The notes under the pieces: model-generated
What the model saw: the letters and a program-made list of their open reading frames with translations, nothing else
Database searches by the model: none
What the model was told of the DNA's origin: nothing
Translations under genes and position numbers: made by a program
Assembly (NCBI GenBank): GCA_009929775.1
Contig: RZZS01000004.1
Coordinates: 1 to 64,000, forward strand
Direction of reading: 5' to 3'
DNA from: Alphaproteobacteria bacterium
GTDB lineage: Bacteria > Pseudomonadota > Alphaproteobacteria > Micavibrionales > Micavibrionaceae
DNA: 64,000 nucleotides
In this document: positions 1 through 64,000 of the stretch, one piece after another
Position numbering within the stretch: the first letter of the stretch is position 1
Layout: each line of letters begins with the position of its first letter

Positions 1-245
1 CGCTAGGAAAAACCCCGATTCCTTACCTAAATCAGCCCTGTATAAGGATTTTCAACACTCCCCGCCAACGATTCGGAAAAAATGGGGAGAGTTCAGAAAC
101 AATTTGGAAGGTATAAATCCATGGTTACCGACACAATGCTACTCTAGCGTTAACGTAAGTGTAAGAATTGTTACGCATTATTAGGATACAAAAATGCGTC
201 AGATAACTGACCGGACAATCATCGGGGATTTTTCAGGTTACTTCC

Positions 246-1514
246 ATGGCCTTCCTGAACTCACAAGATAAGCGCGACTTCAAGGCTGGCGACATCATCA
301 TGCGTCAGGGCGAAAAAGGCGAGTGTGCCTATATCATTGAAGAAGGCCGGGTCGAAATTTTCATCGAAAGCGACAACGGTACGATTCACCGCGTCGGCAC
401 GCGCGGTCCCGGGGCAATTATCGGCGAAATGGCGATTATCGACGATGCACCGCGAACGGCGACGATCAAGGCCGTGGAGGATTGCCGCATGCTGGAAATC
501 TCCAGGGACGATTTCAGCCGCCGCCTGAAGAATACAGACCCCGTGATCCAGACAGTCTCACAGGTCGTCCTGACACGTTATCGCGACATGCTCGCCCGCG
601 CCGAAATATTCCGTGAAAGCAATAGCAGCCCGCCGCCCGAGGAAGTCGAGCGCAGCTTTCTCGAAGAGACCGATGCAGTTGAAATGATCAAGCTCGCGAA
701 CGATTTCAGGGACGCCCTCAGAAATCGGCAGCTCTCGCTGCACTACCAGCCCATCATCGATCTGAGATCGGGGGACATCCAGGGTTTTGAGGCCCTTGTG
801 CGCTGGGAGCATCCGGAGCGGGGTTTCCTATCGCCCGGACTTTTCATTCCCATGGCGGAGGATACCGGGCTGATCGTTGACGCCAGCAAGTGGGTTCTCG
901 AAGAGTCCTGCCGCGCACTGAAACGAATCGAAAGCCTTACCGGCTACGATTCGGGCTTCTATATGAGCGTTAACTTCTCGAGCACCGACTTTGCTTCAGA
1001 GGACTTCGTTGAAGGACTTTACGATACCTTGAGCCGCACCGATGTTTCCGCGAACCGGCTCTGCCTTGAAATCACGGAACGGATTCTCATGAGCCAACCG
1101 GAAAGCGCCCGGGAGACGCTCGAAATGTGCTGCAAGGCGGGTATGAAAATCGCTATTGACGATTTCGGTACAGGGTACTCTTCTCTGAGCTATCTTCACT
1201 CGTTCCCGATCCAGGTCCTTAAGATCGACCGCAGCTTCATAACGGAAATGATGCACAAGAAAGAGAGCCTTGAACTGGTTCGCTCCATTATCGCTCTCGG
1301 AAAAAATCTGAACATGACCGTTACCGCCGAGGGCGTCGAGAACCCGCGGGAAGCGCAGACGCTGCTTGAAATGGAATGCGATTCGGCCCAGGGATTCTGG
1401 TTCTCCCGGCCGCAGGCCGAAAAGGACGTGATAAAAATGATTCGCGACCGGGACAAGGCTCCTGGAAAGCATATGTTGCCGCCCGAACGAACCGCTGCCA
1501 GAGAATTGGGATAA
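246..1514 (+). CDS. Cyclic-nucleotide-binding domain plus EAL domain protein (putative c-di-GMP phosphodiesterase)
   Basis: The protein has 422 residues. Residues about 10-118 form a CAP-type cyclic-nucleotide-binding domain with the phosphate-binding-cassette pattern GEMAIIDDAPRTATI near residue 60. Residues about 145-395 form an EAL domain with the usual catalytic set: FEALVRW, NFSS, LEITER, the DDFGTGYSSL loop, LKIDRSF, TAEGVE and AQGFWFSRP. All metal-binding acidic residues appear intact, so hydrolysis of cyclic-di-GMP in the cytoplasm is the expected activity, probably modulated by cAMP or cGMP bound at the N-terminus. There is no signal peptide or membrane segment. The 245 bases upstream hold no gene; they contain an 8-bp palindrome (cgttaacg, 148-155) of unknown meaning. 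A cyclase lies downstream on the other strand, which makes cAMP a plausible ligand (inference). Confidence 0.9.
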   Translation: MAFLNSQDKRDFKAGDIIMRQGEKGECAYIIEEGRVEIFIESDNGTIHRVGTRGPGAIIGEMAIIDDAPRTATIKAVEDCRMLEISRDDFSRRLKNTDPVIQTVSQVVLTRYRDMLARAEIFRESNSSPPPEEVERSFLEETDAVEMIKLANDFRDALRNRQLSLHYQPIIDLRSGDIQGFEALVRWEHPERGFLSPGLFIPMAEDTGLIVDASKWVLEESCRALKRIESLTGYDSGFYMSVNFSSTDFASEDFVEGLYDTLSRTDVSANRLCLEITERILMSQPESARETLEMCCKAGMKIAIDDFGTGYSSLSYLHSFPIQVLKIDRSFITEMMHKKESLELVRSIIALGKNLNMTVTAEGVENPREAQTLLEMECDSAQGFWFSRPQAEKDVIKMIRDRDKAPGKHMLPPERTAARELG

Positions 1515-1703
1515 GTTTTATCCGAATTTTCCCGGAATATCGCTCTCTTTCGAAAATAAACCTCGGCAAAAGTTACGTTTTTTTAAGCCATCTCCGGATA
1601 GACTAGTGTAGGGAGCGCAGTAATCCGTTACTGCGCCAATGGATTGTATGTGGCAATAATAATGCCGGGCATGCAGGAAAGACAAAGACGGGGAATTTGA
1701 ATT

Positions 1704-4700
1704 ATGGCAAGGACACTCGCGGGAACTACCGATGGCGGACAAACCGACGCCCGGGAACAGACCATTCTTTCAACACATTCGACGGATTCGGGCTCCGTAA
1801 CGGTTCCCGGTAACGAGTTCATTTCCCATGCCGAACTGATCCGCGACGGGCATGATCTGGTCCTGAAGACACCGGATGGCTCCATCGTCATCGAAGGGTA
1901 CTTCCTCGCAGAGCCCGCGCCGGATATCGTCTCGCCGGAAGGCGCTGTGCTTACCCCGGGGCTGGTCAGTTCATTTGTTCACAGCCCGCCCCAGTATGCC
2001 CAGCTCGGCACGCTAAACGACACCACCCCCGTCGGCTCGGTTCAGGAAGTGTCCGGCGAGGTTACGGTAACCCGCACGAACGGAACCGTCGAGAACGTCC
2101 AGATAGGCACCCCCATTTTCCAGGGCGATGTCGTCGAGACCGATGCTGCCGGTGCTGTCAACATCGTTTTTATCGACGAGACGAGCTTTGCCGTTTCAGA
2201 AAACGCGCGTCTGGCGATTGACGAATATGTTTTCGACCCCGTATCACAAAGCGGCGAAAGCAATTTCTCCGTCCTGCGCGGCATCTTCGTCTTTACAAGC
2301 GGCCTGATCGGACGCGACGACCCGGACGACGTCCAGATCGAAACGCCGGTCGGCTCGATCGGCATCCGCGGCACGACAATAGCCGGTAACGTCGACACCG
2401 GAGAAATTACGGTCGTCGAGGGAGCCATCGTCCTGCGTACGCACGGCGGCCAGGAAGTGACGCTCGCAGGCCAGTTCGAAACAGCGCGGTTCGATGGGGG
2501 AAACGAAATCATACCAATGGGACAGCTTAACGCAAACGATGTTGCCGCGAAGTTCTCCTCAATCGGAAAAGTCACTCCGAGCTTCTTCAATGCTATCGGT
2601 CGCAGCCCCCAGAACGACAACGGCGATAAGGAAACCGCCCCGGAAGAGTCGTCGTCCGAGGAAGCGGCTGGTGATGAAGCCGCGGGCGAAGAAGCATCGG
2701 CGGAGGAGACCGCGACTGATGAAAGCGGCACGGAAAACGCCGGGGAAACGACGGAAACTCAGAAAACCGCAGCAGAACCATCGGAGACGACAACGACCAC
2801 GACGGCAAACACATCAACAGGCACGACAACGACCTCCACCAATACCCTTGCATCCGATACGCTCGCAATTAGCGGTTACGGGACGAGCCTGACAGGAACA
2901 GACAGCACGGGAAGCTCTTCCGCGACCGATAGCTCCGTATCCGGGACCACGACCGCCGACACGACGACAACGGACAGTTCGCAAAGCATATCGACCCCGC
3001 AAGCGACAAACGGCACAACCGCGAACGACGCGCCGTATACGGAAACAACGGACGACACAACGACATCCAGAAACGATTTCGACCTCGCCGCGTCGCGACC
3101 GGGAGTCTTCGCTCTGGTTTCAGGAAACCTGAACCAGAACGGCATTGCCATAGCGGCTCTTGGCGACATTGACAAGGATGGCGATATTGAATTCGGCTAT
3201 TTGTCCTATACCTCTGGCGACGATCTGGTTATCGAGAAATTCTCCGGCACGAGCTTTGAAAGCAGAAACACCGCTCTGGTTTCGGACGGCGCGGCGTGGT
3301 CCGACGTCACGCAGATTTTAAACGCCACACTTGCGGGACTGGGCGACGTAAACGGCGACGGAAAGGCGGATTACATTGTCGGCATGCCCGGACGGGCCGC
3401 CAACGTTTCTGAGGCACCTACATATAGCGGCAACGTGCGAATCGGGACAGCAACGCTTATTGATTCTGGAGGTACTGCGATGTCTGCCGACGATGGTTTT
3501 GGCTACAGCGTCGCTGCGCTGGGAGACATAAATCTCGATGGATTCGCCGATTTTGCCTTTTCGGCCCCTAACTCCAACGGCGGAAAAGGCGGCGTATACA
3601 CGATCTGGGGAAGCGCGACAACCCTTGATGGCCCTATCGATCTATATAATCTGGGAAGTCTTGGCATTGAGCTTCAGGGTCCCGGCATCGGCAGCGCTTA
3701 CGGCGAAGATATCCATTCCGCCGGAGATTTTAACGGCGACGGAATGGGCGACCTAATCATCGGCGCGCCGGGATCAAACAAGGCATTCGTCATGGCCGGA
3801 GGAGATTTTTCAAACACGCTCCTTGCCATATCAGGCCCCGCCGGTTCCGTCGTGGCCGAAAATTTCGGACATGGCGTTCTGGGCGGTATCGACCTTAACG
3901 ATGACTCCTATGACGACATTATCGTTGCCGGCGACGGAGAAGCATGGATTGTCTATGGCGGACAAACCGGAATGCTTGACGTTTCCACCATGACAGCCAC
4001 GCAGGGCTTTAAAGTCATCGCGAACGACCCCAATGACGGCGGTTCATGGCGCATTACGAATGGCGGTACGGCAGGCGACTTCAACGGCGACGGATATGCC
4101 GACATGGTCGTTGTCACGACCATCCCGGACGCTTCTGCGGGCGGTTATGCAAACGATATATACATCGTGTATGGCGGTCGTAACCCGGACGCCGACGGAG
4201 ACGGCATCGTAAACGTCATGTCGCTCGACGAACAAGGCAAGGCGTTCAAAATGATTTGGGACGGCGCCTTCAACGGCGACGATCTTAACGTCTCCGTCGC
4301 AGGAGACGTGAACGGCGACGGTTTCGACGATCTGATGGTGGCAAACGAGCTTACCGGAGAAATTCTGATGGTCTACGGGCGCGACGCCGAAAACGTCGTC
4401 TTGAAAGGACAGGATATCGAAGCGATGGAAGTCGACCAGAGCCTTGTGGGCGGATCAGGCGCGGACATTCTCGGGGACGGCGGAAAAACGGGACTTAGCA
4501 TGAAGGGCGGCGCCGGTAACGATATTTTGGAAGTCGGCACTTTTATTGGCGACCAGCACCGTGTGCTCGATGGCGGTTCCGATATCGACACGCTGCGTAT
4601 CGTCGGCGTCAGCGCCAACCCTTCGGGGCTTGATTTCAGTCTCGTCGACCGGCTGTCCAGTATCGAGCGTATCGACATGGCGAACGACCAGAACGACAAG

Positions 4701-4958
4701 ATAACGCTCGACACGAAAGCGATTTTCGATATGGCGGACGGCACATTGTTCCATTACTACGGTAACGGTTCGGACGATGCCTATACGCTTCGCATTAACG
4801 GCGAAAGCGGCGATGAATTAACTATTCAGGGTGCGCATGCCAATGAATGGATGAGCAACGCGGACGCAAACGAAGCGGGTTACACGGGCTACGTCCATGA
4901 AAGTGGAAATTATGCCGTTCTGGTGGATAACGATGTTACCGTAAACGTTTTACCCTAG
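1704..4958 (+). CDS. Large FecR-domain / FG-GAP repeat exported protein, probable type I secretion substrate
   Basis: The protein has 1084 residues and is very acidic. A FecR-type beta domain spans about residues 115-265 and is followed by a Glu/Ala- then Thr/Ser-rich low-complexity linker (about 300-455). Next come at least seven FG-GAP/VCBS-like calcium-binding motifs of the form GDxNxDGxxD between about residues 485 and 880 (for example GDVNGDGKAD, GDINLDGFAD, GDFNGDGMGD, GDFNGDGYAD). Two RTX-like pieces (GGSGADIL, GGAGNDIL) lie near residues 914-945. There is no N-terminal Sec signal, as expected for cargo carrying a C-terminal type I signal. The convergent neighbouring operon encodes a complete type I exporter, so this is its likely substrate (inference). 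It may be an adhesin or surface-layer-like protein. The start at 1704 is the first ATG; its ribosome-binding site is weak. Confidence 0.85.
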   Translation: MARTLAGTTDGGQTDAREQTILSTHSTDSGSVTVPGNEFISHAELIRDGHDLVLKTPDGSIVIEGYFLAEPAPDIVSPEGAVLTPGLVSSFVHSPPQYAQLGTLNDTTPVGSVQEVSGEVTVTRTNGTVENVQIGTPIFQGDVVETDAAGAVNIVFIDETSFAVSENARLAIDEYVFDPVSQSGESNFSVLRGIFVFTSGLIGRDDPDDVQIETPVGSIGIRGTTIAGNVDTGEITVVEGAIVLRTHGGQEVTLAGQFETARFDGGNEIIPMGQLNANDVAAKFSSIGKVTPSFFNAIGRSPQNDNGDKETAPEESSSEEAAGDEAAGEEASAEETATDESGTENAGETTETQKTAAEPSETTTTTTANTSTGTTTTSTNTLASDTLAISGYGTSLTGTDSTGSSSATDSSVSGTTTADTTTTDSSQSISTPQATNGTTANDAPYTETTDDTTTSRNDFDLAASRPGVFALVSGNLNQNGIAIAALGDIDKDGDIEFGYLSYTSGDDLVIEKFSGTSFESRNTALVSDGAAWSDVTQILNATLAGLGDVNGDGKADYIVGMPGRAANVSEAPTYSGNVRIGTATLIDSGGTAMSADDGFGYSVAALGDINLDGFADFAFSAPNSNGGKGGVYTIWGSATTLDGPIDLYNLGSLGIELQGPGIGSAYGEDIHSAGDFNGDGMGDLIIGAPGSNKAFVMAGGDFSNTLLAISGPAGSVVAENFGHGVLGGIDLNDDSYDDIIVAGDGEAWIVYGGQTGMLDVSTMTATQGFKVIANDPNDGGSWRITNGGTAGDFNGDGYADMVVVTTIPDASAGGYANDIYIVYGGRNPDADGDGIVNVMSLDEQGKAFKMIWDGAFNGDDLNVSVAGDVNGDGFDDLMVANELTGEILMVYGRDAENVVLKGQDIEAMEVDQSLVGGSGADILGDGGKTGLSMKGGAGNDILEVGTFIGDQHRVLDGGSDIDTLRIVGVSANPSGLDFSLVDRLSSIERIDMANDQNDKITLDTKAIFDMADGTLFHYYGNGSDDAYTLRINGESGDELTIQGAHANEWMSNADANEAGYTGYVHESGNYAVLVDNDVTVNVLP

Positions 4959-4978
4959 TTTTGATCCATACAGACAAC

Positions 4979-5008
4979 AAGGGGCGGCTTCGGTCGCCCT
5001 TTTTATTT
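4979..5008 (+). terminator. Rho-independent terminator of the FecR/FG-GAP gene
   Basis: A GGGCG/CGCCC stem around an 8-base loop (4982-4999) is followed by a T run broken by one A. It lies 23 bases after the stop of the plus-strand gene and overlaps the last codon of the convergent cyclase gene. Confidence 0.7.
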
Positions 5009-7252
5009 ACTGGTCGCCACGTAGACGCCGTCCCAGTCCGGGCCGGGCAGGTTTTCAAGCATTTCCCTGATGCGCAGCCGGTACACTTCATAAACCGTCT
5101 CAAACGCCGGATCGGCGATTTTCGCGCATTTTCCGATCTGCTCCAGGGCCTTGTCGAAATTCTGACTGCGGTAGGCGGCGATCATCTCGCGATGCAAGGC
5201 GCGCCAGTTCACGAAACGGTCGGTTTCCGCGCAGACCGGATCGCCGAGAAGCGTAAAGACGCGCTCCGGCCTGTACTTGCCCTTCACGCGAATCAAATCG
5301 ACTTCAAGCGTGGCGAAATCCGGGGCCGCGCGGTATGTGCGTTCGCCGATCAGGTTCGTCAGGCCGTAATTCTTCGTCTGCCCTTCCAGGCGCGAGGCCA
5401 GATTGACGGTGTCGCCCAGAGCGGAATAGGCAAAGCGCTGGCGCGAACCCATATTCCCGACCGAGGCCGCACCCGTATTGATGCCGATCCCGGCTTTTAA
5501 AACGATCGGCTCCGTCCCCTGCTCCGCTGCCCGTTCGGCAAGGCGAGCGTTGATCGGGTCAAGCGCCTCGTTCATGCGCAGCGCTGTCATGCAGGCATGG
5601 CGGGCGTGGTCCTCGTCGTCGAGCGGCGCGTTCCAGAACGCCATCATCGCGTCGCCCATATACTTGTCGATGGTGCCGCGATTGTTCATGACGAGGTCCG
5701 ACATGGGCGTCAGAAAGTCGTTCATGAGCTGGATCAGGTCTTCCGGCGTCAGCCCTTCTGAAATCGTGGTAAAGGAACGGATATCGGTAAACATCACCGA
5801 TAGTTCGCGCACTTCCCCGCCGAGGCGCAGCTTGTCGGGGTGCGCGGTGAGTTCTCTCATGAAATCCGGCGAGATATAAAGCCCGAACGCCTGCCGCACC
5901 TGCCGCCGTTCGGCCTCTGTACGGATGTAGGTCAGGAGGGAGGCCGTCGCGTAGAGGACCGCAAGACTGATCGCCGGATAGACGGGATCGACGAGAATAT
6001 AATGTTCGGCAAAAGCCCACCATGACGTACCGGCTGCAGCAAAAATGATGCAGAGTGTGAAGAACGACAGGAAGACTGCGCCAACAAACGGCGAAAGCAA
6101 AATGATAATGAGCCCGGCAGCCGCAATAACGAGAAGCTCCATACCGACAATGAACCAGGGACGCAGCAGATAAGTCCCGGTCAGGATCTGTTCCGCCACG
6201 TTCAAATGCAGCTCGACCCCGGGAATGAACAGATCCAGCGGCGTGGAGCGAATATCGCGCAGCCCTTCCGCGCTTGTGCCGACGAACACAATCCGGCCGC
6301 TCACCTCGTCGGGTTCGACCTGTCCTTCGAGCACCCGCCAAGCCGGAACATAAGCGTCGCTCCGCGCCTTGCTGAAATAAACATACAGCTCCCCGTCCGC
6401 ATCAAGGGGCACATCGTGCTCCCCAACTCGCATGCTGTAGGGCGGATGAAAGGCCCCTCCCTCACCCGCCGACACGTCCCGGACCCGGATCAGCGAACGC
6501 GGGTTGTAAGCAACCCGCACACCTTCGACCGAAAGGGTCGGATAGAGGTCCTTCGTCGCGCCCTCTTCGTCAATCGAGCGAAGAATCAGCGGAACCTTGC
6601 GGATGAGCCCGTCGACTTCCGGACTGACAACAAAAGCGCCGTTCCCGGCCGCAGCTTCCGCCAGAACCGGAATATTGGTCGTGACGGCACGCACAGGCAT
6701 GACCGTGTCGCGTAAACTCCGCGCGCTTGACTTGATGCCGATCGGCTGAGCGATGTGCGGCTTGCGCTGTCCTTCCTGAACGGCGGCCGCCCTAGTAAAA
6801 CCCGTGACGACATTGCCGGATTTGCGGATCGTCTCCGCAAGGACGTCGTCGTTATCCCTGAACTGCCCGAAGGCCCCGGCGAGTTGACGAACCTGCTCTT
6901 CGTCCTCCAGCGACTTGAGATAATTCTGCAAAGACGTGCGATCCGGTTCGGCGAAGACCATATCGAAAACGATCGCTCGCGCCCCCAGATCGTGCAGTTC
7001 CTCGACCAGTTGCGCAATCACCGTTCGCGGCCATGCCCACTGCCCCACGCGCGCCAGCGATGCCTCGTCGATATCCACCATAACGACGGTGTCGGTCTGT
7101 GGACGGGGCTTCACACGGTTATAGGTGTCGAACGCGAGATAGCGTATGGACTGCGTCCACTCGAAATCGTACGCGCGGACCGTCAGAAGACCGAACAACA
7201 GGACAAGCAGGACGAACGTGTGAACCCAGCGGCTGATGAGGAAACGCGCCAT
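5003..7252 (-). CDS. CHASE2-domain class III adenylate cyclase
   Basis: The protein has 749 residues. An N-terminal membrane segment (about residues 10-28) precedes a periplasmic CHASE2 sensor domain (about 40-340), then two to three closely spaced membrane helices (about 360-450), then a class III cyclase catalytic domain (about 480-680). The catalytic motifs are visible: FTDIRSFT (first metal Asp), DKYMGDAMMAFW (second metal Asp, with the Lys that favours adenine) and ALGDTVNLASRLE with the transition-state Asn and Arg. cAMP synthesis from ATP in response to a periplasmic signal is expected. The gene is last in the minus-strand secretion operon, five bases after the HlyD-like gene. FecR-domain proteins and CHASE2 cyclases are often seen together, which matches the convergent neighbour. 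The tail after the cyclase domain is helical and of unknown role. Confidence 0.92.
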   Translation of the reverse strand: MARFLISRWVHTFVLLVLLFGLLTVRAYDFEWTQSIRYLAFDTYNRVKPRPQTDTVVMVDIDEASLARVGQWAWPRTVIAQLVEELHDLGARAIVFDMVFAEPDRTSLQNYLKSLEDEEQVRQLAGAFGQFRDNDDVLAETIRKSGNVVTGFTRAAAVQEGQRKPHIAQPIGIKSSARSLRDTVMPVRAVTTNIPVLAEAAAGNGAFVVSPEVDGLIRKVPLILRSIDEEGATKDLYPTLSVEGVRVAYNPRSLIRVRDVSAGEGGAFHPPYSMRVGEHDVPLDADGELYVYFSKARSDAYVPAWRVLEGQVEPDEVSGRIVFVGTSAEGLRDIRSTPLDLFIPGVELHLNVAEQILTGTYLLRPWFIVGMELLVIAAAGLIIILLSPFVGAVFLSFFTLCIIFAAAGTSWWAFAEHYILVDPVYPAISLAVLYATASLLTYIRTEAERRQVRQAFGLYISPDFMRELTAHPDKLRLGGEVRELSVMFTDIRSFTTISEGLTPEDLIQLMNDFLTPMSDLVMNNRGTIDKYMGDAMMAFWNAPLDDEDHARHACMTALRMNEALDPINARLAERAAEQGTEPIVLKAGIGINTGAASVGNMGSRQRFAYSALGDTVNLASRLEGQTKNYGLTNLIGERTYRAAPDFATLEVDLIRVKGKYRPERVFTLLGDPVCAETDRFVNWRALHREMIAAYRSQNFDKALEQIGKCAKIADPAFETVYEVYRLRIREMLENLPGPDWDGVYVATSK

Positions 7253-7257
7253 CGGCC

Positions 7258-8580
7258 CTAGCGCTCCCGGAACACGGTATCCCGTGCCTGCAGAACCGGC
7301 TTGGCGAGATATTCGAGAATCGTGCGCTTGCCGGTGATGATATCGACCTGCGCGACCATGCCGGGCGTGACGGGGAGCGGGTTGTCCGGCGTGCCGAGGT
7401 GATTGCGATCCGTGCGCACCTCGATTTCGAAGAAGATGTTGCCGTCGCGGTCCGACACGCTGGTCGCCCCGATGCGAACCACCTTCCCGTCGAGGCTCCC
7501 GTAGCGCTGCGGATTATAGGCGGTAATTTTGACCTTTGCAGGCTGGCCCGGATCGAGAAAGGCGATATCGTTCGGCGAAACCTTCGCGACGATCTTGAGG
7601 TCGTCATCGACAGGCACGATTTCGACGAGGCGCTGGGCCGGCTCGATAACGCCGCCGATGGTCTTGACGGCGATATTGTTCACGACTCCCGCGACCGGAG
7701 AGCGAACTTCCGTGCGGAAAACCCGGTCCTCGATGGATTTCAGGCTTTCCTGAAGCGCGGCAATGTCCGTCTCCACCTCGTTCAGTTCCCCGAGCGCCTT
7801 GGAGCGAAACTTGTCTTCCTGATCCTTGCGTTCGTTGCGGGCGGCACGCAGTTCCGCCTCAATCCCCGTCCGGCGTTCGCTCGCCGCCCTGATCTGGCCC
7901 GAGAGATCGGAAAGCTCGCGTTCGAGGCGGATCTCGTCAATTTTGGGAGCGGCCTTTTGCGCGACCATTTTGCGAGTGATGTCGAGTTCCTCCTGCAGGA
8001 GGCGGCGACCGCTCGCGAAGCTGTTGATACGAGCGTTAATCTCGGCCAGCTCCGCCTCGCCCTTTTCAATCTTGTCGTCGAGGATGAGCAGCGCGTTCTT
8101 TAACTCCGATTGCCGCGATTCGTGCAACGCTTTTTCGTTTGCGGCGATATTGGGGATTTTCGCCGCAATGGTTTCGGGAACCGAAAACGCTTCTCCGTTC
8201 GCCTCGGCCTGAAGGCGGGCCTTTTTGGCGGCCAGCGAGAGGAACCTGGCTTCCGTGCCGCGCTCCTCGGACGAGAACTGCACGTCGCTGATTCGCAGGA
8301 TCACCTGCCCCGGCTTGACGAGGTCGCCTTCGGACACCAGAAGTTCCTGCAGAATACCGCCTTCGAGGCTCTGGACGACCTGAACCTCGCGCGTAGGCAC
8401 GACCTGACCCTGCCCGCGAGTCAGAATCTCGACCTCGCTCGCCGACGCCCAGACGAAAAAAAGCACCACGAACGCAGCGATCACCGCCAGCAATAGGTTG
8501 GAGAGGAGCGAGGGGCGCAGGTTCCGCGCCGCGGCAAGCTCGGCCATGAAGTCGGTATCGTCTGTCTCATCCGCTCTCAT
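7258..8580 (-). CDS. HlyD-family periplasmic adaptor of a type I secretion system
   Basis: The protein has 440 residues. A short cytoplasmic N-terminus is followed by one membrane helix (about residues 28-46) and a lipoyl-like half-motif, VQSLEGGILQELLVSEGD. A long coiled-coil hairpin spans about residues 110-290, and the second lipoyl half and beta-barrel (RSPVAGVVNNIAVKTIGG, then VEIVPVDDDLKIVAKV) follow. This is the membrane-fusion protein that bridges the ABC exporter and the TolC-like channel. The gene starts four bases after the ABC transporter stop and ends five bases before the cyclase, so all are probably co-transcribed. The length is normal for the HlyD/PrtE group. Confidence 0.94.
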   Translation of the reverse strand: MRADETDDTDFMAELAAARNLRPSLLSNLLLAVIAAFVVLFFVWASASEVEILTRGQGQVVPTREVQVVQSLEGGILQELLVSEGDLVKPGQVILRISDVQFSSEERGTEARFLSLAAKKARLQAEANGEAFSVPETIAAKIPNIAANEKALHESRQSELKNALLILDDKIEKGEAELAEINARINSFASGRRLLQEELDITRKMVAQKAAPKIDEIRLERELSDLSGQIRAASERRTGIEAELRAARNERKDQEDKFRSKALGELNEVETDIAALQESLKSIEDRVFRTEVRSPVAGVVNNIAVKTIGGVIEPAQRLVEIVPVDDDLKIVAKVSPNDIAFLDPGQPAKVKITAYNPQRYGSLDGKVVRIGATSVSDRDGNIFFEIEVRTDRNHLGTPDNPLPVTPGMVAQVDIITGKRTILEYLAKPVLQARDTVFRER

Positions 8581-8584
8581 GCGC

Positions 8585-10771
8585 CTACTCTTTCCTCACT
8601 TCAATTTTTCCGCTCGCAAGGACCTCTAGCACCTTGTCGCGCGGACCATCGAGGATGACCTTGCCGAGATCGATGAGGATCAACCGATCGACCATTGGCA
8701 GGAGTTGCTGGCGGTGCGTAATCAGGACAAGGGTCATATCCCCGGCCTGTTGCCTTACGTGGGTGCGGAAGGCCTCCTCGGCCTGCATATCCATCGCGTT
8801 CGTCGGCTCATCGCAGACCAGTACCCGCGGTTTTGTCAGCAGGGCGCGGGCCAGCGCGATGGCCTGTCTCTGTCCCCCGCTCAGTCCCTCCCCGCGTTCG
8901 CCGACCGGCGCGTCGTAGCCCATCGGATGGCGCTGGATGAAATCGTGCACGCCCGCGAGCTTTGCAGCCTCGAGAATTTCCTCGTCACTCGATTGCGGGC
9001 GGCTGATCGCGATGTTTTCACGGACCGTGCCGGTGAACAGCACCACGTCCTGCGCGATATAACCGATGTTCCGGCGCAGGTCGGCCGGGTCGATCTGGCG
9101 GTGGTCGGTATCGTCCACCATAATCGTGCCGCCCGCCGGATCGTAAAGGCCGAGCATCAAACGGGCGATTGTGCTCTTCCCCGAACCGATCCGACCGATA
9201 ATGCCGACCTTTTCCCCGGCATCGATCGTGAAGCTCACGCCGTCGAGAATCGTGCGATCCGTGCCCGGATAGGCGAATTCAACCCTGTCGAAAGCGATTT
9301 TTCCCTTGAGATCAGGACGGTGCAGAAACTGCTTGTTCGCCGGGCGCTCGACCGGCTTGGCCATCACGGCGTTCAGGGTCTTCATCGCGCTCGACGCCTG
9401 ATGGTAGCGGGCGGCGAGGTTGGCGATCTGGCCGATCGGCGCAATCGCGCGGCCGCCGAGAATAACACAGGCGATCAGGGCGCCCATCGTGATCATCTGG
9501 TCGCGTACGAGATACATGCCGAGCAAAACCACAAGAACGGTCGCGCTCTGCTGCAACATAGCAGCGACATTGACGCCAAGCGCTGACACGAACCGCGATT
9601 TCTGACTCCAGACGGCATTCTCTCCGACGATCTCACCGTATTTCGCCCGGAGGCGACCGTCCGCTCCGATGGCCTTGACAGTTTCGAGCCCGTGAATGCT
9701 TTCGACGAGAAGCCCGTGCTTAAACTCGGCGGAACGAACCGACTTGCGAACGAGATTGCGCAACGGGATTTGCAACAGGACGCCCGTGACGATCACAACG
9801 CCGATCAGACTGGCCAGAACAAAGGCGATCGGTCCGCCGAGCAGATAAATTACGAACAGAAACAGCAGCGCGAACGGAAGATCGACAAGCGCGGTAATCG
9901 TCGCCGATGTCATAAAATCACGTACCGAATCGAATTCGCGCAACATGTTGGCGAACACACCGCTCGATGGCGGGCGACCGGCGAGCTTCATGTCCATCAC
10001 CTGGTCGAAAATGCGGCGCGCGGCGATAACGTCGACACGGCGACCGGCAAAATCGATGAAATAGCCGCGCAGCGTCCGTACGACGAAGTCGAACAGGAAC
10101 ACCGTCAGAGCGCCGATGGCCAGAACCCAGCCGGTCGCAATAGCGTTGTTTGGAATAACCCGGTCATAGACGGTCATAACGAAAATCGGCGAGGTCAGGG
10201 CGAACAGGTTGATGAGAATGGCCGCAATAAGGACACGGGCGTAAATCCAGCGGCTGTCCAGAAAAGAACCCCAGAACCAGTGCTTCCCCGACTCATCGGC
10301 AGCGGCGGGTTCAGAATCGCACCGCCCCGCGCGAGAATGAACGAAAATCGAATACCCGGAATAGCCCGCCTCCAGAAGCCCTAGCGACGTGCGACGAACA
10401 TCGTTGTCTTCCGGAGTGAATATCCACGCCGCATCGTCTGCCGGATCGAGCCGCATCAGCACCACGGCCTGCCCGCCATCGAGCACGAGAACCGCCGGAA
10501 GAACGGGCGCGGGAATTTTTCTCAAGGAACGCCTTGTAACACGGCTCCTGAGGCCGATCCGGGCCGCCGCGTCGCAAAAGGTTTGGGGCCGCATCCCGCG
10601 CGCGTCATACGACAGTCCCGCCTTGATGGCATCAGCCGACTTCGCCCGACCGAAATGGCGGGTAAGAAAGACAAGGCAGTCGAGAAGAGGATCGCTACCC
10701 TGCGCTTGCACCTGCGGCGGGGGTGGCGGCTTCTTTATCGTTTTCTGTATGGTCATCGGATGCCGGGACAA
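8585..10771 (-). CDS. Type I secretion ABC transporter with N-terminal C39-like domain (LapB/RtxB type)
   Basis: The protein has 728 residues. Residues about 25-150 form a C39-like domain (DPLLDCLVFLTRHFG) that appears to lack the peptidase catalytic arrangement, as in exporters that bind but do not cleave their cargo. Residues about 170-460 form the six-helix ABC transmembrane domain. The nucleotide-binding domain shows Walker A GRIGSGKST, signature LSGGQRQAIALARALL and Walker B VLVCDEPTNAMD. It should export the large FG-GAP protein across the inner membrane. Its start lies inside the 3' end of the tolC-like gene: the overlap is 77 bases from the first ATG, or 62 bases from an ATG five codons later. 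No later start would preserve the C39-like domain. Confidence 0.94.
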   Translation of the reverse strand: MSRHPMTIQKTIKKPPPPPQVQAQGSDPLLDCLVFLTRHFGRAKSADAIKAGLSYDARGMRPQTFCDAAARIGLRSRVTRRSLRKIPAPVLPAVLVLDGGQAVVLMRLDPADDAAWIFTPEDNDVRRTSLGLLEAGYSGYSIFVHSRAGRCDSEPAAADESGKHWFWGSFLDSRWIYARVLIAAILINLFALTSPIFVMTVYDRVIPNNAIATGWVLAIGALTVFLFDFVVRTLRGYFIDFAGRRVDVIAARRIFDQVMDMKLAGRPPSSGVFANMLREFDSVRDFMTSATITALVDLPFALLFLFVIYLLGGPIAFVLASLIGVVIVTGVLLQIPLRNLVRKSVRSAEFKHGLLVESIHGLETVKAIGADGRLRAKYGEIVGENAVWSQKSRFVSALGVNVAAMLQQSATVLVVLLGMYLVRDQMITMGALIACVILGGRAIAPIGQIANLAARYHQASSAMKTLNAVMAKPVERPANKQFLHRPDLKGKIAFDRVEFAYPGTDRTILDGVSFTIDAGEKVGIIGRIGSGKSTIARLMLGLYDPAGGTIMVDDTDHRQIDPADLRRNIGYIAQDVVLFTGTVRENIAISRPQSSDEEILEAAKLAGVHDFIQRHPMGYDAPVGERGEGLSGGQRQAIALARALLTKPRVLVCDEPTNAMDMQAEEAFRTHVRQQAGDMTLVLITHRQQLLPMVDRLILIDLGKVILDGPRDKVLEVLASGKIEVRKE

Positions 10772-12074
10772 TGTTCAGGGAGCTCTGCAGTTTGCCCATA
10801 CCCGCCAGCACGCCGAAATGCGCCGCAAGCAAGCGGTACTTGGCGCCAATCTGGTCAAGTTTTGCGCTGAAAAGCTGGTTTTCCGACTGAAGCAGCTGCA
10901 GCAGGCTGGCCAGCCCGCCCTCGAACTGTGTGCGGTTTGTCTTGGCGAGATTGTTCATGAGAATAACCCGGCGCACGTAGGTCTCGTTCTGGCGCCCCGC
11001 CGTATCAAGCTCGGCAAACGCAGTACGAATTTCCCTTTCGATCTGGCGCCGGGTTTCATTGACGCGCGCCTGCTGGGAGAGGTACTCGTGCCGGCGGCGA
11101 TCAATTTTGTCGAACTGCTCACCGCCCGTCGCAAAGTTCCAACTCATCCGGATCAACCCGCGCGCATCGACGACCTCCCCGCCGATAATGTCGTCGAGAT
11201 CTTTCTTGTAGTAAGACATTTCAGCGTTGAATTCAGGGTAAAGAGCCCCCTTCTCGACCGCGATCTCGTTTTCGGCGGCTTCGGCCCGCCATTTGGATAT
11301 CCCGAGGGCCGGGTGGTTCTCCATCGCGTCGCTGACAGCCACCGCCTCTTCGGGGATCAGGCTTTCGTTAATCGCCGGAAGCGCCAAACCCCCTTGTGGA
11401 TAATTGCCAACGAGTTCCGCATAGCGGACCCCGGCAACCTCAAGACGCCCCTCGCTCTCAAGCCGGATGTTCTCCAGCAGAATGCGCATGTCTTCCGCCT
11501 GATGCAACTCCGCTTCGTTAGCGGCGCCGCCATCCACCATCGTACGAATCCGGTCAATGTAATCGTCGACCTGGGCCGCATAGGCGGAGATGATTTCTTT
11601 TTCCTCATGGGCGCGAAGAACGCTCAGATAGGCGAGCGCCGTCTGGAGAGCGAGCTCTTCCCGGAGATCGACGATCTGCTCGCTCGCGGCCATACGGCGT
11701 GCGGCGGCAGCATCAATGCGATTTCGCACGCGAAAACCGTCGAACAGCACCTGGGTCAGGGTTACCCCACCCTCGTGCATCCATGAGTAACCGGCCCCTC
11801 GGTCGACGGAAAGACCCCGGCTGGTGGCGTTGTCGCCGTAAACCCTGCCGGTTGCGGCATTCACTCTCAGCCGCGGGAAGTAACCGGAAAACTGTTCTTC
11901 CTGCGACTCGATGGCCGCATCGCGGCTGGCGAGCGCGGCCTCGACGCTCGGGTGATTGTTGAGCGCGGCCAGAACTGCTTCCTCCAGTGATTCGGCCCGG
12001 GCGTCGGGAGACAACAGGAAGAGCCCGGCGAGAACACCGGGTAAAGCGCGAATCTTCGAACGGGACGGTTTCAT
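10695..12074 (-). CDS. TolC-family outer membrane channel protein
   Basis: The protein has 459 residues and an N-terminal signal peptide ending near DARA (about residue 27). It then shows the typical pair of outer-membrane-efflux repeats rich in coiled coil (SLEEAVLAALNNHPSVEAA at the start; the internal repeat begins near residue 235). It forms the outer-membrane duct of the type I exporter. It is the first gene of the minus-strand operon TolC-ABC-HlyD-cyclase. The C-terminus ends in an Ala/Glu-rich tail that overlaps the ABC gene in another frame. The 247 bases separating its start from pntAA must hold divergent promoters. Confidence 0.93.
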   Translation of the reverse strand: MKPSRSKIRALPGVLAGLFLLSPDARAESLEEAVLAALNNHPSVEAALASRDAAIESQEEQFSGYFPRLRVNAATGRVYGDNATSRGLSVDRGAGYSWMHEGGVTLTQVLFDGFRVRNRIDAAAARRMAASEQIVDLREELALQTALAYLSVLRAHEEKEIISAYAAQVDDYIDRIRTMVDGGAANEAELHQAEDMRILLENIRLESEGRLEVAGVRYAELVGNYPQGGLALPAINESLIPEEAVAVSDAMENHPALGISKWRAEAAENEIAVEKGALYPEFNAEMSYYKKDLDDIIGGEVVDARGLIRMSWNFATGGEQFDKIDRRRHEYLSQQARVNETRRQIEREIRTAFAELDTAGRQNETYVRRVILMNNLAKTNRTQFEGGLASLLQLLQSENQLFSAKLDQIGAKYRLLAAHFGVLAGMGKLQSSLNIVPASDDHTENDKEAATPAAGASAG

Positions 12075-12321
12075 CGGTCGGAACTCGGAGGTGTAGGCGA
12101 ACGCCTGATAATGACAAATTTAAACAATTGAAGACACTAGCGCAAGGACCTTAACAGAGCATGAAGAGCAACAGACGAAAAAACCGGCCTGCAACCGGAT
12201 AAATGGACTGTTGCATCTTCACAAACGCCGTCCGATGAGGCAAGTTCTTCTCTGTCAACAGACATGCTTTCAGGTTTTTGCCTGTATTCTCTGCCCATTC
12301 ACCAGTGAGGGAGAACCGAAC

Positions 12322-13635
12322 GTGGCGCTTAAAATCGCTGTTCCAAAGGAAAACGCCGACGAAACGCGGGTTGCCGCATCGCCGGATACGGTCAAGAAAT
12401 ATGTCGCACTCGGCTGCGAGGTGACGATCGAGAGCGGCGCGGGCGAGAAATCGTCACTGACGGACGCGATGTTCAAGGACGCGGGCGCGACCGTCGCCAA
12501 AGACCGGGAGGGCACCCTTAAAGGAGCCGATATCGTCCTGACGGTCCGCACAGCCTCGGTCGACTCCGAATTGCTGCCCAAGGGCACGTTGCTCGTCGGG
12601 ATCGCCGATCCGCACGGCAGCGAAGCCGCCATCAAGAAAGCGGCGGAAAAGGGCGTCGAACTGTTCGCCATGGAGCTGATGCCACGAATCACAAGGGCGC
12701 AGTCGATGGATGTGCTGTCTTCGCAATCCAATCTGGCAGGTTACAAGGCCGTCCTGGATGCTGCCGAACACTTTACCCGCGCCTTCCCGATGATGATGAC
12801 GGCGGCGGGAACGATTCCCCCGGCCCGGGTATTCGTGATGGGCGCGGGCGTTGCCGGTTTGCAGGCTATCGCCACGGCAAAACGTCTCGGCGCGCTCGTC
12901 TCGGCCACGGACGTGCGCCCGGCCGCGAAGGAACAGGTGCAATCGCTCGGCGGCACCTTCGTCGCCGTCGAGGACGAGGAATTCAAACAGGCCGAAACCG
13001 CCGGCGGCTATGCAAAGGAAATGTCCGCCGAATACAAGAAGAAACAACAGGAATTGATTGAAGAAACGATCAAAAAGCAGGACATCGTCATCACGACCGC
13101 GCTCATACCGGGTCGCGCCGCGCCGAAACTGATTACCGCCGAAATGGTGAAATCCATGAAACCCGGCTCGGTCATCGTCGATCTCGCCGTCGAAACAGGC
13201 GGGAACTGCGAACTCTCGGAAGCAGGAAAAATCCTCAAAAAGCACGGCGTGACCATCGTCGGCCACCGGAACGTGCCCGGACGCCTCGCGACGGACGCTT
13301 CGCTGTTGTATGCGAAAAACCTTCTCAATCTCCTGACGCTCCTGATCGACAAGGACAAGAAGGAACTGGCCATCGACTGGGAAGACGATATCGTCAAGGG
13401 AATCGCCCTGACCCGGAGCGGAAAGATCGTCCACCCGAATTTCGGTGGAGAGACGCCCGCGCCGAAAAAGGAAGAGAAAACGGACAAGGAAAAAGCCGTG
13501 CCGGAGCCGGTCCCTGCCAAGGGCGGCGAACCGAAAGAAGACACGGACAAGAACGTGCATAAACAGGAACCGGCAAAAAAAAGCGCTGCCAAGAAAACGC
13601 CCGCAAAAAAAGCCGCGCCGAAAAAAGGGAGTTAG
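12322..13635 (+). CDS. pntAA: NAD(P) transhydrogenase subunit alpha part 1
   Basis: This is the soluble NAD(H)-binding domain I of the proton-translocating transhydrogenase, which drives NADP reduction with the proton gradient. The GTG start at 12322 is preferred over the longer frame (from 12211) because a GAGGGAG ribosome-binding site sits just upstream and the conserved start ALKIAVPKEN follows; this gives 437 residues. The dinucleotide-binding motif VFVMGAGVAGLQAI and the SATDVRPAAKEQVQSLGG and DLAVETGGNCE segments are clear. The last 60 or so residues form a low-complexity Lys/Ala/Pro/Glu tail (PAKKSAAKKTPAKKAAPKK) not usual for the family, which normally ends near residue 380. pntAB follows after a palindromic repeat. 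Confidence 0.96.
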   Translation: MALKIAVPKENADETRVAASPDTVKKYVALGCEVTIESGAGEKSSLTDAMFKDAGATVAKDREGTLKGADIVLTVRTASVDSELLPKGTLLVGIADPHGSEAAIKKAAEKGVELFAMELMPRITRAQSMDVLSSQSNLAGYKAVLDAAEHFTRAFPMMMTAAGTIPPARVFVMGAGVAGLQAIATAKRLGALVSATDVRPAAKEQVQSLGGTFVAVEDEEFKQAETAGGYAKEMSAEYKKKQQELIEETIKKQDIVITTALIPGRAAPKLITAEMVKSMKPGSVIVDLAVETGGNCELSEAGKILKKHGVTIVGHRNVPGRLATDASLLYAKNLLNLLTLLIDKDKKELAIDWEDDIVKGIALTRSGKIVHPNFGGETPAPKKEEKTDKEKAVPEPVPAKGGEPKEDTDKNVHKQEPAKKSAAKKTPAKKAAPKKGS

Positions 13636-13648
13636 AAATATATAGATT

Positions 13649-13755
13649 TGTCATCCCGACGCGACCTGTCCGCCGAGGCCCGAGGGGCGAAGGTGGAAGC
13701 GGAGGGATCTTTGCGGACGAAACGTGAAAGATTTCCCGCTTCGCTCGAAATGACA
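13649..13755. repeat. Palindromic dispersed repeat between pntAA and pntAB
   Basis: A 107-base element is bounded by TGTCATCCCGAC at the left and CGCTCGAAATGACA at the right, with internal GGAGGGATC and AGATTTCCC. Its ends are inverted, and it shares the ends and the internal GGAGGGATC with a second copy inside ligA (22972-23065). It fills almost the whole gap between pntAA and pntAB and probably folds into a hairpin in the mRNA. Confidence 0.75.
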
Positions 13756-13783
13756 GAATATCAAGCACAGAAGGAAAAAAGAC

Positions 13784-14245
13784 ATGTCAAATAGCGAATT
13801 GACGAATAAAGCCGACAAGGTTGCCGAACAGCAGGAACTGACGGAAAAAGCCGCCGATCTTGCCAACATGGCCGAGGCTCTGCGGGAAAAGGCCTACCAG
13901 CTCGGTGTGCAGGTAAGCGACGCTGTCACGCAAAGCGCCTCCGGGGGCGAAGCCATGTTCATGACCGGCCTGACCGTGTTCGTGCTGGCCTGTTTCGTCG
14001 GCTATTACGTGGTCTGGCGCGTGACGCCCGCCCTGCACTCGCCGCTGATGGGGATCACGAACGCGATTTCCTCGGTCATCATCGTCGGCGCGGTGATCGC
14101 GCTCGGCGCGGGCGGCGAAGGCCAGAACGTTTCCGGCTTCTCGCAGTTCGTCGCGTTTCTGGCCGTAACGCTCGCCTCCGTGAACATCTTCGGCGGCTTC
14201 ATCATTACCCGCCGCATGCTGCATATGTTCAAAAAGAAGGGGTAG
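13784..14245 (+). CDS. pntAB: NAD(P) transhydrogenase subunit alpha part 2
   Basis: The protein has 153 residues. A charged, helical N-terminal extension of about 55 residues precedes three to four membrane helices (TGLTVFVLACFVGYYVVW, ISSVIIVGAVIALGAG, FVAFLAVTLASVNIFGGF) and ends in MLHMFKKKG. It is the small membrane part of domain II of the transhydrogenase, pairing with PntB to form the proton channel. AAGGAAAA lies upstream of the ATG at good spacing. It follows pntAA across the palindromic repeat and is six bases from phhB. Confidence 0.95.
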   Translation: MSNSELTNKADKVAEQQELTEKAADLANMAEALREKAYQLGVQVSDAVTQSASGGEAMFMTGLTVFVLACFVGYYVVWRVTPALHSPLMGITNAISSVIIVGAVIALGAGGEGQNVSGFSQFVAFLAVTLASVNIFGGFIITRRMLHMFKKKG

Positions 14246-14250
14246 GCGCT

Positions 14251-14562
14251 ATGCAACGCGAACCGGAAGCCTTGGACAGGAAGGAAATCGAACGCCGCCT
14301 TGAGGGCGTGAAAGGCTGGCACGTCAAAGACGACGTCCTGTGCGGCGGTTTCCGGTTTGTAGATTTTTCGCAGGCCTTCGCCTTTCTGACCCGCGTTGCC
14401 TTGGCCGCCGAGCGCGTTCAGCATCACCCGGACATGGAGTTATACGGCTACAGAAAAGTCGCGATCAGGCTGGTCACGCATGACGCCGGAGACGCTATTA
14501 CGCAAAAAGATATCGACCTTGCCCTTGAGATTTCTGAATTCGCAAGTAACGCAGCCTGCTGA
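14251..14562 (+). CDS. phhB: Pterin-4a-carbinolamine dehydratase
   Basis: The protein has 103 residues, the normal length of the family. The signature HHPDMELYGYRKVAIRLVTH with the following DAGDAITQKDIDLA is diagnostic; its His residues form the active site for dehydrating 4a-hydroxytetrahydropterin. The usual role is recycling tetrahydrobiopterin for phenylalanine hydroxylase, but no such hydroxylase is in view. The gene begins five bases after pntAB, in the middle of the transhydrogenase operon. Orphan copies in bacteria may have other roles, including in molybdopterin or folate metabolism. Confidence 0.92.
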   Translation: MQREPEALDRKEIERRLEGVKGWHVKDDVLCGGFRFVDFSQAFAFLTRVALAAERVQHHPDMELYGYRKVAIRLVTHDAGDAITQKDIDLALEISEFASNAAC

Positions 14563-14591
14563 AATCAGTTCTCAGGGCGGAGCCATTTGAG

Positions 14592-15563
14592 ATGAAAATA
14601 TTCAAACGCAAAATGCGACTGCAGACAAAAGACGCCCGGACCCGTCATGCCTGTCGCTGCGGCGAACCCCGAAACCGTATTGTCAAAAGCTCTTGCCCGA
14701 TCCCGGCCTTCGCCGCAGCAATGGCTTTTCTTCTGCTAACCGCCGCCCTGCCAACGCCCGCCTTCGCCGCCGACAAGGAAACCGCATGGGAGCGCGTCAT
14801 GCGCACGGATACGATACGCTGCGCATATGCGCCTTACGATCCTTATTTCACCATCGATCCGGTCAACTCGGTCGTTGGCGGCCCTTTCGCGGAATTCGCG
14901 GAAAAGCTCGCCTCATACCTCAACCTGAAAATCGAGTGGGCCGAAGACGTCAGTTACGCGACCTATGCTGAGGGTTTTGAAACAGGCCGTTACGACATGT
15001 TTTGCGGGATTATTTCCGTATCTCCCGCTCGTGCGCGCGTTTCCGCCTATACGTCTCCGCTTGCCTTCAGCCCGCTTCATGTATATGTGCGGGAAACCGA
15101 CGACCGGTTCGACAAGTACGCTCAATTGAACGATTCTGCCCTCAAAGTCGGCACGATCGACGGCGAAAATTTCCAGCTGATGGCCAGAAAACTTTTTCCG
15201 AAAGCGCAAGACGTCAGCCTGCCGGACATCTCCCCGCCCAATCAACTCATGATGGATCTGGCCTACGGCAAGGTGGATTTCATTCTTCAGGTTCCCCACG
15301 TCATAAAAAAATTCAATGAAAACAATCCGGATTTGACCCTGAAGAAAGTAGCGGAAGAACCTTTCGAAGTCGCAGCTTACGCCTTCGCCCTGCCTCTCGG
15401 AGAGCCCGATTTACTCAATTTGATAAACACGGCCATATTGCAGCTAAACCTTCTGGGCGAGACCGACAGGATATTGAATTCCTACGGAATGGACGAGACC
15501 GTTCTTTTCCGTCCCGCCCATTCCTTTAATGCACCTGAAAGGACCGTAGAGCAAACGCCATGA
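14592..15563 (+). CDS. Periplasmic solute-binding protein, family 3
   Basis: The protein has 323 residues. A long basic N-terminus precedes a signal-peptide core (AMAFLLLTAALPTPAFA, cleavage before ADKE near residue 60). The mature part begins TIRCAYAPYDPYF and shows the two-lobed type II binding-protein pattern (GPFAEFAEKLASYLNLKIEW, YDMFCGIISVSPARA, LKVGTIDGENF). It resembles amino-acid or opine binding proteins of ABC transporters, but no permease or ATPase gene is nearby. The next gene is a paralogue: the two share the ALPTPAFAADKE junction and overall layout. The start at 14592 has a GGCGGAG ribosome-binding site. Confidence 0.85.
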   Translation: MKIFKRKMRLQTKDARTRHACRCGEPRNRIVKSSCPIPAFAAAMAFLLLTAALPTPAFAADKETAWERVMRTDTIRCAYAPYDPYFTIDPVNSVVGGPFAEFAEKLASYLNLKIEWAEDVSYATYAEGFETGRYDMFCGIISVSPARARVSAYTSPLAFSPLHVYVRETDDRFDKYAQLNDSALKVGTIDGENFQLMARKLFPKAQDVSLPDISPPNQLMMDLAYGKVDFILQVPHVIKKFNENNPDLTLKKVAEEPFEVAAYAFALPLGEPDLLNLINTAILQLNLLGETDRILNSYGMDETVLFRPAHSFNAPERTVEQTP

Positions 15564-16534
15564 ACCGTTCCGAATCTCCCCCCACCCGCCTGCGCGCTTT
15601 TTTTTCCTTCCTCTCCGAGAGAGTTAGTGTTCCGTGCCTTCGCGCCTTCGCGGTTTTCATACTTTTAAACATAGCTGCCTTGCCCACGCCCGCCTTCGCC
15701 GCCGACAAGGAAAGCGCCTATGAGCGCGTTGTGTCTACCGGTACAATCCGCTGCGGCTACAATTACTGGGAGCCCGTGGTCATGCGAAATGAGCGCACGG
15801 GCGAACTGCACGGCCTGTTCGTCGAGTATATGCACTCACTGGCCGAAGCGGCAGGGCTGGCAATAGAATGGGCGCAGGAAACGGACTGGGGCGCAATACA
15901 GAGCGATCTTGAAACGGGGAAGATCGATGCGTTCTGCGCCGGCGTCTGGGCCGATGCGCGGCGGAGCGTCCATATCGCTTTCACCAAACCGGCCTTTTAC
16001 GTCGGCATTGAAGCCTATGGACGGGCAGACGACGATCGATTCACGGACGGCGATCTCTCACGCATCAACCACGAAGACGTCACCATCGCCCTGCATGACG
16101 GCGCGACCATGCAGAAAGCCATTGCCGAAATGGATTTTCCGAACGCGCAAACCTTCGTCATGACCCACATGCAGGGCGACGCCGACCTTCTGTTCAACGT
16201 CATGATGGGCAAGGCGGATGTCGCCTTCACCAGCAACGCCCCGGCCGCCGGTTTTATGCGCGCAAATCCCGGTGCGTTAAAACGAATCGCACCCCGGGAA
16301 CCTTTACGCATCAACGGCAGCACGATCGCCATAGACATAGATGATTACAGACTGCGTTCTCTGCTGGACGGCGCAACGGAAGAGTTGATCAATAACGGAA
16401 CGCTCGACAAACTGGTTTCCCGCTATAACGCCAAATACCCGGGAGCGTTTCTGCCTGTCAGCAAGCCATATACGGCGCCAGACAAGAGTGCCGATAGCAC
16501 TGACAAAAATGCGGAAAATAAAGGAACAGAATGA
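15560..16534 (+). CDS. Periplasmic solute-binding protein, family 3 (paralogue of the preceding gene)
   Basis: The protein has 324 residues and overlaps the upstream gene by four bases (ATGA), which suggests translational coupling. A signal peptide ends at ALPTPAFA, near residue 47. The mature region carries family-3 features (TIRCGYNYWEPVVMRNE, GLFVEYMHSLAEAAGLAIEW, GKIDAFCAGVWADARR, VTIALHDGATMQKAIAEMD). The region coding for the signal-peptide n-region looks like a dispersed repeat (see 15579-15668), so the export signal seems to have been partly built from repeat DNA. No transporter partner genes lie nearby. The protein could instead serve as a sensor or chaperone-like binding protein. 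Confidence 0.85.
   Translation: MNRSESPPTRLRAFFSFLSERVSVPCLRAFAVFILLNIAALPTPAFAADKESAYERVVSTGTIRCGYNYWEPVVMRNERTGELHGLFVEYMHSLAEAAGLAIEWAQETDWGAIQSDLETGKIDAFCAGVWADARRSVHIAFTKPAFYVGIEAYGRADDDRFTDGDLSRINHEDVTIALHDGATMQKAIAEMDFPNAQTFVMTHMQGDADLLFNVMMGKADVAFTSNAPAAGFMRANPGALKRIAPREPLRINGSTIAIDIDDYRLRSLLDGATEELINNGTLDKLVSRYNAKYPGAFLPVSKPYTAPDKSADSTDKNAENKGTE
15579..15668. repeat. Dispersed repeat inside the signal-peptide coding region
   Basis: The segment contains CCTTCGCGCCTTCGCGG followed by TTTTCAT, the pattern of the 'cgaaggcgcgaag' class of dispersed repeats. Its reverse complement shares GCGAAGGCGCGAAG with a segment upstream of murC (50303-50335). It is translated as residues about 7-37 of the binding protein. 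The boundaries are approximate. Confidence 0.45.
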
Positions 16535-16658
16535 CCGCCCACTCCGAAATGAAATTCATCCGGCAGCTTTCTAAAACCGCTTCCGGCGTACGACAAGAGC
16601 GATATTGACTTTATCGCTGAATTCGAAAAAATGCCCGTAACGGAAAAGGAACAGAGTA
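16531..16658 (+). pseudogene. Possible frameshifted small gene ahead of pntB
   Basis: An ATG overlapping the previous stop (ATGA) opens a 25-codon frame beginning MTAHSEMKFIRQLSKT and ending at 16608. If one base is skipped near 16579, the frame continues naturally as LPAYDKSDIDFIAEFEKMP and runs into pntB. The join gives a plausible short charged peptide, so this may be the remnant of a small gene; it could equally be chance. No function can be named. Confidence 0.25.
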
Positions 16659-18047
16659 ATGGACAACTTCACCGCCTTTATCTATCTCGTCTCGGCCGTC
16701 TGTTTTATCATGGCGCTGCGGGGGCTTTCGCATCCGGAGAGCGCGCGGGCCGGGGTGATGTACGGCATGGCCGGTATGGCGCTGGCCGTGGTCGTAACTT
16801 TTTTCGCGGTCAGTTCGTCGCATCTCTGGATCCTGCTTGGCATCCTTATTGGCGGCGGGATCGGCGCGGCGATTGCCAACAAGATCGAAATGACCGCCCT
16901 GCCCCAGCTCATGGCGGCGTTCCACTCGCTCGTGGGTCTTGCCGCCGTGTTCGTCGCGGCGGCGGCGTTTTATAATCCCGAGGCCTATCACCTCGCCACG
17001 GCGGAGGGCATCAAGGCGGTCAGTCTGATCGAAATGGGGCTGGGCACCGCCATCGGGGCCGTGACTTTCACCGGCTCCATCATCGCCTGGGGCAAGTTGC
17101 AGGGCACAATCTCCGGAAAACCTCTTGTCTTCAGCGGACAGCATGCGCTCAACGCCCTGCTCGGCGCGCTGCTGGTTTTGTTCCTGATCCTGTTCGTGGT
17201 GACGCAAAGCGCCTTCTGGTTCTGGGCAATTGTCGTTCTGTCCCTCGCGCTCGGCGTTCTGATGATCGTGCCGATCGGCGGGGCGGACATGCCGGTGATC
17301 GTCTCGATGCTGAACTCCTATTCGGGCTGGGCGGCGGCCGGAATCGGATTCACGCTGCATAATAATTTGCTGATTATCGTCGGCGCACTCGTGGGCGCGA
17401 GCGGGGCGATTCTGTCCTATATCATGTGTAAAGGCATGAACCGCTCTTTCGTCAGCGTGCTTCTTGGCGGCTTCGGAGGCGAGCAGGCCTCCGGCAGCGC
17501 GGGCGGCGACGCGGGCGAGCGCAACGCAAAAATCGGCGCGGCGGAAGACGCGGCCTATATCATGAAGAACGCCTCGAAAGTCATTATCGTCCCCGGATAC
17601 GGCATGGCCGTGGCGCAAGCCCAGCACGCCGTGCGCGAAATGGCCGATATCCTGAAGCGCGAGGGCGTCGACGTCAAATACGCGATCCATCCTGTCGCCG
17701 GGCGCATGCCGGGCCATATGAACGTGCTGCTGGCCGAAGCCAACGTCCCTTATGACGAGGTCTTCGAACAGGAGGACATCAACCGCGATTTTGCGCAAAC
17801 GGACGTGGTTTACATCATCGGCGCAAACGATATCACCAACCCGTCGGCAAAAACCGACACGGCCTCGCCGATCTACGGCATGCCAGTGCTCGACGTCGAA
17901 AACGCCCGCACAGTCCTGTTCGTGAAGCGCTCTCTCGGCTCCGGTTACGCCGGGATCGACAACCCGCTTTTCTACCGGGACAATACGATGATGCTCCTTG
18001 GCGACGCCAAGAAAATGACCGAGGAAATCATCAAGTCGCTTGAATAG
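16659..18047 (+). CDS. pntB: NAD(P) transhydrogenase subunit beta
   Basis: The protein has 462 residues, normal for the family. The first 270 or so residues contain eight to nine membrane helices forming most of the proton channel (MDNFTAFIYLVSAVCFIMALRGLSHPESARAG at the start). The C-terminal domain III binds NADP(H) (VIIVPGYGMAVAQAQHAVRE, HPVAGRMPGHMNVLLAEANV, VYIIGANDITNPSAKTDTASPIYGMP). It completes the transhydrogenase with PntAA and PntAB. It is separated from them by phhB and two binding-protein genes but remains in the same orientation, and is followed by a strong hairpin. Confidence 0.97.
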   Translation: MDNFTAFIYLVSAVCFIMALRGLSHPESARAGVMYGMAGMALAVVVTFFAVSSSHLWILLGILIGGGIGAAIANKIEMTALPQLMAAFHSLVGLAAVFVAAAAFYNPEAYHLATAEGIKAVSLIEMGLGTAIGAVTFTGSIIAWGKLQGTISGKPLVFSGQHALNALLGALLVLFLILFVVTQSAFWFWAIVVLSLALGVLMIVPIGGADMPVIVSMLNSYSGWAAAGIGFTLHNNLLIIVGALVGASGAILSYIMCKGMNRSFVSVLLGGFGGEQASGSAGGDAGERNAKIGAAEDAAYIMKNASKVIIVPGYGMAVAQAQHAVREMADILKREGVDVKYAIHPVAGRMPGHMNVLLAEANVPYDEVFEQEDINRDFAQTDVVYIIGANDITNPSAKTDTASPIYGMPVLDVENARTVLFVKRSLGSGYAGIDNPLFYRDNTMMLLGDAKKMTEEIIKSLE

Positions 18048-18063
18048 GCAAACCGTTTCCTGT

Positions 18064-18105
18064 AAACACCCGGCGTATTCTATGTAAATGGAAGCCGGGT
18101 GTTTT
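18064..18105 (+). terminator. Strong hairpin after pntB, abutting the next start codon
   Basis: Arms 18064-18074 and 18094-18104 are a perfect 11-bp inverted repeat (AAACACCCGGC / GCCGGGTGTTT) around a 19-base loop, ending in four T. It can terminate the pnt operon. The next gene's ATG (18107) lies two bases after it, and the nearest Shine-Dalgarno-like GGAAG straddles the loop and right arm, so the hairpin could also limit translation of that gene. Confidence 0.65.
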
Positions 18106-18106
18106 C

Positions 18107-18883
18107 ATGTCTCGAATCCCGACCGTCCTTTCCGAAGCGGCGCAATCGCGACTGGCGCACGCAAAGGCGTTTTTCTGGGACTTCGACCACACGCTTTACC
18201 GCGTTGGAAATGAACAAGTCGCAGCGATCAACAGGGCCATAGCGCGTGCCGCAATCCGCCTTGGCCTTCAGATGACATTCCACGAAGCCGTTCGCTGCAT
18301 TGAAGATGCCTATGCACGGACAGGGGCATCGATTCCGTACCTGGCCAGATCACACAATCTATGCCTGGAGAAGCTTCACCTGGAAGCGCACAGTAATATT
18401 GAGTTCACGCACGTCACTCCGCTCCCACGCCTCAAGCACCTTTTCAACAGCGTGAACGATTGCAGGCACATTGTCATCACCCACGGCTCCGTCGAATATG
18501 CAAGGCGAGGGCTTGCACATGTCGGCCTGCTGCGGTTTTTCCCGGACGATCATATACTCGGTCTTGAGAGTGGGAGTTTCCGGCACAAGCATGAGAGCAC
18601 CAAGCTCTTCGAAACGGCGCTTTGCCTTGCTGGTGTGCGTCCGGACGAGGCCATATTTTCGGATGACTCACCCCTTAATCTCCCAATACCAGCGCGAATG
18701 GGCATCGGTACGTTCCTCATCGCGCACGGTCGCACGTTCACCGCGGTACCGGAGGGCATACTCGGCATTGCGGACACCCCCGTCGACCTGCTGCACGCAA
18801 GAGTCCGTAGCCCCGAATTTCAAAGCACAGCGCGGATTTCAACTGGCGCCGAAGGGCCAGCGCGTTTAATATCTTCGCCATGA
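18107..18883 (+). CDS. HAD-superfamily hydrolase, pyrimidine 5'-nucleotidase-like
   Basis: The protein has 258 residues. HAD motif I is FFWDFDHTLY (the two Asp nucleophile/acid), motif II ends in VITHGS, the motif III Lys is in HESTKLFETAL, and motif IV is FSDDSPLNL. The helical cap between motifs I and II fits subfamily IA and the yeast SDT1/pyrimidine 5'-nucleotidase-like group. The substrate is unknown; a nucleoside monophosphate is the best guess. The last 25 residues are low-complexity. The stop overlaps the next gene by four bases, so the two are probably co-translated. Confidence 0.85.
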   Translation: MSRIPTVLSEAAQSRLAHAKAFFWDFDHTLYRVGNEQVAAINRAIARAAIRLGLQMTFHEAVRCIEDAYARTGASIPYLARSHNLCLEKLHLEAHSNIEFTHVTPLPRLKHLFNSVNDCRHIVITHGSVEYARRGLAHVGLLRFFPDDHILGLESGSFRHKHESTKLFETALCLAGVRPDEAIFSDDSPLNLPIPARMGIGTFLIAHGRTFTAVPEGILGIADTPVDLLHARVRSPEFQSTARISTGAEGPARLISSP

Positions 18884-19893
18884 CCGGTTCCAGGGCTTCT
18901 CTCCCGAATCTCGAACAGCGCTTCCTGCCACCTGATGGATGGCGGTGGCACAGTTTTCGTAACCCGCAGGGACGTATTTTGCGGTTTGGTACGGTTTCCC
19001 CGCGCGGCCAGATCCCGCATGCCGTCGTCATCGGCCTCCCCGGCCTGTCCGAGTTCGGCGAAAAATATTTTGAGGTCGCGAGCGATCTCCTCAAACGGAA
19101 CCTCTCCTTCTGGGTACTCGACTGGCAGGGGCAGGGACTTTCGCACCGACATCTGAAAAATCGGCACAAGCGCCACATCGAAAGCTTCAAGGAGGACGTC
19201 GCCGACCTGCATTATTTCCTGATGGAATACGTCAAACATTCCGCGGTGCATCCCGACGTCGGGCGTATTCCGCTCGTGATGCTGAGCCACTCTATGGGCG
19301 CGCATATCGGCCTGCGCTATCTGCACGACCACCCGGACATGTTTGCCTGCGCCGCCCTGCTGGCCCCCATGATCGGCATCAAGGCGCTGGAAGCCCTGCC
19401 CTTTCTTTTCGCGCACGGGCTTGCAAACCTCCATTGTACCGCACTCGGCCAGCAATATGTATATGGCGGTTGCAACTGGACTCCTGACTGGCGCAAGGAC
19501 TACGGCAACGGCCCGTTTTCCGGTGACCCGGAGCGCGACCGGATCCATAACGTCTGGATGGAGCATGACCCCGAGCTTCAGGTCGGCAGCGTGACATTTC
19601 GGTGGTTGCGTGAAGCTTACAGTTCCTGCGCCGTAATTCGCCGGAAGCAATATCTCGAAGCGATTAAAACTCCTTGCCTGCTAACCCTGTCCGGACAGGA
19701 AATATTCGTCGAAAATGCCGCCATTCTGGCAGCCGCGCAGCGACTGCCAAACGCCACCCTCCTCGAGTTGTCTGACGCCCGCCACGAGGTTCTGATGGAA
19801 CGGGACGAAATCCGGGACGGCTTTTTCGATGCTTTCGACAAACTCGTCAGAGAGCACGTGATCGAAAAGCCGGAGACCTTGAAACCTTTCTGA
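18880..19893 (+). CDS. Alpha/beta hydrolase, lysophospholipase (PldB)-like
   Basis: The protein has 337 residues. It shows the oxyanion-hole segment VVIGLPGLSEFGEKY, the nucleophile elbow LSHSMGAH and the catalytic His in SDARHEVLMERDEIRD, matching the serine aminopeptidase S33 / monoacylglycerol lipase group. The acidic residue is probably in LSGQEIFVENAA, which has Glu where Asp is more common. There is no clear signal peptide. It overlaps the HAD gene by four bases. A role in lysophospholipid or glycerolipid turnover is likely but unproven. Confidence 0.85.
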   Translation: MTGSRASLPNLEQRFLPPDGWRWHSFRNPQGRILRFGTVSPRGQIPHAVVIGLPGLSEFGEKYFEVASDLLKRNLSFWVLDWQGQGLSHRHLKNRHKRHIESFKEDVADLHYFLMEYVKHSAVHPDVGRIPLVMLSHSMGAHIGLRYLHDHPDMFACAALLAPMIGIKALEALPFLFAHGLANLHCTALGQQYVYGGCNWTPDWRKDYGNGPFSGDPERDRIHNVWMEHDPELQVGSVTFRWLREAYSSCAVIRRKQYLEAIKTPCLLTLSGQEIFVENAAILAAAQRLPNATLLELSDARHEVLMERDEIRDGFFDAFDKLVREHVIEKPETLKPF

Positions 19894-19935
19894 GTTCGGT
19901 GCACACTCTCAAGGAATTTTTAGCCGGAGACAAGA

Positions 19936-20178
19936 ATGAGAACGCCTGAAGGAATTGACGCCGAACGACTGAGCGACCGCATCCTGTTCGCGCTCGAACT
20001 CGCCCTTGAGCAATCGGACCTTGAGATCAGCGAAAAGCTTCTGCACGCGATGGACATGTCAATGACGCGCAACACAGGCGGCGGCGAATTCGTCGAACGG
20101 CGCGACTACCCGCCAGTAATGGAAAAGGCCGTTGAACGATTTTTCGAACTCAAGAAACAGAAGGAAGCGGTGGGCTGA
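19936..20178 (+). CDS. Small conserved-looking protein of unknown function
   Basis: The 80-residue, acidic and mostly helical protein (DRILFALELALEQSDLEISEKLLHAMD is the central helical stretch) has no membrane segment or recognised motif. GGAGACAAG sits just before the ATG, and the codon pattern resembles that of the neighbours. It lies between the lipase-like gene and the SGNH hydrolase, three bases from the latter. I do not recognise the family. Confidence 0.7.
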   Translation: MRTPEGIDAERLSDRILFALELALEQSDLEISEKLLHAMDMSMTRNTGGGEFVERRDYPPVMEKAVERFFELKKQKEAVG

Positions 20179-20181
20179 TCG

Positions 20182-20868
20182 TTGGCAACGCTGTTTTTCT
20201 TCGGAGACAGCATTGCGGCGGGCGCATGGGACGAGCGCGGCGGATGGGTCGACCGGGTTGCCGGCGAGATCCTGAAAAAGACCGAATCGTCGCTCCACGG
20301 CTCCGGCGGCTACTATTGCTTTCCCTATAACCTTGGCGTTTCCGGCGATACGGCCCCGGAAGTTCTGGAGCGGCTGCAACGCGAAATTGACGCGCGAATA
20401 GACGAACAGCGCGAAGCTGTCGGGATCGTTCTTGCCGTCGGCGTGAACGATTCGATTGTCCTCGAAGAGGAAAACAAGCCGCGTTTCACGAATGACGAAT
20501 TTCGGGAAAATGTCCGCCGCCTTGCCGTCATGGCCAAAGCCGTTGCCGGTCGCGTGGCTTTCGTCGGCCTTCTTCCCGTGGACGAAGCGCTCGTCGCCCC
20601 CATGCCGTGGGCTCCCTCAATGTCATACAGAAACACCAGAATTCACGCCTTCGAGGGCGTGATAGCCACAGTCTGCGCGCAGGAAGACCTTCGCTTCCTT
20701 CCCCTTTTCGAGCGCTGGATTGCAAAGCCGAAGTACAAGGCGCTGTTGTCGGACGGCGTACATCCGAACAGCGACGGGCACGCCGCGCTTGCGGAGGAAA
20801 TCGGCGCTTTTTTGTTCGCGGATGGATTCGCGGATTTTCACTCCGTACGGAGCACGTCATCGACATAA
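20182..20868 (+). CDS. SGNH/GDSL-family hydrolase
   Basis: The protein has 228 residues and starts with TTG. Block I is FFGDSIAAG (catalytic Ser), block II NLGVSGDTA (Gly), block III VGVNDS (Asn), and block V DGVHPNSDGH (Asp and His), so all four consensus residues are present. It should act as an esterase, lipase or acyl-thioesterase like the TesA group. There is no signal peptide, so a cytoplasmic location is likely. The start follows the upstream stop by three bases, and the 3' end overlaps the convergent CheR-like gene by 12 bases. Confidence 0.88.
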   Translation: MATLFFFGDSIAAGAWDERGGWVDRVAGEILKKTESSLHGSGGYYCFPYNLGVSGDTAPEVLERLQREIDARIDEQREAVGIVLAVGVNDSIVLEEENKPRFTNDEFRENVRRLAVMAKAVAGRVAFVGLLPVDEALVAPMPWAPSMSYRNTRIHAFEGVIATVCAQEDLRFLPLFERWIAKPKYKALLSDGVHPNSDGHAALAEEIGAFLFADGFADFHSVRSTSST

Positions 20869-21639
20869 GACCAGGCACTCTGCATTCGAGACTTCATGAA
20901 CCGCGAGACGAGAGAGGCCTTTTTCACGGGCCTTATCGATAGCTTGTTCCGCGACTTCGGGACTCAAGTGCGTCATACATAACATATGGCTCGTTATTTC
21001 CAGAAGGTTGTTCACAAGCCTCTCCTGTTCCGGTTCGCGCAAATAGCAAGCCAGCGACATGCACAACGTTGCGAAATACATCTGCCCCCGGGGCGGATTC
21101 GCAACGAGATCGCAGGGCGCAAGGAAATGTACCCTGTCCCGTAAATGCGGTCTGACGGTGTAGTACCCGTCGGCAAAAGCAAAATCCTGCATTACGCTGG
21201 TCAACGGTTCGAACATGAACCAGACAGGATAGCGATATGTCCGGGCGGCCGCCATCTTGGCTGCCGAGATATCGGTCGAATGGATTTGCGGATTTTTTCC
21301 TTCGGGTCGGTACAAGCCCTTCTCGCCGAAAACCGAAGCAAGGCTGAACGACTGGCATCCGACGCTATCGGGTGCGCTGAGAACGGCGGGCCTGTCGGCG
21401 TCAGAACCCGAGATGTAGTCCGCCACGTGCTCCATAACCCCCCTGTATCTGAAGAAACAGGTGATGTCATCGAGCGAACCTTCCGTCCCTTTCCTGCTGA
21501 AGACCCTGTTTTGATCATCGACTCTCGGAACCTGCCTGCCGCCACGGTCGACAAGACGAACATCCAGACCGTCCCAGCCGGGTACGCGAACCCGGCCTGT
21601 AACGTGTTCGAAAAGTTGTCTTAACAGCACTGGCCCCAT
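20857..21639 (-). CDS. Divergent CheR-like methyltransferase domain protein
   Basis: The protein has 260 residues. The order CFFRYRGVMEHVADYI, LSAPDSVGCQSFSLASVFG, IHSTDISAAKMAAARTYRYP, VHFLAPCDLVANPPRGQ resembles the SAM-binding part of CheR chemotaxis methyltransferases: FFRD, CSTGEEPYSLA, ATDI and the final substrate segment. The acidic GEEPYS is replaced by GCQSFS, so catalysis may be altered or lost. No chemotaxis genes are in view. It is the last gene of the ligA-side minus-strand run, 30 bases after ligA. The family assignment is tentative. Confidence 0.55.
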   Translation of the reverse strand: MGPVLLRQLFEHVTGRVRVPGWDGLDVRLVDRGGRQVPRVDDQNRVFSRKGTEGSLDDITCFFRYRGVMEHVADYISGSDADRPAVLSAPDSVGCQSFSLASVFGEKGLYRPEGKNPQIHSTDISAAKMAAARTYRYPVWFMFEPLTSVMQDFAFADGYYTVRPHLRDRVHFLAPCDLVANPPRGQMYFATLCMSLACYLREPEQERLVNNLLEITSHMLCMTHLSPEVAEQAIDKAREKGLSRLAVHEVSNAECLVLCR

Positions 21640-21669
21640 GCGCTGTTGTAGGAAACGATTAATATTATG

Positions 21670-25000
<3,331 letters not shown>

Positions 25001-25010
<10 letters not shown>

Positions 25011-26320
25011 CCAAACAGCCCGCTGTCAAGCCCGAGGACATCATCAAGACCTTCGCCGATACCGGAAGCCTGAGCCTGTGCCTGACGGATCTCCTCGCCA
25101 TTCAGATCGCCCCGGACGAGCGTCGTTTCAGCAATCATTTCCAGCCTGCGCCGGATAACAAACGGCAAACCAAGGCCGAGGGTGAAAAGCAGAATGAAAA
25201 AGTTTCCGACCTTGAGCCGCAAGAGGCGACCGGCCGTGACATCGTTCACAAAACCGATCGGGCCGAAACGAAGAGAGGCGACCTTTTCCCGCAGGCAGGC
25301 CGCCTGATAGATCACGCTGGACAGAACCATTCCGGCGACGGTAACCGCCATTCCAGCGAACATCATCATAAGCATTCCGGGCGTGAACACGGATCCCCCC
25401 GCCTGCGGTACGATTTCCCAGGGCAGGGAATCCTGGGCTTCGGGTCCGGTGCCCGCTTCATATCCACCGGCTGAGCCCGATTGTCCCGCCAGTAATTTTT
25501 GCATGATCGCTTCGGAATCCAGCGAGCCGAGGGCCATCATACTTCCGCCCAAAAGCAGCGCTCCTGCAATCACAACACAAAGAGCCCGCACCCCTTGCGT
25601 CAGCATGAAAGCGCTGTAAATACGGCTTGCACGCGGATCGCACTCCGCTTCGAGCGTTCCGAAACGGGCGTGACGAAACTTATGCTCAAAGCGCCGCATG
25701 TCCGCGTATGGCTTTGCAAAGCCCAGCGAAATGATCGTCAGAAACGACAGCCAGATTGCGTAGAACCCATACCCGAAGGGGGAGGAATCGAGCGCAAAGC
25801 GGATTCCGCGCCAGGAGAGACGCGACATCCGGTAACGAACCGCCATGAAAATCGCCACATTCAAAAAGTAGAACAGGGCTGGCAGTGCGATCAATATCCA
25901 GACCGTAAGCCAGCCGGGAAGAGTTTCGCCATACGATTCGCTGATGACCATCGGCGTAAGGATCGCCGCCATGAAAGGCAGCGCCTTGAGAAAACCTATG
26001 AATAGCTCTTTGCCCGTCCCGAGATAGGCGAACCGGTCCCCGGCGAGAGAAAACGAGGCTGTGTTATAGCGGCGCAGCCGGGTTTTTCCCCAGAAGCTAT
26101 AGATACCAAGGGTGCATATGTTCAGCAAAACATTGATAAGCCATATTTTATATATTTCTCCAACGCTTCCGTCGTAGCCAGGCGACAGAGCCGTCGGTCG
26201 GGAGATTGCCTCGGTTCTAGAGGAGGCGATGATCGTTGCCTCCGGTGACGGCTCCCTTTTTTCCTCCTCTTCCTCAAGTTCGAGAACGATACCGGGCTCG
26301 GAAATGCTGGTGTTCACCAA
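25001..26320 (-). CDS. YjgN-like (DUF898) membrane protein
   Basis: The protein has 439 residues. A 50-residue charged cytoplasmic N-terminus leads into the family hallmark GEIYKIWLINVLLNICTLGIYSFWGKTRLRRY, followed by several membrane helices and a second similar half (VTAGRLLRLKVGNFFILLFTLGLG), as in YjgN proteins. The function is unknown. It is translationally linked to the M48 peptidase downstream, consistent with an envelope-maintenance role. The ATG at 26320 is the first in frame. Confidence 0.88.
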
Positions 26321-26345
26321 ATCGGCTTTCTGTTTAAACGCTGTC

Positions 26346-26370
26346 GAAAAACCTTTGTCCCGAACAAGGT
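26346..26370 (-). terminator. Probable terminator after recN
   Basis: On the minus strand ACCTTGT-TCGGG-ACAAAGGT (one bulged A) is followed by five T, between the recN stop and the yjgN-like start. The short stem makes this moderate evidence. Confidence 0.5.
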
Positions 26371-26431
26371 TAAAACGCCTGCGGACGCACAGAACAGTCC
26401 TTTCGGGGAATTATCTGTATTTTTCAGTGGA

Positions 26432-28102
26432 TTATCGTAATTGCCCCGTGCCACTGCCGTGGAGAGTTTCTTCTGCCTCCAGCAGTTTCCCCGCCGCCGC
26501 CCGCGCTTCGTCGGTGATCGTGGCCCCGGAAAGCATACGGGCGATTTCCTCGCGGCGCGTTCTGGAGCCCTCGAGGTGAATCACGGTCGTCGTAACATCG
26601 TCCTGTCCGCTCTTCATGACGATCCAGTGACTCCCGGCACGCGCAGCGACCTGTGGCGAGTGCGTAACGACAAGCACCTGCCGTGCCGCCGCCAGCCGCG
26701 CAAGCCGCTCTCCGACCGCGTCCGCCGTACTGCCGCCGATGCCCGAATCGACCTCGTCGAAAATGAGCGAACCCGCGGTCCCGACTTCCGCCATGATCAC
26801 TTTAAGGGCGAGCATGAAGCGCGCCATCTCACCTCCCGAAGCGATCTTGCCGAGAGGCCCCGGCTCCGCCCCCGGGTTGGTGGCGACGAGAAAGCGAACA
26901 CGGTCGAAACCCTCCGGCCCCCATTCGCTCTCGTCCTTGCGCTCGATGGAGGTCGAGAAACGCGCCTTGTCGAGCTTCAAAGGCGGCAATTCCATCGCGA
27001 CGAGCCGATCCAGACGTTCCGCCGCGGCCTTTCGGCCTTCGCTTACCCATTCGGCCTCCGCGACAAAGGCCTTGCGCGCAGAAAAAACCTTGCCCTCGAG
27101 TTCCGCCAGCACATCGTCCATGCGTTCGATGAGGTTCAACTGGCGGGCCAGTTCGTCGCGTTTTTCCGGCAGTTCCTCGATCAGGCAACCCAGCTTGCGC
27201 GCCTGTCCTTTCAGCGCGAACAGGCGGTCGTCGACAGTCTGGAGATCGTGCCCACCCTCCTCAAGGTCCGCCGAGATCGCCTCGATTCCGGCCAGGGCCT
27301 CGCCGATCTGGGCGGAAGCGCCCTCCGAGAGAGTGACGATTTCGCGCGCATCGTCTCCGCTTCGATCGAGAGCGCGCAAACCGCTGATGATCGCGCTTTC
27401 AGCTTCAGTGAAAGCGGCGTGAGCCGCGTTGAGGTTTTCGACGATCTGTTCGCGCCGCATCAACCGGTCGCGCAAAGTCGTCAGCGCTTCCTCTTCGCCC
27501 GCCCGCGGCGCCAGTTCGTCGATATCCTCAAGGGCCGCACGCAGATACGCCTCGTCTACGCGCGCCTTCTCGACCCCGGCGCGCGCCGCCTCCAGTTCGT
27601 CCCGCGCATTCCGCCACTCCCCCCACAAAGTGGGAAGCCGGTGCGACAGACCGGCATAATCATCGAGCAGCGCGCGGTGCGTTGCCGGATTCAAAAGCCC
27701 TTGTGTTTCAAACTGGCCGTGGATTTCGACAAGCGTATCGCCGACCGATTTCAACAGGCCGACACTGACGCTCTGGTCGTTAACGAAAGCACGGCTGCGC
27801 CCATCCCGACTGATGACACGCCGCAGAACGAGAACGCCCTCATGGGTAAGCCCCTGCTCGTCAAGAAGAGCAAAAACCGGATGGTCCTGAGGCGCATGGA
27901 ATTCGGCGCTCACGATCGCCTGATCGGCTCCCTTGCGCACCAGTCCGGCATCGCTCCGCCCCCCGAGCGCGAGCCCCAGCGAATCGAGCAGGATGGACTT
28001 GCCCGCCCCTGTCTCTCCGGTCAGCGCACAAAGCCCAGCGCGAAACTCAATGACGAGTTTCTCGATGAGCACGACGTTATGAATGGAAAGACGGGCCAGC
28101 AT
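26432..28102 (-). CDS. recN: DNA repair protein RecN
   Basis: The protein has 556 residues, an SMC-like ATPase for double-strand-break repair. Walker A GETGAGKS is at residues 29-36; the long coiled coil fills about 160-370; the C-terminal half contains the SGGEMARFMLALK signature and Walker B LIFDEVDSGIGG, then the QVLVVTHSPQVAA switch. It follows bamD in the same orientation, the common alphaproteobacterial order bamD-recN-ligA, but a plus-strand MscS gene lies between bamD and recN here. The antisense frame of similar length is a coding shadow. Confidence 0.97.
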   Translation of the reverse strand: MLARLSIHNVVLIEKLVIEFRAGLCALTGETGAGKSILLDSLGLALGGRSDAGLVRKGADQAIVSAEFHAPQDHPVFALLDEQGLTHEGVLVLRRVISRDGRSRAFVNDQSVSVGLLKSVGDTLVEIHGQFETQGLLNPATHRALLDDYAGLSHRLPTLWGEWRNARDELEAARAGVEKARVDEAYLRAALEDIDELAPRAGEEEALTTLRDRLMRREQIVENLNAAHAAFTEAESAIISGLRALDRSGDDAREIVTLSEGASAQIGEALAGIEAISADLEEGGHDLQTVDDRLFALKGQARKLGCLIEELPEKRDELARQLNLIERMDDVLAELEGKVFSARKAFVAEAEWVSEGRKAAAERLDRLVAMELPPLKLDKARFSTSIERKDESEWGPEGFDRVRFLVATNPGAEPGPLGKIASGGEMARFMLALKVIMAEVGTAGSLIFDEVDSGIGGSTADAVGERLARLAAARQVLVVTHSPQVAARAGSHWIVMKSGQDDVTTTVIHLEGSRTRREEIARMLSGATITDEARAAAGKLLEAEETLHGSGTGQLR

Positions 28103-28183
28103 AGGGCTAATTTACAAAATGTCCGGCCAAAGACAATCGCAATTTCGCAAGTCCCGTTTTGCCCCAGCCTGCCAGCGCTCCCG

Positions 28184-28453
28184 TTATGTGGGCCCATCGC
28201 TTGCAGCCGCCATCGGTGTTCGCTCTGCCGCGCCCCCGACCGGCCGTGGAGGTCCACGCCGCAGAGCCAAATAAAGATTTGCGGGAACCCCCATCAACCC
28301 CGCACACCCCAGGTACGCGGAAACCACCCCCTTTATATGAGGCCAGGAGCCGAAATCGCCGGCATTCGTCGTAAATGCGACCGTCAATCCTCCTGCTGCC
28401 AGACCAGCATAGGCGGCCGCCTTCACGAAATGCCTGGTCGAGTGTATTCGCAT
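28184..28453 (-). CDS. Small hypothetical membrane protein
   Basis: The 89-residue protein has two likely membrane segments (AAAYAGLAAGGLTVAF and VVSAYLGCAGLMGVPANLYLAL) and a Pro/Arg-rich tail. GAGAGGG stands eight bases before the ATG, which supports translation. It lies between recN and the divergent MscS gene. No family is recognised. Confidence 0.5.
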   Translation of the reverse strand: MRIHSTRHFVKAAAYAGLAAGGLTVAFTTNAGDFGSWPHIKGVVSAYLGCAGLMGVPANLYLALRRGPPRPVGGAAERTPMAAASDGPT

Positions 28454-28640
28454 TTGTCACCCTCTCGATTATATACACCGACGCAGCAATATTTACGGAA
28501 ACTCCCGGCCCATTTCAAGCATTTCCGCGCACAAAACGCGGAAAATGAAAAACCGGAAATCCGGGCTGGAACCGGTTGCCGTTATCGCCGTTTGGTTTAT
28601 GTATGAAGGGGCAAGCGACATACAAAGCGGAACTGGCGAA

Positions 28641-29861
28641 ATGGAACTCACCTCACTCTTTGAGACGTATGCTCCCTGGCTGAGCGTAAAATATCTGGGT
28701 CTGGAAGTCTGGATCTGGCTGGCGCTACCTCTCCTCCTTGTCTCCTCCTGGGTCGCCGCCAGACTCATCGTAAGGACCGGCGGTGCGATTGCACGCGGTC
28801 TTTCGGGTCGTGTCAGGAAGGCTTACGAATCGCTCGTAAAGCCCTTCCTGACGCCTCTCGAGCTGTTTATGACGATGCTTCTCTTCACGCTCGGCGGAAA
28901 AATCCTCCCGCTCACCGAAGCTGCCGAGTCATACGTATCTCTGTTCCAGATGCTCCTGGGCACTTTCGCCGTATTGCTCGCAACCTTGCGAATTACGGAC
29001 GTTGTCGTCGCACGGACAAAAGACTATTTCGCCATGAAGAACAATCCGGGCGCCGTGGCCGTTCTGCCGTTGCTTTCAAAAATCCTCAAGATTTTCATTT
29101 TCATCGTCGCGGGCCTGTTCCTTTTGCAGAATTTCGGCTTCGACATTGCGGCCATCATTGCCGCGCTCGGCATCGGCGGCGTCGCCATCGCTCTCGCCAG
29201 CCAGAAGAGCGTCGAGAACCTGTTCGGCGGAGTCATGCTTTCTCTGGACCAGCCGGTGCGCGTCGGCGATTTCTGCCTCTTCAACGGTATGGTCGGCACG
29301 ATCGAGGATATCGGCCTGCGTTCGACGAAAATCCGCACCTTAAACCGCACGCTCGTCTCGATCCCGAATGCCGAATTCGCCGGGATGCAACTTGAGAATT
29401 TTGCACACCGCGACAAGATCCTGATCCATACGACCATCGGCGTGCGTTATGAAACCACGCCGGACCAGATGCGGCGAATCATCATGGATATCCGCAAGAT
29501 GCTGCTCGGCCATCCCATGGTCGACAAGGATCCGGCCCGGGCCCGATTTATCAATTTCAACGACTACTCGCTCGATATCGAGATCTTCTCCTATATCAAG
29601 ACCAACGATTGGACGACTTTCCTCGAGGTCCGCGAGGACATTTTCCTGCGCATCATGGACATCATCCATGACGCGGGCAGCGACTTCGCCTTCCCATCGC
29701 AGACGATCTATTTCGAGCGCGGCGCAGGCCTGCCCGAGAAGACACAGAAATCCGTCCACAAGCAGATGGAACAACTCCGCAAGGAAAACCGGCGCTTCTT
29801 CCCCGACCTCGACGACGAGGAAAAAGCGGCGATAACGAACACGCTCAGCTATCCGGGGTAG
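28641..29861 (+). CDS. Small-conductance mechanosensitive channel (MscS family)
   Basis: The protein has about 406 residues from the ATG at 28641 (MELTSLFETYAPWL); in-frame ATGs at 28545 and 28599 would add up to 32 residues with no clear signal. Four or five membrane helices precede the pore helix, with the family pattern ALGIGGVAIALASQKSVENLFGGVMLSLDQPVRVGDF, then the beta and cytoplasmic vestibule domains (TIEDIGLRSTKIRTLNRTLVSIPNAEF). It releases solutes on osmotic downshock. The N-terminus is longer than E. coli MscS (286 residues), like the YnaI/YbdG subgroup. It is a plus-strand insert in the minus-strand block. Confidence 0.92.
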   Translation: MELTSLFETYAPWLSVKYLGLEVWIWLALPLLLVSSWVAARLIVRTGGAIARGLSGRVRKAYESLVKPFLTPLELFMTMLLFTLGGKILPLTEAAESYVSLFQMLLGTFAVLLATLRITDVVVARTKDYFAMKNNPGAVAVLPLLSKILKIFIFIVAGLFLLQNFGFDIAAIIAALGIGGVAIALASQKSVENLFGGVMLSLDQPVRVGDFCLFNGMVGTIEDIGLRSTKIRTLNRTLVSIPNAEFAGMQLENFAHRDKILIHTTIGVRYETTPDQMRRIIMDIRKMLLGHPMVDKDPARARFINFNDYSLDIEIFSYIKTNDWTTFLEVREDIFLRIMDIIHDAGSDFAFPSQTIYFERGAGLPEKTQKSVHKQMEQLRKENRRFFPDLDDEEKAAITNTLSYPG

Positions 29862-29912
29862 CGGCCCCGTTGGTTATACTGCCTGCGAACTACGGGAGGG
29901 GAACAGCGCCCC

Positions 29913-30746
29913 TTATTCCCGTGCAAACAGAGAATCGACCGTTTTGTAGATCCATGAGCGGTCTTCGAGGATCTGCTGGCGCTGCGCGTCGTCGAGAAGC
30001 TGGTAACTATCCTGATACCACTGCGACCCGGGATAGTTGTAGCCAAGAACGGCGGCGGCTTTTGTCGCCTCGTCGCGAAGGCCGAGAGTTAGATAGGCCT
30101 CGACAAGCCGGTGGAGAGCTTCCGGCACATGCGTCGTGGTCTGGTAATCGCGCACGACGGTCTGGAAGCGGTTGATCGCTGCATTGATGTGGCCACGCGT
30201 CAAATAGTAGCGGCCAATCTCCATTTCCTTGCCCGCGAGATGGTCCTCGGTCAGGTCGCGCTTGAGCTGCGCATCGCGCGCATACTTGCTGGACGGAAAG
30301 CGGCGGATCAGCGTATCGAAAGCATCAAGCGCATTTTCCGTCATTTCCTGATCGCGGCGGACGTCCGAAATCTGCTCGTAGTAGGTCAGTGCCTTCAGGT
30401 AGTACGCATAGTCGATCCGGTCGTTTCCGGGATGGAGTTCGATAAAGCGATCAAGGGCAAGCACAGCCTCGTCGTAGCGTTGGTCCTCGTAGGAGGACAA
30501 AGCGGCCATCAGCTGGGCTTCCGTCGCCCATTTCGAGTAAGGGTGCTGGCGCTCGACTTCCTCGAAAAGGCGGGTGGCCTCCACATACTCGCCTTCCTCC
30601 ATGGCTTGCCGGGCTTCGGAGTACAACTCCTCGGCCGGCCGTTCCTCGCCCTCTTCGTAACTCCCGCTCGTCGAGCAGGCGGCAAGCGAAACAGTAGCAG
30701 CGAGCACCGCGGCTAGCGGCAGAACGCGAAGCTTGGTCAGGATCAT
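29913..30746 (-). CDS. bamD: Outer membrane protein assembly factor BamD
   Basis: The lipoprotein has 278 residues from the ATG at 30746; a longer in-frame start at 30902 is rejected because the signal peptide begins at MILTKLRVLPLAA. The lipobox is LAAC with Cys near residue 24. Five TPR-like repeats follow (AEELYSEARQAMEEGEYVEA, HPYSKWATEAQLMAALSSY, and so on), and the BamD hallmark FPSSKYARDAQ is present. It belongs to the BAM complex that inserts beta-barrel proteins into the outer membrane. A CGGAG ribosome-binding site precedes the start. The gene normally follows lpxC; here two plus-strand genes intervene. Confidence 0.95.
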   Translation of the reverse strand: MILTKLRVLPLAAVLAATVSLAACSTSGSYEEGEERPAEELYSEARQAMEEGEYVEATRLFEEVERQHPYSKWATEAQLMAALSSYEDQRYDEAVLALDRFIELHPGNDRIDYAYYLKALTYYEQISDVRRDQEMTENALDAFDTLIRRFPSSKYARDAQLKRDLTEDHLAGKEMEIGRYYLTRGHINAAINRFQTVVRDYQTTTHVPEALHRLVEAYLTLGLRDEATKAAAVLGYNYPGSQWYQDSYQLLDDAQRQQILEDRSWIYKTVDSLFARE

Positions 30747-30968
30747 GTTCACGGCTCCGAAAAGGCGTTTGAGGTTTCTATCATATCTATCCCCCCACAG
30801 CGCGAATGACAAGGCATGAGACAGGAAGAAAAAGGCATCGCGGCTCGCGTACCGGAATTCCGTGGCGACAAAAAATCGGTTACCCCGGGAATCTGGAAAC
30901 AACTTGACAGAATCAAGTCAAATCAATAGAGCTCGCTCCCAGTCCAATCAAACTATCAGAAAGCAACC

Positions 30969-32039
30969 ATGTTTCGCGGAGCATCCCTTTTTACGGCCCT
31001 TCCCGCCCTGCCTGTCGCCCTTGCATCTGCCATGCCGCTCCCGGCACTCGCGGACACTCCAGAGCAATCCGATGGAACGATCAGCCTATACCTGCTCGAG
31101 GAGAATCTTGACGTGACAAACGGGGGAAAGCCGTTTTATGCCATGCCGGAATTCCTCTACACAAGATCCTTCCCGGCTGGCACTTGGTCCGGGGAACTGA
31201 GCACAGGATTGAACATCAATAATTCGAGTGGCCACAACCTCACCGACTGGTCCGATAGAACCTTTAAGCCCGACCATCTTGAAGTAACCCTGACGAGCCC
31301 TGGCGGTTTTTCCATCACGGCAGGTGACTTCTTTATCGCCCCCGGCTGCCAATTCTGGGTAAAAGGCTTCGTGCACGGCAGACCATTGATTCAGGCCGAC
31401 GAAGCCATGTTTGCCGACTGCGCGGTCGACGACCATCTTGGGATGCGGTTAACGCAGACTCTTCCGGCAGGGGACGGGAGTATGTCCGTCTCTGGTACGT
31501 TCTCTCACTTCAATCCGGTTTTCGCACGGCAGTACGGTCAAGACATCCCGCTGCAAAGAGGAGCCTTCGGCGACTCGTGGAGAGCTCAGGTGGAAGGCTT
31601 GCGGGTCTGGAATATGAATAACGGGACTCTGACGCTCGGCGTTCAGGCTTCCCGGACAGGAGCCGCCGCAGACGCCCCGAAAGAACAAACCCACCTGAGC
31701 GGCCATTTCGAAAGATCCCTCGACCTGACGCCGGATACCCAAGCGGTGATTGTTGGCGAGATCGCTCATTTCGTTCATTTCAAAGGCACGCAGGACGATC
31801 ACACGGCTGGTGCCCTTATCGGCATTGTCACCCATGATTTCAGCGGAAATCTCTCCGGGCATTTCGCAGCCCACGCTGTTCATTCCGGATATCTTGAAGG
31901 CGGACTTGAGGCAGGCGCGCGTTACTGCATTTCTCCCAAATTTTGCGGCTACGCCGCTTTGAGCCATACGATTTTCGATGGCAAGCCGCCGCAGACCGGT
32001 ACACAATTCGGGGTAATCTACCAGCACACGTTCAACTGA
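30969..32039 (+). CDS. Hypothetical exported protein, probably an outer-membrane beta-barrel
   Basis: The protein has 356 residues. A Sec signal peptide ends near ALA-DTPEQ (residue 29). The mature part is full of alternating, amphipathic beta strands and ends in GVIYQHTFN, close to the aromatic C-terminal signature of outer-membrane barrels. No family is recognised. It is divergent from bamD and 163 bases ahead of a glycosyltransferase start. A TTGACA element at 30904-30909 inside a small inverted repeat (TTGAC/GTCAA) may be part of its promoter. A surface or lipid-related function would fit the neighbours but is inference. Confidence 0.7.
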   Translation: MFRGASLFTALPALPVALASAMPLPALADTPEQSDGTISLYLLEENLDVTNGGKPFYAMPEFLYTRSFPAGTWSGELSTGLNINNSSGHNLTDWSDRTFKPDHLEVTLTSPGGFSITAGDFFIAPGCQFWVKGFVHGRPLIQADEAMFADCAVDDHLGMRLTQTLPAGDGSMSVSGTFSHFNPVFARQYGQDIPLQRGAFGDSWRAQVEGLRVWNMNNGTLTLGVQASRTGAAADAPKEQTHLSGHFERSLDLTPDTQAVIVGEIAHFVHFKGTQDDHTAGALIGIVTHDFSGNLSGHFAAHAVHSGYLEGGLEAGARYCISPKFCGYAALSHTIFDGKPPQTGTQFGVIYQHTFN

Positions 32040-32081
32040 AAAATCAGCCTGCAGCGACAAACGAGCGGGCAACAATCCCGG

Positions 32082-32104
32082 CGATGCTTCCCGGAGAAGC
32101 ATCG
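32082..32104. other. Perfect 9-bp hairpin between the barrel-like gene and the glycosyltransferase
   Basis: CGATGCTTC-CCGGA-GAAGCATCG forms a perfect stem with a five-base loop. There is no T run, so it is either a weak terminator or an mRNA-stability or processing element. Confidence 0.5.
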
Positions 32105-32202
32105 TCCGTCCGCCAGAACACAAAACCCGGTCACACCGCGCCACCTCGGTGGAGCATTGTTTCTGTCTTGCAGAACCGCCTCGAATGTGGTGTTTAGCGG
32201 CC

Positions 32203-33270
32203 ATGGACGGGGAAAACCGCAGAATCGTGATTATAAATGAAGCCACAAACATTTGCGGCGTTCGGGATCATTACGAGAATATCATCCGGCGTTTGCGCAA
32301 TCACGGTCATGAAATCCGTGAAATTACCCCTGACGACATTCCATTGAAATTCAGGGCGCCCGGTCAGCCAGATGTCATGCTGGCATTCGATTTCAACGCA
32401 AAAATGGCAGGACGTATAATCGAGTCTTTCAATCCGCACCATGTGCACATCGCCACCGAAGGCCCGCTTGGATGGTCAACTCTGTTCTGGGCTCGTTCCC
32501 GCCGCGGCCATGTGACGACAGCCTATCATACGGACTGGACCGACTATGCGGAGAAACGATTGCCGGAAGGTTTCAAGGTCGCCGGACGGCTCGCGATGGC
32601 ACGGCTGTTGAGCAGCTTTCACAATCGATCAGACGGCGTGATGGTCGCGTCGAAGATGATGGAAGCCGCCCTTCGTCATATGGGTGTCAACACACCAACC
32701 CTACCCCAGGTAAAAGGCGTCGATACCGACATTTTTTACCCTGGAGAAGTCACCGATGATGAGGTTCTGGCCGCCTTCGGGAACAAACCCGTTGCCCTGT
32801 ACTTCGGGCGTGTCACGCGGGAAAAAAATATCGAGGCTTTCCTGAAGCTGGACACTCCGGGTTTTCAAAAAGTCGTGATGGGCGAGGGACCGGACAGGGA
32901 GCGCCTGACGAACATTTGTCCGCCACCGGGAGTGATTTATGTTGGTTTCAAGAGAGGTCGGAAGCTCGGCGAATATCTGCGCCGTGCCTCGGTTGTCGTC
33001 GGCCCGTCGCAGAACGAAACGTTTGGACAATATATCATTCAGGCCAACGCCTGCGGCCTGCCGGTGGCCGCCTACGACACCGGCGGTCATACTTTTTTGC
33101 TGAAAAATCCTATCTTCGGCTCCACTGCGCCAGACCTTCAGGACGCATTTTTCCGAGCCGTAAACGCACCCGGAACTTCAGAAGAGCGCTTCAGAGAGCG
33201 CGCCGCTGAATTTTCATGGGACAGGGCAGCGAAAACCTTCGTTGAAAGCCTTGTTCCCTTCCGGAACTAA
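32203..33270 (+). CDS. Glycosyltransferase, GT4-like GT-B fold
   Basis: The protein has about 355 residues from the ATG at 32203 (MDGENRRIVIINEA); an upstream ATG at 32149 adds 18 residues unlike the family. The N-terminal domain contains VHIATEGPLGWSTLFWARSR and TAYHTDWTDYAEKRLPE, typical of GT4 mannosyl- or glycosyltransferases that modify lipids. The C-terminal domain has ALYFGRVTREKNIEAFLKL and PSQNETFGQYIIQANACG. In the usual EX7E motif the second Glu is Gln here. It is near lpxC, so a role in envelope glycolipid synthesis is plausible. The donor and acceptor are unknown. Confidence 0.85.
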   Translation: MDGENRRIVIINEATNICGVRDHYENIIRRLRNHGHEIREITPDDIPLKFRAPGQPDVMLAFDFNAKMAGRIIESFNPHHVHIATEGPLGWSTLFWARSRRGHVTTAYHTDWTDYAEKRLPEGFKVAGRLAMARLLSSFHNRSDGVMVASKMMEAALRHMGVNTPTLPQVKGVDTDIFYPGEVTDDEVLAAFGNKPVALYFGRVTREKNIEAFLKLDTPGFQKVVMGEGPDRERLTNICPPPGVIYVGFKRGRKLGEYLRRASVVVGPSQNETFGQYIIQANACGLPVAAYDTGGHTFLLKNPIFGSTAPDLQDAFFRAVNAPGTSEERFRERAAEFSWDRAAKTFVESLVPFRN

Positions 33271-33311
33271 ACCGACCAGCGTATATAGCGGCGTAGAACG
33301 AATGCGGGCAG

Positions 33312-34232
33312 TCAGCCCGCCACGGCGAAAGAATGCGCGGAGATTCCCGAGATAGCAGGCGAAACAGAACCGCCGTCATAGGTGCGAACGATCTCAAATG
33401 CGTCGAGGTCGGCGAACAGTCTGTGAAGGACTGCATTGTTTACGGCGTGCCCCGCGCGAATCCCGTGATAGGCGCCAAGGATCGGCGCACCCGCCAGATA
33501 CAGGTCGCCGACGGCGTCCAGAAGCTTGTGGCGGATGAACTCATCGGGACGGCGGAGCCCATCCGGGTTCATTACGCCCTTCTCGTCAAGAACGATCGCG
33601 TTCTCGAGCGAGCCGCCACGCGCGAGCCCTTGCGAACGCATATACTCGACTTCGTGCAGGAAGCCAAAAGTGCGGCAATCGGCCAGGTCGTGGACAAAAT
33701 TGCCATTCACGAGCGTCGTGCCGAAGGATTGACGCCCCACCGACGGGTGCGTGAAATCGATTTCGCCGCTGAAAGCAAACTCGTCGCTCGGCGACAAGGT
33801 CACTTTCCTGTTGCCGTCTTCTACGGAAATTTCCTTGAGAACACGGATGACACGGCGAGGTTCCGCCTGCCGCGCGAGCCCCGCCGCGCGGATCGCCTCG
33901 ACGAAAGCGACGGACGAGCCGTCCATCACCGGCACTTCCGGACCGTTCAGTTCGACGACCGCGTTGTCGACGCCGCAGCCGCGCAGGGCCGCCATGAGAT
34001 GTTCGATCGTGCCGACACTTACGCCGTATTCGTTACCGACGACCGTGCAAAGGCGCGTGTCGACAACCCGGTTCCAGCGGGCCGCAACGATCCGGCCGCC
34101 ATTTTTGACGTCCGATCGGAAAAACACGATGCCGGTGTCTTCCTCCGCCGGATGGATGTGCATTTCGACGGAAGCGCCCGAGTGCAATCCGATCCCGCTC
34201 AGGGAAGCCGTGTCCTTCAATGTATGCTGCAT
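33312..34232 (-). CDS. lpxC: UDP-3-O-acyl-N-acetylglucosamine deacetylase
   Basis: The protein has 306 residues. It contains the zinc and catalytic motifs of LpxC: TIEHLMAAL (His near 79), the VMDGSS segment, and RHKLLDAVGDLYLAG with the second zinc His and Asp. It carries out the committed step of lipid A synthesis in the cytoplasm. In alphaproteobacteria it commonly follows ftsZ; here two prepilin-like genes and a 140-base gap separate them. The poly-G tract at 34346-34355 lies 114 bases upstream of the start. Confidence 0.97.
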   Translation of the reverse strand: MQHTLKDTASLSGIGLHSGASVEMHIHPAEEDTGIVFFRSDVKNGGRIVAARWNRVVDTRLCTVVGNEYGVSVGTIEHLMAALRGCGVDNAVVELNGPEVPVMDGSSVAFVEAIRAAGLARQAEPRRVIRVLKEISVEDGNRKVTLSPSDEFAFSGEIDFTHPSVGRQSFGTTLVNGNFVHDLADCRTFGFLHEVEYMRSQGLARGGSLENAIVLDEKGVMNPDGLRRPDEFIRHKLLDAVGDLYLAGAPILGAYHGIRAGHAVNNAVLHRLFADLDAFEIVRTYDGGSVSPAISGISAHSFAVAG

Positions 34233-34345
34233 GATGCCGAACCTGTTCCGCTATTGTCCTGCCAATAACCTGAAACAGACGACCACTAAAGACAAATCAC
34301 GCTTTATTGCGTTTTGTTACAAGGCGCAGAAAATCGTAAACCTCG

Positions 34346-34355
34346 CCCCCCCCCC
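34346..34355. repeat. Homopolymeric tract, ten C (ten G on the transcribed strand)
   Basis: A run of ten C lies between the stop of the vWA-prepilin gene and the lpxC start. Such tracts are prone to slippage. Confidence 0.9.
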
Positions 34356-34372
34356 GAATCGGCACCAGTTCC

Positions 34373-35923
34373 CTACGGACAGTAACGCGGATCGCTGTCC
34401 GGCATCGGCAGATCGAAGGAGCCGCAAATGCCCGACGAGTCGAACAAGGCATCAAGAAGCTCCTGTGGATCCTCAGCACTGTAGTATGTCCCTCCGGTAT
34501 CACGGGCAATTTGAGCCAGAGCCGGGTTATCTCCTGTAACATCGATGATATCGATCTGAAGGTGCGGATACCTCGTCAAATAATCGTCAACAAGGACATA
34601 GGGACTCGCCCCCTTGTTGCTGTAGCCATCCGAAATCACGACTATTTTGTTTGGCTGTTTTCCATCCGGCGGATCCCCGGTCTCCCTTGAAACATCGTCC
34701 AGCTCTCTTGCCAGCGCATCAATGTGCACGCCAAGCGGCGTCCATCCGTTCGGACACATGTGTTGTAGTCTAGATTCAACATCGCTTTGGATCGTGTCGT
34801 ACCTCGTATCGTCCGGCTCATCTGGATCAACGGAAACATCGACGTCGATCCCGGAACCGCCCTGAATCCGGTTGTAGACTTCGTCGGTGGTAATGCCATC
34901 GCGCTGCGTGCCCGGAATAAAGCCTGTAAACGCTGTCGTTCCGCTCGAATAGGAGGAGCCGGACTGTTCGATCAGGCTTCCCACCGCCGCGCGGGCCGGC
35001 AGCATTCGGCGCATCGCCCAGTGAGCGACATCGATCCGCCGACATGGCGTTCCGAGAGAGCCGGGACAACTTGTCTCCCTCTCGCCCATGCTGCCACTTG
35101 TATCCATCAGATACGCGACGTGCTTGGGCGGAGGGTCGATCGTGTCCTCGCAGGCTGCAGGAAGGTTCGTTGGTCGGTAGGTGATCCGCATCTGGAACGG
35201 TTCGTTTTCGTTCGCCGATTTGTTCACCGTGTTAACGAACACGGCGTCACTGTAATAGTTGCAGTTTTCGCCGGACAGGGCGATGTCGGTATCGCACGGA
35301 GATATAGGGTCGCCGCCATTTAGATGATAGGCGCCGTTCGTGTCCCATCCGACACTGAAAACTGTCTGCACGAGGTTGCCCGGAGCCGACGTAGCGTGAT
35401 TGCCAGCGGGATCCTGAACCGAGATATCACCAAACTCGCCGCTCGGGATTGTTGTCGTCGCATCGGTATAGGCATAGTCCCGGGTAACGGCATAGACGTA
35501 CCGGTGCTTGTAGCCGTCGGCGATCATCTCGTCGGGTAATCCCAGCGTGCGAACCGGAACGGCGCCGGTTCGGACAGGCAACCCGTCGCGTCCGGCAGCT
35601 TCAAACGTACCGGCGGCGAGAGTGGATGTCGGTCCGCAATCCGTCTCCGCACCGAACTCAGGCGTATCGAGGCCTGCTCTAAGCGATGCCGGGCAGGGAT
35701 AGCGACCGTTTTCGGTGAGGAACCATGCGAGCCTTTCCTGGATTTCAAGAAGACCGCTCTCCGTCTTCTGCCGGGTCTCATACTCCTGCCACAGGCGATA
35801 AAAATGCGAAGCGACAATTACGCCAAACCCGAGAACCACAAGCAAGAATGCCGCAGCGACAAGAGAGGCTCCGCTTTCGCTTTTGAAGCCTGTTTTTCCC
35901 TTTATCATTTCAATCTTTATCAT
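34373..35923 (-). CDS. Prepilin-like protein fused to a von Willebrand A domain
   Basis: The protein has 516 residues. A short basic leader and a hydrophobic helix (SGASLVAAAFLLVVLGFGV) resemble a type IV prepilin N-terminus, but the usual Glu at +5 is absent. Residues about 45-250 are homologous to the next gene's ectodomain (NGRYPCPA, GAVPVRTLGLPDEMIADG, YAVTRDY). From about residue 265 a vWA domain follows, with metal-site motif MDTSGSMGE and a later VVISDGYSNKG, ending with a Cys-containing tail. It is probably a minor pilin or tip adhesin displayed on a pilus or pseudopilus (inference). It lies 48 bases after the collar-type prepilin. The start could also be the ATG five codons later. 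Confidence 0.75.
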   Translation of the reverse strand: MIKIEMIKGKTGFKSESGASLVAAAFLLVVLGFGVIVASHFYRLWQEYETRQKTESGLLEIQERLAWFLTENGRYPCPASLRAGLDTPEFGAETDCGPTSTLAAGTFEAAGRDGLPVRTGAVPVRTLGLPDEMIADGYKHRYVYAVTRDYAYTDATTTIPSGEFGDISVQDPAGNHATSAPGNLVQTVFSVGWDTNGAYHLNGGDPISPCDTDIALSGENCNYYSDAVFVNTVNKSANENEPFQMRITYRPTNLPAACEDTIDPPPKHVAYLMDTSGSMGERETSCPGSLGTPCRRIDVAHWAMRRMLPARAAVGSLIEQSGSSYSSGTTAFTGFIPGTQRDGITTDEVYNRIQGGSGIDVDVSVDPDEPDDTRYDTIQSDVESRLQHMCPNGWTPLGVHIDALARELDDVSRETGDPPDGKQPNKIVVISDGYSNKGASPYVLVDDYLTRYPHLQIDIIDVTGDNPALAQIARDTGGTYYSAEDPQELLDALFDSSGICGSFDLPMPDSDPRYCP

Positions 35924-35971
35924 TCTTCCCCCGCTTTGTTTTTCTCTCGGTCAGCGTTTTAGTGCATGCGC

Positions 35972-37030
35972 CTAGGAGGATTTTTCACAATAGGTCAGAG
36001 CAAGATACGGTGGCCTGTTTTCGTGCTCTTCATCCACCGTGGAATCAGTAATGGCAACATCATGGGTTATGGCTCCCGATGCCGGAAACGATAAGGTTTC
36101 CAGTTGCAGGCCGACATTGGAGACGTCCAGTTCAAGCTCCACCGCCTCTTCGCCCCCACGTTCCCCCAGAGTATAGGGGGCAGCACCCGTCATGCCGACA
36201 ATAGTCCTGCCCCTTGCCTCAACATGCTCGACCCAGCCCAAAGGACAGCTCGGCAGGTTGAACGCCACGACCGCGCCTGCCGGGACATTCCATCCATGAG
36301 GCGAGGCCGTGCGCACGGACACGATGTCATCCATCGAATTCGCGCCTTCGCTGAACAGCAGCGTGCGCACGAACATAGCATCGTCCCGGTCGCAGTTTTC
36401 CTCTTCCAGCGTACCGCCAGGACATGCAGTAGCAGCCCCTCCGCCGATCGGGACGGCTCCCTCGCCATTCCGTCCGTGGCTGACGATCACGTAGTGAGCA
36501 TAGCCATTATCGACATTTCTTACACCGCCGACAGGAGGAGGATTGACGACAGGATTGCCGTAACTATCAACGACGTCAATCGCCCCTTCAAGGCGATTGA
36601 ACGTCGCGGCGTCGGTCATCCGTTCGGTCACAGCAAGTGTAAAGCGCCCCCCCCAGGCATCGGCGATATACTCATCGGGCAAGCTCAGGGACCGGGTGGG
36701 AACCGCACCGATCGAAACGGGAAAACTGTTCAGTACGCCCGTGACTTCTGCGGTTCCAGACACCGCGCCGTTGGTCGCGCAATCCGCAACCTCGACGCCG
36801 AATTCGGCGGAGTCCGGAAGCACGTCCGCTCTAGCAGGACAAGGATAGCGTCCGTTCAGACTCAGGAAGAGCTGCATTGCGTCGTTGACCGCGTCAATGC
36901 GCTGCTCTGTCGTTCTGATCTGGGTTTCCTTCAGGTAAATGAGCAACAGCGAAGAGGCACCGGCCAGCAACAAGCCGACGATGACCATAACCAGTGCAAC
37001 CTCGATAAGAGTAAATCCGTCCCGTTTCAT
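35972..37030 (-). CDS. Type IV prepilin-like protein with phage-tail-collar-like C-terminal domain
   Basis: The protein has 352 residues from the ATG at 37030, chosen because GGAGG lies nine bases upstream and gives the short leader MKRDG before FTLIEVALVMVIVGLLLAG, a canonical prepilin-peptidase site with Glu at +5. Upstream in-frame ATGs (37063, 37105) give longer leaders. Residues about 55-230 share a conserved ectodomain with the following gene (NGRYPCPA...FGVEVADC...GAVPTRSLSLPDEYIAD). From about 250 to the end, the order AGAVVAFNLPSCPLGW, GRTIVGM, LGERGGEEAVEL and ENRPPYLALTYCEK resembles tail-collar / microcystin-dependent protein domains. The collar identification is by eye and tentative; the prepilin start is firm. 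Confidence 0.75.
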   Translation of the reverse strand: MKRDGFTLIEVALVMVIVGLLLAGASSLLLIYLKETQIRTTEQRIDAVNDAMQLFLSLNGRYPCPARADVLPDSAEFGVEVADCATNGAVSGTAEVTGVLNSFPVSIGAVPTRSLSLPDEYIADAWGGRFTLAVTERMTDAATFNRLEGAIDVVDSYGNPVVNPPPVGGVRNVDNGYAHYVIVSHGRNGEGAVPIGGGAATACPGGTLEEENCDRDDAMFVRTLLFSEGANSMDDIVSVRTASPHGWNVPAGAVVAFNLPSCPLGWVEHVEARGRTIVGMTGAAPYTLGERGGEEAVELELDVSNVGLQLETLSFPASGAITHDVAITDSTVDEEHENRPPYLALTYCEKSS

Positions 37031-37103
37031 TCCCCGCAGCCTCCGCCTTTGCGCTTTCTTCATTTTAACACGATGTCCGCAAGCGCGTCCAATTGCAAGC
37101 GCC

Positions 37104-37131
37104 AAAAGGCGGCCCGCCGGGGCCGCCTTTT
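37104..37131 (-). terminator. Rho-independent terminator of ftsZ
   Basis: AAAAGGCGGCC-(6)-GGCCGCCTTTT is a perfect 11-bp stem ending in four T on the minus strand, 19 bases after the ftsZ stop. It separates ftsZ from the two prepilin-like genes, which therefore need their own promoter in 37031-37103. Confidence 0.85.
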
Positions 37132-37150
37132 CGTTTGAAGGACGAAAGAC

Positions 37151-38881
37151 TTAATTCGCCTGCCGACGCAGAAACGCCGGAATATCCAGATCACCGTCGG
37201 AAGACGGTGCAGGCCTTGCCGGACCGTCAATCGGAAGACGTCCCTGCGACGGACGCTGTGGAGCGCGCAGCGACACCTCCTCTGACGACGCGGACGCGGG
37301 GCGATTCGCCTCCTCGTCATCGCGGCGACCGCCCTGCCCCGTGATTCGCTCAAACAGCGAGGGCGTCCGGCGGCGTTCGGCGGCACCGGCTCCGGGAACA
37401 GGCGGGCGCAAACCGACCGGCGACATTCCCGTCTGGACCGGAGCCTCGACCGGCGCGGCGGGTCTGGCCGCCTGCGACTGCTGCTGATGAAAACTGCCGA
37501 AGGAAGGCCCGAACCCCGACGCCCCACCCCGGCCCATTTCCTGCGCCGTCACGGGACGCGGAGGAATGAACGCACCCTCGTGTGTCGTGCCGCGGAGCAC
37601 AGTATTTTGAGGCGACACGGGGGACACTTCAGGAGTCTGCTGTGAGGCGAACTCCTGCTGCTCGAACATGTCCGCCTCGGGCTCCTCGAGCTTGCGGGCC
37701 GTTGCCTGCGCCGATGCAACCGGCTGCTGGGTCGCCTGCGCCACGGGACGGGAGGGAATGGACTGGGAAGCAGGCTTGTAGGACGCCACAGGGACGACCT
37801 GCTGCTGCGGCAAGGACTCCGCCGCCCTATCGGGCTGAGGAATCGTCGGCGTTACCGGCTGCGCGCGTTCAAGTATCCGACCGCCATTGCCACCACCCGC
37901 CTTACGTTGCTCGGCCGCGTCGATACCCGTCGCCACAACGGAAACGCGCATCATACCGTCCATTGCTTCATCGAACGTCGCGCCAAAGATGATGTTCGCG
38001 GACGGATCGACTTCTTCGCGAATACGATTGCAGGCCTCGTCCGCCTCGAACAGAGTCATGTCGTAGCCACCCGTCACATTAATGATGACACCGCGCGCCC
38101 CCTTCATCGACACATCATCGAGGAGCGGATTGTTGATCGCGGCCTCGGCAGCCTCGATGGCGCGCTTGTCGCCCTCGGCCTCGCCCGTACCCATCATTGC
38201 CTTGCCCATTTCCTGCATCGCCGAACGAATGTCGGCAAAATCGAGGTTGATCAGACCCGGCATGACCATCAAATCAGTCACCCCACGCACGCCCGATTGC
38301 AGGACGCTGTCTGCCATTTTGAACGCTTCAGCGAAGGTCGTCTTCTCGTTCGCGATCCGGAACAGGTTTTGATTCGGAATGACAATCAGGGTGTCCACAT
38401 ATTCCTGCATCTGCTCGATTCCGGCTTCCGCCTGCTTCATGCGGTGCGTGCCTTCGAAATGGAAAGGCTTGGTCACGACGCCGACCGTCAAAATGCCGCG
38501 CTCGCGGGCCACACGCGCAATCACCGGCGCCGCGCCCGTCCCCGTGCCACCGCCCATTCCGGCCGTAATGAATGCCATGTTCGCGCCTTCGAGATACTGG
38601 ATGACCTCTTCAAGACTTTCCTCGGCGGCCGCGCGCCCGACCTCAGGCTTCGCCCCTGCGCCAAGCCCACCCGTGACGCCTCCCCCAAGCTGGATACGGC
38701 GCTCGCACAAACTCCCCTCGAGGGCTTGGGCATCCGTATTACAGACGAGAAACTCGACGCCCTCCAGACTGGTGGAAATCATATTGTTAACCGCGTTTCC
38801 ACCCGCTCCGCCGACTCCGACGACTTTTATATTTGGGGACAATTTTTTGACCTCTGCTGGTTGCATTCTGATGTTAATCAT
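37151..38881 (-). CDS. ftsZ: Cell division protein FtsZ
   Basis: The tubulin-like GTPase has about 576 residues from the ATG at 38881, chosen for the GGAGG seven bases upstream; a start at 38905 would add eight residues. Tubulin signature [13 protein letters not shown] is near residue 105, preceded by [15 protein letters not shown] and followed by the T7 loop region. A long Gln/Pro-rich linker (about 340-560) precedes the conserved C-terminal peptide [13 protein letters not shown]. The long linker is normal for alphaproteobacteria. It polymerises into the division ring, where FtsA anchors it. A strong terminator follows. Confidence 0.98.
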
Positions 38882-39185
38882 GGTGGGACCTCCGTGGACA
38901 GGCAACGCTGATTCTATTTACTTGGGACTTCCGTTGGAAGGGTCGTTTTTGGACTTTTTCACAAAATCCGGAAGGAACTTCTTGCAAAAGCAGTAACACA
39001 GCCTGAGATCAAAAGAGAATACTTCCCGCTAAGCGACTCATCCGATTCAGTTTCGTCGAGTCTCGCACAAACCCCGTTCTTGTCCAAGGACTTGCACACA
39101 AATGCCTGTGGATAACCCATGTATGAAACCGGAATTTTTAAAATAAGGAATTTGACTTGAGGAAATTCCTCCGAAGACGAGCCCG
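38882..39185 (-). promoter_or_regulatory. Upstream region of ftsZ with clustered GANTC sites
   Basis: This 304-base stretch has no convincing gene. It carries four GANTC sites (38910, 39035, 39044, 39058), three within 28 bases, about 150-180 bases upstream of the ftsZ start. GANTC is the target of CcrM methyltransferase, whose marks tune ftsZ transcription in Caulobacter. No -35/-10 elements were assigned with confidence. Confidence 0.45.
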
Positions 39186-39899
39186 TCAGATCGACAGGCA
39201 GCACGCATCCGAATCATCCTTCATGGCCTTGTTCGGATGAAACAACACCCTTTCCGGTCGTTCTCGGCGCGGCATAATATCGATCCCCTGCTCTCTGGCG
39301 TAGCCTTCATGAAACAGCAGGTACGGCGCATAATACTCGTGGCTTGTCCACGGGCGGTACGGGCCGGCGTAAAAATGCGGCACGCCGATTTCCTGCCCTC
39401 CCGGATTGCCGTCGCCGAAAACAGCAATGACCCTGGCCATTGAACTCATTGCCGCGGCGTGCCATATCCCGGGCTCGCGATGCCGCGAACTGCTGGCGAG
39501 AAAACCCTCGCTTTCAAGTGGAAAGCCTCCGTCCGGATTGTAGACATAGCAGGAGATAAGAAGGTCGCATTCCGGCGCTCCGTCGAGAAAGTCGTTCCCA
39601 TACTCGAGGTTCAGCGGCAGGAAAGTCATATGAGGACTAATCGGTACTCCAATTCTATACAGAAGATCGAGCGTCGAACGCACATGAATCATATCACGCC
39701 GACATAAAGCGCCCGTTTCGTCGTCGTAACGGGCGCCTATCCCAATAACCCGCCGAAGGCCATTTTCATTCATGGCTGAAGCGAATTTTCCGAACTCCGC
39801 GCGCAAAGCGCCCTGCAGGCGCGCATAGGCGCCCCGATGATCACACGTCGCGTTCCTCAAATGTGAAATTCCGGGCCATTCTGCAAGGTCATCGTCCAT
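39186..39899 (-). CDS. Hypothetical protein between ftsA and ftsZ
   Basis: The 237-residue protein has no signal peptide, membrane segment or motif that I recognise. It is rich in aromatic residues and His and ends in DACCLSI. The middle contains PISPHMTFLPLNLEYGND and IAVFGDGNPGGQEIGVPHFY, which suggest an enzyme-like alpha/beta fold. It lies in the ftsA-ftsZ gap on the same strand, 54 bases after ftsA, an unusual place since these two genes normally adjoin. It may be a lineage-specific insertion into the cluster. Confidence 0.6.
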   Translation of the reverse strand: MDDDLAEWPGISHLRNATCDHRGAYARLQGALRAEFGKFASAMNENGLRRVIGIGARYDDETGALCRRDMIHVRSTLDLLYRIGVPISPHMTFLPLNLEYGNDFLDGAPECDLLISCYVYNPDGGFPLESEGFLASSSRHREPGIWHAAAMSSMARVIAVFGDGNPGGQEIGVPHFYAGPYRPWTSHEYYAPYLLFHEGYAREQGIDIMPRRERPERVLFHPNKAMKDDSDACCLSI

Positions 39900-39953
39900 G
39901 CGGAAGAATTACAGCAACCAGTCGTATTATGTCAAACATTTTAAGCGTGCAGA

Positions 39954-41222
39954 CTACCAGTTTTCCTTCAGCCACATCCGAACCCGCTCCCACACGCCTC
40001 CCGGTTCGACTTGCGCAAGAATTTCCGCGGGCATTTCGTCGAAGCGTTCCGATATATAGACAAGGAGACCCGCCGACGTCGAAAAGGCCGGAGAGCTTGC
40101 CGCATCGGGAAGACCGTGCAGGCGAATCGGGCGACCTAGCCGCACCTGCTTGTCGAGGACGCGCTGGCCGAGATCCCGCAAGCCCGGGAGCTGGCTTGCC
40201 CCGCCGGTAAGCACAACCCGGCGGCCCATATACGAGGCGACACCGCTGTCCTGAAGGCGCGCACGGACGTGCTCGAAAATCTCTTCCATACGCGGCTGGA
40301 TAATTCCCACCAGCAGGGAGCGCGGCATATGGTTCGGCATACCGCCATTTTCCTCGCCAAGCGGAGGCACGTCGATCATCTCGCTTTCGTCCGCGTTCGT
40401 GGCCATCGCGCTGCCATACAGCGTCTTGAGACGCTCTGCGGCGGACACCGGCGTCGTCAGCCCCCGGGCTATGTCGCTCGTCACATGACTGCCTCCCAGG
40501 GCAATGGCGTCACAATAGATCAGGGCACCCGCCGAGAAAACCGCAAAGGAGGTAATGCCTCCGCCGATATCGATGACCGTCGCGCCAAGATCCATCTCGT
40601 CCTCAACCAAACTCGAAAGCCCGGCGGCATAGGACGCCGAGCACAGGGCCGTGATATCGAGATGAGAGCGTTCGATTGCGCTGGCGAGATTGCGCAGCGC
40701 CGAACTATCGCCGCTCACCAGATGAATATCAACGTGCAGGTTTTGCCCGACCATCCCGCGCGGCTCGCGGATTCCCTGATTCCCGTCGATTGAGCAGGAG
40801 ACTGGAATCGTATGAATCAGTTCGGCGCTCTGATCGAAAATCTGGTCCTGCGCTCTAGCGAGCGCACGCCGGACGTCGTTGTCGGTAACCTCGTGCCCGG
40901 CAATACCGACGTCGGCGTTGACCATGCGGGAAGTGGCGTGGATGCCCGGCAGGTTTACGACAACTTCACGAAGCGGATAGCCTTTCAGAGTTTCCGCAGC
41001 CATGTTCTCGGCCGCGTGAACCGTCTGGCGAATCGCGTTTTCGGCGGCCTGCAGATCCGTGACGGTGCCGCTCCTGATCCCCGCCGAAGCCTGATGTCCA
41101 ACCCCAAGAACCTCAAGCGAGCCTTCGTCATCAATGATGCGGGCGATCAGACAGGCAATCTTGCTGGAGCCGACATCCAGCGCCGCGAGAACCGATCCTT
41201 TGGGCCGGGGCGTATGTTTCAA
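39954..41222 (-). CDS. ftsA: Cell division protein FtsA
   Basis: The protein has 422 residues. It is actin-like, with the phosphate-1 motif LAALDVGSSKIACLIA near the N-terminus, the adenosine motif VVLTGGASQLPGL near residue 340, and the SHS2-type 1C region (VVVNLPGIHATSRM). The C-terminus ends in WERVRMWLKENW, the amphipathic membrane-targeting helix. It tethers FtsZ polymers to the inner membrane. The 204-base gap to ftsQ is unusually large and contains repeat-like sequence. Confidence 0.97.
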   Translation of the reverse strand: MKHTPRPKGSVLAALDVGSSKIACLIARIIDDEGSLEVLGVGHQASAGIRSGTVTDLQAAENAIRQTVHAAENMAAETLKGYPLREVVVNLPGIHATSRMVNADVGIAGHEVTDNDVRRALARAQDQIFDQSAELIHTIPVSCSIDGNQGIREPRGMVGQNLHVDIHLVSGDSSALRNLASAIERSHLDITALCSASYAAGLSSLVEDEMDLGATVIDIGGGITSFAVFSAGALIYCDAIALGGSHVTSDIARGLTTPVSAAERLKTLYGSAMATNADESEMIDVPPLGEENGGMPNHMPRSLLVGIIQPRMEEIFEHVRARLQDSGVASYMGRRVVLTGGASQLPGLRDLGQRVLDKQVRLGRPIRLHGLPDAASSPAFSTSAGLLVYISERFDEMPAEILAQVEPGGVWERVRMWLKENW

Positions 41223-41278
41223 GTGACTTTCTCCGGAATGATTCGAATCGCGCGGGCGCGAAGCGGCAAAATTTCTAT

Positions 41279-41372
41279 GAACGCGAATGGTTTACTTTTT
41301 AGCCGCAGAGGACAGGGGGATTTCATCTTATTCAATCGAAAGCTCGTTGGCCTTCGCGCTCCTTGTGGTGAA
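41279..41372. repeat. Repeat-like sequence in the ftsQ-ftsA gap
   Basis: On the minus strand the stretch reads TTCACCACAAGGAGCGCGAAGG and later CCTGTCCTCTGCGGCTAAAA. This recalls the 'accacgaaggacgcgaagg ... ctctgcggttaa' family of dispersed sequences found in many bacterial genomes. It is degenerate, its boundaries are approximate, and no second full copy was seen in the window. Confidence 0.35.
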
Positions 41373-41426
41373 CAACTCTTTTCGCCTGAGGCGCTCTGTT
41401 CTGTCTGTGCGACAAAAACCATTCCC

Positions 41427-42275
41427 TCAGATACCCTTTTCGAATCCCGCCTGCCAGGCTTGCGCTTCGCCGCGGCGGGGCCGGACGATGATACGGTCCA
41501 CAGTACGCAAATCAACGGCAACGATGTCCTTATCCAGAAGCCCGTCCTGTTCGTGCATCGCCATCAGCCGACGCAGCGCGAGCCCCTCTTCAGTCTCTGG
41601 CAGACTTACGTCGATCCCGGATTCGAGCTTGAGATCCCAGCGGCGATCCCCGATCCAGCTGGCATATTCGACTTTGTCTTTCAGGGCCGGCTCGGCATTC
41701 AGAAGACCCAGAAGCTTGGCGGCGTGCGCAGGCGCACCCGCGCCCACCAGGATGACAAGGTCCTCGAAAGCGGCGAGGCGCGTTTCCGCAAGCACTTCCC
41801 CATCCTCATCGATCAGCGAGAGATGCCCCCCCGACTGCCACAGCGCCAAAGGCTCGCGCTCGACCAGCTCGATAAAAATCGTGTCCGGCAAACGACGCTC
41901 CACGCGGGCGCTACGGACCCAGGAGACCTTCTCGAGTGCTATTTGCACCGCTACCGGATCAAAGGCGAGAACGGGATCGCCTTTGTCCATATTGACCAGC
42001 CCCTTGATGATCTCCGGGTCGGTATGAACGCGGCCTTCCACCAGTATATTGTCAACGGCAAAGCCCATCTGCGCCGAAAGCCGCAGACTTTCCTCACGCC
42101 CCCATGCCTGCGCCTTCTGGACGCCGCCCGAGAGAACGAACCAGCTCCCCAGCCATAGTAAAAAGACGACAACACCCGCGATCCGCCCGAACCGCCGAGC
42201 GAAATATACCAGCCGCTCGATCTTCGAATGGCGACGCCTCAGATAGACGCTCTTCCGGGTGCCTCTGGACCGCAT
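41427..42275 (-). CDS. ftsQ: Cell division protein FtsQ
   Basis: The protein has 282 residues. A basic cytoplasmic N-terminus and one membrane helix (IAGVVVFLLWLGSWFVL, about residues 33-50) precede a POTRA domain (DNILVEGRVHTDPEIIKGLV) and the FtsQ beta domain (RRLPDTIFIELVEREPLALW). It links early and late divisome proteins in the periplasm. It starts nine bases after ddl, as in typical dcw clusters. Confidence 0.95.
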   Translation of the reverse strand: MRSRGTRKSVYLRRRHSKIERLVYFARRFGRIAGVVVFLLWLGSWFVLSGGVQKAQAWGREESLRLSAQMGFAVDNILVEGRVHTDPEIIKGLVNMDKGDPVLAFDPVAVQIALEKVSWVRSARVERRLPDTIFIELVEREPLALWQSGGHLSLIDEDGEVLAETRLAAFEDLVILVGAGAPAHAAKLLGLLNAEPALKDKVEYASWIGDRRWDLKLESGIDVSLPETEEGLALRRLMAMHEQDGLLDKDIVAVDLRTVDRIIVRPRRGEAQAWQAGFEKGI

Positions 42276-42284
42276 GGTCGCCTG

Positions 42285-43496
42285 CTACCTCCTCTGAAAC
42301 AGCCGCGCATCCATCGGCACGGGGTCCGCAGGCAGATAGAGCGTTTCCTTGCGGGCCAGAGCCTCGTCGACCAGAAAAGTCAGGAGCCGCGTGAACAGAA
42401 CCGGAGACGAAGCCGCCTCCCACAGAAAATAGGCAAACGAACCCGGCTGCGGATTTACCTCGTTCAGCCAGAGTTCGCCGGTCTTCGAATTGCACAGGTA
42501 GTCGATGCGCGGCGCGCCGGTACCGTCCAGCGCAAGAAAAAGCGTTTCGGCCCAATAGCGGATATTCTGTTCCATCCCGGTTTCCATCGCCGGATTGATC
42601 TCGCGCGTGAGAGACAGCATGCCCTCGCTCTGCTCGCCGGGAGACTTCGTCCCTCCCGCGCCCTTCGTGCCACCACCACTAAGATACTTTTCCTTGAAGT
42701 CGAGGAGTTCGGCGCTGCTCTTCGGGCGCTCTATGGCCGACGTCGAAATCCCACCAGAAGCCCGGCTGACCGAGACATTATATTCGACCAGATGAGGAAC
42801 GCACGGCTCAACGATCGCACTCGTGTCGTATTCGAAGATCGTCGGCAGGCTGGCGCTCACTTCTTCTGCGTTGTGGGCCTTCGCAACGCCGATGGAACTT
42901 CCAAGGTGGCAAGGCTTGACGATCACCGGCCAGGGCATGTCGCCCAGAAGCTCCGAAATCTGGTCTTCAGGGATAAGATAGCCTTCGACCGGACGTCGCA
43001 AGATCGTGCAGGGGAGAACGGGAATACCAAGCGAGCGACAGATATGTTTCGTCGCCTCCTTGTCCATCCAGACGGACGATGCCAGCGTACGCGGCCCGGT
43101 ATAAGGCACGCCCGCCGCTTCGAACATACCCTGAATTTGACCATCCTCCCCGTAGAGCCCGTGGAAGGCTGGCATGGCGACGTCGAATTCGACCGGGCGG
43201 CGCGACCCCAGAAGGCCGGGCTTTTTTGGCATCAACGCCGGACGCCCCGTCGGCAGAACGTCGAGCGTTACCTCGGTCGCGCGCGCAAGCGTATAGGCGT
43301 CGGGCATGTAATTAGCACGGTCGCGCAGGACGTCGCCTGTCAACCAGCGCCCTTCGCGGGTTACGTAAACCGGAAACGCTTTGAACGTTTCCGTGTCGAT
43401 GGCCTGCAACACCTGGAGACCCGTGACGACACTCACATCATGTTCCGGTGAACGGCCACCGAAGAACACGGCAATGGTCTTTTGATTGGCGGTCAT
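42285..43496 (-). CDS. ddl: D-alanine--D-alanine ligase, long form
   Basis: The protein has about 403 residues from the ATG at 43496 (MTANQKTIAVFFGGRSPEHD); an ATG at 43553 adds 19 unlikely residues. The ATP-grasp features are HGLYGEDGQIQGMFEAAGVPYTG, the WPVIVKPCHLGSSIGV lobe, and LWLNEVNPQPGSFAYFLWE for metal binding. The protein is about 100 residues longer than the usual dcw DdlB and has a Gly/Ser-rich insert around GGGTKGAGGTKSPGE. The N-terminal sequence resembles the DdlA/Van-type long forms more than DdlB, so this may be a replacement of the ancestral gene. It makes D-Ala-D-Ala for peptidoglycan precursors. Confidence 0.9.
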   Translation of the reverse strand: MTANQKTIAVFFGGRSPEHDVSVVTGLQVLQAIDTETFKAFPVYVTREGRWLTGDVLRDRANYMPDAYTLARATEVTLDVLPTGRPALMPKKPGLLGSRRPVEFDVAMPAFHGLYGEDGQIQGMFEAAGVPYTGPRTLASSVWMDKEATKHICRSLGIPVLPCTILRRPVEGYLIPEDQISELLGDMPWPVIVKPCHLGSSIGVAKAHNAEEVSASLPTIFEYDTSAIVEPCVPHLVEYNVSVSRASGGISTSAIERPKSSAELLDFKEKYLSGGGTKGAGGTKSPGEQSEGMLSLTREINPAMETGMEQNIRYWAETLFLALDGTGAPRIDYLCNSKTGELWLNEVNPQPGSFAYFLWEAASSPVLFTRLLTFLVDEALARKETLYLPADPVPMDARLFQRR

Positions 43497-43612
43497 GTCT
43501 TGTATTGTTCCGTGGATCTGGAGAGATTCGGACCTTCTATCACGAGCGTTCATTTAAGCATGAAAGCCACAGGCGATAAAGAGCCTAAGCTTTCTCGTCC
43601 ATAGGCAATACG

Positions 43613-44401
43613 ATGACCGAAATGCGGCAGTATCAGGTTCCCGGCGCGACGATCTTCGCCTTTGCAAGCGGCCCCCAAAACGCGCCGGTTACCTTGATCT
43701 GGGCGCATGGCTGGGGGCAGTCGCATGCCGCTTTCGACGCGCTGCGCGCACCGTTTTCGAAACATGCCGGCTTCGCCTTCGATTTTCCCGGATTCGGGCA
43801 ATCGCCAGCGCCAGTCGAAGACTGGGGCACTGCCGACTACGCCGACGCCACCGCCAAGATCCTGCGTGGGCTGCCGGGAAAAAAAATATGGGTCGGCCAT
43901 TCATTCGGTTGCCGTGTCGGGATCCAGCTTGCCGCCCGGCATCCGGAGACCGTGGACGGGCTGTTCCTGATTGCCGCCGCGGGCTTGAAGCCCACGCGCC
44001 CAATTGCTCGACAGATTTATATAAAAGCCCGCGTAACCCTTTTCAAAATTCTCAAAAAGACCGTTCCGGAGAGATGCCACCCGGCTCTCTACGAAAGGTT
44101 CGGCAGCACGGATTACAAAAACGCGGGACCGATTCGCGCCCTGTTTGTCAGGGTCGTCAACGAAGACCTGTCCGAAGCCGCATCGAGGATCACCTGCCCC
44201 GTGCAGCTCGTCTACGGCGACAAAGACACCGAAACCCCGCCTGACATCGGCGAACGGTTTGCCCGATTGATGCCCGATTCAAAACTTACCCTGCTTTCAG
44301 GACAAGACCATTACAGCGTTCTCGGCGCCGGACGCCACCCGGTTGCCGGAAAGCTTCAGGAATTTATTTCTCTCGTCACAGGAACACACAACGCGGAATG
44401 A
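43613..44401 (+). CDS. Alpha/beta hydrolase
   Basis: The protein has 262 residues. It shows the oxyanion segment LIWAHGWGQSHAAFD, the nucleophile elbow VGHSFGCRV, the Asp in VYGDKDTETP and the His in GQDHYSVL, so a full catalytic triad is present. There is no signal peptide. It is divergent from ddl and 10 bases ahead of the membrane Mur ligase, with which it is probably co-transcribed. The substrate is unknown; a lipid or peptide ester is possible. Confidence 0.85.
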   Translation: MTEMRQYQVPGATIFAFASGPQNAPVTLIWAHGWGQSHAAFDALRAPFSKHAGFAFDFPGFGQSPAPVEDWGTADYADATAKILRGLPGKKIWVGHSFGCRVGIQLAARHPETVDGLFLIAAAGLKPTRPIARQIYIKARVTLFKILKKTVPERCHPALYERFGSTDYKNAGPIRALFVRVVNEDLSEAASRITCPVQLVYGDKDTETPPDIGERFARLMPDSKLTLLSGQDHYSVLGAGRHPVAGKLQEFISLVTGTHNAE

Positions 44402-44411
44402 TACCATCGAC

Positions 44412-46004
44412 ATGTCAGAGCTCGCACTTACCTTACTGATTCCGATAGCATTTATCATTTTCTCCACAAGGCGCCTGCTGACATATCTACATGTTTACCA
44501 ACAGGAGGAATATGATACGCGGCGTTTTTTGCGCTGGATGCTCGAAAAGCGGGCTTTCGACAAGCGCCTGACGGTTGCGCTCGCCGCCATATCGGCGCTT
44601 ATGCTCGTCATGCCGCCCGTCCAGTGGATCGGGGCTGGTCTGCTCGCGGCATCTTTCCTTGTGTTCGCGCTGCGTGAATCAGACCCGAGACGGAATTCGA
44701 AGAAAAAACTGATCCTGACGCCGCGCGCCCGGCGGATTCTTGCGCTTGCGCTTTTCTTTAACGCCGTAATGGCCGCAGGCGCCGCCTTTCCCCACATCCC
44801 GCTATTCTGGATTGTTCCGGTGCAGATCATTCCGTTTACGCTGGCTCTTGCCAATTTTGCCCTCAAGCCCCTTGAGGATACGATTCAGAAGAAATTCCGG
44901 GATGAAGCGCGCGCGAAGATAACAGAAATGAATCCGACAGTTATCGGCATCACTGGAAGTTTTGGAAAAACTTCGGTCAAACACATCCTCGGTCATATTC
45001 TCGGGACGGTCGCCCCGACGCTCATAACACCGGGCAGCGTCAATACGCCGATGGGAATTGCCCGAATCGTCCGCGAACAGCTCGAGCCGCGCCACAAATA
45101 TGCGGTCATTGAGATGGGTGCCTACGGTCCCGGTTCGATCGCCCGCCTGTGCCAGTTGACGCCGCCGGATTTCGGCGCTGTCACCGCGATCGGCCACGCG
45201 CATTACGAACGTTTCAAGACCCTTGAGACCGTTGCCACCGCCAAGTTCGAGATGGCCGACGCCGTTGCCTCCAAAGGGGGGCAAATGGTCGTCCACGAGG
45301 ATACACTTCGATATGAAAAACCTGGCGCGTTGCATAAAGAGCGTCCTGACATGTTCACGATCGTTGGCACAGGGGAAACTGCCCATGTCCGCATCGTCGG
45401 TAATCGCCAGACCGGGCACGGGATACAGGTGGACATCGTCTGGCAGGGCGAACGCTTTACACTGGAAGCCCCGCTTTACGGCAGCCACCACGGCACCAAC
45501 ATGGCGATTGCGTTCGGCATCGCCTGCAATCTCGGTCTGCCTGTCAAACATGTTCTGACAGCCCTCAAGACGACACCCCAGATTGCCCACCGGCTCGAGA
45601 TCAAGCCTCGGGGCGCGAAAGGGCTACTCATCGACGACGCCTATAACTCCAACCCGTCCGGCTTTCGCGCCGCGCTCGATATGCTGGACTTTCTCGCGAA
45701 CGGTCGGCGGCGTATCCTCATCACGCCGGGCATGGTCGAACTCGGCAAGGCCCATGACGAGGAACATGAAAAACTAGGCGATTACGCCGCCCGGAAAACC
45801 GACATCGTTATCGTCGTGCAGCCACAAAGAATCCGCAGCTTCGTGGAAGCCTGCTCGCGAGCGGAAACCGGCTTTCACCAGACTGTGGGGGTCGATTCGT
45901 TTGCGCAGGCACAGACGTGGCTTGCACAGAACGGGCATGAAGACGACGTTATCCTGCTCGAAAATGATCTACCTGATATATATGAAAAACTTCCCAGACT
46001 CTAG
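44412..46004 (+). CDS. Membrane-anchored Mur ligase with MurF-type motifs
   Basis: The protein has about 530 residues from the ATG at 44412 (MSELALTLLIP). Four or five membrane helices fill the first 170 residues in place of the MurF substrate-binding N-domain (the segment YLHVYQQEEYDTRRFLRWML follows the first). The Mur ligase core then shows GITGSFGKTSVKHIL (ATP loop), VIEMGAYGPGSIARL, IGHAHYERFKTLETVATAKFE (region of the carbamylated Lys), IDDAYNSNPSGFRAALDML and TPGMVELGKAHDEE. These match MurF at each catalytic site. It probably ligates a dipeptide or amino acid to a cell-wall precursor at the membrane. It sits opposite the long ddl gene. Confidence 0.85.
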   Translation: MSELALTLLIPIAFIIFSTRRLLTYLHVYQQEEYDTRRFLRWMLEKRAFDKRLTVALAAISALMLVMPPVQWIGAGLLAASFLVFALRESDPRRNSKKKLILTPRARRILALALFFNAVMAAGAAFPHIPLFWIVPVQIIPFTLALANFALKPLEDTIQKKFRDEARAKITEMNPTVIGITGSFGKTSVKHILGHILGTVAPTLITPGSVNTPMGIARIVREQLEPRHKYAVIEMGAYGPGSIARLCQLTPPDFGAVTAIGHAHYERFKTLETVATAKFEMADAVASKGGQMVVHEDTLRYEKPGALHKERPDMFTIVGTGETAHVRIVGNRQTGHGIQVDIVWQGERFTLEAPLYGSHHGTNMAIAFGIACNLGLPVKHVLTALKTTPQIAHRLEIKPRGAKGLLIDDAYNSNPSGFRAALDMLDFLANGRRRILITPGMVELGKAHDEEHEKLGDYAARKTDIVIVVQPQRIRSFVEACSRAETGFHQTVGVDSFAQAQTWLAQNGHEDDVILLENDLPDIYEKLPRL

Positions 46005-46014
46005 GAGACCTGAA

Positions 46015-46785
46015 ATGACGCGATTGCCTGCCGCCTTTCTGATCCTGGCACTTGCCGCACTGCCCTTGCAGGCATCGGCCGACAACGCAACGCAGGCCCG
46101 CACCATAACAACAACGGGCGACGCGGAAATCCGCGTTGTGCCGGATGAGATACTGATTTCATTCACCGCCGAGAACCGAAGACCGGATCTGGCTGACGCG
46201 CAACAGGAAAACGACAGGACAGTCAAATCGCTGATCGCTTACCTTACGAACGAACTTAAAATCGAAAGCGAGTACATCCAGACCGATATGGTCGCAGTCG
46301 AACCTGCTTACCGGCAATGCCACTACGACGATGAACTGAGCGGCGCATGCAGCCCGCTCGAAATCGTGTATTTTTCCGTCCGTAAAGGCATCCAGATCCG
46401 CCTCAAGAAGCCGGACTTGTACGAACCGGTTGTGACGAAGGCTCTTAAACTCGGCGTCACACACATCGATAATGTTCGGTTTGTCACCAGCGAACTCCGC
46501 AAGCACCGGGACCGGGCGCGCGAAATGGCGGCCACGGCTGCCCGCGAGAAAGCAGACGCCGTCGCCGGAACGCTCGGCATGACGGTCGCCAAACCGGTGA
46601 CCATTCATACCGGAAATATCGATGTTTTCTACGGCCATAACGGCCCCAGACGGGGTTCACAAACCATGATGGCACAAAACGCCCTGCAGGAAGTCGCCGG
46701 AAGCGCGGGAGGCAACGATGCCGCACTGGCTCTCGGCCAGATCATTATCCGCGGACAGGTGACAGTCACGTTCGAAATGGAGTGA
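46015..46785 (+). CDS. SIMPL-domain (DUF541) periplasmic protein
   Basis: The protein has 256 residues from the ATG at 46015, which has AGGAG seven bases upstream; a longer frame from 45901 is rejected. A signal peptide ends at QASA-DN (about residue 22). The DUF541 pattern is seen in ITTTGDAEIRVVPDEILISF, a central KPDLYEPVVTKALKLGVTHIDNV and ALGQIIIRGQVTVTFEME at the end. These proteins (E. coli YggE type) are periplasmic, and their biochemical role is unclear. It follows the membrane Mur ligase by 10 bases. Confidence 0.9.
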   Translation: MTRLPAAFLILALAALPLQASADNATQARTITTTGDAEIRVVPDEILISFTAENRRPDLADAQQENDRTVKSLIAYLTNELKIESEYIQTDMVAVEPAYRQCHYDDELSGACSPLEIVYFSVRKGIQIRLKKPDLYEPVVTKALKLGVTHIDNVRFVTSELRKHRDRAREMAATAAREKADAVAGTLGMTVAKPVTIHTGNIDVFYGHNGPRRGSQTMMAQNALQEVAGSAGGNDAALALGQIIIRGQVTVTFEME

Positions 46786-46817
46786 TCAAGGTCCGACGGA
46801 CTCCGTCCCGTTTCGAA

Positions 46818-46840
46818 AGAAAAAAAGGCGCCAGTCGCCT
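46818..46840 (-). terminator. Terminator of the small membrane-protein pair
   Basis: On the minus strand AGGCG-(5)-CGCCT is followed by a run of seven T and more T-rich sequence. The stem begins at the stop codon of the 101-residue gene. Confidence 0.6.
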
Positions 46841-47145
46841 CAGCTGTTGTCCGGCTTTCGATCCTGATCGACGGGAGCACCGATACTCCGGACTAGAGTC
46901 ATGAACGCATGCTCATCATCGAACAGGAACTTGAACGGCGACTTCCCCGATTGCCGGTAGGTATAAAAAATAAAAATCACAAAAACGAAAATAGCGAACA
47001 AAAGCGACGAGCAGATCGAAAGTACGAATGTGGCAAGAAAGAAAAAAACAATTGGCGGATAACCCGTCAAAACGGACCCAACACAACTGACGGTGATCGC
47101 TGCCGTTCCGAAAATAGCGATATTACGTTCCGACTCGTCTAGCAT
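46840..47145 (-). CDS. Small membrane protein, paralogue of the upstream gene
   Basis: The 101-residue protein has two long hydrophobic helices (IFGTAAITVSCVGSVLTG and VFFFLATFVLSICSSLLFAIFVFVIFIFY), then a basic turn YTYRQSG and an acidic tail. The helices align with those of the upstream gene (both end in a Y-T-Y/T-K/R-Q-S turn), so the two are paralogues. It overlaps that gene by seven bases, suggesting coupled translation. No known family was recognised. Confidence 0.65.
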   Translation of the reverse strand: MLDESERNIAIFGTAAITVSCVGSVLTGYPPIVFFFLATFVLSICSSLLFAIFVFVIFIFYTYRQSGKSPFKFLFDDEHAFMTLVRSIGAPVDQDRKPDNS

Positions 47146-47723
47146 AGTACCCTTCGTTCTCTGGCATAACGTTCGCTCAATTGCCGTCCGCCCATCCTTC
47201 CCAGTTCCCGTCGCAGATCACCACCCAGCGGGTCATTTTGCAACCCGCGTGCAGCGGACTCCCGGCCTAAAGCACCAAGAACAGGTTGTGAAGCACGGTC
47301 CAGCCTTTTTCTGATACCCCATTTTTGATTCGCCGCACCGAAGATTTCCGCGCACTCCACGCCAATATGTCGCAAAACGACGCCCGCGTCTGTCGAATCA
47401 ATATTACGAAGAATCGTAACCAGCGCCTGCAAAGGGACCCGGAGCACAATCTTTATGTCTCGCAGACATGATTGAAGGGTCATTTTCTCATCACCGCCGA
47501 TACCGAAAACACCAGTTCCCGATGATTGCTTATAAGTCGTATAGAGCACAGCAAATGCGAAGACAACAGCACCGACGACGAGCGACCCGAGAAGAGTTGC
47601 AAACGTCGCGGCTATAAGAAAAGAAATCGGGGTCATATTCGTCGCGGCGGCGCCAAGAACGGAAATGACGATAACCAGCAAACCGCACGAAATGATCATT
47701 CCTTCCGAATCTCTCTGTGCCAT
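47139..47723 (-). CDS. Membrane protein of unknown function with soluble C-terminal domain
   Basis: The protein has 194 residues. Two membrane helices (IISCGLLVIVISVLGAAA and SFLIAATFATLLGSLVVGAVV) lead into a helical cytoplasmic tail of about 120 residues (MTLQSCLRDIKIVLRVPLQALVTIL). The N-terminal part is paralogous to the downstream 101-residue protein. The gene lies after murB in the same orientation, 115 bases away, with a run of eight G in between. I do not recognise the family; a membrane-scaffold or toxin-like role would be guesswork. Confidence 0.65.
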   Translation of the reverse strand: MAQRDSEGMIISCGLLVIVISVLGAAATNMTPISFLIAATFATLLGSLVVGAVVFAFAVLYTTYKQSSGTGVFGIGGDEKMTLQSCLRDIKIVLRVPLQALVTILRNIDSTDAGVVLRHIGVECAEIFGAANQKWGIRKRLDRASQPVLGALGRESAARGLQNDPLGGDLRRELGRMGGRQLSERYARERRVLC

Positions 47724-47796
47724 GAATCTTCCTTTTATGTTCAGGATATCGAGGCAAACGCCGGCCGGTCTGCATCGAAAAAATTCTTTGAACGCA

Positions 47797-47804
47797 CCCC
47801 CCCC
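47797..47804. repeat. Homopolymeric tract of eight C (eight G on the minus strand)
   Basis: Eight C lie between the murB stop and the start of the 194-residue membrane gene, in the possible promoter or leader of the latter. Confidence 0.85.
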
Positions 47805-47838
47805 TCAATAACCCTGTCATTTCTAAAATAAAATTCCG

Positions 47839-48759
47839 TTAACTCCGTTCGCCTATTCTTCTGATTTCCCAACGCAACTCGACGCCGCTGCGGGCCTGAA
47901 CGCGGCGACGCACCTCCTCCCCCAGATCCTCGAGGTCAGCCGCACAGGCAGTCCCTGTATTTATCATGAAATTGCAGTGCATCTCGCTCATTTTTGCCCC
48001 GCCAACCGTCAATCCACGGCATCCGGCCTCGTCAATCAGTTGCCACGCTTTATAACCTTCCGGGTTCGCGAAGGTCGAGCCGCCGGTCCGCTCGTGGATC
48101 GGCTGGGTCGATTCCCGCTGCGCCTTGATTTCGGCAAGCCTCGAGCGAATTGTTTCAGGGTCTCCCTTTGCTCCGCGCAAAACGCAATGCGTCAGGATCG
48201 TCCCTTCCGACAGGTTGGTATAACGATAGGCCATTTGCAAGCTCTCCGACGTATACGCAACGATTTCGCCACCTTTCGTGACGGCCTGCGCCTCGACAAG
48301 GACGCTTTTCATGTCCTGCCCGTAAGACCCGGCGTTCATCTTCAACGCGCCGCCGATTGTACCGGGAATGCCAACCAGAAACTCCATTCCGGTGATGCCC
48401 GCGTCCGCCGCAGCATTCGCAACACCCGCGTCCAGAACAGCCGCACCGACCTTGAAGGTGATGTCGTCCAGTGGCTCGATGAAATTGAACTCGCGCCCCA
48501 GCCGAACCACAATGCCGCGCACGCCGCCGTCGCGAACAATAGTGTTCGACATGACGCCAACGGTCGTCACAGGAATGTCCTCCGGGCACGCTTTCAGGAA
48601 CTGCGCCAGATCCCGCTCATCGACCGGTTTGAACAGCACATCCGCCGTCCCGCCGGTCCGGAACCACCCGACAGCGCCGAGCGGCGCGTCTTCAGTCATG
48701 CGGCCCCGGACGGGAGGAAGGTCGATGATGCGGGTTTTGGTTTTTGCGCGCATGGCCAC
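47839..48759 (-). CDS. murB: UDP-N-acetylenolpyruvoylglucosamine reductase
   Basis: The protein has 306 residues from the GTG at 48759, or 304 from the ATG at 48753. FAD-binding segments are TVGVMSNTIVRDGGVRGIVV and EFLVGIPGTIGGALKMNAGSYG; the catalytic Ser lies in ERTGGSTFANPEG and the C-terminal Glu in KMSEMHCNFMINTG. It reduces enolpyruvyl-UDP-GlcNAc to UDP-MurNAc. The family usually has SNLLVRDGG where this has SNTIVRDGG, a small change. It starts nine bases after murC. Confidence 0.96.
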   Translation of the reverse strand: MAMRAKTKTRIIDLPPVRGRMTEDAPLGAVGWFRTGGTADVLFKPVDERDLAQFLKACPEDIPVTTVGVMSNTIVRDGGVRGIVVRLGREFNFIEPLDDITFKVGAAVLDAGVANAAADAGITGMEFLVGIPGTIGGALKMNAGSYGQDMKSVLVEAQAVTKGGEIVAYTSESLQMAYRYTNLSEGTILTHCVLRGAKGDPETIRSRLAEIKAQRESTQPIHERTGGSTFANPEGYKAWQLIDEAGCRGLTVGGAKMSEMHCNFMINTGTACAADLEDLGEEVRRRVQARSGVELRWEIRRIGERS

Positions 48760-48768
48760 CCAAACCCT

Positions 48769-50262
48769 CTAAAACCCGTCAGTTCGACCGGAGGAACGTC
48801 GAAGCAGGTGCAAAGTGGAAAAATCCGACCCCGCCAATTCCTCCAGTTCCCCCGGCAACGCATACGCCCATTTCGTAATGTCACCGGCGCCAAGACAAAT
48901 GACATAATCTCCTTCGCCCGCCATGGCGGCAATTTCGGGGGCAAGAGCCTCACGGAAGGGAAGAACCCTCACGTCGCGATGGCCGTGCGTGCGGATTCCT
49001 TCGGCGAGCGCTTCCTTGCTCGCGCCCTCAAGCGAGTCCTCCCCGGCCGCATACACATCTGCCACAAAGACGCTGTCCGCGTCATTGAAACATGTACAGA
49101 AATCCTCGAACAGACTCGACAAGCGGGAATAGCGGTGTGGTTGCATGACCGCAATGAGCTTGCCACCCGTTTCCTCGACCGCCATGCGCCCGGCTTTCAA
49201 AACGGCGGCGATCTCGACCGGGTGATGGCCGTAATCGTCGATGATCGTAATGCCGCTCACGACTCCGGTCCGGGTAAAGCGCCGCTTGACACCGGAAAAA
49301 TTCTCCAGCGCCCGCTTGATGAGAGGTTGTTTCATGCCAAGTTCAAGCCCGATCGCGATCGCAACCAGAGAATTCTGGACATTATGCTGGCCAATCATCG
49401 GCAGATACACGTCATGGAAAACCGTCTCGACGCCATCATTCAGCGCCGCCGCAACATGCACGTCGAACAGCGAACCGCCGTTCCGGACCCGGATATTGCC
49501 TGCCCGTACTTCGGCCTGAGGCGTAAACCCGTAGGTGATGATTTTTCGATCCATGATTGTCGCTATAAGCGACTGGACCTCCGGGTGGTCGAGGCACATT
49601 ACAGCGAACCCGTAAAAAGGAATATTTTCAATGAACTGCCTGAAGGCCGCCTTGATATTTCCAATATTTCCGTAGTGATCGAGATGCTCAGGGTCGATAT
49701 TGGTGACAATGGCGATGGCCGAAGGAAGGCGCGTGAAGGTCCCGTCACTCTCGTCCGCCTCGACAACCATCCAGTCGCTCTCGCCGAGCCGCGTGTTCGT
49801 TCCATAGGCATTGACGATGCCGCCATTAATCACCGTCGGATCGAAACCGCCCTCTTCCAGCATCGCACCTACCATCGAAGTGGTTGTCGTTTTGCCGTGC
49901 GTCCCGGCGATGGAGACCGACCATTTGAGCCGCATCAGCTCGGCCAGCATCTCGGCCCGGCGCACGACCGGAACTTTAAGCGCGCGCGCCGCGACGAGTT
50001 CCGGATTGTCCTGTTTTATCGCCGATGAAAACACGACGACGCCTGGCAGCGAACCGTCCTCTGCCTGAAGGTTTTTTGCGTCATGACCGACAGAAACGTG
50101 AATACCGTTACCGCGAAGTCTCTGGACATTGGCACTCTCTGACAGATCCGATCCCTGCACGGTATAGCCAAGCGTGTTCAGCACCTCGGCGATCCCGCTC
50201 ATGCCGATCCCGCCGATGCCGATGAAATGAAGCGTGCCGATGTCGAGGGGTAGCGCGCGCAT
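48769..50262 (-). CDS. murC: UDP-N-acetylmuramate--L-alanine ligase
   Basis: The protein has 497 residues. The N-terminal Rossmann motif is [20 protein letters not shown] loop [26 protein letters not shown]-like [14 protein letters not shown]-terminal [18 protein letters not shown] and [13 protein letters not shown]. All the catalytic segments are intact. It adds L-Ala to UDP-MurNAc in the cytoplasm. In the usual dcw order it follows murG directly; here a plus-strand lipoprotein gene and a repeat lie between. Confidence 0.97.
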
Positions 50263-50302
50263 GAATATCTTTCCGTCTATACGTAAATTTGCTTGAATGT
50301 TC

Positions 50303-50335
50303 TTTTTAACGCGAAGTAGCGAAGGCGCGAAGTTC
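50303..50335. repeat. Copy of the 'gcgaaggcgcgaag' repeat upstream of murC
   Basis: The stretch TTTTTAACGCGAAG and the following AGCGAAGGCGCGAAG match the reverse complement of part of the repeat in the binding-protein signal peptide (15579-15668), sharing 14 bases exactly. It is short and its ends are unclear. Confidence 0.4.
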
Positions 50336-50454
50336 TTTCTGCGATATTCATATTCAAATCGTAAATCAAACCTGATAGAAAATATCTTGCTTTTTCTATA
50401 ATGTTGTGCATTTCTTCTAACTTACCGAGAGCTTGTAACAGGGAGAACTTAACA

Positions 50455-50928
50455 ATGGAAAATGGCGTAACAAATGGATTTAACGTCGGTGCAAATTGGA
50501 AGAAAGTTGCCATTCCGACCGCACTTGCTTTTGGACTTGCTGGCGGACTGGGTGGATGCACAGACGCAGACATAGCTTCCGCTAACCTTTCACAAGCTGC
50601 CGATAATTTTGAAATCAATCGACGAACTGTTTTCTATAACGGCATTACCGATTCGTACATGCTAACCATAGAGGGAAGATGCAGTATTCGAGCTGACGGT
50701 ATGGACCGGCAACTGGAAGTAACCTGCAAAACTGGCGAAAAAGAATTTAAGAAGCACTTCCTTGGCCTCTCGGACAATGTAACCTACTTCTCCGAGCAAA
50801 TTGGTGGCGCAGACGTTAGCACTTACCACCATCGCGTAATATTTAAACCTCAAGCCATTGTTCCTGACATAGACTTTCGTGGTGATGCGAGAGAGTTGCA
50901 GAAAGCTGTAACGCCCACGCCGGATTAA
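50455..50928 (+). CDS. Phage-type 'beta-sandwich' lipoprotein
   Basis: The protein has 157 residues from the ATG at 50455, with GGGAGAA upstream; the frame from 50401 adds 18 residues. A hydrophobic N-terminus ends in lipobox-like GGLGGC (Cys near 35). The rest (ANLSQAADNFEINRRTVFYN, GITDSYMLTIEGRCS, KHFLGLSDNVTYF, FKPQAIVPDIDFRG) closely resembles small lipoproteins I recall from phages of actinobacteria and other hosts. This resemblance is from memory. Base composition is more AT-rich than in the flanking murC and murG, and the gene is on the opposite strand, so horizontal gain is likely. A role in superinfection exclusion or envelope modification is possible. Confidence 0.75.
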   Translation: MENGVTNGFNVGANWKKVAIPTALAFGLAGGLGGCTDADIASANLSQAADNFEINRRTVFYNGITDSYMLTIEGRCSIRADGMDRQLEVTCKTGEKEFKKHFLGLSDNVTYFSEQIGGADVSTYHHRVIFKPQAIVPDIDFRGDARELQKAVTPTPD

Positions 50929-50944
50929 TCGTTCTTTTGGCAGG

Positions 50945-50975
50945 CGGGGGCACAGTCCGATTCCTTGTGTCCCCG
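50945..50975. terminator. Hairpin between convergent lipoprotein and murG genes
   Basis: CGGGGGCACA and TGTGTCCCCG pair over 10 bases (one G-U) around an 11-base loop. There is no clear T run on either strand, so termination activity is uncertain. Confidence 0.4.
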
Positions 50976-50982
50976 AACATGC

Positions 50983-52143
50983 TCAAAAATCCTCCCGGCC
51001 CTGGGTCAAATCGAAATTCTTCTGTTCCTGTTTGTCCCACCCGCTGGCCAGCGCGGTGACAAGATTGCCGAGCCGCCTTGCGGCATCGGGACGACCGCAG
51101 TCGCGGGCGCTCTCGGCAGCGCGGAAAAGGGATTGCGGGTTTTGCAGGAAGGTCTCGATCCGCGCCATCAGCGCTTCCGGCGTAAAGCCCTCTTCGGTCA
51201 TCGTCCATGCCCCGCCGCTGTCAGAGACGTGGTCTGCGTTGATTTTCTGCTGGTGATCAGCGTGATGCGGATAGGGAACGAAGATTGCCGGACGCCCTGC
51301 AGCGGTGATTTCCGCGACGCTGGACGCGCCGGAGCGTGAAATCACCAGATGCGACCAGCCGAGCAATTCGGCCATGTTCTCGAAAAACGGCGAAATGGTC
51401 GCCTCGATACCGGCTTCGGCATAGACAGCACGGGTCGTATCGACGTTTTCGGGACGGCATTGCTGCATCACGCGCAGGCGGGCGCGGTAGGCGCTGTGAA
51501 GGCTGGAGAGCGCCTTCGGCACAACATGGGAAAACACGGCAGCGCCGAGCGATCCGCCAACCACCAGAATATTGAGCGGCCCGTCAGGGCGCATCGAGGC
51601 GTAGGGACGGGTGTAAAGAGCCGCGATATCGCCGCGCACCGGGTTGCCGGTAACGACCGTGCGCACAGCGTCCGCTTCCTGCAGGCCGTAGACGTCGGCG
51701 TAAGAGACAGCGATCCGATCGGCTTTCGGAGCCAGCATCGCGTTGGCACGCCCGAGGATCGCGTTTTGTTCGTGGATAACGGTCGGAATTTCCATCTTTT
51801 GCGCCACAAATACGGCCGGATACGATGGATAGCCTCCGAATCCGACCACGACGCGGGGTTTCATCCTGCGTACCAGCTTGTACCCTTGCGCTATTCCCAC
51901 CGCAAGTGCACCTGCTCCCTTGATCCGGCCAAGAACGCCGCCGCCGATCGTCCCGGCGGAAAGCACGTGCACATCGACGCCTTTAAACTGGTTCTCAAAC
52001 TTTTTGCCGCGCTGGTCCGTCGCCAGCACCACAAGGTAGCCGCGGGACAGAAGGTCCGAGGCAAGCGCCTGCGCCGGAAACATGTGGCCGCCCGTACCTC
52101 CGGCGCTCAACAAAATCAGTTCGGATCGATCGTCCATTTTCAC
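50983..52143 (-). CDS. murG: Undecaprenyl-PP-MurNAc-pentapeptide GlcNAc transferase
   Basis: The protein has 386 residues from the GTG at 52143 (GTGA overlap with ftsW) or 384 from the ATG at 52137. The N-terminal LSAGGTGGHMFPAQALA is the lipid-I binding glycine loop; GFGGYPSYPAV and IHEQNAILGRAN follow; the UDP-GlcNAc site is LVISRSGASSVAEITAAGRPAIFVPYPHHADHQQ. It makes lipid II at the inner membrane. The C-terminus has an extra Gln/Asp-rich tail. It shares the murD-ftsW-murG overlapping operon. Confidence 0.96.
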   Translation of the reverse strand: MKMDDRSELILLSAGGTGGHMFPAQALASDLLSRGYLVVLATDQRGKKFENQFKGVDVHVLSAGTIGGGVLGRIKGAGALAVGIAQGYKLVRRMKPRVVVGFGGYPSYPAVFVAQKMEIPTVIHEQNAILGRANAMLAPKADRIAVSYADVYGLQEADAVRTVVTGNPVRGDIAALYTRPYASMRPDGPLNILVVGGSLGAAVFSHVVPKALSSLHSAYRARLRVMQQCRPENVDTTRAVYAEAGIEATISPFFENMAELLGWSHLVISRSGASSVAEITAAGRPAIFVPYPHHADHQQKINADHVSDSGGAWTMTEEGFTPEALMARIETFLQNPQSLFRAAESARDCGRPDAARRLGNLVTALASGWDKQEQKNFDLTQGREDF

Positions 52144-53300
52144 GCCTTGCCTTTCGTCCGCAGCGTCAGCCCGCCGCGCGCAATCCCCGAACGCGGCTGC
52201 CTGCGAGTCAGCGCGAGCACAATGCCCATCGCGAACGCCGAGGCCAGCAGCGAGGAGCCGCCATAGCTGATAAAGGGCAGTGTCATCCCTTTTGTTGGCA
52301 AAATGTTGACGTTGGAGCCCATATGCACAAATGTTTGCAACCCGAACATAGTCAGAATGCCGCCCGCCGCAAGCACGGCGAACAGACGTTCGTGACCGGC
52401 CAGACGCTGGAAACCGCGCAGCAGGATGAACCCGTAAATACCCATCAGAATCAGAATGAACACCAGCCCGAGTTCCTCTCCCGCAACCGCAAAAACAAAG
52501 TCGGCATGTGCGTCGGGGATCGTCATCTTGACTTCGCCCTGCCCCGGACCGGTCCCGATGACGCCACCGTTTCTGAAGGCGGACAGCGCCTTTTCAATCT
52601 GGTAATTGTCGCCGCTCGCCGGATCCAGAAAGCGGTCGATCCGGCTCTGGACGTGATCGAACGCGAAGTACGCCGCCAGAATCATCAACAGGCCCCCAAC
52701 TCCGGCAAGGGCCATGTAACGAAACGGCAGACCCGCGAGAAAAACCTGTACGCCCATCACAAACGTCACGACGACCGTCATGCCAAAATCCGGCTGAAGG
52801 AGAAGCAGAGTTACGACAACCGCATAAAGAACGCCACACATTATGTACCAGGCCGGAAAGTCCGGCTTTTCCTTTTGCCATGCGATCAGCCAGGCCGCGA
52901 CGACGATGAAGGCGGGTTTCACGAATTCGCTCGGCTGAAGCGAAAAACCGAATAGCGGAATCCAGCGCTGCGCGCCCTTGATTTCGGATCCGGTGAAAAG
53001 AACCGCAACCATCAACAGGACGCCCACGCCCAGCACGACACTCGAAGTCCGCCATATCCAGCGGGTATCCAGCATGGAAACGCCGATCATGATGACAAGC
53101 GCGGGAACCAGGAAGACGATATGGCGGACAACGAAATGAAACTGAGCCGCACCAATACGCTCGGCGACCGGCGGACTGGCGGCGGCAACGAGCGCGACCC
53201 CGACGACGACAAGCATCAAAAGAGCCGCCAGCATGCCGCGGTCGACCGTCCACCACCATCGCCCGAGCACCGAGCGGTCGGTGCGCGAGAATGCTTTCAT
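52140..53300 (-). CDS. ftsW: Septal peptidoglycan glycosyltransferase FtsW
   Basis: The SEDS protein has 386 residues and about ten membrane helices. Family motifs are GAQRWIPLFGFSLQPSEFVKPA, the QPDFGMTVVV loop with the catalytic-region Asp, and ILPTKGMTLPFISYGGSS near the end. It polymerises lipid II at the septum with FtsI. Its start overlaps the murD stop and its stop overlaps murG, each by four bases. Confidence 0.96.
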   Translation of the reverse strand: MKAFSRTDRSVLGRWWWTVDRGMLAALLMLVVVGVALVAAASPPVAERIGAAQFHFVVRHIVFLVPALVIMIGVSMLDTRWIWRTSSVVLGVGVLLMVAVLFTGSEIKGAQRWIPLFGFSLQPSEFVKPAFIVVAAWLIAWQKEKPDFPAWYIMCGVLYAVVVTLLLLQPDFGMTVVVTFVMGVQVFLAGLPFRYMALAGVGGLLMILAAYFAFDHVQSRIDRFLDPASGDNYQIEKALSAFRNGGVIGTGPGQGEVKMTIPDAHADFVFAVAGEELGLVFILILMGIYGFILLRGFQRLAGHERLFAVLAAGGILTMFGLQTFVHMGSNVNILPTKGMTLPFISYGGSSLLASAFAMGIVLALTRRQPRSGIARGGLTLRTKGKA

Positions 53301-54703
53301 AACGAATTCTCCGCAGACAGCGCCTCGACAAGCCGCGCGAATACATCGCCCCGATGTTCGAAACTGTCGAACTGGTCGAAAGAGGCACAGGCCGGGGACA
53401 GCAATACGGTTCCCGTGCCCCCCGGCTTGCCCCGCTCGGCCTGGGCCATATGGTGAGCTTCGGCGACCGCACGGTCGAGGGTCTGGCTGAAATTATGCGG
53501 TACCCCGTGCTTGTCGAGCCAGCTCGCAAATTCCTCCATCGCCTCGCCAATCAGGAAGGCATGACGGATCCGGTCGATGAACGGCTCAAGCCCGTTCAGA
53601 CCGCCCTCCTTTGGCCTCCCGCCAACGATCCAGTAAATGTTGCGATAGCAGGAAAGCGCCTTTCCGGCCGCATCCGCGTTCGTTGCCTTGCTGTCGTTGA
53701 TATAGGCGACGCCGTTAACCAGCCGGATCGCCTGCTGGCGATGCGGCAGACCGGGATAGGTTTTGACCGCCTCAAGAATGCTCGCCGGAGACAAGCCGAA
53801 GCTGCGAGCCACCGCGTAGGCCGCACACAAATTCTGGGCATTGTGCGCACCGGGAAGCGCTGGAAACGACGTCCCGCCAACGTCAGCTCCTTCACCATCG
53901 ATATCGTCGATCAAACGGTCCTCGAGGACATAGACGCCCCCCGGCGCTTTCTCGTCGGCCGAGACCGGCAGCCCGGTCTCCATGCGCCCTTCGGCTTTGA
54001 CGTTTTCGAAAATGCCCGCACAGTATTTATCGTCAACCCCGATGACGGCAACGCCGCCGTCCCGCTTAAACATGGCCGCTTTCGCCGCGACGTAACGCTC
54101 CATTGAACCGTGGCGGTCGATGTGATCCGGCGTTATGTTGAGGAGTACACCGATATCCGGGCGGAATGTCGGGCAGAGATCCATCTGGTACGAAGAGATT
54201 TCGAGGACGATCACGCCGCATTTCGGCGACAGTGTCAAAGCAAGCGCAGCCTTGCCGATATTGCCGCCCACCGAAGCCTCAATCCCGCAAGCATTAAGAA
54301 TATGGCCAATGAGGGCCGTCGTGGTCGATTTGCCGTTTGTACCTGTCACACCGATCACGCGACGTTCGTGCCCCGAGCGGTGCAGGACCTCGAGATCGCC
54401 GATGACCTCGACCCCGGCCTCCCGCGCCTTTTCGACAAGGCTGTGCGGCTTCGGGTGATAAAGCGGCACGCCGGGCGCGACGACGAGACAACCGAGCTTT
54501 GCGAAATCCTCCGCGTAGAGATCCTGAACCGCCGCTCCGGCCTTCCCGGCTTCGCCGCGGCGGGCTTCGCTGTCGTCCCACGCGAGCACGACCGCACCCG
54601 CCCCGACCAGCGCCCTGACGGCAGCGATCCCGGAAATCCCGAGGCCGAAAACGGCCACAGGCTTTCCGTCCAGCGTTTGCACGAATTTCGATACGTCGAT
54701 CAT
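53297..54703 (-). CDS. murD: UDP-N-acetylmuramoyl-L-alanine--D-glutamate ligase
   Basis: The protein has 468 residues. N-terminal AVFGLGISGIAAVRALVGAG binds the UDP moiety; ATP loop GVTGTNGKSTTTALIGHIL; LEISSYQMDLCPTFRPDIGVLLNITPDHIDRHG carries the catalytic His and Glu; VAYINDSKATNADAAGKAL and WIVGGRPKEGGL complete the C-terminal domain. It adds D-Glu to UDP-MurNAc-L-Ala. An 82-base gap separates it from mraY, the largest gap in the upstream half of the cluster. Confidence 0.97.
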   Translation of the reverse strand: MIDVSKFVQTLDGKPVAVFGLGISGIAAVRALVGAGAVVLAWDDSEARRGEAGKAGAAVQDLYAEDFAKLGCLVVAPGVPLYHPKPHSLVEKAREAGVEVIGDLEVLHRSGHERRVIGVTGTNGKSTTTALIGHILNACGIEASVGGNIGKAALALTLSPKCGVIVLEISSYQMDLCPTFRPDIGVLLNITPDHIDRHGSMERYVAAKAAMFKRDGGVAVIGVDDKYCAGIFENVKAEGRMETGLPVSADEKAPGGVYVLEDRLIDDIDGEGADVGGTSFPALPGAHNAQNLCAAYAVARSFGLSPASILEAVKTYPGLPHRQQAIRLVNGVAYINDSKATNADAAGKALSCYRNIYWIVGGRPKEGGLNGLEPFIDRIRHAFLIGEAMEEFASWLDKHGVPHNFSQTLDRAVAEAHHMAQAERGKPGGTGTVLLSPACASFDQFDSFEHRGDVFARLVEALSAENSL

Positions 54704-54785
54704 AGATTGGACCCGTATGTCGTTTCCGTCACAGTTGCGTCCTCCTCCCCCGGAAGATAGACAATAACACAGCCCCTCGTTGCCG

Positions 54786-55871
54786 CTATCTCAGCTTCAA
54801 CGTGCTCAATCCCACCAGCGCCAGTATCACGGCGATAATCCAGAACCTTATCACGACCGTCGGTTCCGACCAGCCCTTTTTCTCGAAGTGGTGGTGGAGA
54901 GGGGCCATAGCGAAAACCCGCTTGCCCGTAAGCTTGAACGAGGCGACCTGCACGATCACCGACACGGTTTCCAGCACGAACAGGCCGCCAATAATCGCGA
55001 GAACGATTTCGTGCTTGACGATCACCGCAATCGTGCCCAGCCCCGCCCCCATCGACAGCGAGCCGGTGTCACCCATGAACACGGCAGCAGGCGGGGCGTT
55101 GTACCACAAAAAACCCATGCCCGCGCCGATCAGCGCGCCGCAGATAATGGCGAGTTCGCCTGCGCCCGCCACGTGATGGATACCGAGATAGGCTGAATAG
55201 TCGGTGCGCCCGACAAGATAGGCGATCAGGCCGAACGACATCGCGGCGATCATCACCGGCACGATGGCCAGCCCGTCAAGACCGTCGGTCAGGTTAACGG
55301 CGTTGGACGAACCGACGATGACGAGCATCGCAAAGGGGATCATGAACAGGCCGAGCGGCAGGAGAAAGTCCTTCACGAAGGGCAGCGCGAGACCGGTTCC
55401 GTATTCCCAGCGCTGGACGTACAGATACGCCATGACGGCGGCAAAGGCGACGCCGAATTCGAGCACGAGACGAAGATTGCCGGGAATGCCCTTATGCGAC
55501 TGGCGGGTCAGCTTGGCGTAATCGTCCGCGAATCCTATGGCCCCGAACGCGAAGACCACACCCAGGACGATCCAGACGTAAAGGTTCGACAAATCCGCCC
55601 AGAGAAGCGTCGAGACCCCGGCTGAAATCAGGATCATCAGCCCGCCCATAGTCGGCGTTCCCGCCTTGGCGAGGTGGGACTCTGGACCGTCCGTGCGGAT
55701 CGGCTGGCCGTTCTTCTGCTTGCGCTTGAGCCAGCGAATAAAACGGGGCCCGATCAGGAAACAGATGACGAGCGCGGTGAGGATCGCCCCGCCCGTGCGA
55801 AACGTCTGGTAGTTAAAGAGGTTGAACAGGATGACATCCTGCGCATACGGCGTCAGAAAATTATAAAGCAT
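54786..55871 (-). CDS. mraY: Phospho-N-acetylmuramoyl-pentapeptide transferase
   Basis: The protein has 361 residues from the ATG at 55871 ([12 protein letters not shown]); an extended frame to 56132 would run over the murF-like gene and is rejected. Ten membrane helices are expected. Motifs are [58 protein letters not shown] and [13 protein letters not shown]. It forms lipid I. It overlaps the murF-like gene by 11 bases. Confidence 0.97.
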
Positions 55872-56904
55872 ACTCCGCGTCCGGCCCTTTGAGCATCTTC
55901 GAGGGCAAGGCGCGCAGGGTTTCGACGATGGCGTCGACGGCGCCGCTTTTCGACTTGCGCACCATGACCACATCGCCCGGGGACAAAACGTCGGGCACGA
56001 TTTCGCCCATGGTCCCGTTTCCGTTTGCCGTGCGGTCGCCCCGGCCCTGCATGGATTGCCCCATGTACACGAGGTCGAGGTTAGCGGCTTTCGTGGGCAA
56101 ATCCAATCGCCCATCGAACGGCTCGGAAGCATCCATATGGCTCAGGAAGGCCATTCTCCGCCCTCCTCGGCCCGGATCGACCAGGGCGAGCACCTGAAAG
56201 GCCGGGGCGGCGGGCCGGGCGCAACACGCGCGGTTGTCGCCCAGAATACTGACGTTACAGGAAGATGACATGCGATTGCGTTCGTCCCATGCAGCTTCCA
56301 GCGCCCGCCCCGCCCGCGTCAGGTCGTGCCCGCTCACCACCGCCGCCAGCAGCGCGTACAAAGCTGTGGTTAAGTCCGCACCGGGGTCCGGCAGGGTCAG
56401 GGAAACTTTCTCAGCCATAACATCGAAGGTCGCGCGAACGCCGTTCCCGGCCCGCAGCGATTCGCAGATCATGGCGGAGGACGTTTCCTCTTCGCCGATC
56501 GAAAACAACCCGACCGAACCGCTCTCGCGCGCCGCCGCCGCAACGCTCCGGTAATTTGCGCTCGCCCGGTCGCAGATAACGATCCCGCCGGGCTCCATGC
56601 CGTCGAGCGCGTCCTCGTTCCCGTCCTCGACAAGGAGAATATGCGGTCGGGCGAGCCATGTCAGGAAGGCCGTCTCGGCCGCGTTCGTACCGGTAATGTC
56701 CACAACGGCGTAATCAGCCGCGTCCGGCAGGCTCGCCAGCGTCGCCGCGGCCGATTCGGCGCTGTGGGACGCGCCGAGCTTCGAAAACAGCGCGTGGACG
56801 GTCTTGCGCAACGCCGCGGAGCCGCTCACCGCGATAACCAGCGCCCCGGTCGTTCGCCGCCCGACTTCCGCCGCATCAAGCAAATCATCAGAAGAAACAC
56901 TCAT
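55861..56904 (-). CDS. murF: Degenerate MurF homologue, probable pseudoenzyme
   Basis: The protein has about 347 residues from the ATG at 56904, one base after the murE stop. It sits in the invariant murF slot between murE and mraY and keeps the general Mur-ligase layout: [22 protein letters not shown] matches the MurF segment with EIGANHPGEIAYLT, and [21 protein letters not shown] matches the MurF C-terminus. However, the N-terminal UDP-binding domain is missing, the ATP loop reads [11 protein letters not shown] in place of TGSxGKT, and the DDAYNANP motif is replaced by [12 protein letters not shown]. Normal MurF is about 450-480 residues. The frame is open and overlaps mraY by 11 bases, so it is expressed rather than a decayed gene. 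Catalysis is unlikely. Confidence 0.8.
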
Positions 56905-56905
56905 T

Positions 56906-58384
56906 CTACTTTTTCTCCAATAAGGTAATAGCCTTTTCCGTTTCCCGGACATCGTCAAACGGCTCGACGACATCGCCGATAATCTGGCCCTGTTCGTGCC
57001 CCTTGCCCGCGATCACGAGCACGTCGCCTTTCTTCAGTTCCGCTACCGTCTCGCGGATCGCGCGGGCACGGCCCTCGATCTCAATGGCGCCGGGCGCGCC
57101 TTCGAGCACGGCCTTGCGGATAGCGGCAGGGTTTTCCGAACGGGGATTGTCATCAGTAATAACCAGCCTGTCCGAGAGTTCTGCGCCGATCCGGCCCATG
57201 ATCGGTCGCTTTCCGGAGTCACGGTCGCCGCCGCACCCCACCAGACACAAAAGTCGCCCCCGCACATGCGGACGCAGCGTGCGCAGGACCTTTTCGAGCG
57301 CGTCGGGTTTGTGGGCGTAGTCGACATAGATGGCCGCGCCTTCCGGGTGGCCACCGACGAACTGAAGCCTTCCAGGCGCGCCCTCGAGCTTTTTGAGCGC
57401 GGCGATCAAACGGTCGCGCCGCGCGGTATCGTCCGGTGCCTCGGAAAGCGCCAGACCGAAGGCCAGCACGGCGTTGAAAGCCTGAAATTCCCCGGCCAGC
57501 GGGACGATAAAATCGAAACGGTCGCCGCGGTCGTTAAGCATAACGCGGCAGCCTTCAGGTACCGTTTCGACGCGCTCAATCCGGAGGGCTTCCGCGTTGC
57601 GCCCGTAATCGAAAACGCGAACGCCGCGCTCCTTCAGGATACCGATCAGGCGCGCCCCGTATTCGTCGTCTGCGTTGATAACTGCAACGCCGTCCTCGGG
57701 CAGCAATTCGGTGAAGAGCCGGAGCTTCGAGCGAAAGTAGTCCTCCATATCGTCGTGATAGTCGAGATGGTCGCGCGAGAGGTTCGTGAACCCCGCGGCT
57801 CTTATCGCGACCCCGTCGAGACGGTACTGGTCGAGTCCGTGACTTGATGCCTCCATCGCCAGACGGGTAACGCCCGCCGCGGCGAGGTCGGCAAGGGTCG
57901 CGTGCAGCGCCACCGGGTCGGGCGTCGTCAGCGAGCCGTAGCGGTTCACGTCGCGCGACTGCACACCCAGCGTGCCCAGCGAACCGGCCACGGCACCCGT
58001 CGCTTCCCAGATCTGGCGCATGAAGTGAACGGTCGAGGTCTTTCCGCTCGTCCCCGTGACAGCGGCAATAACGTCCGGCTGGCGGCGGTAAAAGGCAGCG
58101 GCAATCCGCGAGAGGTCCCGGCGCGGATTATCGCTTGTGGCCAGCTTCGCCTCGCCCGCATCGTCCGGCAAAACCGTCCCGGACGGCGCGAGAACGGCAA
58201 CCGCTCCGTTCCGGACCGCGTCGCCGATATAATCCCGGCCGTCCGCCTTCGTTCCCGGCAAGGCCGCGAACAGAAAATTTTCCCCGGCGGAGCGGCTGTC
58301 GAGCGTCACGCCCCGGACCCCCTCCAGCAGGGCTTCGATATCCCGATCAGTAAGAGACAAGATGCTTTTCCTCTTTGTGGACAT
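56906..58384 (-). CDS. murE: UDP-MurNAc-tripeptide ligase (meso-diaminopimelate adding)
   Basis: The protein has 492 residues. The N-domain is GVTLDSRSAGENFLFAALPG, the ATP loop AVTGTSGKTSTVHFM, the substrate segment MEASSHGLDQYRL, then NLSRDHLDYHDDMEDYF with the carbamylated-Lys neighbourhood. The DNPRSENP motif indicates meso-diaminopimelate rather than lysine. It overlaps ftsI by 38 bases. It is intact, in contrast to the next gene. Confidence 0.97.
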   Translation of the reverse strand: MSTKRKSILSLTDRDIEALLEGVRGVTLDSRSAGENFLFAALPGTKADGRDYIGDAVRNGAVAVLAPSGTVLPDDAGEAKLATSDNPRRDLSRIAAAFYRRQPDVIAAVTGTSGKTSTVHFMRQIWEATGAVAGSLGTLGVQSRDVNRYGSLTTPDPVALHATLADLAAAGVTRLAMEASSHGLDQYRLDGVAIRAAGFTNLSRDHLDYHDDMEDYFRSKLRLFTELLPEDGVAVINADDEYGARLIGILKERGVRVFDYGRNAEALRIERVETVPEGCRVMLNDRGDRFDFIVPLAGEFQAFNAVLAFGLALSEAPDDTARRDRLIAALKKLEGAPGRLQFVGGHPEGAAIYVDYAHKPDALEKVLRTLRPHVRGRLLCLVGCGGDRDSGKRPIMGRIGAELSDRLVITDDNPRSENPAAIRKAVLEGAPGAIEIEGRARAIRETVAELKKGDVLVIAGKGHEQGQIIGDVVEPFDDVRETEKAITLLEKK

Positions 58385-60095
58385 GTTTCAGCAGGGAGGC
58401 GACAAGCTCGTCCGGCCCTTCGCCCTGTTCGACCACCGGCACGCCGAGCAACTGCCCCATGGCGGCGATCACGTTTCCAACCGCCGGCGCGGCGACCCAT
58501 CCTCCCGTCGCGTAACCAAACGACGTCTTGTTGCCTTTGGGCTCGTCGATCATGATCAGTACCGCGTAACGCGGACTTGACATCGGAAACACCCCGAGAA
58601 AAGACGAAATGCGCCGGTTGCGGTCATAACCGTGAGGACCGATCTTGTCGGCAGTCCCGGTCTTGCCTCCGACCTGATAGCCCGGCACGTCGGCGTTGCT
58701 ACCGGTACCGTCCGTAACGACCAGCCTCAGCAACTGGCGCATCCTGTGAGCCGTTTGTGGTTTTACGATGCGCAAATCGGCGGCGTTCCGGGCAATGTTG
58801 TGGCTGCCTGCCGCCGTTTCGTCAAAAACGAGAACGGGATGCACCAGCGTTCCGCTGCCAACGATGGTCGCGGCGGCTGCGATGATCTGCAGCGGCGTGA
58901 CGGCAATTCCGTGTCCGTAGGACGCGGTCAACGTGTTGATGTCCCGCCACGGATAGGGAACAAGCGGCTCGCCGGATTCGCGAATCCCGATATCGGGCGC
59001 TGCGAACAGGCCGAGGTCGCGGTAAAAATCGCGCAAATTTTCCGTGCCAACCTCCTCGCCCATAAGCGCAGAGCCAATGTTTGAGGAGTACATGAAGACT
59101 TCCGGCAAGGTCAGAATGCGTTTCTCGGCATGGTAGTCGCTGATCGTATGCCCGCCCCGCTTCAGCGGCTCACGAGCGTCGAAGCGCTGCGCCATCGACG
59201 CGCTCCTGAATTCCAGCAACGCCGCCGTCGAAAATATCTTGAAGATCGACCCGGCCTCGTAGACGCCGAGCGTGATGCGATTAAAGCGAGCACTGTCATC
59301 TGCGGTGCCGGGATCGTGCGGATCGAAGTCGGGAAGGGAAACCGCGGCGAGAATCTCGCCGTTGCGCACGTCCATTACAAGCCCGGCCCCGCCGACCGCG
59401 TTGAAATCATGCACCGCCTTCGCCATTTCGCGCCTCAGGAAGTACTGCAGGCGAACATCAAGGGTGAGACGGACCGGCTCCGCTCCGGCAGAGAGCACTT
59501 CGTCAAAGCTTCGCTCGATCCCGGCGAGCCCCCTGCCATCGATATCTGTATATCCCCCGATATGAGCGGCGAGGTTGCCTTGCGGATATATCCGGCGCGG
59601 TTCGCTTCGGAAATTAAGGCCCGGCTCGCCGAGTTCCAGAACGCGCGCCTGCTCCTCTGGCGTCAGATTGCGCGAAATCCAGACAAAGCGGCGATTGCTT
59701 TTCAGCTTTTCCCGCAGGTCCCTTTCATCAAGATCCGGAAATATCCGGGCGAGTCCTCCGGCAACGCTATCGGGATCAAGAACAAGCTTCGGATCGGCAT
59801 AGAGCGAGGCGGTTTTGAGAGTCGTTGCGATTAGAACGCCGTTCCGGTCAACAATATGGGCGCGCAGAACCGGCTCCTGTTCGGACTCGGCGGTGGCAAG
59901 AGCGGAGCGCTCGTCCGTCCGCAGAAACCCGCCCTGAATAATCGTCAGATCGAAAACACGCATCGCCACAAGAAGCCACGCCAGCGCAAAAAATGCGGCC
60001 ACAAATGGCAACCGCCCGCGGGCAAGCTCGAGCGCTGAACTTTTCTCGCCGGACAGGCTCATTGTGTTACGGCTTAAGGGAGAGAACCTGTTCAT
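58347..60095 (-). CDS. ftsI: Septal peptidoglycan transpeptidase FtsI (PBP3)
   Basis: The protein has 582 residues. A membrane helix (about 28-50) precedes the pedestal domain (GYTDIDGRGLAGIERSFDEVL) and transpeptidase domain with active-site EAGSIFKIFS (SxxK), YSSNIGSA (SxN) and VGGKTGTADK (KTG). It cross-links septal murein with FtsW. The start overlaps ftsL by four bases. Confidence 0.96.
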   Translation of the reverse strand: MNRFSPLSRNTMSLSGEKSSALELARGRLPFVAAFFALAWLLVAMRVFDLTIIQGGFLRTDERSALATAESEQEPVLRAHIVDRNGVLIATTLKTASLYADPKLVLDPDSVAGGLARIFPDLDERDLREKLKSNRRFVWISRNLTPEEQARVLELGEPGLNFRSEPRRIYPQGNLAAHIGGYTDIDGRGLAGIERSFDEVLSAGAEPVRLTLDVRLQYFLRREMAKAVHDFNAVGGAGLVMDVRNGEILAAVSLPDFDPHDPGTADDSARFNRITLGVYEAGSIFKIFSTAALLEFRSASMAQRFDAREPLKRGGHTISDYHAEKRILTLPEVFMYSSNIGSALMGEEVGTENLRDFYRDLGLFAAPDIGIRESGEPLVPYPWRDINTLTASYGHGIAVTPLQIIAAAATIVGSGTLVHPVLVFDETAAGSHNIARNAADLRIVKPQTAHRMRQLLRLVVTDGTGSNADVPGYQVGGKTGTADKIGPHGYDRNRRISSFLGVFPMSSPRYAVLIMIDEPKGNKTSFGYATGGWVAAPAVGNVIAAMGQLLGVPVVEQGEGPDELVASLLKHVHKEEKHLVSY

Positions 60096-60580
60096 CCGCC
60101 CTCCCCGTGCGAACCAAGGTTTTGGAGGAGAGCATTAAACTGGTCGTCATGGGAGGAGGCACCGGAAACGGTGGGAGGCGGGAATGGAGAAGCAATCGGC
60201 GCGGACGGTTCAGCGCGGCGTTGAGCCGAGACGGAACGAATCTCAATCACTGGACGGTAAGCCGGCTTTTGCGGCGGGAGAGCCGGAATGAACGGCTCCG
60301 GCAGATCGGTTACACCGGCAAGGATACGGTTGGTTTCAGGGGCCTCCATTTCAAGATACTGGCGGGCAAGCTGCTCGAGCCGCGCAGGATGGTTAAGGTA
60401 ATCCCATTCAGCGTGAAGAACGCGGATTGCTTCCTCTTCCCGGTCGAGCTGCCCCTCAAGGCGGGACAGAACGGATTCTGCCTCATGAACTCTCTGAGAG
60501 ATCAGGTACAGAAGGCCGCCCGACGCAATTGCCAGCGAAAAAGAAACGACAGTGGACAGCTTGACGATTCTGCGCCTCAT
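60092..60580 (-). CDS. ftsL: Cell division protein FtsL
   Basis: The protein has 162 residues from the ATG at 60580 (ATGA overlap with rsmH); the longer frame to 60652 is rejected. A basic N-terminus (MRRRIVKLS), one membrane helix and a coiled coil (RVHEAESVLSRLEGQLDREEEAIRVLHAEWDYLNHPARLEQLARQ with conserved YLNHP...L) identify FtsL. A Pro/Ser-rich tail follows. It forms the FtsQLB complex, which activates FtsWI. Confidence 0.9.
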   Translation of the reverse strand: MRRRIVKLSTVVSFSLAIASGGLLYLISQRVHEAESVLSRLEGQLDREEEAIRVLHAEWDYLNHPARLEQLARQYLEMEAPETNRILAGVTDLPEPFIPALPPQKPAYRPVIEIRSVSAQRRAEPSAPIASPFPPPTVSGASSHDDQFNALLQNLGSHGEGG

Positions 60581-61524
60581 GATCCTGCCTCCACATCCGT
60601 CCGGACCGCCGCCCGCAACTTTGCAGAACGCGCGCGCGGGTTGCCGCGACATTCCGCCTCGGACGGCTTGACCGCCTTGCGGCAGAGGAGTTTAAACGTC
60701 GGCTGCACGGACACAGGGACATCCGGCATGTGGCGCGATACGCCGCCGCGCTTGCCGGAACGACCGACCAGAAAATCCTTCACGATGCCGTCCTCAAGCG
60801 AATGGAATGTCACAACGACAAGCCTTCCACCTGGCATCAGAATTCGTTCCGCCGCGACAAGACCGCGGCGCAACTCGCCAAGCTCGTCATTCACCGCAAT
60901 GCGAAGCGCCTGAAAAGTTCGCGTCGCCGGATCGAGAGCATCGCCCTTCGATTTCGGCACCACGCTCCGCACAATTCCGGCAAGGCGGCCCGTTGTCCGG
61001 ATCTCCTCAGTCGCGCGCTCCCTGACAATGGCCGACGCCACACGGCGGGCATAACGCTCCTGCCCGTAAAGAAAAAAGATGTCGGCAAGAACCGCCTCAT
61101 CGTCCTCATTAACGATATCGGCCGCCGTTCGCCCGGCAGAGGAAGAATCCATGCGCATGTCGAGGGGCCCATCGAAACGGAAGGAAAACCCGCGTTCCGG
61201 TTGGTCGATCTGTACCGATGACACGCCAATATCAAGAACAACACCGTCGACCCTCCTGAATCCCTCCCCGCCCACGAGATCGTCCATGTTGCCAAAACAG
61301 CCGTGAATCACATTCACACGCTCGCCCAGCGACTTGCCGTTGCGCACGGCCCATGGATCGCGATCAATCCCCACCACGCGGACCGATGGCGCAGCTTCCA
61401 GAATAGCACGCGTGTAGCCCCCCGCGCCCAGCGTGCCGTCGACGAAGACACCCTGATCCCGCACAGCAAGCGCAGAAAGAACCTCGTTCAGCATGACCGG
61501 AACATGGAGCTGCGCTTCGCTCAT
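60577..61524 (-). CDS. rsmH: 16S rRNA (cytosine1402-N4)-methyltransferase
   Basis: The protein has 315 residues from the ATG at 61524, overlapping the mraZ stop as ATGA. SAM motif GTLGAGGYTRAIL, VVLDIGVSSVQIDQPERGFSFRFDGPLDMRMD and VVTFHSLEDGIVKDF are the RsmH signatures. It methylates C1402 in the ribosomal P site. The C-terminal ANPRARSAKLRA region reads GNPRARSAKLRA here. Confidence 0.97.
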   Translation of the reverse strand: MSEAQLHVPVMLNEVLSALAVRDQGVFVDGTLGAGGYTRAILEAAPSVRVVGIDRDPWAVRNGKSLGERVNVIHGCFGNMDDLVGGEGFRRVDGVVLDIGVSSVQIDQPERGFSFRFDGPLDMRMDSSSAGRTAADIVNEDDEAVLADIFFLYGQERYARRVASAIVRERATEEIRTTGRLAGIVRSVVPKSKGDALDPATRTFQALRIAVNDELGELRRGLVAAERILMPGGRLVVVTFHSLEDGIVKDFLVGRSGKRGGVSRHMPDVPVSVQPTFKLLCRKAVKPSEAECRGNPRARSAKLRAAVRTDVEAGS

Positions 61525-61976
61525 CCGCGTGCCTCCCTTGGAAGCGTCAACCCCTTGTCGCGGATCGCGCTGCGCGCCTGCGACTGACGCTCCTTCAGTG
61601 CCGCGGGCTCCCATATCTGGAACTTGCGCCCCATGCCAACGAAAGCGGCCTGCTCCACGACACCGGCATACTCCATAAGTTCGACGGGAAGGACGATTCG
61701 CCCCTCGCCATCGAAGGACAGCGGCACGGCCTCGCCAAATATGGCCGTTGCGAGGTCGTCCTGCGCGTCCGAGAAAATATCGAACTCGTCAAGGCGATTG
61801 CTGAGTTCGTGCATCATATCCCACCCGAACCCCTCGAGCGCCGGATGTGCGCTGGAGCGGATCAGGACGACGCCATGAAAAGACTGCCCCGCCAGAGCCG
61901 CACGAAAACCGGCCGGCACGGAAACCCGCCCCTTCTTGTCGATCCTGTTGATGTGTGTCGACAGAAACAACGACAC
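61521..61976 (-). CDS. mraZ: Transcriptional regulator MraZ
   Basis: The protein has 151 residues and starts with GTG at 61976 (GAAGGGAAG lies upstream). It has two AbrB/SpoVT-like halves, HINRIDKKGRVSVPAGFRAAL and FDGEGRIVLPVELMEYAGV, each with the conserved Arg/Val and the DxxGR-type loop. It binds the promoter in front of itself and represses the dcw operon in other bacteria. It is the first gene of the cluster. Confidence 0.95.
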   Translation of the reverse strand: MSLFLSTHINRIDKKGRVSVPAGFRAALAGQSFHGVVLIRSSAHPALEGFGWDMMHELSNRLDEFDIFSDAQDDLATAIFGEAVPLSFDGEGRIVLPVELMEYAGVVEQAAFVGMGRKFQIWEPAALKERQSQARSAIRDKGLTLPREARG

Positions 61977-62460
61977 GAAATGCTTCCCTTCGCGAATATC
62001 AGCCCGGAGCCCTCAACGACGGGCACCCATGGATATATATGGGATAGCATGGTACAGGATGGACCGTCAACGCATGCAAGCCTTAACCGCCTCATTCATC
62101 ACAAATTTCTTTCACAAAAAAGGCTCGCGCTTCAGATCGCATAGATATCCTAAATTCGACGTGATATTTCAGATCGATGCGGGTACGTACTCAATAAAAT
62201 CTCTTAATATCGTTGCCTGTTCGGTCTGATTTTTCCACAATCTTTTCAACAAAAGGCAACCTCCAGCGAAGAAGCAGACGCGCCCGGACAATTTCTGGTT
62301 TGGTTTTTCCAAACTTTAACTTGAATATTTCGTAAACATGTGAAAAAACGACGATTCCTTTGCTATTTTCTATAAAAAACACTTGCGCGGCGATCTTCAG
62401 TTATGGTAAACCACCTTCATCAAGCGATAAGAACAACAGCAAACGTGTGGGGTAACGACA
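61977..62460. promoter_or_regulatory. AT-rich divergent intergenic region carrying the dcw promoter
   Basis: The region is 484 bases long and visibly richer in A and T than its neighbours. It separates mraZ (minus) from a short ORF (plus) and must hold the dcw operon promoter. I looked for tandem GTGGG-type MraZ boxes and did not find a convincing set. No gene is called; a 63-codon minus-strand frame lacks a ribosome-binding site. Confidence 0.5.
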
Positions 62461-62580
62461 ATGATCATCGTATCGCTTCTGCTTCTGGTTCTAACCTTTA
62501 ACGGCGGCATGTATCTGGGCACGATTCTCTACTCGGCCTGGAAGTCCGCCGAAGAGACAAAGAACCTTCTGATTTCATAA
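62461..62580 (+). CDS. Small single-helix membrane peptide (39 residues)
   Basis: The ATG at 62461 opens a 39-codon frame beginning MIIVSLLLLVLTFNGGMYLG and ending NLLIS. The first 25 residues form one membrane helix and the tail is charged (WKSAEETKN). GTGTGGGGTAACG precedes the ATG and a strong plus-strand terminator follows 60 bases after the stop, which together suggest a short independent transcript. No family is recognised. Confidence 0.4.
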   Translation: MIIVSLLLLVLTFNGGMYLGTILYSAWKSAEETKNLLIS

Positions 62581-62601
62581 AAAGAAGGCGGACCAACCGC
62601 C
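62577..62601 (-). terminator. Second terminator downstream of rnpB
   Basis: On the minus strand GGCGG-(5)-CCGCC is followed by TTCTTTTTAT. It would back up the bidirectional hairpin at 62641-62673. Confidence 0.5.
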
Positions 62602-62640
62602 CCGCTGCCGAAAAAACAAAAAAAACAATGGCAAAATGAA

Positions 62641-62673
62641 AAGCCGCCCGGGCGCACCGGGCGGCTTTTTTTT
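62641..62673. terminator. Bidirectional terminator
   Basis: AAGCCGCCCGG-GCGCA-CCGGGCGGCTT is a perfect 11-bp stem. Eight T follow on the plus strand. On the minus strand TTTTCATTTT follows, ending rnpB transcription. Confidence 0.88.
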
Positions 62674-62682
62674 AATATGCAT

Positions 62683-63040
<358 letters not shown>

Positions 63041-63063
63041 CGCCATAGTGACGGAACGACAGA

Positions 63064-63768
63064 TCAGAGCGCAAGCCTTTTCGCGAGCAAACCGCCCAGA
63101 CGGCGCCGCACGAGTTCGTCCGCCTCGCGCGCGCCCAGTCCGAACGCCTCCTGTGCGTAATGCTGTTGAAAAGCTGTTAATAACACATGAGAAAAGACCG
63201 ACGGATCGTACCCGTATTCAACAAGAGCCCCATGTGCATCTACAACCGGCTCGCCGTCATCGCCGGGCCAGAGGCCGATCCCTTCATCGGCGAGACGCCT
63301 CCAGGGAAACTTTTCGCCCGGATCCTCCTTGCGGCCGGGCGCAACGTCCGAATGTCCGAGGACCATGTCCGGCGCGATCTCGTGGCGCTCGAGGATGTCC
63401 TTGCAAAGCTCGATCAAAGCGACGATTTGTTCCTCCGGAAAGTCCTCGTAGCCGTTCGCGTGCCCGCCATTGACCAGCTCAATTCCAATCGAGGCCGAGT
63501 TGATATCGGTGTTTCCACGCCAGAAGGCCTTTCCCGCATGCCAGGCACGCATATTTTCCGCCACGAAGTGTGCGATCCGCCCATCGCGGTCGATCATGTA
63601 ATGGGTGCTGATCCGGCCGACATACGGATCGCTCGTCTGGCCGAGATAAAATTTCGCCGCCTCCGCTGCTGTCGCCGTTCCGGTGTAGTGGATAAGGATC
63701 ATCGACGGCTTCTGCCCGCCCTCACGCTGTTCGTAGTTCGGCGAAGGCTGCCAGTCCGGTTCATTCAT
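63064..63768 (-). CDS. N-acetylmuramoyl-L-alanine amidase, AmpD/AmiD type
   Basis: The protein has 234 residues. The amidase_2 domain has the zinc ligands in MILIHYTG and LGHSDVAPGRKEDPG, with NSASIGIELVNGGH in between. The C-terminal 70 residues (GALVEYGYDP...LLTAFQQHYAQEAFG) form a short peptidoglycan-binding-like module, as in AmiD. No signal peptide is visible, so a cytoplasmic AmpD-like recycling role is favoured. The start overlaps the upstream MFS gene stop by eight bases. Confidence 0.9.
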   Translation of the reverse strand: MNEPDWQPSPNYEQREGGQKPSMILIHYTGTATAAEAAKFYLGQTSDPYVGRISTHYMIDRDGRIAHFVAENMRAWHAGKAFWRGNTDINSASIGIELVNGGHANGYEDFPEEQIVALIELCKDILERHEIAPDMVLGHSDVAPGRKEDPGEKFPWRRLADEGIGLWPGDDGEPVVDAHGALVEYGYDPSVFSHVLLTAFQQHYAQEAFGLGAREADELVRRRLGGLLAKRLAL

Positions 63769-64000
63769 CGGGTTTCTCCCTTACAGTAAGCAAAAGCACG
63801 AGGCCGCTGATCCAGAACATTAAAATGGTCGCCATCCCCGCCTGCTGCGCCTCGAAGGTCTGAACCGCCAATCCATAGGAAAGCGGCCCGAGAAAAGCGA
63901 TGGATTTGCCGGTGAAGGCATACAAACCAAAGACCTGCGTCACGGCATCGGGCGGTGCAAGGCGCCCCGCAAGCGAACGCCCGGCCGCCTGCGCCGGACC
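63761..64000 (-). CDS. MFS transporter, UMF1-like, C-terminal fragment (cut by window edge)
   Basis: The frame is open to the end of the window and reads GPAQAAGRSLAGRLAPPDAV, then TQVFGLYAFTGKSIAFLGPL, with one or two further membrane helices before the stop. The conserved R-S-L..R-L-x-P pattern followed by FGLYA..GK..AFLGPL is typical of the last helices of UMF1 (vacuole-effluxer-like) MFS proteins. Only the last 79 residues are in the window, so the substrate cannot be inferred. Confidence 0.75.
   Translation of the reverse strand, partial: GPAQAAGRSLAGRLAPPDAVTQVFGLYAFTGKSIAFLGPLSYGLAVQTFEAQQAGMATILMFWISGLVLLLTVREKPDE

Follow-up and report, generated by a model that had tools for sequence, protein, structure and literature searches.

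Which enzymes add the terminal dipeptide of the stem peptide when the MurF of the dcw cluster has decayed? MurF and Ddl perform textbook cytoplasmic steps of cell-wall synthesis and are drug targets, and the dipeptide concerned is the vancomycin-binding site. The question is raised by an alphaproteobacterial locus within a window of 64,000 nucleotides (the whole stretch of DNA analysed), for which an earlier note had suggested that a long Ddl and a membrane-embedded MurF-type ligase take over, or modify, this step. The analysis confirmed that the observation is real and goes beyond chance.

The Ddl-type ATP-grasp ligase is encoded at 42285–43496 on the minus strand (403 aa from the ATG at 43496; the reading frame is open to 43553, corresponding to 422 aa). 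It lies between ftsQ (41427–42275, minus strand) and a divergent hydrolase–ligase pair, in the slot of the shorter DdlB as the earlier note had described, and murB (47839–48759, minus strand) forms the other flank of the swapped slot. The operon opposite is indeed divergent, but its distance was measured as 116 bases to the hydrolase start (43497–43612) and not 117. The first gene (43613–44401, plus strand) encodes an alpha/beta hydrolase of 262 aa matching Abhydrolase_1 (4.5e-21), with a GHSFG nucleophile motif, Asp205, His233 and the subfamily motif FGSxDY. Among solved structures, its nearest relatives are esterases and C-C hydrolases of various kinds, and they point to no particular substrate.

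The second gene (44412–46004, plus strand) encodes a 530-residue ligase with matches to Mur_ligase_M (8.9e-32) and Mur_ligase_C (2e-12); profile E-values were 3e-65 for MurF versus 1e-4 for MurT. Against the TIGR01143 murF profile it scored 220.7 bits, below the curated cut-off of 288.6 bits (other members in the order, 184–241 bits), and the match covered only profile positions 56–403 of 418, indicating that domain 1 is missing; in most membrane ligases the match starts at 56–65. The AlphaFold2 model (mean pLDDT 94.3, pTM 0.91) placed helices at residues 2–31, 51–66, 68–88, 104–125 and 130–150 ahead of the Mur fold, and hydropathy concurred. Both profile match and model indicate that the N-terminal UDP-binding domain is absent and that a membrane domain (residues 1–173, 44412–44930, plus strand), composed of five predicted transmembrane helices and a linker helix, stands in its place. 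MurF-like conservation extends over the P-loop GSFGKTS (residues 182–188, 44955–44975, plus strand), Glu234, His264, Lys278, Asn363, Arg394 and Asp409. The MurF motif YNxxPxSM reads YNSNPxGF, and a family signature near the C terminus, LLENDLPDxYE (residues 515–525, 45954–45986, plus strand), replaces the canonical VKGS motif. Profiles, model and hydropathy thus bear out the description of a hydrolase followed by a Mur ligase with intact MurF motifs and a membrane N-terminus. Each of the hydrolase, ligase and Ddl genes showed a dN/dS of 0.04–0.12.

The MurF of the dcw cluster is as degenerate as had been noted. Its gene (55861–56904, minus strand; 347 aa) lies between a canonical murE (56906–58384, minus strand) and mraY (54786–55760, minus strand; start approximate, the ORF extending further upstream). 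The product still matches the NCBIfam MurF model (9e-16), with no Pfam Mur domain and with domain 1, the P-loop and the catalytic motifs lost. Judged from its sequence, it is catalytically dead, and the gene is nevertheless retained under purifying selection; an AlphaFold2 model built from four sequences (mean pLDDT 38.9) was uninformative. A full-length canonical murF elsewhere, one of the two things that the earlier note had named as its refutation, is ruled out in this genome (completeness about 100%), where the six Mur_ligase_M matches are MurE, MurC, MurD, the membrane ligase, a Mpl/MurC-like protein and FolC.

The note's other refuting condition, no phylogenetic correlation with MurF loss, did not hold either: across genomes, the membrane ligase and canonical MurF were almost perfectly anti-correlated, both within the order and among named genomes of other phyla. 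The ligase alone was found in 21 of 58 relatives and canonical MurF alone in 32, with no genome carrying both. When 103 near-complete genomes from the order were scored, the corresponding numbers were 39 and 57, with one genome carrying both and six carrying neither (Fisher p 8e-21, uncorrected for phylogeny); these six reveal the error rate of absence calls based on MAGs. At least three switches are forced by well-supported branches of the gene tree, and the window is one of them, being placed within a set that holds five canonical-MurF genomes. The Ddl type changes along with the MurF type. The hydrolase subfamily occurred in all 21 membrane-ligase genomes and in none of 37 others, making the hydrolase, on this sequence evidence, an obligate third member of the module. 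The hydrolase–ligase–ddl operon was also found in Clostridia, Melainabacteria, Chitinophagales and other groups, and canonical MurF was missing from 18 of 20 named ligase genomes, for example Blastochloris sulfoviridis, Chamaesiphon, Diplocloster (which additionally has a canonical Ddl) and a Desulfovibrio. Both enzymes were present together in one genome of the order, in Flavilitoribacter and in one Clostridia genome, where the triad therefore does not stand in for MurF; such coexistence may be commoner in Clostridia than sampled.

No fourth gene recurred in the operon: apart from members of the dcw cluster, the recurring neighbours were just antisense ORFs and transporters of common types. 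No full-length plasmid copy was found. A single unannotated fecal "phage" contig with 32% identity is probably bacterial DNA. An ATP-grasp pair elsewhere in the window's genome was considered as a second Ddl and was not counted, as it lacks SxEHxVS and lies beside a lysine-2,3-aminomutase-like gene.

The partner Ddl scored 214.7 bits against TIGR01205, below the curated cut-off of 245.65, which some clostridial partners pass. E18, H19 and S22 of the donor-site motif SxEHxVS and K270 and Y271 of the omega-loop Lys-Tyr were invariant in 25 aligned rows. The acceptor motif SHSL is changed to [YF][YF]LWE in several phyla: the motif alignment placed an aromatic residue in the column of the acceptor-site Ser, which we take to be Ser281 of DdlB, and L358 and W359 were invariant. 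The dipeptide itself may therefore differ.

The mutual exclusion gives good support to the membrane ligase carrying out the MurF step, and it is very likely that the ligase replaces MurF. The proposal of terminal dipeptide addition thus holds for the MurF step, while the "pair" becomes a trio: hydrolase, membrane ligase and long Ddl probably form one exchangeable module that replaces Ddl and MurF together. In the proposed pathway, the dipeptide, either D-Ala-D-Ala or something close to it, would be the product of the long Ddl. The ligase, working on the cytoplasmic side of the membrane, would use ATP to activate the terminal carboxyl of the tripeptide as an acyl-phosphate, in the manner of Mur ligases, and then couple the dipeptide to it. 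With the UDP-binding domain gone, the tripeptide would most likely be offered on a polyprenyl carrier, as lipid I or lipid II tripeptide, and the dipeptide would then be added downstream of the MraY step, not upstream. The hydrolase appears to be needed by the pathway, perhaps, as a guess, to clear wrong dipeptides or esters.

Three things speak for a lipid-linked substrate: the absence of the UDP-binding domain, the helices found in its place and the precedent of MurT/GatD. Such a substrate is put here at roughly even chances. The ligase could instead replace MurF and still use soluble UDP-MurNAc-tripeptide, its helices serving merely as a tether beside MraY for channelling. A tether alone would account for the helices, and the M and C domains of the ligase are MurF-like. 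Nor did any MraY column track the ligase/MurF switch, which leaves MraY without visible adaptation to tripeptide (an adaptation that may be unnecessary), and a search for MraY or MurG coevolving with the switch, as evidence for a lipid-linked substrate, found none. The soluble substrate is nonetheless rather doubtful, since the entire UDP-binding domain is absent and not just preceded by an anchor, and since MurT, a known Mur ligase without that domain, acts on lipid II.

The identity of the product is a separate matter. Ddl might make D-Ala-X for the ligase to attach, with D-Ala-D-Ala being removed by the hydrolase, in some cases helped by a VanX-like dipeptidase, so that the triad installs another terminal dipeptide or depsipeptide. 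The stem peptide would then be remodelled in the manner of van systems, by a route that had become the sole pathway; this is compatible with the module proposed here except that the product differs. Ddl and MurF do switch jointly with the hydrolase, and the altered acceptor motif beside a kept donor motif, like the YNSNPxGF change in the ligase, would fit. Against this, the omega-loop Lys-Tyr is conserved, no dehydrogenase or racemase recurred as a neighbour at triad loci, and the role of the altered residues is deduced from knowledge of canonical Ddl. A VanX-type M15 dipeptidase near the triad in seven loci looked suggestive as a marker, but M15 dipeptidases do not discriminate genome-wide (18 of 21 triad genomes versus 22 of 37 others), and a D-Ala-X product is regarded as possible on a tentative footing. 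Very improbable, by comparison, is an accessory or modifying role for the triad, with a true MurF that escaped assembly or has diverged beyond recognition. Fragmented MAGs, the six near-complete genomes with neither enzyme and the few with both would allow for it; canonical MurF absence, however, follows triad presence over many genomes and phyla, and the dcw MurF slot of triad genomes is assembled, holding a dead relic or closed up.

A membrane MurF was not found described in the open-access literature. With the triad apparently replacing MurF and Ddl in unrelated bacteria of several phyla, a step regarded as near-universal seems to be done differently. There may, though with less than even confidence, be a widespread second stem-peptide architecture, in which a polytopic membrane Mur ligase, accompanied by a dedicated Ddl and the obligate hydrolase, adds the dipeptide to lipid-linked muramyl-tripeptide once MraY has acted, possibly leaving a terminal residue that is not D-Ala, and MurF decays to a non-catalytic protein that is retained. 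If so, many bacteria including gut Clostridia would assemble their precursors in a different order and might also differ in the dipeptide bound by vancomycin. The triad also opens two questions to experiment: what MurF needs its UDP-binding domain for, and which function the retained relic serves.

Among known systems, MurF (TIGR01143) is closest, sharing the ATPase and C-terminal domains, the P-loop, the catalytic Glu, His, Lys, Asn, Arg and Asp and the nearest solved fold (4qf5); the window ligase differs in its five transmembrane helices for domain 1, LLENDLPD for KGS, YNSNPxGF for YNxxPxSM and its sub-cut-off score. MurT is another Mur ligase that lacks the UDP-binding domain, and its substrate is lipid II at the membrane (PMC6113224), but it is without a transmembrane domain, carries a Cys4 zinc ribbon and is partnered by the amidotransferase GatD; the ribbon is excluded in the window ligase by too few cysteines, and no GatD was found in the module. 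The partner Ddl shares the ATP-grasp fold, SxEHxVS and the omega-loop Lys-Tyr with Ddl (TIGR01205, PRK01966 group), whereas its length of about 400 aa, longer omega region, [YF][YF]LWE for SHSL and company of hydrolase and membrane ligase set it apart. Van operons (VanA/VanX type) resemble the triad in combining a Ddl-type ligase with a hydrolase, at times with an M15 dipeptidase nearby. No VanH or VanRS was seen with the triad and no VanX-type dipeptidase in the window module, and the triad brings along a MurF-type ligase, probably takes the place of the core pathway and can be located within dcw. MurE-MurF and MurF-Alr fusions are also architectural variants of MurF, but they keep the full soluble enzyme.

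In the dcw cluster of the window, a long Ddl (42285-43496, minus strand) occupies the ddl position, with murB and murC on one side and ftsQ on the other, and the cluster around it is otherwise ordinary. Divergent from it, 116 bases apart, lie the genes of an alpha/beta hydrolase (43613-44401) and a 530-residue membrane-embedded Mur ligase (44412-46004, plus strand), an arrangement already claimed in the earlier note. Two further ORFs without Pfam or NCBIfam match, one of 516 aa adjoining lpxC (34373-35923) and one of 237 aa between ftsZ and ftsA (39186-39899), may be genes or shadow ORFs; a 377-residue protein between ftsZ and lpxC (35972-37105) has a type IV pilin-like N-methylation motif.

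Six Mur_ligase_M proteins are encoded in the genome that contains the window (2.99 Mb in 190 contigs, completeness 100%, contamination 3.7%): MurE, MurC, MurD, the membrane ligase, an Mpl/MurC-like protein and FolC. No second MurF was found among them across the whole genome, and the canonical murF that would have spoken against the earlier note is absent. Among 58 related genomes, 21 carried the membrane ligase, with murF scores of 200-234 bits and identities of 44-54% to the window's ligase; 32 carried canonical MurF scoring over the TIGR01143 cut-off of 288.6 bits, and none carried both. The co-occurrence of the ligase with murF loss, proposed earlier as a check, was also observed in 103 genomes of the order with completeness of at least 90%: 39 had the ligase only, 57 canonical MurF only (including G106, whose truncated MurF falls slightly below the cut-off), while the two occurred together in one (G128) and neither was detected in six (Fisher p = 8e-21 for exclusion, uncorrected for kinship). 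Neither enzyme was detected in the near-complete genomes G025, G042, G052, G057, G078 and G113, reflecting either assembly gaps or a further replacement.

For a gene tree of MurC, MraY, MurG, FtsW and MurB from 42 genomes, a minimum of three switches is needed, counting branches with SH-aLRT support of at least 95%. The window falls in a supported set of six genomes, and the remaining five all encode canonical MurF, indicating a swap distinct from those of the 15-genome ligase clade and the G043/G055 lineage. Genus g44 contains both states (G130 versus G044 and G053).

The gene in the murF position between murE and mraY (55861-56904, minus strand) encodes 347 aa with no Pfam Mur domain or P-loop found, matching the degenerate MurF described earlier, and this relic is predicted to be catalytically dead. 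Decay of the dcw MurF is stepwise, from 414-430 aa with a recognisable domain 1, through 347 aa in the window, to a C-terminal remnant of about 150 aa in several genera and complete loss in G043, where murE abuts mraY. Since relic dN/dS (0.08-0.13) resembles that of murE, the relics, also present at loci L037, L038, L039, L040, L041, L043, L044, L048, L050 and L071, are retained as non-catalytic proteins. The motif IVPDVxAPGDF was noted in the relic. G128 (L172, L173) combines a triad at another position with a 315-bit MurF; ddl is missing from its murB-ftsQ slot, and the long Ddl is its only one. This genome is a possible evolutionary intermediate in which ddl was lost first.

Both genes of the Ddl-ligase pair proposed earlier are present, but its membership had to be extended to the hydrolase. 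All 21 ligase genomes matched the hydrolase subfamily profile, at 229-327 bits, and none of the 37 others did, apart from one weak match at 87 bits. Hydrolase, ligase and Ddl form an obligate trio. The Ddl type changes along with the MurF type: in canonical genomes a Ddl of 312-360 aa occupies the murB-ftsQ slot, and ligase genomes carry the form of about 400-450 aa; G007 carries both types. The order hydrolase-ligase-ddl in a single operon was observed in Clostridia, Melainabacteria, Obscuribacterales and Chitinophagales, and dN/dS values of 0.04-0.12 show strong purifying selection on each gene of the trio.

The ligase scored 220.7 bits against TIGR01143, below the cut-off, and the match begins at profile position 56, indicating that domain 1 is missing. 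The very confident AlphaFold2 model (pLDDT 94.3) showed five membrane helices in residues 2-150, a linker helix at 152-173, followed by the Mur ATPase domain and the C-terminal domain, and the nearest solved structures are MurF (4qf5, E 2.5e-23). When 50 ligases drawn from several phyla were aligned with 19 canonical MurF of the same order, the P-loop, Glu234, His264, Lys278 (the AKxE lysine), Asn363, Arg394 and Asp409 proved common to both groups. The intact motifs and membrane N-terminus claimed for the ligase were both recovered. YNAsPxxM of canonical MurF is consistently YNSNPxGF in the ligases, and the C-terminal-proximal KGS is LLENDLPD. Because the catalytic residues are kept and these two segments differ, the sequence predicts an active ligase whose substrate side differs from that of MurF, and we infer that it carries out MurF chemistry.

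In the partner Ddl, the SxEHxVS donor motif and the omega-loop Lys-Tyr are invariant, and NTxPGxTSHSL is replaced by NxxPGSxx[YF][YF]LWE in all phyla sampled. By motif alignment, an aromatic residue occupies the column of the acceptor-site serine, Ser281 in the E. coli DdlB structure. The changed acceptor motif and the parallel ligase change make a variant dipeptide possible in triad bacteria. VanX-type M15 dipeptidase genes beside the triad in seven loci (L081:6408-7214, L083:6356-7183, L086:6376-7209, L172:5277-6116, L085:2838-3638, L097:5170-6291 and L142:4379-5053) point the same way; triad specificity of M15 genes was not found across genomes. Frames of 633-819 aa with two tandem Ddl-like domains were observed in three canonical-MurF genomes (G002, contig C9; G012, C51; G017, C38). 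At L061 (G000:C62:8617-10582), two Ddl-like ATP-grasp genes adjoin a lysine-2,3-aminomutase-like radical SAM gene, and their assignment as peptidoglycan Ddl was ruled out by motif.

Beyond the order, one scan across named genomes turned up at least 548 relatives, including those of Blastochloris sulfoviridis, Desulfovibrio sp. A2, Chamaesiphon polymorphus, Diplocloster agilis and Flavilitoribacter nigricans. Whole-genome search of 20 named ligase genomes showed canonical MurF missing in 18 and both enzymes in two, one from Clostridia and the other Flavilitoribacter, whose MurF (852-aa frame) is probably fused to alanine racemase. Canonical MurF exceeded the cut-off in 212 of 245 Lachnospirales genomes, and in about 25 the sole find was a MurF-like match below threshold, of the kind seen in Diplocloster. 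The partner Ddl is the sole Ddl in most of 21 genomes searched; Diplocloster has a canonical Ddl besides. No publication on such a membrane MurF system was found in the open-access literature.

The dipeptide would be added by the ligase on a lipid-linked precursor, a substrate to which we give roughly even chances, by analogy with GatD/MurT. The substrate of that enzyme is lipid II, and the paper describing its structure considers a UDP-binding domain unnecessary and likely to clash with the membrane (PMC6113224), an argument that applies equally to the ligase. No MraY change tracking the MurF/ligase switch was seen, which counts against a lipid-linked substrate; that the membrane helices are a mere tether for the ligase seems to us the less probable reading, though a serious one. 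For the lipid-linked reading, the likeness is that both GatD/MurT and the ligase lack the UDP-binding domain, whereas the ligase has a membrane domain in its place.

What the first reader, a model, noticed from the sequence alone, without database searches (positions are those of the whole stretch)
50455..50928. Phage-like lipoprotein gene embedded between murG and murC
The protein strongly recalls small beta-sandwich lipoproteins encoded by phages (memory-based), has a lipobox-like motif, and is AT-rich relative to its neighbours on the opposite strand. Its placement between two peptidoglycan genes is odd. It may have been captured from a phage and kept as a superinfection-exclusion or envelope protein.
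Basis: partly seen in the sequence, partly recalled or inferred. Interest (0 to 1): 0.5.

Follow-up and report, generated by a model that had tools for sequence, protein, structure and literature searches.

The report
Stray phage lipoprotein gene on chromosome
A gene for a small, probably fat-anchored envelope protein that hundreds of bacterial viruses carry sits by itself between two cell-wall genes of this bacterium, and a minority of its relatives carry a copy at other places in their chromosomes; what the protein does is not known, but a shield against phage infection is the leading guess.

Summary
It lies between murG and murC, is AT-rich (46.6% GC against 57.5-61.4%), and ten neighbouring proteins show no phage hallmark. 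All 33 columns at >=95% in 114 close relatives are intact.

The tools add: (1) it is not unique to this site. 8 of 142 genomes searched in the order hold a copy, against 1 of 385 (its own) sampled across the class. The order's copies are single genes at different sites; 4 of 8 share a leader motif seen in 0 of 247 other rows (pattern chosen after the fact). (2) Copies that look lone also occur in very distant bacteria. (3) The public label 'recombination directionality factor' is almost certainly wrong.

Superinfection exclusion stays plausible and untested. A beta-sandwich was not confirmed: the model shows a helix and five strands, with no reliable fold match.

The parts
50455..50928 (+). 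Predicted lipoprotein of the Phage_VG64 family (PF25682 / phrog_478), 157 aa; the only copy found in its genome
50455..50556 (+). Leader of 34 residues before the presumed lipid-anchored Cys, with an FN..NWKK motif shared with three other copies of the order
   Evidence: pattern in 4 of 8 order copies, 0 of 169 viral rows, 0 of 78 other genome rows; pattern written after seeing the order copies
50557..50559 (+). Codon of Cys35, predicted lipidation site (lipobox LGGC)
50557..50925 (+). Mature domain: modelled helix plus five strands, two conserved inner Cys (C76, C91; disulfide presumed), C-terminal RGDA..AVTP tail
50440..50445 (+). AGGGAG, ribosome-binding-like motif 9 bp before the ATG
   Evidence: read directly
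50263..50454 (+). AT-rich upstream region (34.9% GC) between the divergent murC and the gene; presumed own promoter (TATAAT at 50397-50402 by eye, no -35 partner)
   Evidence: the promoter scan found none
50945..50975 (.). Hairpin between the convergent ends of the gene and murG, possible shared terminator (no T-run)
   Evidence: fold of 50929-50982 -20.6 kcal/mol, z -2.24, 6 of 200 shuffles as good; the terminator scan found none
50983..52143 (-). murG (neighbour, convergent)
48769..50262 (-). murC (neighbour, divergent)

Best explanation
It is an intact, single-gene chromosomal copy of a phage-borne envelope lipoprotein (Phage_VG64 family), probably its own transcription unit, in a permissive junction between murG and murC. 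Inferred working: the protein is exported by Sec, lipidated at Cys35 and cleaved, then anchored in a membrane. Its small helix-plus-five-strand domain, held by one disulfide, binds an envelope partner that many bacteria share. In phages it would be made during infection and make the cell refractory to further phage entry (superinfection exclusion or a related envelope lock). Bacteria that keep a lone copy would gain a one-gene barrier to phage infection. Shown: family, lipobox, intactness, lone context, patchy distribution in the order. Inferred: phage-to-chromosome direction, own promoter, membrane anchoring, disulfide, partner and the exclusion role.
For: Family: PF25682 3e-53 and phrog_478 2e-51; 794 of 50,697 phage records, hosts from Mycobacterium to Vibrio. 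Lipobox-like motif (loose pattern) in 163 of 169 viral and 84 of 87 genome rows, exactly two inner Cys in 166 of 169 and 86 of 87 (some viral contigs are counted twice). All 33 columns at >=95% in 114 other rows are kept in the window copy (those rows are close relatives). It falls mostly among viral rows. Lone: neighbours are mur/fts genes, and of ten neighbouring proteins only one has a PHROG match, a generic esterase/lipase. Patchy like an accessory trait: 8 of 142 in the order, 1 of 385 across the class. Precedent for the mode: T5 Llp, a phage lipoprotein that blocks further infection through FhuA (PMC9586334, passages seen), and Ltp of S. thermophilus phages (PMC3952083, abstract and outline seen).
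Against: I found no paper on any member; searches for the family names returned 0. T5 Llp acts on one receptor, whereas the window copy is 69-75% identical over the mature part to copies in phages of Paenibacillus, Acinetobacter and Rhizobium and up to 71% to mycobacteriophage ones, which fits a receptor-specific block poorly. No PADLOC match; defence genes are not clearly more frequent next to lone copies than 4.5 kb or more away. In nine phage stretches the gene is not adjacent to an annotated integrase or repressor. The diverged copies of the order lack some residues that are invariant in alignment A1: RR is changed in L206-L208, SDN in L204, L205, L207 and L208 (sequences), so the constraint is not absolute. 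Fold comparison gave nothing reliable.
Confidence: 0.4

Rival explanations
1. The protein is a phage-derived envelope modulator with a non-exclusion role, for example binding a conserved cell-wall or membrane factor to protect the envelope during infection; hosts keep it as an accessory lipoprotein.
For: Shared blocks across phages of hosts with one or two membranes suggest a common cellular partner. In the nine stretches read the gene lies mostly among replication or small unassigned genes, in one (phiSA_BS2) a few genes downstream of tail genes, not next to an annotated lysogeny gene. No clear defence association of lone copies.
Against: The patchy distribution (8 of 142, 1 of 385) fits an accessory trait better than a general physiological one. 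No direct evidence for any such partner.
Confidence: 0.35
2. (On origin; compatible with either function.) It is a bacterial lipoprotein that phages acquired from cells; the window copy is an old, mostly lost order gene rather than a captured phage gene.
For: 4 of 8 order copies share a leader pattern absent from 169 viral rows, and one clade of seven order copies is not rejected (p-AU 0.338). After L034, the next nearest row by path is an order copy (L122). Lone-looking copies occur in Poribacteria, Acidobacteria, Binatia, Parcubacteria and others. The trees are unrooted and poorly resolved.
Against: Copies in genomes are rare (1 of 385 in the class; 0 of 14 control genomes) while 794 of 50,697 phage records hold one. 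The window row sits mostly among viral rows. GC and GC3 are foreign.
Confidence: 0.2
3. It is a recombination directionality factor (excisionase), as the PHROG and RefSeq labels say, left by a decayed prophage.
For: The phrog_478 description and product names in RefSeq phage records.
Against: It is an exported lipoprotein by sequence. Phage Fredward holds, about 6 kb away from the family member gp74, another gene annotated 'RDF protein' (gp53). Members occur in SPO1 and a Twortvirinae phage, known to be strictly lytic (recalled). No integrase or phage hallmark gene among ten neighbours of the window copy.
Confidence: 0.02
4. It is a non-functional or near-neutral relic recently dropped into a permissive junction.
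For: Foreign composition; enlarged junctions in relatives; rarity in the class.
Against: Open frame, ribosome-binding-like motif and 33 of 33 conserved columns kept.
Confidence: 0.1

Closest known systems
Phage_VG64 family (Pfam PF25682; phrog_478; e.g. gene 64 of mycobacteriophage D29)
   Same: Full-length match, lipobox, conserved NLSxAADNFEIxRRxVFYNG and SDNVTYF blocks, two inner Cys
   Different: Single gene on a bacterial chromosome without phage hallmark genes beside it; 34-residue leader against a median shortest leader of 18 in 167 viral rows
T5 Llp / Cor superinfection-exclusion lipoproteins
   Same: Small phage lipoprotein; Llp and Cor also share an intramolecular disulfide (PMC9586334 passages); T5 is a lytic phage (recalled)
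   Different: A sequence search of the PDB chains returned three weak hits, none of them Llp. Llp acts on one outer-membrane receptor; this family also occurs in phages of Gram-positive hosts
Ltp-type superinfection-exclusion lipoproteins (Streptococcus thermophilus TP-J34)
   Same: Host-surface phage lipoprotein (PMC3952083 abstract)
   Different: The abstract places ltp in the lysogeny module; Ltp is mainly helical (recalled) whereas this model has five strands; the only Pfam hit of the window protein is PF25682
YgdR/YgdI-like small lipoproteins (family name DUF903 recalled)
   Different: None is among the 50 rows shown for the better model and there is no sequence match; all Z values are in the range the tool calls uninformative

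Membership tests
Phage_VG64 (PF25682) | Score over Pfam's curated cut-off across the domain | tested here: met
   179.4 bits against a cut-off of 27, profile 2-127 of 127
Phage_VG64 (PF25682) | Conserved residues of the family kept | tested here: met
   33 of 33 columns at >=95% in 114 other rows, chosen from close relatives
Prokaryotic lipoprotein | Signal peptide with lipobox and Cys | tested here: met
   LGGC before Cys35, by reading the sequence and a simple pattern; no signal-peptide program was run
Prokaryotic lipoprotein | Actual lipidation and membrane location | not testable with these tools
   needs labelling or fractionation
Prophage or prophage remnant | Phage structural, integration or lysis genes next to it | tested here: not met
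   mur/fts neighbours; of ten neighbouring proteins, one generic esterase/lipase PHROG match
Recombination directionality factor | Cytoplasmic integrase partner; the phage's RDF | tested here: not met
   exported lipoprotein by sequence; another annotated RDF in Fredward; members in SPO1 and a Twortvirinae phage
Superinfection-exclusion lipoproteins (Llp, Cor, Ltp) | Sequence relationship | tested here: inconclusive
   the only Pfam hit is PF25682 and the only strong PHROG hit is phrog_478 (phrog_33279 at E=0.028); no Llp among PDB sequence hits; no direct pairwise comparison was made
Superinfection-exclusion lipoproteins (Llp, Cor, Ltp) | Blocks infection by further phages | not testable with these tools
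   needs phage challenge
YgdR-like (DUF903) lipoproteins | Same fold | tested here: inconclusive

The most novel reading that the evidence does not exclude
A one-gene, phage-derived immunity factor acting on a widely shared envelope component: a bare lipoprotein cassette that settles at terminators between housekeeping genes, recurrently, in bacteria from Alphaproteobacteria to Parcubacteria and Poribacteria, and blocks phage entry whatever the receptor.
Probability: 0.15. Interest if true: 0.75.

Novelty: new member of a known kind. Interest (0 to 1): 0.42.

Why it matters
The family is a widely shared phage protein for which I found no tested function (searches). The chromosomal copy here is 69-75% identical over its mature part to copies in phages of Paenibacillus, Acinetobacter and Rhizobium, so its partner may be common to many bacteria. 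Lone chromosomal copies suggest that bacteria keep the gene without the phage, which makes its function testable by simple expression or deletion. The 'RDF' label in reference phage genomes misleads annotation.

Tried and rejected
RDF label: rejected. Prophage remnant: rejected. Flanking repeats as insertion marks: two short direct-repeat families, no inverted pairs. Promoter and intrinsic-terminator scans: none found (shuffle means 1.0 and 0.8). Rfam over 46000-53500: nothing. In the viral library three hits passed 1e-3, the best a 'Lipoprotein' of Corynebacterium phage Darwin at 56% identity. So no fold is claimed. Defence-island test: PADLOC on 99 near neighbours and 97 far neighbours of 26 lone loci matched 54 and 48 families, only the first 25 of each shown. 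Near hits include Cas3e (1.3e-165), HEC-03B (1.2e-112), NsnB, AriA and a SAVED_TIR model in two proteins; far hits include pVip (4.9e-88), RT_UG29, MzaA and mad2. I see no clear excess; the test is weak. Papers: family names 0 hits; I saw titles and abstract starts only in the listings, and one search returned none. Direction of transfer: trees too poorly resolved. Empty sites: of four junctions tried, rpsA gave a clean occupied/empty pair, eno gave variable sites, tsf and prs showed none; three further rpsA genomes were fetched but not compared.

The two viral scans overlap, so some contigs count twice among the 169 viral rows. Near-identical rows were left out of trees. Junction distances count only genes found on one strand of the stretch; murE-murF was left out of the comparison because 13 of its 16 gaps exceed 150 bp and 3 are strongly negative, which I take to reflect my murF query ends; counted as a control it would reverse the comparison. 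The choice of junctions was made. One search used 27 junctions from 30 murG loci (L003 is the window; L022 and L023 had no murC). The 'lone' class is my own rough judgement from ORF size and BLAST hits to viral-contig ORFs; a few loci judged lone had 1-3 such hits. One near protein and ten far ones were not scanned.

Full report
What is there. window:50455-50928(+) is an open frame of 157 codons and a stop with an AGGGAG motif 9 bp upstream. The product begins with a 34-residue leader ending in the lipobox LGGC; Cys35 would be lipidated. It matches Pfam PF25682 Phage_VG64 over the whole model (3e-53) and phrog_478 (2e-51). No NCBIfam or PADLOC model matches. It is the only copy found in its genome. 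Its neighbours are murG and murC, with murB and ftsW beyond them. The gene is on the opposite strand to these four: divergent from murC, convergent with murG, with a 31-nt hairpin (fold of the 54-nt gap -20.6 kcal/mol, 6 of 200 shuffles as good) between the convergent ends. Its GC (46.6%) and GC3 (41.8%) stand out from the mur/fts genes (57.5-61.4%; 67-72%).

The family. tblastn finds it in 794 of 50,697 phage records, most from Mycobacterium (326), Gordonia (79), Bacillus (78), Streptococcus (49) and Staphylococcus (47) phages, and also from Vibrio, Erwinia, Proteus, Acinetobacter, Rhizobium and Pseudomonas phages; it is in 34 of 72,556 plasmid records. The window copy is 75.2% identical (residues 35-142) to that of Paenibacillus phage PG1, 72.5% to Acinetobacter phage BS46, 69% to Rhizobium phage 16-3 and 71% to mycobacteriophage SirPhilip, but about 50% to SPO1 and 36-41% to the staphylococcal and streptococcal copies listed. 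In a 51-row alignment of close relatives 21 columns are invariant, including the lipid Cys, the two inner Cys and the motifs RR and SDN. Over 115 mature rows the window is 58-76% identical to the others. Of the rows collected, 163 of 169 viral and 84 of 87 genome rows have a lipobox-like motif, and 166 of 169 and 86 of 87 hold exactly two inner Cys.

The public label. PHROGs and many RefSeq phage records call the family a 'site-specific recombination directionality factor RDF'. In phage Fredward the family member (gp74) carries that name while another gene, gp53, about 6 kb away, is annotated 'RDF protein'. The family is present in SPO1 and a Twortvirinae staphylococcal phage, which are strictly lytic (recalled), and the protein has an export signal. 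I regard the label as wrong. In the nine phage stretches read the gene lies mostly among replication or small unassigned genes, for example next to or one gene from a DnaB-like helicase in D29 and Fredward and near Sak4 and a sliding clamp in 16-3; in phiSA_BS2 it lies a few genes downstream of tail genes. In none is it adjacent to an annotated integrase or repressor, though the repressor is about 3 kb away in Fredward and 5.3 kb in 16-3.

The junction. In 20 relatives with wide stretches fetched, the murG-murC gap was over 150 bp in 5 (212-806 bp), 150 bp or less in 13, and overlapping or rearranged in 2. The murC-murB gap was over 150 bp in 4 of 19, with one more pair 4.5 kb apart. The junctions murF-mraY, murD-ftsW, ftsW-murG and mraY-murD had 3 enlarged of 74. 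9 of 39 against 3 of 74 gives Fisher p = 0.003; the choice was made after seeing the data, and murE-murF, whose measured gaps were unusable, was left out and would reverse the comparison if counted. The larger murG-murC gaps hold different ORFs in different genomes: PAS-like, methyltransferase-like and TRIC/UPF0126-like proteins recognised by eye. The contents of the murC-murB gaps were not examined. So the site is probably permissive, and closeness to peptidoglycan genes says little about function.

The order's own copies. Only the window's genome had the family among 58 near relatives including itself, but an order-wide search found it in 8 of 142 genomes, its own included. An even sample of the class found it in 1 of 385, its own. 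Taking 381 as the number of class genomes outside the order (my estimate; a few of the sample belong to the order), 7 of 141 against 0 of 381 gives Fisher p about 9e-5. The copies are single genes at different sites: next to eno, rpsA, prs and tsf (names, positions), murG here, and three unnamed sites. In 7 of 8 the downstream neighbour is convergent by the ORF lists; the eighth (L204) is unclear. A leader motif occurs in 4 of 8 order copies and in 0 of 169 viral and 0 of 78 other genome rows (pattern written after seeing the order copies). An AVTP tail is found in the window copy, in four other order loci and in 12 of 169 viral rows. The more diverged order copies lack some residues that are invariant in A1: RR changed in L206-L208, SDN in L204, L205, L207 and L208 (sequences). 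One clade of seven order copies is not rejected (p-AU 0.338), but the best tree puts the window row in a group of 6 viral rows and one genome row (bootstrap 89 / SH-aLRT 58). One pair of congeners 88% identical around rpsA shows an occupied and an empty site: about 635 bp against 99 bp between matching flanks, the difference being the gene plus a short upstream stretch, with a similar hairpin-like stretch downstream in both and no other gene. In the genus with the eno copy, five other members were measured at that junction: one has 67 bp, one 326 bp with only very short ORFs, and three hold other ORFs. At tsf and prs no clean empty site was seen.

Lone copies elsewhere. A scan of GTDB genomes returned 149 relatives, of which 80 were kept. 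Some lie on contigs that, by length, also appear in the viral collection (L160, L178). I judged 26 as lone, two of them order copies, and scanned 99 of their neighbours: 35 PHROG families matched at 1e-8, and none of the 25 shown is a head, tail, terminase, integrase or lysis family. Examples: between miaA and miaB in a Parcubacterium; beside malate dehydrogenase in a Poribacterium; near leuD in one gammaproteobacterial MAG and an exopolyphosphatase-like gene in another. A MAG contig can be misbinned, so single cases are weak; the pattern over several phyla is stronger.

How it may work. Export, lipidation and anchoring are read from the sequence. The better model gives a helix (mature residues 3-16) and five strands, with block pLDDT 77-92 over the first 90 residues and a less certain tail. 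The blocks shared by phages of hosts with one and with two membranes suggest a common partner; this was not mapped on the model surface. The most likely use, given T5 Llp, Cor and Ltp as precedents, is to make the cell refractory to further phage entry; because the sequence is shared across such different hosts, a step at the cytoplasmic membrane or cell wall is more likely than masking one receptor. This is inference; I give it 0.4, with a non-exclusion envelope role close behind at 0.35.

Verdict. The finding is real and somewhat more interesting than a stray gene because of its copies across the order and in distant phyla, but it belongs to an already catalogued phage family of unknown function.

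Noticed in passing
L009, L012, L020 (murG-murC junctions of relatives): The same junction holds other single ORFs in other genera: PAS-like, methyltransferase-like and TRIC/UPF0126-like (recognised by eye), as if the spot takes up single genes repeatedly.
   Followed up: partly
L310, L311, L314 (eno junction of relatives): The junction that holds the phage-type lipoprotein in one genome holds RNase H-like or histidine-phosphatase-like ORFs (recognised by eye) in congeners, and only 67 bp in L313.
   Followed up: partly
window 46840-47145 and 47139-47723, - strand: Two adjacent small membrane-type ORFs that look like paralogues by eye, next to murB, with no Pfam or PHROG match.
   Followed up: partly
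window 44343-46004, + strand: A further Mur-ligase-like gene (Mur_ligase_M and _C) outside the murE-murB run.
   Followed up: no
window about 50308-50345: A short intergenic stretch (cgcgaag..gaaggcgcgaag) whose translated form (REGAK) also appears in the murG-murC gaps of L009 and L026, perhaps a dispersed intergenic repeat.
   Followed up: no
phrog_478 and RefSeq phage records: The label 'site-specific recombination directionality factor RDF' on this lipoprotein family appears to be a propagated misannotation.
   Followed up: yes
L132 near 10391-11335: A lone copy in a gammaproteobacterial MAG lies directly beside two TIR-like genes (by eye); one search lists a SAVED_TIR model matched by two of the pooled neighbours, not traced to these.
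   Followed up: partly
L170 near 7010-9607: A Cas3-like ORF (by eye) lies just upstream of a lone copy in a Chloroflexi MAG; one search lists Cas3e at 1.3e-165 for one pooled neighbour, not traced to it.
   Followed up: no
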